Shown here piece after piece: positions 1 through 26,288 of a DNA stretch of 26,288 nt. The translations under genes were made by a program, and so were the position numbers. A model generated the notes under the pieces. It was not told the origin of the DNA. It saw nothing but the letters and a program-made list of their open reading frames with translations, and made no database searches. Within the stretch, counting starts at the first letter, position 1. Each line of letters starts with the position of its first letter. The DNA comes from a virus. Where the stretch lies: the IMG/VR virus record IMGVR_UViG_3300013372_003728, positions 1-26,288 of that record; one strand, given 5' to 3'.

Positions 1-615
1 AAACTTCTCATCTCCCCACTTATCACCAGCAAATGAGTCTTTATCGGTTGGTAAGGCTGACTTTATCTTTTGTGTTGCACCTGTATTTTTCATTACGGCA
101 GAAATTCGTGTGTTTAATTTCTTTGATATCTCCATAAGTTCACCATCAAGTTGTTCACGTTTCGTTTGTATAGTTCTACGTTTTTCAGGGGCACCCTTAC
201 TACGACGAGGAACATCTTGATATTCATTACCAATTTTTTCTAATTCATTCTTTATACGTTTGATGTTTTCCATGTGTTGTTTTATTGTCCCATCATTTGA
301 AATAGCGGGAATCAACTCATCAACTATCGGTTGGAGGTTTTTATCGAAGTATTTTGAACGGAAGTACGTCCGAAGTAAATCGTCTATCTTACCAAGACCC
401 ATAGCACCGGCAACTATCGCTAAAAGAGGCAAAATCAACCATGCGTTTCCGGTACTTATTAGAGTAGCAGAGGCTGTTCCGGCACCAATAGGTAATAATA
501 AGGTGGATTCACTACTAGTAGCATCTACAATCTTTGACCAAATCCTGTATAAGAATCCTTCGTCAATTTTTTGTTTTGATTGAGTTTCGTTTAGAATGTC
601 TTTTAGCTTTATCAT
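1..615 (-). CDS. Hydrophobic phage protein, candidate internal virion protein (3' end off window)
   Basis: This is a 205-codon open frame that runs off the left edge, so the C-terminus is missing. I chose the ATG at 613-615 because it lies 5 nt after a CGGAGA ribosome site (626-621); the ATG at 617-619 is too close to that site and its frame stops after 18 codons. The N-terminus reads MIKLKDILNE. Residues about 36-80 are rich in Leu, Ala, Gly and Ile, including WLILPLLAIVAGAMGLGK, and could be one or two membrane or buried helices. The rest is charged and helical. I do not recognise the family. The first ten residues have the length and the final L-x-E of the T4 leader that gp21 protease removes from internal head proteins; that is an inference. 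It follows the resolvase gene and is probably a late virion gene. Confidence 0.75.
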   Translation of the reverse strand, partial: MIKLKDILNETQSKQKIDEGFLYRIWSKIVDATSSESTLLLPIGAGTASATLISTGNAWLILPLLAIVAGAMGLGKIDDLLRTYFRSKYFDKNLQPIVDELIPAISNDGTIKQHMENIKRIKNELEKIGNEYQDVPRRSKGAPEKRRTIQTKREQLDGELMEISKKLNTRISAVMKNTGATQKIKSALPTDKDSFAGDKWGDEKF

Positions 616-637
616 CCATTTCTCCGTTGGTATATCA

Positions 638-645
638 TATAAATA
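638..645. promoter_or_regulatory. TATAAATA octamer in a gene gap
   Basis: The 37-base gap between the resolvase and the left-edge gene holds TATAAATA on the plus strand, which reads TATTTATA on the transcribed-sense strand. TATAAATA is the T4 late promoter core recognised by gp55. The octamer is almost its own reverse complement (TAT-AA-ATA), so its orientation differs only in the central two bases. In strict T4 orientation it would fire away from the downstream gene. A role as a late promoter is therefore only a possibility. Confidence 0.25.
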
Positions 646-652
646 TACGGAA

Positions 653-1060
653 TCAAAGACATTCGTCCAACCATTCCGATGGAATTTCTTTCTTTGACCA
701 CAACCAACCCTTTTTATCACAGTATTGGGCATATGTTGTTTTACTACCCTTGTAGAGTTTTGCATTTGGATTCTGAAAGACGAATCGGATGTCTATATCG
801 GGATGTTGTTTGAATACAAAGTCCATCTTTTCTCTGTCTACCTTTACCCAACGACCTTTTGTTTCGATGTAAAGTTTACCACCATTTTTCTTCGGTAAAA
901 CAAAGTCGGGTGTGTAGGTGTGGTTTGTGGCTGGTTTTATGTAAGACAACTTTTCAGTTTCATACCCGTAGAGTTTTTTAGCGGATTTGAGTGATTCGTT
1001 TATTGTGTCTTCCAATCCACTTTTGAAACCATGTTTTATCGCAACTGCATTTCTTTTCAT
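653..1060 (-). CDS. T7 endonuclease I-type Holliday junction resolvase
   Basis: This 135-residue protein matches phage T7 endonuclease I (gp3) over nearly its whole length. Shared blocks are SGLED, HTYTPDFVLP, IETKGRW, DREK, QHPDIDIRFVF and KLYKGS. The PD-(D/E)XK catalytic set aligns as Glu17, Asp52, Glu66 and Lys68 (Glu20, Asp55, Glu65 and Lys67 in T7). The enzyme works as a dimer that cuts four-way junctions and branched DNA, which frees phage concatemers for packaging. Its start has an AGAGG ribosome site about 5 nt upstream. It sits at the end of a structural gene array, which suggests late expression. T4 itself uses the unrelated endonuclease VII (gp49) for this job, so this is a functional substitute if no gp49 exists elsewhere in the genome. 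The C-terminus is slightly shorter than in T7 and lacks its basic tail. Confidence 0.93.
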   Translation of the reverse strand: MKRNAVAIKHGFKSGLEDTINESLKSAKKLYGYETEKLSYIKPATNHTYTPDFVLPKKNGGKLYIETKGRWVKVDREKMDFVFKQHPDIDIRFVFQNPNAKLYKGSKTTYAQYCDKKGWLWSKKEIPSEWLDECL

Positions 1061-1075
1061 TATAACCTCTTTAGA

Positions 1076-2827
1076 TCAGACATCAAATCTGATGATAACA
1101 TTCATGTCCACGTCATCTCTTTTTTCAAGTGGACTACTCATTTTTGCAATAGCAATCAGTTCATACTTATCGTTATACAATCCAATTGTTGTAAAATACG
1201 GATTAAAGAACGAACTTGTTGCAAAGTCTTTTATCTTATCAAATGTTGGTACATTTCCTTCAATTATCGTTGGATTTTGAGTAAAATTATACTCATTTTT
1301 TCTGATTTTACAAACTATTTCATGTTCATAAAATGTTGTTGTACTCTTGAATCTTGCAGAAAAACCGTCGGTTCTTCCATTATAATCATAATTACCACTT
1401 CTACCTAATAATGAGTTATGATATTTTGGTCTTGGGTCTGATACAACAATTACACCGTCTGGATAAAAGACATTACCGACGATATTTGTTTGGTAAGCAT
1501 AACCAAGATCGTAAGAATTATCAGCAAGAGCACTAATTTGTGCTGATGTTAAAGCTTTTTTATAGATTCGCATCTCATCCAAAGATGCAGAAAGAATACC
1601 ACTCGTTGTTCCATTACCACCAATAAACATTTCATGTTCGTTATTCACGTTCACAGGTATATCGATACTTGAAGTAGCATCGATAACACCGTTTATGTAA
1701 ATACTGTAAAGGCTTCCGCTCTTTTGACAAAGCACATGATTCCAACTTCCTGTTGCAAGTGAAGAAGAAGATGTTAGTTCTAATGTCTGTAAACCAGATG
1801 AACGACCAAACACAACTTTATGTGGATTTGGTGATGTATAATTGTTGATCTTTACGTCAAATGGGTATTGGAATGTTTTTTGTTCTTGATATTCGGTTAC
1901 ACTTGCACGAGTTTGTGTATTTCTATAATCTACAAGTTTCATCGTATTTTTATTTATGACGTTGTTGTAGGTATAGTTTACATTTGATTGTGTGGCCGGC
2001 ACATTTACCCAGAAACTAATTGCAAAGTTTTGTTTTGGTTGGATGTTGAAATTTTCTTTACTAACAACCTTAAAATAACCACCGTTTAATTGAGCAGATG
2101 TTCCACTTGAAGAAACAGGTGAAGTCGTCGGTATTCCCGGTATAAATGAAATTTGTTTTGGATAAACATAGTCAATTTGATTTTTAACAGGACTATAATC
2201 CATCACACCAAGAGTTTGTTTGTTTCTGAAATTATATGCTCGGTATTGTTCGTTGAATCCCATGTTTAGGATGCAAAAATCATCACCTATTAACTTTGTT
2301 GTATCATAATCACCATCGACCAAGTTTCCATTTGTGTCATCGGTGAGTGTGTATGCAAAGTATGAAGAAGAACCATAGTGGTCTATTTGTACAGAACCTG
2401 GTTTTATTCTTTCCCCGAAAACATTTTGTGGTATGATTATAGTAGAACTTGACTCATAAAGAAAAGTTTTCGTAAATGAACCAATCAACTTTGGTGGTTC
2501 ATTTCCTCTGTCAAAATTATCGTAATAATTGTGGTCTAAATAATACCAAAGAAGTTTTGGGTCAAGACTTTGAGTTGTGAATGTTCGCTCGTAAATAGAA
2601 GAAGATATATTTGCAACACCACCGAAGTATTTATCGTTTTCTGGATAAAGAGCTCGGTATACTTTTATTCCGTAACTTTCATAGAACGTTGATACACCGG
2701 CAAATGTCTCAGAATGATCACTTGCAATTCTCCAATTCTTAAATGTCTGAAATGGTTTTACTTCGTAATCTCCTTTTTTGAGATTCTTGTAAACAAGAGA
2801 CACCATATTTCCACGTTGGAATTCCAT
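1076..2827 (-). CDS. Virion protein with LamG-like domain inserted in the paralog scaffold
   Basis: This 583-residue protein is the last of five related genes. Residues about 240-440 look like a LamG/concanavalin-type jelly roll: an early FAISFWVNV strand, then GSWNHVLCQKSGSLYSIYING, and finally LDEMRIYKKALTSAQI. Such domains often bind sugars. The flanks belong to the scaffold of the neighbouring genes: FGERIKPGSVQI and LTDDTNGNL before it (about 137-168), FYPDGVIVV after it (454-462), and a C-terminal module ending in TTIGLYNDKYELIAIAKMSS (546-565). Its ATG overlaps the upstream stop in a TAATG junction. No good ribosome site precedes that ATG, and Met8 (MVSLVYKN) is an alternative start. 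It is likely a tail, fibre or baseplate surface protein. The exact virion location is unknown. Confidence 0.8.
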   Translation of the reverse strand: MEFQRGNMVSLVYKNLKKGDYEVKPFQTFKNWRIASDHSETFAGVSTFYESYGIKVYRALYPENDKYFGGVANISSSIYERTFTTQSLDPKLLWYYLDHNYYDNFDRGNEPPKLIGSFTKTFLYESSSTIIIPQNVFGERIKPGSVQIDHYGSSSYFAYTLTDDTNGNLVDGDYDTTKLIGDDFCILNMGFNEQYRAYNFRNKQTLGVMDYSPVKNQIDYVYPKQISFIPGIPTTSPVSSSGTSAQLNGGYFKVVSKENFNIQPKQNFAISFWVNVPATQSNVNYTYNNVINKNTMKLVDYRNTQTRASVTEYQEQKTFQYPFDVKINNYTSPNPHKVVFGRSSGLQTLELTSSSSLATGSWNHVLCQKSGSLYSIYINGVIDATSSIDIPVNVNNEHEMFIGGNGTTSGILSASLDEMRIYKKALTSAQISALADNSYDLGYAYQTNIVGNVFYPDGVIVVSDPRPKYHNSLLGRSGNYDYNGRTDGFSARFKSTTTFYEHEIVCKIRKNEYNFTQNPTIIEGNVPTFDKIKDFATSSFFNPYFTTIGLYNDKYELIAIAKMSSPLEKRDDVDMNVIIRFDV

Positions 2828-4920
2828 TAATTTAATCTCACTTTCACTTCGAAGACGTATGATTTTGAACTATTTTTCAATATAGGATTCTTTACCTTAC
2901 CCACCGCAACCAATGAACCAGCTTTGTTGTAAAGACCAATGGTGGTTATGTATGAATGAGGATCCCTTCCAAAATAAGTATACTTCAAATCATTATCACT
3001 ACCAGAAACATAAGTTGGATTTGTTGAATAGTTAAATTCATTTTGCCCAACTCTACAAAAATACGTTTCTTTAACTACCTTTTCACTTGAACGAGCAAAA
3101 AATGAACCAGAAAAACTACGGCTAACGGTAGTTGAGGCGGAACCACTTATTGATAGGAATAATTTATAAATGTTATCACCATCAATTGAGGCAGTAACAG
3201 TGTTGAAAGAACAAGATTGATCCAACACATTCCCATCTAACACAATTAGACCTATTCTTGGAAACACCACACCCCATGCGTTATCACTTTCTTCACCATA
3301 TACACCATCTCGTTTTGAACCAGATGTAACGTAATACCATTCTTTCAAACTTTTTTCATCGGTTGCATTTTGTTTTGCATCCCAACTCTCGTCTATAAGA
3401 GTGTATATCGTAGTCGAAGATTGATTTAACGTACAGTTACTTCCAGTGTTGTATAATTGATTGACACTCGAAGAAAGTGGCGAAACACAAAGTTCAAAGT
3501 TTCCTGGGTCTAACATATCTTTGAATTGGTCTCTATCCATCTGAATAAAGTAAACAGAATCACCGTTCACTCCATTTTTGAATTCAAATTTTGTTGGTCT
3601 TGCCTTACTTGAAGTTGGATTTGGTTCATAGCATTCTAATAGGTATTTTTTATACATTACCTGCGATGGTCTTGTTATACCCCCTTGAATTAAATGATAT
3701 GAACCAGAGCCAAATCTATGACCATAAGAAATATCAAATTGATGATAGGATTCCGCGGAATTTGGTAGTTTGTTGTAAACAGATAAGTAAAATTTATCAT
3801 TAGTTAATCCGTTTGAACCCGTAAAAAAGGTATGTAGACTTTCCCCTGCACACTTCCAAAGTGGTGTTGTTCTATACTCGATTGTTGGTGATGATTTGTG
3901 AATAATCCGTGAAAGTGTTTTTGTGACGTATGTTCCATTATCATCATCTACTAAAACACCACCACCAAAATCATCAATTACATCATCAATCAAATCACGT
4001 AAATCACCAGTTCCAGTTAAAACAGATATTAGTTTTTCACCAGTTATTGGTTTTGTTAAGTCCCCATCCTCATAGACATCAAATTTAACAACCATCTTAT
4101 GTGTTGCTTCCGCCTCGTCAAACGGTGTATATTCAACTTCAAAGGTTCTACTTTCACCAGGTTGAAGTTCAAAATTCGAAATAGGGTTTACTATTGTAAA
4201 ATATTTATCAGATTTTGGATTGAAGTCTGTTACGACTAATCTTGTTTCACCCCTGTTTTCTACCAACAATGATTTTGTTTGTTTTGTTTCTAAAGGAACT
4301 ATTCCCCAAGATTGATCATTTGCGTAAAAGTTAGAAATCTTTTTTGGTGGACATTTTTCTAAATCAGGTACAGCTATCGTGTTTATAAGATTATCTATCT
4401 CTTCTTTTGTATTTGTTGGTGGAAATACAGTAGATTCTACAATCTCAGGTTCACTTTCAAATGGTATAAAAAACGTTTTTGGATCATTTACATTTCTGTT
4501 ATCGTTTATGAAAAAATCACCAGAAACTTGTAAAATATCACCATTACCATCCAACCAACAATTCACAAGTATAACCGGATATTTTACTGTTTTCTCTCGA
4601 GCAAAAGTTGTGAAGTTTGATTTCAAACAAGGATAACCAAGATATCCAAGATTTTTATTCAGTTCTTCTGATATTGGTTTTGATTCTGATATTTGAACCT
4701 CATTCTCAAATTGAGGTATTCTACCATCTTGATCTTCAAGGTTTCTATCTTTTGTATAGGTAATAAGATTGTTTATGTAAGCTGGACTACCACCTACAAA
4801 TAAACCAGGTATTGTTGGATTTCCTGATAAAAGTTGTGGTGCACGGGTATATGGTGCCAGTCCTTTTGAAAACTGTTCTATTTTTTCAAGAGAGTCAAGT
4901 GTGATAATCTTTTCTGTCAT
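2827..4920 (-). CDS. Virion protein, paralog with ASH/Hydin-type Ig-like domain
   Basis: This 697-residue protein is the fourth gene of the paralog array. Residues 1-200 resemble part of the N-terminus of the gene before it, around LGYPC and NCWLDGNGDILQVSGDF. Residues about 205-305 fit an ASPM-SPD2-Hydin (ASH) Ig-like fold: LLVENRGETRLVVTDF, then LQPGESRTFEVEYTPF, and a closing LTGTG. Residues about 350-697 are the shared scaffold: FDISYGHRFGSGS, FKDMLDPGNFEL, VVFPRIGLIVLDG, SFNTVTASIDGDN, and a C-terminal module with YITTIGLYN. I see no signal peptide, transmembrane segment or enzyme motif. The ribosome site is weak, and translation may be coupled to the upstream gene, whose stop is 1 nt away. 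It is probably a structural surface protein. Confidence 0.78.
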   Translation of the reverse strand: MTEKIITLDSLEKIEQFSKGLAPYTRAPQLLSGNPTIPGLFVGGSPAYINNLITYTKDRNLEDQDGRIPQFENEVQISESKPISEELNKNLGYLGYPCLKSNFTTFAREKTVKYPVILVNCWLDGNGDILQVSGDFFINDNRNVNDPKTFFIPFESEPEIVESTVFPPTNTKEEIDNLINTIAVPDLEKCPPKKISNFYANDQSWGIVPLETKQTKSLLVENRGETRLVVTDFNPKSDKYFTIVNPISNFELQPGESRTFEVEYTPFDEAEATHKMVVKFDVYEDGDLTKPITGEKLISVLTGTGDLRDLIDDVIDDFGGGVLVDDDNGTYVTKTLSRIIHKSSPTIEYRTTPLWKCAGESLHTFFTGSNGLTNDKFYLSVYNKLPNSAESYHQFDISYGHRFGSGSYHLIQGGITRPSQVMYKKYLLECYEPNPTSSKARPTKFEFKNGVNGDSVYFIQMDRDQFKDMLDPGNFELCVSPLSSSVNQLYNTGSNCTLNQSSTTIYTLIDESWDAKQNATDEKSLKEWYYVTSGSKRDGVYGEESDNAWGVVFPRIGLIVLDGNVLDQSCSFNTVTASIDGDNIYKLFLSISGSASTTVSRSFSGSFFARSSEKVVKETYFCRVGQNEFNYSTNPTYVSGSDNDLKYTYFGRDPHSYITTIGLYNKAGSLVAVGKVKNPILKNSSKSYVFEVKVRLN

Positions 4921-4921
4921 A

Positions 4922-7612
4922 TCACCAATTCAATCTTATTTTTATTACCAAATCAGTATCAAAGTTTTTCTTTACCGGTTTACTCAATTTTGCAATAGCA
5001 ATCAATTGTCTATCACTATCGTAAAGACCGACGGAAGTTATATATGTTTGTGGATCATCTATAAAACACTTGTCAAATATTTGGTTCAAAGAACTACTAA
5101 CAAATGTTGGATTGTTGCTATAATTGGTGTAATTTGGAAATACTCTGACAAAATAATGTGTAGATGTCTTGTATGTTATATTTCTTGCCGCCATATAATG
5201 ATTTTCTGTTCTACCTGTTGTTGGTGAAGCTGCTCCACTTATAGAAGTAAGTAATTTGAAAGCATTATCACCAGCGATATTACTACCGGTTACCGTATTA
5301 AATCCTAAAATTTCGTTTAATCGTTTTGGATGTAGTAATATAACACCAATTTGTGGGTATACTTTTCCGTATGTGTTAACAGAAGCGTTTTCATACACAC
5401 CACCATTTAGTGAACCAGAAACAAGATTGAATGATACCAACTCACCACCATCACAAACCATACCTTCATTATATTGTCCTGAGTCATCTATGAATGACAT
5501 GACGAATGGACTACCAACTTTTACATTGCTTCCCGTGTGGTAATTATTTGCATAAAAACTACCGCTCAAGTATGACATATTTATTTGGAAGTTTCCGGCA
5601 TCTAATCTATCACTTAAACCATTTCTGTAAAAATTCATTACATAAACATCGTCCGATTCTACGTCTGTACTTTGACTTACAAATGAGAATTTAGGTAGTG
5701 TATGTCCACTACTTGTTGTATATGTTGCACCATCAAGACAGATTAACTGATACTGTGAGTATACACTATCGGTAGGTGATTTTGTAAATTGATACTGGTC
5801 TACTTTAATTGAACCAGAACCTGCATAATGACCGTAAGATACCGCAAAATAAGGGTCTCTACCACAGTTATCACAATCGGTTATATCATAATAATAAGCC
5901 TTTGATTCCGTTGGTTGTGTTGAACTTGTAAGATAACAAAGTAAATTTTCTTGGTTATTAAATAATCCCTTTGTTATGTATTTACGTCTACCTTGTATAA
6001 CGTCTTTCTTCCTATCCAATGGGTGAAACACCTTTGGTGATTCTTCATCAACACATCTTGGATCAATTATTTCTCTACGCTTAATATGTGTTATAGTGTT
6101 TTTAACATCTTTTCGATATGCTAACCCAATTTTTTTATCACCATAGTAACAGTAAACATCTGCTATTTGTACTTCCTCGCAACCACACGATTCTAAAAGT
6201 ATCCATTCCGCCGTTGACATATCGAATTGCAAACGAGAACGATTTGCGGGTGGTATGAATGAAACATTCGGATCATCTGGTGCATAATCAGGGAAAAATT
6301 CAGCATCTTGACAACAATTTGAAGCAGGGTCATATTCCCGTGTATTTGGTATAGACACACCCTTACTTGCCGGTTGAGTTGTTATGTATGCAGTGAAATC
6401 ACCGAGTCCACCTGTTATTAAAATTGCACCATCTGTTCTATAACAGATTTTTAATTTTACATATTTTGTTTCTACATCAACTTGAAAATCCGCAATCTTT
6501 TCACGTTCACATGGAAAACCAATGTCTACCAAATTTCTAAAACTTTCTGTTCCAGGAATTGGTCTACGTGTATTTTCAAGAACTGTTCTTGTTGCGTTAT
6601 ATTCTAGAAGTTCTTCAAGTGAAGTTAAAACAATTACTTGTCCTCTATCATTTACTTCATATCTTGGAGTTCCTCTTCGAGATAATCTACCTGGAACTGT
6701 TGTGTTTGTTCCGGCATCAAGTTCTCTTACTGTTTCAATATCGTCTATCGTTATACAGTAAGGAAAGTCTGGTGGATTACCTGGCTCTTCTTTTGTGAGT
6801 TCACATGGACCGTCATACATACAACCAGTATATATTACATCCCATGTTGGATTACCGTCACCATCTCTTCCAGTTGGGTCGGTTGTCCATGAGAGTAAAC
6901 CTTGTGACCATGGTATAACATTTACTTTATTTCCAGAATCACTTGTTTTTGCCTGTGTTATTACCGTCGATGTTGGTTGAATATTAAACGATTGACGTAT
7001 TGTTCTTAAATAAGTCGCATAATCAACAGGTCTAGTTTGAAGTGGACATTCGCCCCATACAAAATCTTCAGGACTTGGAAGTCTAAATCCCCTGTTATTT
7101 GCTATAAAAGTATTGTCCGGTATAAGAGTTTCGCGATAAAAACCGTAAAGTTCATCTAATAGTATGAATTGTTGGACTCTTATCTTTTTACCTTTTTTAC
7201 CATTCTCTTGACAATCCAACCAAAAACTTGTTTGTTTTGATCGAGCAACAAGAACTTCACCGATTCTTTCTTTTACACCGTTATCATTACAACAACGATA
7301 AACGTCAACCCAAATTTGACATTCTTCTTGTGCCTCTGTTCCATATCTATATTCTATGTTTGAATCATACCACGGACTGTCTGGTGTATGAGAGAATCCA
7401 GATTTCTTTGTTTTAAATGAACGTGTGTCAATGTAAAAACTATAATTTTTACAACCACCAGATGTTCGTCCACTATCATTGTCTGGATTATAGAATAAAG
7501 CAGATGTTTCTGGAATTGGTGGCATTATTGATGACATAAGGGGCTCATTGCTACTTATCAGATTGCCCATGACATCATATACAGGGTTCATATCGTTGAT
7601 ATTAGTTGCCAT
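4922..7612 (-). CDS. Virion protein, paralog with long Cys-rich N-terminus
   Basis: This 896-residue protein is the longest of the five paralogs. Residues 1-545 form a unique region with many cysteines, often paired or clustered (RCCND, GCMYDGPC, NCCQD, ESCGCEE); by hand I count about 22 in the whole protein. Residues about 548-896 are the shared scaffold: FAVSYGHYAGSGS, YRNGLSDRLDAGNFQI, VYPQIGVILLHP, FNTVTGSNIAGDN and a C-terminal module with YITSVGLYDSDRQLIAIAKL. Some of the cysteines, such as DCDNC near 579, lie inside the scaffold. Clustered Cys suggest metal sites or disulfides that form after release, but no known zinc motif can be assigned. The ATG has no recognisable Shine-Dalgarno sequence in the 20 bases upstream. 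The function is probably virion surface structure. Confidence 0.78.
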   Translation of the reverse strand: MATNINDMNPVYDVMGNLISSNEPLMSSIMPPIPETSALFYNPDNDSGRTSGGCKNYSFYIDTRSFKTKKSGFSHTPDSPWYDSNIEYRYGTEAQEECQIWVDVYRCCNDNGVKERIGEVLVARSKQTSFWLDCQENGKKGKKIRVQQFILLDELYGFYRETLIPDNTFIANNRGFRLPSPEDFVWGECPLQTRPVDYATYLRTIRQSFNIQPTSTVITQAKTSDSGNKVNVIPWSQGLLSWTTDPTGRDGDGNPTWDVIYTGCMYDGPCELTKEEPGNPPDFPYCITIDDIETVRELDAGTNTTVPGRLSRRGTPRYEVNDRGQVIVLTSLEELLEYNATRTVLENTRRPIPGTESFRNLVDIGFPCEREKIADFQVDVETKYVKLKICYRTDGAILITGGLGDFTAYITTQPASKGVSIPNTREYDPASNCCQDAEFFPDYAPDDPNVSFIPPANRSRLQFDMSTAEWILLESCGCEEVQIADVYCYYGDKKIGLAYRKDVKNTITHIKRREIIDPRCVDEESPKVFHPLDRKKDVIQGRRKYITKGLFNNQENLLCYLTSSTQPTESKAYYYDITDCDNCGRDPYFAVSYGHYAGSGSIKVDQYQFTKSPTDSVYSQYQLICLDGATYTTSSGHTLPKFSFVSQSTDVESDDVYVMNFYRNGLSDRLDAGNFQINMSYLSGSFYANNYHTGSNVKVGSPFVMSFIDDSGQYNEGMVCDGGELVSFNLVSGSLNGGVYENASVNTYGKVYPQIGVILLHPKRLNEILGFNTVTGSNIAGDNAFKLLTSISGAASPTTGRTENHYMAARNITYKTSTHYFVRVFPNYTNYSNNPTFVSSSLNQIFDKCFIDDPQTYITSVGLYDSDRQLIAIAKLSKPVKKNFDTDLVIKIRLNW

Positions 7613-7621
7613 ATTTGATTA

Positions 7622-8728
7622 TTAGAAATCTAGTTTAACTTTTATGACAACTTCTTTTTCAAACGATTTTTCTATTGGTTTGCTTAGTTTTGCAACAGCA
7701 AGTAAATTTGTACTGTCATCATATAAGCCAATAGTTGTCAAATAAACAGAAGGGTCTGTTACCATTCTTGCATATTTAACTACACCTAAACTCCCTGTTA
7801 AAAATGTTGGATTTGTACTATAATTGTATTCACCATTGTAAAGTCGAACAAAATAGTATGTTGAAGATACAACTTCACTTGTTCTACCTTCGAAGGAATA
7901 CGACGAAGTATTAAATGACATTGCACCACTAATCGAAGTAAATAATCTGAACGCATTATTCTGATTTATACTAGCAGTGGATGGTGAACGATTTGTATAA
8001 AACGATGCACTTGCATCGAGAGCTTTACCGTTTAGAACAATAACACCTTGATCTGGGTAAAATAATCCCCACGGCGTTGTGTCTGGTGTGTAAGTACCAT
8101 TTGCAATCGAACCACTTACTACGTTATAGACTCTGCCACCACCAACCGTGTATTCGGTTGAAGATGCACCAGAGTCGTCTATGAGTGTTATGACGTCGGC
8201 AGATGTTGCTATAGATGCTGAAGTGGTCGCACTTAATTTACCGATAGAAAGTTGCCAATTACTTGTGTCTACTTTGTCTTTATATCTGGCTCTGTTGACG
8301 TTAATAATGTAAACATATTCAGATGTTTCTGAATTTTTAAACGTAAATGCATTTTCACCAGAATCTAAAAGTAATTGCTTATATTGCTTGTAAACTGCTT
8401 TTGTTGGATAATCATCTATATTACCAGTACCGCGGTCAGATCCACTACCAACAGAATCACCATAAGCGACTGAAAATTGTGGTTCCGCAATTACTAAATT
8501 AGATGAAGTATTATAAATCTCGTAGTAATATCTTTTCTGATTACTATTCTGATAAGAACTTGTATATATGTCATAAAGAGTAGCCCGACTATTTGACCAC
8601 AATGGAGAAGTTACAACTTCTTTTTGACCGTCGGAAACGTCTACGTCTTCAACGAAGGGAGTAAAGATTCTCCCATTTTTTAAAGCCAAACGAAGTTCGG
8701 AACTAGAGTTTCCAGTTATTTCAGCCAT
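7622..8728 (-). CDS. Virion protein, minimal scaffold paralog (368 aa)
   Basis: This protein is almost entirely the shared scaffold and so shows its natural limits. In order it has PLWSNSRATLYDIYTSS, FSVAYGDSVGSGS, TKAVYKQYKQLLL, YKDKVDTSNWQLSIG, VITLIDDSGA, VYNVVSGSIANGTY, FYPDQGVIVLNG, FRLFTSISGA, YYFVRLYNGEYNYSTNPTF and the C-terminal YLTTIGLYDDSTNLLAVAKL. Only about 40 residues precede it. I see no enzyme motif. It is 4 nt downstream of its closest relative (the 388-residue gene) and 9 nt upstream of the Cys-rich paralog. The ribosome site is poor. Repeated Ser/Gly/Thr and beta-rich sequence fit a multimeric tail or capsid surface protein. The virion position is unknown. Confidence 0.78.
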   Translation of the reverse strand: MAEITGNSSSELRLALKNGRIFTPFVEDVDVSDGQKEVVTSPLWSNSRATLYDIYTSSYQNSNQKRYYYEIYNTSSNLVIAEPQFSVAYGDSVGSGSDRGTGNIDDYPTKAVYKQYKQLLLDSGENAFTFKNSETSEYVYIINVNRARYKDKVDTSNWQLSIGKLSATTSASIATSADVITLIDDSGASSTEYTVGGGRVYNVVSGSIANGTYTPDTTPWGLFYPDQGVIVLNGKALDASASFYTNRSPSTASINQNNAFRLFTSISGAMSFNTSSYSFEGRTSEVVSSTYYFVRLYNGEYNYSTNPTFLTGSLGVVKYARMVTDPSVYLTTIGLYDDSTNLLAVAKLSKPIEKSFEKEVVIKVKLDF

Positions 8729-8732
8729 AATT

Positions 8733-9899
8733 TTAATATTCCAGTTTTACAGTAACGGATAATTCAGAGTTAAAGTTCTTCTTAATTGGTTTACTCATCT
8801 TAGCAACAGCGAGCAATTCACGATTTTGATTATACAATCCGATTGAAGTTACGTAAACATTTGGATTATTTACAAACTTAGTGTCTCTGATTGAATTTAG
8901 TGAACTACTAACGAATGTTGGATTATTTGAGTAGTTAGCAGATGCCGGTCTTACTCTAACATAGTAGTAAGCAACTTCTTTCTTTTCTACACTTCTAGCT
9001 GTAAATCCATATCCAGTTCCAAGTACACCCGAACCACTTATCGATTTAAACAGTTTGAATGAGTTATCACCTGCAACACCACTACCAGTTACCGTGTTGA
9101 ATGATGCACTTAAATTGAGAGTCGCGGCATCAAGTACGATGACAGCATTATCTGGATATACAAGACCGTAGTAGTGTGGTGCAGATGGATTGTAAATACC
9201 ATTTGCAATAGAACCACTCACAAGATTTCTAACAGGAAGTGGTATTCCCTCATAACCGAGAGAGTCATTGGCATCACCAGAATCATCTATAAGTGATATA
9301 ACTTTATTTGATGAAGATGGGACAACATTACTTCCAGTGAAAACATTGTTTGCATAAGCACTACCGCTAAGTTCTACAAGGTTTAATTGGAAATTACCTG
9401 GGTCTAATTTATCCTTGAATCTTGCACGATTAAAGTTTACAACGTAGATGTGTTGTATATCTACACCGTTTGCCATCGTAAATAATTCATCTCTACCGAC
9501 CGCACTTCCACTATCTGCCAAACCTTCCAACAACATCGAACGATATTGTCCGTATATTGCCTTTGTTGGTGTATCACCGACTTGACCACCACCAGTTGCA
9601 GAACCAGACCCAGCATAGTGTCCGTAAGCAACAGAGAACATCTCTTCATCACCACAATCGGATGATGCCGAGTATGCAACTTGGTAATGGTAAGTTTTTG
9701 AACCAGACCATTGCGTTGAACTTGTAAAGAATGTTAGAAGTTCACCGAGTCCGTCGGCCCACAGACCTCGTGTTGTGATACTCGTTTCCATTGGTGGTTG
9801 AAACCCAGCACCGGGTAATTCCTCGAACCCCATGTAGACACCATACGCAGTGTCAGCCGTTGTACCATTTGGACTAAGTTTGTTATATTCAAAAGCCAT
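8733..9899 (-). CDS. Virion protein, minimal scaffold paralog (388 aa), first of the array
   Basis: This is the first transcribed gene of the five-member family. After a 45-residue leader it has only the scaffold: LWADGLGELLTFFTSSTQ, FSVAYGHYAGSGS, FNRARFKDKLDPGNFQLNL, VISLIDDSGDA, NLVSGSIANGIYN, VYPDNAVIVLD, SFNTVTGSGVAGDNSFKLF, YYYVRVRPASANYSNNPTF and YVTSIGLYNQNRELLAVAKM. It has the best ribosome site of the group, GAGG followed by TAAAAA and ATG, so it may set the translation rate of the block. Other members lack clear sites and may rely on coupling. No catalytic motif is seen. Structural protein is the safest call. Similar C-terminal modules occur, as far as I recall, in environmental T4-like phages without an assigned function. 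Confidence 0.78.
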   Translation of the reverse strand: MAFEYNKLSPNGTTADTAYGVYMGFEELPGAGFQPPMETSITTRGLWADGLGELLTFFTSSTQWSGSKTYHYQVAYSASSDCGDEEMFSVAYGHYAGSGSATGGGQVGDTPTKAIYGQYRSMLLEGLADSGSAVGRDELFTMANGVDIQHIYVVNFNRARFKDKLDPGNFQLNLVELSGSAYANNVFTGSNVVPSSSNKVISLIDDSGDANDSLGYEGIPLPVRNLVSGSIANGIYNPSAPHYYGLVYPDNAVIVLDAATLNLSASFNTVTGSGVAGDNSFKLFKSISGSGVLGTGYGFTARSVEKKEVAYYYVRVRPASANYSNNPTFVSSSLNSIRDTKFVNNPNVYVTSIGLYNQNRELLAVAKMSKPIKKNFNSELSVTVKLEY

Positions 9900-9940
9900 T
9901 TTTTTACCTCAAAAATATCTTTACAAGTAAATCAATTCAA

Positions 9941-10666
9941 TTAGATTGAAGTTGTATTTGCATTAATGTCATTAACAATAGAGATAGGTATAACGATACG
10001 ACCGCCGGTTTCGTTTCCTGTGATGATAAGCTTTGTTGTCTTTGTTACTGCCGGATCAAGTTGTTGTGCTCTTGGTGTAAGAGCAAACTTGATTGTTGCG
10101 AAACTTTCACCACTTGGTGGTGTAAGAACGGCTGTAATTGAAGTTGCTGGGCTCATTGCATTTGGTGGATTAACGAGAGCCGTTCCGGTTCCTTTATCAC
10201 CAACCATACTAACATATGTGTTATCTAAAAGCATCGCTGTATAACCAGCTGTTCTATTAAAGATGTTCTTCGATTTATCCGCATCAGGTGCACCTGTGAA
10301 ATATGTTCTAACTTCAATAAAGTTAAGACTATCTGTGCTTGCCTTGACTGTAATTGTTGGTTTGCTAGATTGTAGATATGGTATCTGTGAAACACCACGA
10401 GGTAAAGTGATTAACTTATACTTCATTGATTGTGTTTCATCAGGTACGGCTTCTGTAACTGGCATATGTTCGATTACTGTACCATAATATGCAGAACCGA
10501 GAGGGTGTGCTGGATTCCACAAATCGTAATCCACCTCATCGTCAGCGAGAGCAAATTGAGTGATTTGGAACCCGTTAGCAGTTCCCCGACCCATCGCTAG
10601 AAGCTCTCTACCCCTCTTGGTTAAAATAGCGTCTACTGTAATTGTGCTGTTATCCAAATAACCCAT
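9941..10666 (-). CDS. Conserved phage structural protein (MGYLDNST family)
   Basis: This 241-residue protein has a very characteristic N-terminus: MGYLDNSTITVDAILTKRGR, then FQITQFALADDEVDYDLWNP. I recall this block from many environmental T4-like phage genomes, where it is called a structural or hypothetical protein. The C-terminal half (about residues 100-241) is Thr/Ser/Val-rich and probably beta-sandwich, with strands such as TVKASTDSLNFIEVRTYF and GGRIVIPISIV. There is no signal peptide or membrane helix. It has a strong ribosome site, AAGAAGGAG, 7 nt before the ATG, and one of the longest gaps in the window upstream, so it may begin its own transcript. It stands between the wedge genes and the paralog array, which fits a tail or baseplate component. 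The function is unknown. Confidence 0.8.
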   Translation of the reverse strand: MGYLDNSTITVDAILTKRGRELLAMGRGTANGFQITQFALADDEVDYDLWNPAHPLGSAYYGTVIEHMPVTEAVPDETQSMKYKLITLPRGVSQIPYLQSSKPTITVKASTDSLNFIEVRTYFTGAPDADKSKNIFNRTAGYTAMLLDNTYVSMVGDKGTGTALVNPPNAMSPATSITAVLTPPSGESFATIKFALTPRAQQLDPAVTKTTKLIITGNETGGRIVIPISIVNDINANTTSI

Positions 10667-10733
10667 GTTATTTCTCCTTCTTAAAAAATTTGTTTGTTTA
10701 TCTAAACATAAATATACGTCAAATAAAAAAATT
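10667..10733 (-). promoter_or_regulatory. 67-base gap: ribosome site, 14-base palindrome, AT-rich inverted repeat
   Basis: This is the longest non-coding gap in the window. From upstream to downstream it holds an 8-bp AT-only inverted repeat (arms 10732-10739 and 10721-10728, overlapping the stop of the gp7-like gene), a CATAAATA octamer on the plus strand (10707-10714), a palindrome TGTTTATCTAAACA (10695-10708) and the AAGAAGGAG ribosome site near the ATG. The spacer between the repeat arms is only 3 nt and there are no G-C pairs, so terminator function is doubtful. On the sense strand GATAAACA (10702-10695) matches the T4 late core TATAAATA at six of eight positions, about 29 nt before the ATG. 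A late promoter here is plausible but unproven. Confidence 0.3.
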
Positions 10734-13700
10734 TTATTTTCCTATCAAATTACCACGGTCAAAATACGTGTTATAAATAATTTGAGTAGAACCAACATTA
10801 TGTACTTCAACAACGGGTTTACTGTCTGGTGTATTTCTCGTATTTACATTTATATCAGGTCCAACTAACTTGCTACCGATAAAACGATGGTTTTGTAAAC
10901 CTATTGCAGCATTTTGTTGATTTGTTGTTTTTGATGATGTCAACGACGAAGAATAAAATAAATTAGCAACCATGTCCTTTGAACTACTATAATATAAATA
11001 GTATACACTATAAAAACCGTCTTGTCTTGGTGTTTCGATAAACTCCATTAAAGCTGTCAATTTTGATTGTGCATTAGTTCCAGTTGCCCATCCCAACCCA
11101 TATCCGTAGTCAATACTTTCAGTTGTTTTTGAAATATTTTCTCGTATGTATTTTGTATTTGTTTCTATATCAAACGAACCGTAGTTTTCAAGACTATTAT
11201 ACAAACCAGACATACCATATATGTCCGAGCTGTTTCTGTTTAAAACCGTCATTGATATACTGTTTAAGTTTGAGTCCAAAGAAGGAGAAACCATATCAGT
11301 TATTGAACTTTCCATTCCGTTATATGTAGCATCTGGATTAGATGTTTCCACTAAAATAGAACTTTCAACGTTATTATAATTTACTTGTGGATTCGATGTA
11401 ATTACTGCAACAGACGTTTCTTTATTCTCATACATTATCTGTGGACTTGGTTTTGATATAAGAACAGAACTTTGTTGACTGTGGTAATTTACCGCCGGCG
11501 ATGGTGAGTCTACTCCAATAATTGTTTCTTTATTGTTGTAAGTTATAATTGGAGAAACTATCGAAGCAGTTACAATACCGACTTTATTTTCTGGTGCAGT
11601 TGTGATAATCGTTTTATTTGGAATATCATATTCACCTTGAATATCATCGGCTACTTCACCGTCGGTAATATCAAATCCAATCATTTGGATTGATGTTGCC
11701 TTTGAAATATACTCCATCTTTGCAACAGCCGAAGATGAAAGTTCAGTTGTTCTAAATACGTTATTAGCTTCGCCGCTGATATTCTTACCAATATTACCTA
11801 CTTTTGATCTTTCGAGTATATTTGGTTCAACAACAACACCCAATATAGGATTGGCCCTAGCAGGGAGAGTTTGTCTGATTTGGTCAAACACACTAAAATC
11901 AAATACAGAGATTAAGTCCAGATAAGCATTAAAGTCATTTTTGTTTGGATATTTTTGCCAGTATTCTCGCGATAACCATCTTAAATTCGGATAATATCCT
12001 TTTGATATGTTTGAATAATCACCAATGTAATCGTCAAGAGCAACACCACCAAGAGATTCGTAAATATCTTCGTTGATTACACTTTGTGGTGAAAATGCAA
12101 TCATCAATTTGTTTGAATCAACGGAGTATTTATCAAATGCAGAAACTTCAGCACTTCTATCCGTACTTAATCCAGCAATAAGAGAACCAGAGTCTATACG
12201 AACTTTTTCGGTGTATATTGTGTTGTTACCAAGTGTAGCAACTTCCATGTTGTATGTTTCAACTATGGATTCAAATGCACCAGAATTGAATCCTTGAAAA
12301 TGGGCAGATTTTGAAGAACTATAAAATGATGTTTTTGTTTGGTCTGGATGTGAACTTGATAAACTTGTTGTTACAGCTACGTTGAATTTTTGCCAGAATT
12401 TGAATTGAGCTTGTAAATCATAGAACGATGATGTTTCTGTATTACCATTGTATGCACGTGCGGAAAGTACATGGTTGTTGAAAGAAGATTCTGTCAGTGG
12501 TGCTGACCAATATCTTAACTCAAACACCGAACCTGATAGTATTTTATCAGTTTGTGAGTTCGAACCAGAACCAATGTATAGATTACCGTCGGAAGACCAT
12601 GCTTGGTTATAACTACCGCTTAAACTTCCACTCACAACTATACTTGCAGAACGTTCGACTGCAATCTTCCCGTATTTATTTGTCTTTACGAAGAAATCAT
12701 AAGTCTGTATCGACGAAGTAGAATCATTTGAAAGACTTCTACGAATCATCAAGTTTAATGGAACGTCATCATAAAAATATTCATCCGTGATGGATGCGGT
12801 TGCATATGTTGTACCATTACCAATGTAAAAATAGATAGAACCCTTTTCAACATCAGTTCCATTTTTATTCATCGTCACAAACCAGTCAACTCTGCTTCCA
12901 GAATTTTTTTGTAAGAGTGTTTGAACTGGGTCGGCCGAATACTTATAAAGTTTGTTTGGCTCCATCTTCCAACGGAACGTCAGAGTATCAGGATATTGCC
13001 AATTACCGACTGCATTATTTACCTTTTCCCAAGGCGTTCTGATATAATGTTGATGTGTTGGTACTGGATAACTACCGGAGAAATTCAAGTAGTATGTGTG
13101 TTTTTCCCACTCGGCTCTTGGTATAACACCCAAGTCAGCATTATCCGGTCCACCATATTCACGAATCGTCAAAAGTGTCTGTGGTATACCATAAGCAGCA
13201 AGAAGTGCCTTTACACCACGAGATGTTCCCTTTGATTTATAGATGTATGGAAGATTGTTGAGAATACGTCTCCAAACTTCCTTCGTTCTTTCTTCTTCCG
13301 TTTTAGCAAGATATTTGTTTGTTGTAGTTTTACCAGTCCAAATCGGTTCACCACTTCCACTCACACCAAGTGCATATTCCCATAGGTCTTTTGTCTGTGT
13401 TCCGTGTGAAAGTGTCCATCCAAGATTTCTTGTTGCATCAAAAATAAGATCTTGGGACATACCAGATTTTGGATTTTCTTCACGTAAATTCTTTTTCAGA
13501 ATGTGATCGGTATATGAATACATGACGTCAAAGTGTTGGCCAATCATATTCACAAATGTTGTGAATTGATCGTTATCATCATCTTCTCTCAAATACTCTG
13601 GTATCGCTTTGTTTAATGAGTTGTAATTCTTTAAGTCATAATTACTTGCACTGACTATTAAGTTATCATACCAATCTTGTGTCTGTGATGAACCTGACGT

Positions 13701-14903
13701 GTAGAATTTGTACTTACCTTCTTTTGTTGCTATATTATAATCAGAACCAGTTACTTCATATTTTGGATATGGAGTTATTGTTGACGCCGATTGGTATGTG
13801 TAGTAATTACTGGCTGTTGTTTCGTAATACAACCACTTTTCAAAGGAATCAAACCCACTAATTGTTTTATCACGAAGTCCACGTATCTTTACTTTGTTTG
13901 ATGCAACTGAGCCCGTGTATGTGTCTAACAATACCAGTTCATTGTTGTACCGTTCAATTAATTCCATCTTGTAGACAAAGTTGTCTAATCTATCTTCCGC
14001 CGATGAATAAAATACAAAGTTTTCAAACTCTCTAAAATCTACGTTTAGTTGAACAGGTATATTACTTGACGAAATGTACCTGTCTAAAATTTCTTGTGAA
14101 GTCTGAACATTTGTAGATAGAATCTCGTTCCAAGATTTATAGTCAGTTTCCGTTGAAATCCAATAATCCCTGTCAACCTCAAAGTTTGGTCCTCTTAGTC
14201 TATTGGGTTCTACTGGTAATTCTTCTACTATGTAATTAACCGTATCAATGTACGGCTTCATTAGTTCTTCAGCGACCCAACATTGGAAGAAAATATCTAA
14301 GTCGGCTGGCAGTGGTTCATATAATTTTACAAAGAAACTATTGATACTTCCGTTGAAATTTACATTTGGTGATACGTTGATTATGCTGACAATCTTGTTT
14401 TCACCAAAATTCAAAACCATTGTTGGGAAAGATGGTGTTGGTTTCAAGTAAGAAAGAACAAAGTTCTTTATTTGTTCAACACCTTCTTGTGAATCAGGAT
14501 TTACAAGTGAAAGTTTTAATTCCGTTCTATCCGTTGATATGTCAGAGATAAAAAGTTTTATACGGCTATCATATCCACCAATCCAATTTTTAAAAAAGTT
14601 ATAAACAACTTTGTAGATACCCGGTAGATTTCTAGTCGCTCTCATATCTCTATGGACATCCATAGATGCGGCTGTTCCATCTACTTTCCAAGATTCTATG
14701 TTGTATAACGAAGAGACATATGCACCATTTGGTAAAAATGTATGGAACTCATACGGATCTGTTGGAGTTGGTGGTGGATCAACAGATGGAACTACGGGTT
14801 TCTTTTCTAAAAGATTGTTATCTTCTAAAGTAACACGTATACCTCTAATCGGAAGATTAGTTTCTAATATTTCGTCAATATTTTTATATTCAAAATTTGC
14901 CAT
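10734..14903 (-). CDS. Large baseplate wedge protein, gp7 / P2 gpI-like, with LamG-like domain and repeats
   Basis: This 1389-residue protein is the largest in the window. Residues about 440-590 contain FVNMIGQHFDVMYSYTDH and then NNLPYIYKSKGTSRGVKALL followed by AAYGIP and IREYGG. This LP-x-IY-(K/R)-x-KGT-x-(R) block is typical of phage tail protein I (P2 gpI), the counterpart of T4 gp7. Residues about 640-820 look like a LamG-type jelly roll (YDFFVKTNKYGK, NLYIGSGS, VFELRYWSAPLTESSFNNHV). Residues 1117-1206 are five 18-residue repeats. The order gp25, gp6, then this gene parallels P2 W-J-I, which supports the call, although two other genes intervene. T4 gp7 is 1032 residues; the excess is the LamG-like and repeat regions. 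It has an AGGAAG ribosome site and follows the previous stop by 1 nt. Its wedge role is inferred from context and one motif. Confidence 0.75.
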   Translation of the reverse strand: MANFEYKNIDEILETNLPIRGIRVTLEDNNLLEKKPVVPSVDPPPTPTDPYEFHTFLPNGAYVSSLYNIESWKVDGTAASMDVHRDMRATRNLPGIYKVVYNFFKNWIGGYDSRIKLFISDISTDRTELKLSLVNPDSQEGVEQIKNFVLSYLKPTPSFPTMVLNFGENKIVSIINVSPNVNFNGSINSFFVKLYEPLPADLDIFFQCWVAEELMKPYIDTVNYIVEELPVEPNRLRGPNFEVDRDYWISTETDYKSWNEILSTNVQTSQEILDRYISSSNIPVQLNVDFREFENFVFYSSAEDRLDNFVYKMELIERYNNELVLLDTYTGSVASNKVKIRGLRDKTISGFDSFEKWLYYETTASNYYTYQSASTITPYPKYEVTGSDYNIATKEGKYKFYTSGSSQTQDWYDNLIVSASNYDLKNYNSLNKAIPEYLREDDDNDQFTTFVNMIGQHFDVMYSYTDHILKKNLREENPKSGMSQDLIFDATRNLGWTLSHGTQTKDLWEYALGVSGSGEPIWTGKTTTNKYLAKTEEERTKEVWRRILNNLPYIYKSKGTSRGVKALLAAYGIPQTLLTIREYGGPDNADLGVIPRAEWEKHTYYLNFSGSYPVPTHQHYIRTPWEKVNNAVGNWQYPDTLTFRWKMEPNKLYKYSADPVQTLLQKNSGSRVDWFVTMNKNGTDVEKGSIYFYIGNGTTYATASITDEYFYDDVPLNLMIRRSLSNDSTSSIQTYDFFVKTNKYGKIAVERSASIVVSGSLSGSYNQAWSSDGNLYIGSGSNSQTDKILSGSVFELRYWSAPLTESSFNNHVLSARAYNGNTETSSFYDLQAQFKFWQKFNVAVTTSLSSSHPDQTKTSFYSSSKSAHFQGFNSGAFESIVETYNMEVATLGNNTIYTEKVRIDSGSLIAGLSTDRSAEVSAFDKYSVDSNKLMIAFSPQSVINEDIYESLGGVALDDYIGDYSNISKGYYPNLRWLSREYWQKYPNKNDFNAYLDLISVFDFSVFDQIRQTLPARANPILGVVVEPNILERSKVGNIGKNISGEANNVFRTTELSSSAVAKMEYISKATSIQMIGFDITDGEVADDIQGEYDIPNKTIITTAPENKVGIVTASIVSPIITYNNKETIIGVDSPSPAVNYHSQQSSVLISKPSPQIMYENKETSVAVITSNPQVNYNNVESSILVETSNPDATYNGMESSITDMVSPSLDSNLNSISMTVLNRNSSDIYGMSGLYNSLENYGSFDIETNTKYIRENISKTTESIDYGYGLGWATGTNAQSKLTALMEFIETPRQDGFYSVYYLYYSSSKDMVANLFYSSSLTSSKTTNQQNAAIGLQNHRFIGSKLVGPDINVNTRNTPDSKPVVEVHNVGSTQIIYNTYFDRGNLIGK
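11286..11555 (-). repeat. Five tandem 54-bp (18-residue) repeats in the gp7-like gene
   Basis: The sense strand encodes five consecutive 18-residue units with no indels: SPIITYNNKETIIGVDSP, SPAVNYHSQQSSVLISKP, SPQIMYENKETSVAVITS, NPQVNYNNVESSILVETS and NPDATYNGMESSITDMVS. The core is (S/N)P-x-x-x-Y-(N/H/E)-x-x-(E/Q)-(T/S)-(S/I)-(I/V). They cover residues 1117-1206. The units have diverged in DNA as well as protein, so the array is old rather than a recent slip. A regular Pro/Tyr/Asn period of this size fits a beta-repeat or extended stalk. It is not a CRISPR array, because there are no distinct spacers and the reading frame continues through it. Confidence 0.9.
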
Positions 14904-14904
14904 T

Positions 14905-16155
14905 TTATCTTCCTATTGACGGACCTCCTAGATTTGCAGGATTACCACCGAGAGGACCAGAAGGACCACCTGGTGGGCCACCACTGGTCAAAGTAGATGT
15001 TCCTCCACCCGATGATGTACCCCCACCAGATGTTCCTCCACCCGTACTTCTTAGTTGATTTTTCAAATCTTCCAATTCCTTTTTGAGAGCATTTATTTGG
15101 TCATCCTGTGCTTTATTTGCTGCGTTTGCTTGATTCACAACAACTTGGGAAAGTGCATCAATTGCCGATGTTACAGTTGTCATCTGACTCGTAACATTAT
15201 CTTGAAGATTTGTAAGTGTTTCATCAACAGTTTCTTGAAGATTTTTAATTGACTCATCTTTATCTTCTATCTGTTGGTCTTTTATCATGTTGTCCATTGC
15301 AATAGAATCTATAAACGACTCATGTTCTATCTCCGAGTCCACCATTGATTCTATGAGTTCTTGTTTTGCAACAATAATAGATTCCAAGTTTTCTATCTTT
15401 GCCTGTAATCCAGCTACTGAATTTTCATCTTCGTTTTTAAGATTTGATATGTCTGACAAGAACAGATCCAATTCTGCACTTGTTGTCATACCCTCTATTT
15501 TTCGAAGTATATTCCTTTCAGATGAAACAGCTTCTGGTAAACTTTCGAATCCTCGCTGAACAATATATGTAAATCTCTTTGTTGTAAATCTTTCGTCAAG
15601 TATAGGAACTTTAATTCTTCCTTTATTTCGGAATATATTTTGGTAAGACATAAGTCTGCCGTTTTCATCTCTGACTAGTTCTACGTCTTCCGCAAAAATA
15701 TCCGTGTTTACTTTTATCAGTTCTTCCAACAAAGTTTTAAGTTGTTCTGATGGTAGAACGCCAGTCTCACTTCCCGTTAAGATTTTTCTTACGATATAGT
15801 AATCGAAAGCATCCAAGTCATATTGTGATATACTGTTTATTGCATTTTTTATGGCTTGTGCATCTCTTGTACCTAACAACGATGATGCTTGTTTCTGTTC
15901 ATTTATAAACTTTTTAACAATCTCATACTCATAACCTTGTTTAAAAGACTTAAACTTTTCAAGGAGATTTAATCTTTCATCCGAAGTTGTTTGCTTATAT
16001 CGTTGTAATTTTATACCATTACTTTTGAAGAATTCGAAAAATTCATCATAGGTATTCATCGTAAAATTTGGAAAATTATCAAGGATATATTCCGCTTGAT
16101 TTATATCGATGTCTGCAAGGAAAAGAAACTTTACCAAATCAACTTGGGTACTCAT
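14905..16155 (-). CDS. Coiled-coil phage protein with glycine-rich C-terminal tail
   Basis: I do not recognise this 416-residue protein. Residues 1-230 form a helical, charged domain. Residues about 235-370 are predicted coiled coil by heptad pattern (for example AGLQAKIENLESIIVAKQEL and DQINALKKELEDLKNQLR). Residues 371-416 are a low-complexity tail: GGGTS repeats, then PPGGPSGPLGGNPANLGG, which is collagen-like without a strict G-x-y period. Its start overlaps the stop of the preceding gene as ATGA, with AAGG upstream. It sits between the DNRLRE-like protein and the gp7-like wedge protein, where T4 has no equivalent. A trimeric fibre, spacer or baseplate linker is plausible from coiled coil plus flexible tail, but this is inference. 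Confidence 0.72.
   Translation of the reverse strand: MSTQVDLVKFLFLADIDINQAEYILDNFPNFTMNTYDEFFEFFKSNGIKLQRYKQTTSDERLNLLEKFKSFKQGYEYEIVKKFINEQKQASSLLGTRDAQAIKNAINSISQYDLDAFDYYIVRKILTGSETGVLPSEQLKTLLEELIKVNTDIFAEDVELVRDENGRLMSYQNIFRNKGRIKVPILDERFTTKRFTYIVQRGFESLPEAVSSERNILRKIEGMTTSAELDLFLSDISNLKNEDENSVAGLQAKIENLESIIVAKQELIESMVDSEIEHESFIDSIAMDNMIKDQQIEDKDESIKNLQETVDETLTNLQDNVTSQMTTVTSAIDALSQVVVNQANAANKAQDDQINALKKELEDLKNQLRSTGGGTSGGGTSSGGGTSTLTSGGPPGGPSGPLGGNPANLGGPSIGR
14995..15042 (-). repeat. Short GGGTS coding repeat
   Basis: The sense strand encodes GGGTS-GGGTS-SGGGTS (residues 372-387 of the coiled-coil protein). The DNA repeats a short Gly-Gly-Gly-Thr-Ser unit three times with small changes. 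It probably makes a flexible linker. Such tracts can change length by slippage. Confidence 0.8.
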
Positions 16156-17321
16156 CTTGTAACCTTGAAGTAATAGTTGTTATCAAAAATCTGGACTGTA
16201 TCTCCACCGTCTGTTTCTGTTTTTACAACTACGCGATAAAATCTTTCTGGTTGAAATGAATCCATCCAAAGATTAAAATAGTTTCCATCGGAATCACAAC
16301 TTATTTTTGAACCTGTACTATTAAATGGTAGGATTATTTCGTCTGTATGTGCATCCCTAATTTCGTAGTAGGATGATGTTGGAATATAGTAATTTTTAGT
16401 ATAATACGATTGAGTTGTATATTGTTTCTGTGGGTATCTTGTGTTCGTATTTATACGAATTTTCGCCTTTTCATTTTGTGTGTATGACTTTTTGAGTTTA
16501 ACATTCAACAAAAGATTTTCATCAGATACCTGCGTCAAACTTCCAGTTGTAAATGATGAATCGTCCCAAACAATGTGAAGTCTCGGAACATATATTGTAT
16601 TACTATCCGTTCCAAAAAATTTCAAACTACTATATGTTTCTGTTGATGATTCAATATCATTACTGAATTTTAGAATCATACCGTCGTTGTTAAATCTACC
16701 AGAACCAGTTACCCATTTTTTTACAATTTGAGTGACATCCATGTAAATATCAGAAGACTCGTATGTAAATGATTGTGTACATTCAAGATTATCAAAATTC
16801 CACCATGTACCACCACCTTCTGTTGTAAAGTAAGATGAGGTAATATTTGCTGTCAAATTTACACCAAAAAGTATATTTGCATCTACCCAAGTTTGTGATA
16901 TACTGTCCCATTCGTAATCTATAATTGCAGGTGGTATTTCCCACTCGATTCCCGTGGACTTCGATGTTCTGTATTTCCACGATACACCATCAGTTGTTAC
17001 CGGTGTATTATAATAACGACCTGTTCCATTTGTCCATGAAGAACTCAACGGATAAGCGTATACAGTATATTCCTGTGGTATTTCTCTAACTTCTGTTGAT
17101 CGAAGTGCAAGATAGTATTTTGCAGTAGAAAGTGGTATTTTCCCAGAGTTTATTTTTTCTTGGAGTGGTGCCGTATCAAACTTCAATAAGACACGGCTAT
17201 TGTATTTTGAAGTACCGTTGTATTCATGAGTTAATTCAAGAACAGAATCCAATCCAGTATTTTTTGTTTCGGATTTTTCATAAATAGTTGCGTCTTTTTG
17301 TGCATAAAGTGTGTATATCAT
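16152..17321 (-). CDS. DNRLRE-like baseplate-region structural protein
   Basis: This protein has 389 residues. The first 260 fit the DNRLRE/CBM96-like beta-sandwich seen in surface and phage proteins: DATIYEKSETKNTGLDSVLE, SRVLLKFD, AKYYLALRST, YTVYAYPLSSSW, a central DVTQIVKKWVTGSG and YSSLKFFG...VPRLHIVWDD. The last 110 residues look like an Ig-like or Fn3-like domain (SYYEIRDAHTDEIILPF, DGNYFNLWMDSFQPERFYRV). No enzyme motif is visible. It lies directly after gp6 with an ATGA overlap and before the coiled-coil gene with another ATGA overlap, so the three are probably translationally coupled. The likely role is a wedge-associated structural or carbohydrate-contacting component. The location within the baseplate is inferred from gene order only. 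Confidence 0.75.
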   Translation of the reverse strand: MIYTLYAQKDATIYEKSETKNTGLDSVLELTHEYNGTSKYNSRVLLKFDTAPLQEKINSGKIPLSTAKYYLALRSTEVREIPQEYTVYAYPLSSSWTNGTGRYYNTPVTTDGVSWKYRTSKSTGIEWEIPPAIIDYEWDSISQTWVDANILFGVNLTANITSSYFTTEGGGTWWNFDNLECTQSFTYESSDIYMDVTQIVKKWVTGSGRFNNDGMILKFSNDIESSTETYSSLKFFGTDSNTIYVPRLHIVWDDSSFTTGSLTQVSDENLLLNVKLKKSYTQNEKAKIRINTNTRYPQKQYTTQSYYTKNYYIPTSSYYEIRDAHTDEIILPFNSTGSKISCDSDGNYFNLWMDSFQPERFYRVVVKTETDGGDTVQIFDNNYYFKVTR

Positions 17322-19213
17322 CCGAACGCCCTCACTCTACCAATGATGTCATTGTTAGGATATTTGATTTCAAAAATCGACGGGTCAAGTGATGGGAAAA
17401 GTATCCCATCTCTTGTTGCCAATTGAATATCGTAAGCATTTCCAGAATAACCCAATGTTGGGTCATACAAATTAACTATTCTAACATCAACAACAGTTTG
17501 TACACCCTCGACTTTATCAAGTTCTGTGTAAATGTTGCTAATTACAATAGGTTGGTTTACTTGCCATTTCTTGACATCAAAGTATTTTTTCAATCTGTCT
17601 ATACAACGAAGTATAACTTGATTACCATTTTGGTCTGGCATCGTTATTATGTCAAACTCTATACCAAGATTGATAATATAAGCATCTTTAATGTTAATTG
17701 CATCTGTCAACATTCTATGATGACCAAGATACAATTTTAAGTTTTCTTTTGTTGCATCATTTATTCTTGTAAGATTACCGTTCGAATCATACCCAAGAAC
17801 ATAAAAGTTAAGTGCAAGTGGATTAACAACACGGTCACTATTGTATATTGACTCAGCTGTTAATTGGTCATCTTTTGTTATGTATGCCTTTGCAATTGAA
17901 CCATATTTTTGTGGTAAACTATAAGCACGTATAATGTAATCTTCCTTTGTTACCGCACGATTTTGTGAAGCAAAGTAAGCAAGTGCATTCTGACGAATTT
18001 CATCAACAGTTTCACTTTGTTTTGCACCTACCGCTGGTTCTGCGTTCGTTACGGCTAAACTACCGATTGCCTGACGATAGAGATTTTGATTTAATCCCGT
18101 CTCATCTAGTAAAATACTTCTTGTTTTTAATCGTGTGATTGTTTCACTTGGAACATTATCTTTTATACCACCACCAGTTGTGTAATACAAAGTAAGTTCG
18201 GTGTTATTTGGTGCAAGACCATATGTTTTTGTGTATAGAAAATTTGACGGGTCAATATCGATAGATGCAACAGATTCCATACCAATCAAAGATGAACCGA
18301 TTAAATCTGGATTTGGTATCAACAATTCGTCATCCAAATCAGATACGCCGGCACCAAATTGAATTTCTGTTTTACCATTGTCAAGTTGTCTAGTTGAGAA
18401 TCTTCTTGATACTTTTCTCAACTTCAAGAGATATGGTGTTTCTTCTCTATATGTTGATAATTGTCTATCATTACGAGCAATGTTTGGTGTTGGTTCAAAA
18501 ATAGTATCTTGTGCCAAAAATGGAACGTGATACCATTTGTTCCCATCCGAGTCGATTGCATATAATATGTCTATTAAAGTTGATTCTTCTAATTCAATCT
18601 TATCATATGGTTTTGGGTCGGTAAATGTATATGTCTTGGTTTTAATTACACCAGAGACGGCATTGGCTGACTTTTTAAGAAGATAAAATGTTGGTTCGTT
18701 TGTCATATCATCGACTTCAAAAATAGTTACTTCAGTTGGATCGAATGAACTGCTAAATTTAAAATCAAGATAATCAGTTGTTCTAAATTCCGTAGATATA
18801 TTTCTATTATCTGATGCAACCACCATTCCAGGTTCTATTGCAAATGCGTATGAAAAGTCGGGTTTATTATTTACACCACTACCAATCGCTGGAATAATTT
18901 GAAATACGTCTAACTTTACATTTGAAGCAATATTTGTCTTTGGTTTATAACCAAGAGATTGTGCAATGTCTAAAATATTCTGACGTTCTGATGCTTGAAG
19001 TATCAACGACTCTTGTAGTGCTGTATCTGTATAATAAGACAGTACATCACCAACATAAGCAGCCATCTCAAGAAACATCATACCGGGAGATGATTCATTA
19101 AAATCTTGGTAGGTATCTGGAAAATAATTCTTGGCAAAATCTATGAGGTTTTGCTTTAACGAAGGGAAATCTCTTGAGAGATACCTGATGTCTTTTTTTA
19201 CTAAATCCGCCAT
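17318..19213 (-). CDS. 6: Baseplate wedge protein gp6 (baseplate J-like)
   Basis: This 631-residue protein is close to the 660 residues of T4 gp6. The N-terminus has the family pattern: IRYLSRDFPSLKQNLIDFAK, YQDFNESSPGMMFLEMAAYV, GDVLSYYTDTALQESLILQA, ERQNILDIAQSLGYKPK. The middle carries the baseplate J core (IQFGAG, NNTELTLYYTTGGG, ASQNRAVTKEDYIIRAYSLP). The C-terminus is a small alpha/beta domain ending in FEIKYPNNDIIGRVRAF. gp6 dimers join neighbouring wedges into the inner baseplate ring and drive the hexagon-to-star change. The ATG overlaps the gp25 stop as TAATG with GAGG about 12 nt upstream. Adjacent gp25 upstream supports the assignment (W-J order in P2). Confidence 0.92.
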   Translation of the reverse strand: MADLVKKDIRYLSRDFPSLKQNLIDFAKNYFPDTYQDFNESSPGMMFLEMAAYVGDVLSYYTDTALQESLILQASERQNILDIAQSLGYKPKTNIASNVKLDVFQIIPAIGSGVNNKPDFSYAFAIEPGMVVASDNRNISTEFRTTDYLDFKFSSSFDPTEVTIFEVDDMTNEPTFYLLKKSANAVSGVIKTKTYTFTDPKPYDKIELEESTLIDILYAIDSDGNKWYHVPFLAQDTIFEPTPNIARNDRQLSTYREETPYLLKLRKVSRRFSTRQLDNGKTEIQFGAGVSDLDDELLIPNPDLIGSSLIGMESVASIDIDPSNFLYTKTYGLAPNNTELTLYYTTGGGIKDNVPSETITRLKTRSILLDETGLNQNLYRQAIGSLAVTNAEPAVGAKQSETVDEIRQNALAYFASQNRAVTKEDYIIRAYSLPQKYGSIAKAYITKDDQLTAESIYNSDRVVNPLALNFYVLGYDSNGNLTRINDATKENLKLYLGHHRMLTDAINIKDAYIINLGIEFDIITMPDQNGNQVILRCIDRLKKYFDVKKWQVNQPIVISNIYTELDKVEGVQTVVDVRIVNLYDPTLGYSGNAYDIQLATRDGILFPSLDPSIFEIKYPNNDIIGRVRAFG

Positions 19214-19707
19214 TAGTTTTGTGCCTCTTGAATCCGTAAATTACCTGTATCAGATATAAATATCTGAATGGGTAAATATATGTTCGTTCCCGTGATTTTG
19301 AGTTCGAGAAATATACCAATGGCATGATACGGGTCATCGACTCTACCGTCATCTGCCATATTAAAGTTTACATCCAAACGAGTAATGTTCAAGTATGGCA
19401 ACCAAGTTGTTATTGCAGATATTATATCACCCTTTATCTTTTCTTCCAAATCACCTTCACTGTTTATATTTTCAAACAAAATGAACCGCAATTCACTTCC
19501 AAAGTCAGGTTGCATATATCTCTCCCCTTTAGCGGTAGAAAGAAGATTCTTGACGTTTGAAAATGCCTGTTGTCTATTTGTATAGCTTTGAAAAAATATA
19601 CCATTCGGATTATTGAAAGGTATTGTTACACCAATAGGTTTAGTGTAATAGTTTATAGAAGAGCTTGGCTCATTTATAATGATACTCTTTCTTCTAAATC
19701 GAGCCAA
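19213..19707 (-). CDS. 25: Baseplate wedge protein gp25 (GPW/gp25 family), TTG start
   Basis: This 164-residue protein has the GPW/gp25 fold signature: FSNVKNLLSTAKGERYMQPD, FGSELRFILFE, then a strand-helix block (ISAITTWLPYLNITRLDVNF) and a C-terminal LELKITGTNIYLPIQIFIS. gp25 forms the core of the wedge with gp6 and gp7 and triggers sheath polymerisation. The start codon is TTG at 19705-19707, chosen because AGGGAGA lies 6 nt upstream and because there is no ATG nearby that keeps the N-terminal strand. T4 gp25 is 132 residues, so this form has a longer N-terminus (MARFRRKSIIINEP). It overlaps gp6 by 1 nt and begins 3 nt after the previous stop. Confidence 0.92.
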   Translation of the reverse strand: MARFRRKSIIINEPSSSINYYTKPIGVTIPFNNPNGIFFQSYTNRQQAFSNVKNLLSTAKGERYMQPDFGSELRFILFENINSEGDLEEKIKGDIISAITTWLPYLNITRLDVNFNMADDGRVDDPYHAIGIFLELKITGTNIYLPIQIFISDTGNLRIQEAQN

Positions 19708-19710
19708 TTA

Positions 19711-20172
19711 TTATCTCCCTTTCTTTTCGTTAATTTTTGCCATCAGTGCAGAATAATCTCTGGTGAGAGCTTGTGCAACTTCGGGAGCAACTTCATTTGG
19801 ATTTACACCAGATGGTGTTGCGTTAATTACTCCACTTCTGTTATTTGCAAATGCATTTAATGAATTGGAATTAAAAAACATTTCTTCTCCACCATCGTAA
19901 TTATTTGGGTCATAATTTTCTTGTAAACCCCGACGAGTTTCTTCAAGTATGTCCTGTACTGCTGAAAACTTGGAGTTTCCAACTGGTTGTTTCTTCTTTG
20001 GTTGTGTTTTTTGAACCATTCCATTTGTTGCTTGCTTATAAAGAGAAACACCATGTTGTATTGTTTCCTGAACAGGTTTCTTTTGAGATTCTTTTAATCT
20101 CTTGTCCATTGCATATTCGATTTCTTCTCTAATGATAGAACGAATTTCTTTTAAAAATGCCTTTGTATCCAT
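19711..20172 (-). CDS. Small conserved phage protein upstream of gp25, function unknown
   Basis: This protein has 153 residues. The N-terminus is an amphipathic helix (FLKEIRSIIREEIEYAMDKR), the middle is a basic, Gln/Lys-rich linker (QKTQPKKKQPVGNSKFSAVQ) followed by an acidic Asn-rich stretch (ENYDPNNYDGGEEMFFNSNS), and the C-terminus is another helix (VAQALTRDYSALMAKINEKK). No known domain is visible. The start has AAGGG 8 nt upstream and follows a 54-base gap. I recall similar small proteins with IREE(I/V)EYA helices next to gp25 in environmental T4-like phages, without a function. Helix-linker-helix layout suggests a connector or assembly factor for the hub or wedge; this is inference. 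Confidence 0.7.
   Translation of the reverse strand: MDTKAFLKEIRSIIREEIEYAMDKRLKESQKKPVQETIQHGVSLYKQATNGMVQKTQPKKKQPVGNSKFSAVQDILEETRRGLQENYDPNNYDGGEEMFFNSNSLNAFANNRSGVINATPSGVNPNEVAPEVAQALTRDYSALMAKINEKKGR
19714..19720 (-). promoter_or_regulatory. Ribosome site AGGGAGA for the TTG start of gp25
   Basis: The sense strand reads AGGGAGA-TAATAA-TTG. The 6-nt spacing to TTG (19705-19707) is good, and no alternative ATG lies at a suitable distance. This supports the non-standard start. Confidence 0.7.
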
Positions 20173-20226
20173 CTATTCACCCTTAAAATTTTGTGTTATA
20201 CTAATAATTAAGTAGTTATTATATTT
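20173..20226 (-). promoter_or_regulatory. 54-base AT-rich gap before the gp25 cluster
   Basis: The gap follows the hydrolase stop codon. On the sense strand it contains AAATATAATAAC, an imperfect palindrome (CTACTTAATTATTAG, 20211-20197 approximately), GTATAACAC about 30 nt before the ATG, and the AAGGG ribosome site. TATAAC could serve as a -10 or late-type core, but no matching -35 is convincing. No terminator hairpin is visible. I regard it as a candidate promoter region only. Confidence 0.22.
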
Positions 20227-21864
20227 TTACTTATAATCTAGACGACTTATTTCGAAGTGCATACCGTCAGGAGTACCAGACCACCACCCACCCCAGAAAA
20301 ATCCCCATTTTATAGCGGAAGCAACAAGTTGTCTTACCGAACCTTGTTTTCCAATTAAAGCAGGTGTTCTTCCCATATCATTCCACGCCATGTTTATATC
20401 AAATGCAATACCCCACGCATGACTACTCAAAGGACGATTGGGCCCACGAGTGTGTCTAACAAATCTTGGTGAATATGCCTTTGGACTAAAAGTTATAACT
20501 GTGTCTAATAGACCCAACTGATCCCACTCATTCCAAAGACCCTTCAACTGATCTTCACCTCTAAAATGAAAATTTGTACCTTCTAATCCAAATTTTCTTA
20601 ATTGCGGTATTCTTACAAATTTTATGTTGTCTCTTTCAAAATTATTTGTTATTTGGATATAATCACCACCAGTCGGCCTATATGATATGGAACCAAAGAT
20701 TGATGATTTTTGTTGGTTTGATAATTGAGGAACGTCTGCTCTTGTTTTCAACTTACCATACTTAAATCCTTTTGGTATAACATTTCCGGTGTTATCAATT
20801 TCAAATCCAGCATTACCATTAACAAGAAAATAAAAATATCGTTCTACATTTTTATGGCGGTATTGATAACCATCAGATGACCCCTTAACCGCAGCAGTTA
20901 TTGTTTTTGTTGTTCCCAAACTAACATTATTTATATAGACCCCTCTATGGTTTTCCCACCACATAAGTGCACTTAAAAAAGCAAACTTTGGATTTTCAGA
21001 GATCAATTCTGGGTTCTTTAAAAAGTCTACATTATTTTTTTCGAATGAACCATTTTGTCCAAACATTTCATTCATACGTTGATATTGTATTTTACCAGTT
21101 ATTTGAATCACACCATGACCTCTATACGCATACCCCTCCGTACTTCCTTTGTAAAATCCAGGGTCTATCTGTCCGTTAGGTGGTGGTGTTCCTTTTTTAA
21201 CATTTTGTTTTGTGTTCACCGCCTGTGATATTTTATTGAACGTATTTCCATTAGTTGGCCCAGAACGACTACCGTAATACGCATCACTCATACCATTTAC
21301 AGACCACGGTGTTATACCAAATCCATAGTTTGAAAGCTTTGATTCTTTATACAAGAAGTTATTTGGGTCTTCACGTCTTACTCTACCACCGAACGATTTT
21401 CTCAAAGATTTTTCCGATGTGTAATAAACATATTCTGTTACACCCCGTATACTTTCCGCTGATATTTGTCCAAGAAAGTTTGCAACCTTTTCACGAGTAT
21501 CTATTCCAAATTTATTGACCATCAAATCTGCATATGGTTTAATAAATTGTGGCAACATTCTATCTGGCATTTCTTTTATTCTTTTCACTAAATCTTGTTT
21601 AGTTGCTGGATTAGAAACAGACTTTAATTTATCTTGTGCTGATGTGTAAACATCACCAGGACCAGTTAGTTGAGATGATACACCTTTATTTCTTGCTTTA
21701 TTCTTTTTTAGACGTTCACCACCGGATGGTGTATTAAAGATTGTTTTACCACCATTTCTGGCAGACTTAACAACAGCTCCAGTTATGATGTCTTCTTCAA
21801 TAGACTCACCAGCAATAACACCTCTATTTGTTTCTTGTTCTTGTTCCATGATTAATTCACTCAT
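20227..21864 (-). CDS. Two-domain cell-wall hydrolase: GH19 glycosidase plus peptidase M15
   Basis: This protein has 545 residues. Residues 1-100 are a charged leader without a signal peptide. Residues about 105-345 match GH19 chitinase/lysozyme-like enzymes: VANFLGQISAES with candidate acid Glu137, YAYRGHGVIQITGKIQYQRM, FLKNPELISENPKFAFLSAL, and MWWE. Residues about 410-545 match the peptidase M15 (M15C/VanY-like) fold: SSHAWGIAFDIN supplies zinc ligands His482 and Asp489, and DGMHFEI supplies His536 with Asp533 as likely base; WGFFWGGWW precedes it, as in L-Ala-D-Glu endolysins. The enzyme should cut both peptidoglycan glycan strands and stem peptides. It lies between the gp5-like spike and gp25, so it is more likely a tail-associated lysin used at entry than a holin-dependent endolysin, but either is possible. 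It overlaps the gp5-like stop as ATGA. Confidence 0.9.
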   Translation of the reverse strand: MSELIMEQEQETNRGVIAGESIEEDIITGAVVKSARNGGKTIFNTPSGGERLKKNKARNKGVSSQLTGPGDVYTSAQDKLKSVSNPATKQDLVKRIKEMPDRMLPQFIKPYADLMVNKFGIDTREKVANFLGQISAESIRGVTEYVYYTSEKSLRKSFGGRVRREDPNNFLYKESKLSNYGFGITPWSVNGMSDAYYGSRSGPTNGNTFNKISQAVNTKQNVKKGTPPPNGQIDPGFYKGSTEGYAYRGHGVIQITGKIQYQRMNEMFGQNGSFEKNNVDFLKNPELISENPKFAFLSALMWWENHRGVYINNVSLGTTKTITAAVKGSSDGYQYRHKNVERYFYFLVNGNAGFEIDNTGNVIPKGFKYGKLKTRADVPQLSNQQKSSIFGSISYRPTGGDYIQITNNFERDNIKFVRIPQLRKFGLEGTNFHFRGEDQLKGLWNEWDQLGLLDTVITFSPKAYSPRFVRHTRGPNRPLSSHAWGIAFDINMAWNDMGRTPALIGKQGSVRQLVASAIKWGFFWGGWWSGTPDGMHFEISRLDYK

Positions 21865-23531
21865 TCCGTTGGTTTTTCTTCCCCAGTTACTTCACTAGGG
21901 TCTGGGAATTGTTGATTATTTTCAACCGCACCTACGTCACCTTCCGCAACAGAATCCATAAAATCACTATCAAATGTAGTCGACCCCTTTGTAAAGTCTG
22001 GGTCTACATTTAGTCCATCTATCTTTTCACCTGTGATTGGATCTATAACATCATAGTCTCCCATGTTGTTAACATATTTTTGCCATTCTTTATCATAGAA
22101 CCAAGTGATAGTGTCTTTATCACGAATACCATACATTCTATTCCTATTTGGATCCCACAGAGTATTCCCTTGCCACTCAGTCCCAGTTTGTATATCTCGT
22201 GGAGAAAGTGAGGTTTCATTTGGATCAGATTTTGGTCTTACGGGCTCTTGACCTTGATTTCTTTGTTCTTGTTTTTGTTCTCTTTCTTGTTCTTTTGCCT
22301 TCGCTTCTTCACTAGGACCACTACTGAACTCGTTTACAAATGCAAGTTGGGATTGTAATTTTTCAATCTTCTGTTGTATTCCTTTTACTTGGGATTTCAA
22401 ATTTATAAACGCTGGGTTGTTTATTGGAAACCCAGAAGGCCCGACTCCGGTTGGTACGGTTAATTGAGTAACAGTGGTTAAAAAACTAGAGAGTATATTA
22501 CACAACTCATTTAACCAATCCATAGTACGGTCGCCGAGAAGAATTGGTGATTTTGCGTTTATACCAAGATTTATTCGTTTTGATTCAGTTTCAACCACTT
22601 GTCTACCATCAATAGAAATTGCCTTTTCAGAGGAAAGACCTATACCTTCCTTTGAAAAAGCAATCAATTCTTGTTTCCGTGCATTGAAAACTAAACGGTC
22701 TGACGCAATTATAACTTGATTTCCACCAAACTGATTCTTTACATACAAATCAACACTCTTGTCTTTTATAGAAGGTGTGTATGTAGATGCTGGTGTGAAT
22801 TTCACGGATTGACCAGATGTCATCCATATTGAAGCATCGTCTGTATCTGGGTTTTCAGCAATAAATTCGTTTTCTTTTGATTTACCGGCATTATTTCCAT
22901 TTGAAATAACAAGTATTGGATTTCCAATACCACCCAATCCAGGTTTCCAATACGGTGGTATTGGATAATTTCGTCTCTCATCAATACTTGAAGCAAATCG
23001 AATCGATTGTCCCCATCTACCTTCAAGAATAATATCACCAGAATAAGGTTGAACGGGTCTTACATCAAGTCTCTCACCAAAAGTTGGATCTATTGTTGTT
23101 CCCGTTGCTTTATTTTTTGATGATTTAGTTACAACACCAACCTGAGAGTTTTCTCTTTTTTCTTTATTTTTTGAATCTGTTTTTGATAAAGTTTCAGATA
23201 CACCAGGTAATCCGTTAAGATGAACCGAACTTTGTATTGATATAGGATTTGTGAAATAATACTCTTGACCGTTTCCAAGATAAGAGTTATATGCAGTTGG
23301 TCCTTTTAGGAGCAGTACAACTTCACCAGCTATTGGAATATTTTTTAAGTTAGCATCGAGTGCACGTGCTTGAATTGTGCTTATGGATGCCTGTGAGCCG
23401 AATGAACTTAGAATTTTACATTTTATTGTGTATAATTTTTCTTTATCTTTACCCGAAAAATCTACATCAACAACTTCGGCTGTTACTAGCTCATATTCCT
23501 GTCCGTTGAGTATCGTCTTTTGGGGGTTCAT
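21861..23531 (-). CDS. 5: Baseplate central spike / hub protein, gp5-like OB-fold, no lysozyme domain
   Basis: This protein has 556 residues. Residues 1-110 form an OB-like barrel (YELVTAEVVDVDF, LYTIKCKILSSFG, IPIAGEVVLLLKGP). Residues about 160-240 hold a block that I recall from gp5-type spikes of environmental T4-like phages: SGDIILEGRWGQSIRFASS, NPILVISNG and DDASIWMTSGQSVKF. Residues 255-335 continue with short beta repeats (GGNQVIIASDRLVFNARKQE, IGLSSEKAISIDGRQV). A coiled coil follows (about 378-400), then a Glu/Gln/Lys-rich linker (407-428) and an acidic C-terminus. T4 gp5 carries its lysozyme inside; here it is absent and the enzymatic job seems moved to the next gene. The start overlaps the upstream gene by 41 nt, and AGAGGA lies about 11 nt upstream. 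Confidence 0.82.
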   Translation of the reverse strand: MNPQKTILNGQEYELVTAEVVDVDFSGKDKEKLYTIKCKILSSFGSQASISTIQARALDANLKNIPIAGEVVLLLKGPTAYNSYLGNGQEYYFTNPISIQSSVHLNGLPGVSETLSKTDSKNKEKRENSQVGVVTKSSKNKATGTTIDPTFGERLDVRPVQPYSGDIILEGRWGQSIRFASSIDERRNYPIPPYWKPGLGGIGNPILVISNGNNAGKSKENEFIAENPDTDDASIWMTSGQSVKFTPASTYTPSIKDKSVDLYVKNQFGGNQVIIASDRLVFNARKQELIAFSKEGIGLSSEKAISIDGRQVVETESKRINLGINAKSPILLGDRTMDWLNELCNILSSFLTTVTQLTVPTGVGPSGFPINNPAFINLKSQVKGIQQKIEKLQSQLAFVNEFSSGPSEEAKAKEQEREQKQEQRNQGQEPVRPKSDPNETSLSPRDIQTGTEWQGNTLWDPNRNRMYGIRDKDTITWFYDKEWQKYVNNMGDYDVIDPITGEKIDGLNVDPDFTKGSTTFDSDFMDSVAEGDVGAVENNQQFPDPSEVTGEEKPTE

Positions 23532-23877
23532 TTACTTTGATTTCCTCTACTGAATCACCGATTGATTTGATCTCTTTTAGAAGAGCATCCTTTTCTTCAT
23601 CTGTTAAGAAAGAATTACCTTCTTCTCCCTTGTTTGAAACCATTCGTTGAACAACAGCAGCCATCTTTACAAGATGCTCATCATTCTTAACAGATACTTC
23701 CATATAGTCCTTGATAACAGGCACAAGAAGAGCAGCGTCACCTATGTTTGTGATAAGTGGCTTCAAATCAGCAATAAGAAGATTGATTTGTCTATCTTTC
23801 TTCTTTTGGTTATCGTAGATGTCTTTCAACAAATCCGAGAACTTTTTGCTTCCAAATATTTCTGTATCAAATCCCAT
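23491..23877 (-). CDS. Small conserved phage protein downstream of the late sigma gene, function unknown
   Basis: This protein has 128 residues and starts MGFDTEIFGSKKFSDLLKDI, a block I recall from environmental T4-like phages. It is mostly helical: YDNQKKKDRQINLLIADLKP, then IKDYMEVSVKNDEHLVKMAA and VVQRMVS, with an acidic C-terminal tail that overlaps the gp5-like gene by 41 nt. There is no signal peptide or membrane segment. The ATG lies 13 nt after the sigma-factor stop and has no Shine-Dalgarno sequence; the gap is pure A/T (ATATTTATAATAT). Placement before the spike gene suggests a small hub or tail assembly protein. The function is unknown. Confidence 0.75.
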   Translation of the reverse strand: MGFDTEIFGSKKFSDLLKDIYDNQKKKDRQINLLIADLKPLITNIGDAALLVPVIKDYMEVSVKNDEHLVKMAAVVQRMVSNKGEEGNSFLTDEEKDALLKEIKSIGDSVEEIKVNEPPKDDTQRTGI

Positions 23878-23881
23878 ATAT

Positions 23882-23889
23882 TATAAATA
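23882..23889. promoter_or_regulatory. TATAAATA octamer between the sigma gene and the next gene
   Basis: The 13-base gap upstream of the MGFDTE gene is made only of A and T and contains TATAAATA on the plus strand (TATTTATA on the sense strand). It ends 4 nt from the ATG, too close for a normal promoter of that gene on the sense strand. It replaces the ribosome site, so it may act as an unstructured A/T leader or as a weak late promoter in the opposite direction. Function is uncertain. Confidence 0.2.
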
Positions 23890-23890
23890 T

Positions 23891-24628
23891 CTAATCTTCA
23901 ATAATGTCTTGTAAATCAAACCAACTCAAATTTGTAATATCGGCACCATCGGTGTATTCTTTGTATAATTTAAAGTAAATATACTTTACCCGATTTATTA
24001 CGTTTGTAATGTTCTGTGTTTTAATTCCTGTTCTTTCTCGTATCAGAATATACAACGCTTTCTTATTATAATTTTCTATATTGTCACGCGTTCTGAATAG
24101 ATAAAGAACAGAATCGGCAACTTGTATATCTTTGTTTTTTATAAAAATCAAAGGTAAATATTTTTCCATAACATCAACAAAAAGGTCAATAAAGTCCCTT
24201 TGTTCATCAATGAATTCTGTTCGCAGTTGCTCGTTTACGATATTTCTTTCAGAGTCAATAGATTCTATACTGTTTCTTTTTTTGTACTGATAGTAGTTCT
24301 TGTTATTTTCTGCAATCAGATAATTCTTTGCTACAATAGAAAAATAAGAAAAAGCTTTGAATCCGGTTGTTTCATCATACTTTCCAATTTTTTCATGTAA
24401 GAAAGCGATTACCTCATGTTTCACGTCTTCGTGAGGTACATCAAAGTTATAAAACTTAAATCGGTGAATCATAATTTCTGCCAGTTTATAAAAGGCAGGA
24501 TGGATTCTTTTTGTGTAAATTATATTTTTTTCAATTTGGTCATCGCATTTGTTGTAAGCGATAATTGCATCTTCTGTTTCTTTTGTAAAATAAACATTTT
24601 GTTTACGTTTTACAGGAGCTGTACTCAT
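23891..24628 (-). CDS. 55: Late-transcription sigma factor, gp55-like
   Basis: This 245-residue protein resembles T4 gp55, the phage sigma subunit that directs host RNA polymerase to late promoters. Key stretches are NVYFTKETEDAIIAYNKC, an FKFYNFDVPHEDVKHEVIAF block with KAFSYFSIVAKNYLI (sigma region 2-like, core and -10 binding), and a C-terminal helical part. The last residues, SWFDLQDIIED, are hydrophobic and acidic like the sliding-clamp-binding end of T4 gp55, which links late transcription to replication. It is longer than T4 gp55 (185 residues), mainly between residues 130 and 220. It is coupled to the upstream membrane protein by an ATGA overlap and has a strong GGGAGGA site. It sits at the head of the tail cluster that it probably activates. 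Confidence 0.92.
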   Translation of the reverse strand: MSTAPVKRKQNVYFTKETEDAIIAYNKCDDQIEKNIIYTKRIHPAFYKLAEIMIHRFKFYNFDVPHEDVKHEVIAFLHEKIGKYDETTGFKAFSYFSIVAKNYLIAENNKNYYQYKKRNSIESIDSERNIVNEQLRTEFIDEQRDFIDLFVDVMEKYLPLIFIKNKDIQVADSVLYLFRTRDNIENYNKKALYILIRERTGIKTQNITNVINRVKYIYFKLYKEYTDGADITNLSWFDLQDIIED

Positions 24629-24972
24629 TTAATCCTCCCGTTAAATTTTTTAGATACTTCTTCTTTTTCATCTTCGGATTCTTCCATTTCAAGATATAAC
24701 GCAATATCATTTATTATCTTCTTCAACTCTTTGAAGAAATATCCAACTTCGTCATCAGATTCGAAAGAACCATTCTTATCTAATTGTTTTAGGTAAGACC
24801 TTTGACTCATCACCCTACTTCGCATTGCCATAATAAATGACTGATCTTCGGTTGCTGATTTTTCTAGATTAGAATAAAGTTCTTCTAAAACATCGTACTT
24901 CTTGTAAAGATTATAATTGATATAAACAGAAACAGAAAGAAGAATAAATAAAAATATAAGGGATATAACCAT
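24625..24972 (-). CDS. Single-pass membrane protein upstream of the sigma gene
   Basis: This protein has 115 residues. Residues 1-20 (MVISLIFLFILLSVSVYINY) are a clear hydrophobic helix, followed by positive residues (NLYKK), so the rest should be cytoplasmic. Then comes a conserved-looking segment: FIMAMRSRVMSQRSYLKQLD and GSFESDDEVGYFFKELKKI, and an acidic and then basic C-terminus. I recall related small membrane proteins next to gp55 in cyanophages and other T4-like phages, with no known role. The start has GAGG 5 nt upstream and begins 2 nt after the ClpP stop; its own stop overlaps the sigma start. A link between the membrane and late gene control or assembly is possible but not shown. 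Confidence 0.78.
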   Translation of the reverse strand: MVISLIFLFILLSVSVYINYNLYKKYDVLEELYSNLEKSATEDQSFIMAMRSRVMSQRSYLKQLDKNGSFESDDEVGYFFKELKKIINDIALYLEMEESEDEKEEVSKKFNGRIK

Positions 24973-24974
24973 TA

Positions 24975-25625
24975 TTACCTCGAAAATTTTGGTTGAATGA
25001 TGGTATCTATAATACCAAGTTCAATCGCTTCTTCGGGTGAGAGATAATAATCTTTAAGGATTTTGTCTTTCCAAAACAAAGAATCTTGCTTAGAGTTAGA
25101 TGTGATTATATTAATCAAAATTTCTTCCAGCTTTTCCGTGTGTTGAACATTTGCCTTCATATCCGAAGACTTACCATAAATACCAGAGCTGATTTCGTGG
25201 AACATGATTGTACTATTCTTTGAAGCAACACGATTACCTGTTCCCGCGCAAAGAAGAAGGGCAGCAGCTGACATTGCACGTCCACGGCAAATTGTATTGA
25301 CCTTGATATTTAGACTTTGCATAAAGTCAATCATACCAAGTGCCTCATAGACATCACCACCGTCTGAGTTGATTACCACGTTAATAGGGTCGTTCTTCTT
25401 TTCCTCACCCCTCATGTGGATTATTGCCTTAATTTTCAAGGTAAAGTCATAAAGAGTACCGTCAGCTATATCACCAAACAAATAAATGGTTGAACTTTCT
25501 ACGTCAATCCCATAATCCATTTGAGCGAGTGCTTCTTTCCAACGAACGGGTAAATCTTCTGTTTGGTCTGCCTTTGTCTTGTTTGTCTTGATTTCATCAA
25601 TCTCTTCTTCATACATATTTGCCAT
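24975..25625 (-). CDS. clpP: ClpP-like serine protease (peptidase S14)
   Basis: This 216-residue protein has the full ClpP fold signature: TIYLFGDIADGTLYDF, NVVINSDGGDVYEALGMIDF, then RGRAMSAAALLLCAGTGNR with nucleophile Ser119, TIMFHEISSGIYG with His143, and KDYYLSPEEAIELGIID with Asp192. The triad is complete and the length equals bacterial ClpP. The start is uncertain: AAGGAG lies 7 nt before the ATG at 25623-25625 but only 1 nt before the in-frame ATG at 25629-25631, so I prefer the inner one (the outer would add Met-Val). In phages, ClpP-like enzymes serve as prohead proteases or modify host proteolysis. T4 relatives normally use gp21 for the prohead. Its place next to gp55 rather than the capsid genes makes a regulatory or proteostasis role as likely. 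Confidence 0.92.
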   Translation of the reverse strand: MANMYEEEIDEIKTNKTKADQTEDLPVRWKEALAQMDYGIDVESSTIYLFGDIADGTLYDFTLKIKAIIHMRGEEKKNDPINVVINSDGGDVYEALGMIDFMQSLNIKVNTICRGRAMSAAALLLCAGTGNRVASKNSTIMFHEISSGIYGKSSDMKANVQHTEKLEEILINIITSNSKQDSLFWKDKILKDYYLSPEEAIELGIIDTIIQPKFSR

Positions 25626-25632
25626 AACCATA

Positions 25633-25638
25633 CTCCTT
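25633..25638 (-). promoter_or_regulatory. Ribosome site AAGGAG that decides the ClpP start
   Basis: The sense strand reads AAGGAG-TATGGTT-ATG. The first ATG is 1 nt from the site and the second (25623-25625) is 7 nt away, which favours the second. Confidence 0.65.
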
Positions 25639-26022
25639 TTACTTTTTAGATTTTTTCTTTACAACACGTTTTTTGTATTCACTCACTATTTTGTCATCAA
25701 GTGAATCTTTCTTTTTTGTCTTTACCGAAGGTTTTTTTATCACCTCTTTTATTTCCGTTGGTGGTAATGTTCCGAATAATTTATCTTGAATCTCTCCCTT
25801 GTGATAAACATTTCCGTCTTTATCAACAAATTCTGCCATGAATTTCCAACCACGAGGATAACCGGTAGATTTCTTTTCTTCCGGTGGTGGCACCATCATG
25901 GCGGTACATTTCCAACAAAGACCATATTGAGAATTTTCATCAACTAAAACTTCTTCATAACATCTTATGCCCTTGAAGTATTTACTTTTTTGGTCATTAT
26001 TTTGACATATTACATATTTCAC
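25639..26022 (-). CDS. Small basic protein with Cys motif, GTG start, function unknown
   Basis: This protein has 127 residues. The N-terminal part has Cys6 (VICQN), Cys21 (IRCYEE) and a CWKC pair around 37-40, which could bind zinc in a ribbon-like site. Next is PRGWKFMAEFVDKDGNVYHK, a block I recall from small phage proteins of unknown role. The C-terminus is lysine-rich (KKDSLDDKIVSEYKKRVVKK) and may contact nucleic acid. The GTG start overlaps the stop of the upstream gene as GTGA, and no strong ribosome site is seen, so coupled translation is likely. It ends 7 nt before the ClpP ribosome site region. Confidence 0.65.
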   Translation of the reverse strand: MKYVICQNNDQKSKYFKGIRCYEEVLVDENSQYGLCWKCTAMMVPPPEEKKSTGYPRGWKFMAEFVDKDGNVYHKGEIQDKLFGTLPPTEIKEVIKKPSVKTKKKDSLDDKIVSEYKKRVVKKKSKK

Positions 26023-26288
26023 GGTGTTATTCCACGACTATATTTTGGTCCTTCATCATAAAAAACTTTTTGCTCTTGTTGTTTTTTCACATTAACATCT
26101 TCTTTAATAGGAGATTCATTTAATATACTAACTTTTTCTGTATTTTTCAAACGTTTTGATTTTCTTTTTCTTGTTTCTGACTTTATTTTCTTTACATCAA
26201 CAATATCACCAAGTGGAACTTCTTCCGTTGGTTCTTCTACAACAAGTTGAGGTTCCTCAAAAGTTTCCTCTACTTGTGGAATAATTAC
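26019..26288 (-). CDS. C-terminal end of a highly charged phage protein (5' end off window)
   Basis: An open frame enters from the right edge and gives 89 residues before TGA. It contains acidic blocks (EEPTEEVPLGDIVDVKK), a basic block (KSETRKRKSKRLKN) and the end KVFYDEGPKYSRGITP. Such a sequence is probably disordered. No domain is visible and the N-terminus is missing, so no function can be given. It overlaps the next gene by 4 nt. Confidence 0.6.
   Translation of the reverse strand, partial: VIIPQVEETFEEPQLVVEEPTEEVPLGDIVDVKKIKSETRKRKSKRLKNTEKVSILNESPIKEDVNVKKQQEQKVFYDEGPKYSRGITP

Follow-up and report, generated by a model that had tools for sequence, protein, structure and literature searches.

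The window analyzed here is a virus record of 26,288 bases, probably a fragment, whose main genes lie on the minus strand. Positions 1076-9899 are occupied by five consecutive minus-strand ORFs, which are separated by a few bases or overlap by one base; these junctions are tight and operon-like. The genes were lettered A to E in the order of transcription. Four of them are copies of one type, termed 'a'. Gene A (copy 1; 8733..9899, 388 aa) carries a scaffold at 8736-9776 which ends in a C-terminal module at about 8736-8948, and gene B (copy 2; 7622..8728, 368 aa) carries the scaffold at 7625-8614. Genes C (copy 3; 4922..7612, 896 aa; scaffold 4925-5977) and D (copy 4; 2827..4920, 697 aa; scaffold 2830-3870) additionally possess variable N-terminal extensions, a Cys-containing one in C (5978-7612) and one with an ASH/HYDIN-type Ig-like domain at about 4078-4311 in D (3874-4920). 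Gene E (1076..2827, 583 aa) represents a second type, 'e', with a putative LamG_3 lectin insertion at about 1532-2053 and a shared C-terminal region at about 1079-1480.

A first-pass annotation had described five adjacent genes with a common C-terminal module, four of which share a complete scaffold of about 330 residues. A six-frame search with A alone recovered C (E = 1e-87, 46% identity), B (E = 4e-71, 45%), D (E = 3e-55, 39%), and E (E = 2.7e-11, 33%, query residues 295-386 only). A-D aligned over the complete scaffold (330-351 residues), and the motifs listed earlier were recognisable in each of them, with substitutions. When the profiles of the two types, built from 94 'a' scaffolds and 50 'e' proteins, were aligned by hhalign, 154 columns within the last ~170 residues matched with Prob 99.2 and E = 1e-19. 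Furthermore, structures were predicted for A (pLDDT 82, pTM 0.76) and for the 'e' protein of locus L089 (306 aa, the smallest complete 'e' in the alignment; pLDDT 75). A by-eye comparison found helices and strands in the same order in both models, and the same 11 proteins topped both lists when the models were searched against a library of viral models. Because of the profile match, the common order of elements and the common top fold matches, the similarity lies far beyond chance and cannot be attributed to low-complexity Ser/Gly; A-E are paralogues. The search with A, the profile comparison and the models thus confirmed the five-gene array, with four scaffolds of ~330-350 residues at 39-46% identity, and the relationship of the fifth gene, for which neither a missing HMM match nor unrelated folds were found. 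The common module stood as well, but its proposed length of ~80 residues did not, since A-D and E match over the last ~170 residues.

The scaffold gave no convincing match to Pfam and PHROG models, and its only PDB sequence matches, to caspase-3, were due to chance. In public viral contigs, at least 569 stretches code for relatives of the family. Annotated phage records containing it are those of Microcystis phage Mel-JY01 (five places), Flavobacterium immuto phages, Rhodothermus phage RM378, and a 484-kb uncultured phage; DNA-level similarity of the window to named phages was not detected. When bacterial and archaeal genomes were scanned with one pattern, only three MAG contigs matched, two of them labelled Flavobacteriaceae. 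The phage most likely belongs to the far-T4 group (PMC4360716): homologues of 'a' and of the neighbouring gene M occur in RM378, and gp6 and gp25 are present in the window, with no gp23 gene recognised on the 26,288-base fragment. Far-T4 phages are common in aquatic samples (PMC4360716), and their hosts are predicted to be mainly Bacteroidetes/Flavobacteriales (PMC7198788, PMC13037479). A literature search returned no description of the far-T4 receptor-binding apparatus no virion proteomics, and nothing useful on Mel-JY01, on the virion proteins of immuto or on the phi812 arm segment considered below.

The genes upstream of the array, all on the minus strand, were examined next to those of its relatives. 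Gene M (9941..10666, 241 aa) is conserved directly upstream of the array and is preceded by gene Z (10734..14903, 1389 aa), a conserved large protein which served as an independent marker for the phage tree. Upstream of Z lie the variable gene Y (14905..16155, 416 aa), gene X (16152..17321, 389 aa), which is conserved downstream of gp6, and genes for a gp6-like (17318..19213; PHROG 219, 6.8e-19) and a gp25-like baseplate wedge protein (19213..19707; PHROG 261/43, 1e-11 and 1.8e-10). The order gp25-gp6-X-y-Z-M-a(n)-e was constant in about 80 loci, as far as the contigs reach. Among the 74 complete arrays, in which M and 'e' are both present, 60 contained one 'a' gene, three contained two, ten contained four, and one contained seven; the loci had been selected for similarity to A and B-D, so that these proportions should not be read as population frequencies. 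One 'a' gene with one 'e' gene is the usual state, and the window belongs to the type with four 'a' genes and 'e'.

Several candidate relationships of the neighbouring genes were rejected. A link between gene Y and array expansion was dismissed because an ORF of some kind occupies that place in every locus having X and Z. Gene Z matched neither T4 gp7 nor P2 gpI in weak tests with single sequences on one side, and gene M gave no match to the 'a' family. Gene X showed a weak match to the carbohydrate-binding module CBM96 (8.6e-5), which is below the cut-off. Elsewhere in the window, positions 20227-21864 encode a cell-wall hydrolase within the baseplate cluster, consisting of a chitinase/endolysin-like part and a second, peptidase-like endolysin part (PHROG), and positions 24975-25631 encode a ClpP-like head maturation protease (PHROG 94, 6.9e-40); the protease of RM378 is annotated as T4 gp21-like.

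The N-terminal extensions comprise 545 residues in C and 349 residues in D, whereas A and B have almost none. Across phages, the extension length ranges from 501 to 1020 residues in C and from about 77 to 534 in D. Compared with the orthologues of L008, L009, L013, L014, and L015, the extensions of C and D were 25-33% identical over aligned residues; identity of the full-length scaffolds was 43-64% for C and D (the D scaffold of L013 being covered in part only) and 48-75% for A and B. Hence, the extensions of copies 3 and 4 diverge faster than the scaffolds, which can also stem from weak constraint. In the window, the ASH-type Ig-like domain belongs to the extension of copy 4; L015 has this type of domain in the extension of copy 3 (L015:12182-14299) and lacks it in copy 4, which suggests that outer domains have been shuffled between the paralogues; copy 3 of L016 gave a related Ig-like match. 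In E, LamG_3 covers residues 259-432 (Pfam E 1e-16, 61.7 bits against a cut-off of 27.6). LamG was present in 49 of the 50 'e' proteins and missing from that of L089; the short 'e' proteins of L010 and L012 also lack it in the alignment. Judging from these short proteins, LamG in E is either an insertion or was lost in L089, L010, and L012. Pfam scans of A-E and of a set of extensions revealed no enzyme domain, and no depolymerase domain was found.

Among the annotated relatives, Mel-JY01 is closest in layout. Its genes WWT39513-WWT39517 (PP395634), annotated as hypothetical proteins, are the same five genes in the same order with the same neighbours, and their scaffolds are 50-64% identical to those of A-D, whereas the C and D extensions are only 27-28% identical to those of the window. 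The immuto phages and LR756508 encode the same family with 'a' and 'e' following M; they differ from the window in having one 'a' gene and an 'e' without LamG. RM378 likewise differs in having one 'a' gene, and no 'e' was found in the stretch of RM378 that was read.

At its end (YITTIGLYNDxxELLAVAKLSKP), the scaffold is similar to a portion of the N-terminal domain of P2 gpH (PF12571, Phage_tail_fib). We built a profile from 11 diverse gpH-type domains and obtained matches in the GLYDDxGxLxAVAN region, short ones of 21-38 columns, for the 'a' family (score 40.5, E 4.5e-5; best shuffle 20.2) and for the 'e' family (score 46.2, E 1.4e-5; best shuffle 18.8). Additionally, the N-terminus of gene M matched the first half of PF12571 (score 39.7, E 2.5e-5; best shuffle 19.6). 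We do not claim PF12571 membership for the family because each E-value stems from one comparison, the matching regions are short, and a search of the window with the Pfam HMM PF12571 itself found nothing at E ≤ 10. As a side observation, the first half of PF12571 resembles the N-terminus of M and the second half the C-terminal module of 'a' and 'e', as though neighbouring genes each carried one part of it. In P2, the gene for the tail fibre protein gpH directly follows those for gpW, gpJ, and gpI; we take gpW to be gp25-like and gpJ to be gp6-like. The array family thus resembles gpH in the short GLYDDxGxLxAVAN motif and in gene position after gp25/gp6-like genes, and differs from it in that the domain is N-terminal in gpH and C-terminal here. 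The PF12571-like motif together with the gpH-like gene position therefore points to docking on the baseplate edge.

With moderate confidence, we favour the reading that A-E are five distinct subunits at the periphery of the contractile-tail baseplate, which are docked by their C-terminal scaffold and display adhesin domains. Presence in the virion, C-terminal docking, outward display and receptor binding are what we infer here; a location at the baseplate is suggested by the gene neighbourhood and the short PF12571-like module. Among the weak fold hits of the models are tail parts, namely T4 gp8 and an arm segment of phi812 ('e' model, Z 5.3, 75 residues). The side facing the virion would be the common scaffold with its terminal module, docked to the baseplate wedge close to the M and Z proteins. 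What is not shared, such as LamG in E and the long extensions at the N-termini of C and D, would point outward and may bind host-surface glycans or other receptors. The first-pass annotation had suggested, as one of two options, that the array serves to vary host contact; the fast-diverging extensions of copies 3 and 4 and the lectin domain of E fit a role in host contact, in which virion presence and the contact itself are presumed.

Alternatively, the array proteins could be purely structural wedge subunits of the T4 gp8/gp10/gp11 kind, in which case duplication would have led to a larger or less symmetric baseplate ring, the extensions would serve as inter-subunit arms, and receptor binding would reside in genes off the fragment. 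The top fold matches of the 'a' model included T4 gp8 (1n7z; Z 4.1, 80 residues, rmsd 3.6) and a KP1-variant baseplate chain (Z 4.3), which together span 74-80 aligned residues. The gene position after gp6 agrees with a structural function, A and B are almost without extension, and immuto has separate downstream genes annotated as tail fibre and tail spike. However, Z values of about 4 are common among unrelated folds. Homology to T4 gp8, guessed from a similar C-terminal pattern, was rejected since neither Pfam PF09215 nor a gp8 profile matched and the fold comparison did not rise above a Z of about 4. The likeness to gp8 thus consists of gene position after gp6 in the wedge cluster and a weak fold resemblance, whereas sequence or profile similarity is lacking and gp8 has no lectin or long extensions. 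Furthermore, a lectin-type domain in nearly all 'e' proteins and the hypervariable extensions suggest contact with something variable. We consider a purely structural function rather unlikely.

A position elsewhere on the virion, as neck whiskers, collar or head decorations, appears quite improbable. The phage neck protein 9c39_K matched both models (Z 4.4 and 4.6), and the 'e' model matched a P1 head chain (Z 5.5), but the matches are weak and cover one beta-sandwich, and the array sits among baseplate genes, gp25 and gp6 included. A Foldseek search of the 'a' model against the PDB gave no match at E ≤ 0.001. Altogether, the structure comparisons yielded no confident relative; the fold matches at Z 4-5.5, with tail, head, neck, and non-phage proteins, lie within what common beta arrangements give and are best taken as hints.

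The history of the array was analyzed with trees obtained by quick searches without bootstrap. The scaffold tree, which comprised 91 sequences, placed every one of the four copies in a separate clade across 10-12 phages (SH-aLRT 99, 99, 100, 98), and gene B grouped nearest to single-copy genes of other far-T4 phages. In the tree of marker Z, the twelve four-copy phages formed one clade (SH-aLRT 100); the four-copy state of L007, L013, and L024 was assumed from incomplete arrays and their grouping. Comparison of the window with L007, whose scaffolds of A-C are 90-96% identical, gave dN/dS values of 0.02-0.15 in Z, M, A, B, the C extension, the C scaffold, and the D extension, where the value was highest; the D scaffold and E are left out because L007 ends in D. 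The copy-by-copy clades, the fixed order and the purifying selection where tested imply that the duplications are old, predate the divergence of the four-copy phages, and yielded copies which are not interchangeable. Most simply, the array expanded once in the common ancestor of the clade and kept its order from then on, and other lineages (L018/L019, L078/L079) expanded theirs separately. It is very improbable that the array is a young and unstable tandem amplification in which adhesin variants are shuffled among copies without fixed roles: copy number does differ between lineages (1, 2, 4, 7) and the ASH-type domain changes copy between the window and L015, but the copies are only 39-46% identical to A, the parts compared are under strong purifying selection, and the separate clades in the same order across phages largely refute it.

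These data support the earlier proposal that one scaffold was duplicated repeatedly and that its copies then gained different domains, in a T4-related baseplate cluster in which gp25 and gp6 were detected; a recent expansion received no support. Of the two functions proposed for the array, a multi-part organelle fits the fixed copy clades across 10-12 phages better than varied host contact by ongoing duplication. On the favoured reading, an ancestral pair 'a + e' became 'four a + e' once in this lineage, and each 'a' copy then took a fixed place. A more specific version is possible, though we propose it only tentatively: a heteromeric organelle of five paralogous subunits (up to eight in L079) at fixed, non-equivalent addresses, with C-terminal docking, variable N-terminal receptor domains, and a gpH-type domain split between M and the C-terminal module. 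Display of N-terminal domains via a C-terminal scaffold would, if true, reverse the usual polarity of phage adhesins. The branched tailspike TSP1-4 of Ackermannviridae is encoded by neighbouring adhesin genes with conserved N-terminal assembly domains and variable C-terminal beta-helix enzymes. Both systems would combine a conserved assembly domain with a variable receptor domain in genes for one multi-part organelle, whereas the scaffold of the array is C-terminal and no depolymerase domain was found in it.

We regard the array as genuine: a far-T4 gene family that is widespread, and of which the literature search found no description, has expanded specifically in this lineage. Duplicated adhesin or baseplate genes which build a multi-part organelle are known from other phages; unusual are the C-terminal position of the conserved part, the fixed series of five genes, and the possible split of a gpH-like attachment domain. 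The analysis provides a profile of this family, for which Pfam and PHROG have no model, together with the gene order to be expected and candidates for adhesin parts. Baseplates with one, two, four, and seven copies form a natural series for studying how a phage organelle grows by duplication.

Three further arrangements were observed among the relatives. In RM378 (L011), the single 'a' gene lies between two M paralogues (11761-12378 and 13635-14342). The array of L078/L079 consists of seven 'a' genes and 'e', with strongly diverged middle copies. Finally, where the extension of copy 4 is short, about 80-90 residues, a small extra gene of 128-167 aa is located between copies 3 and 4 (L014:15673-16113; L017:8798-9235; L050:12369-12752; L060:10993-11394; L061:15749-16249).
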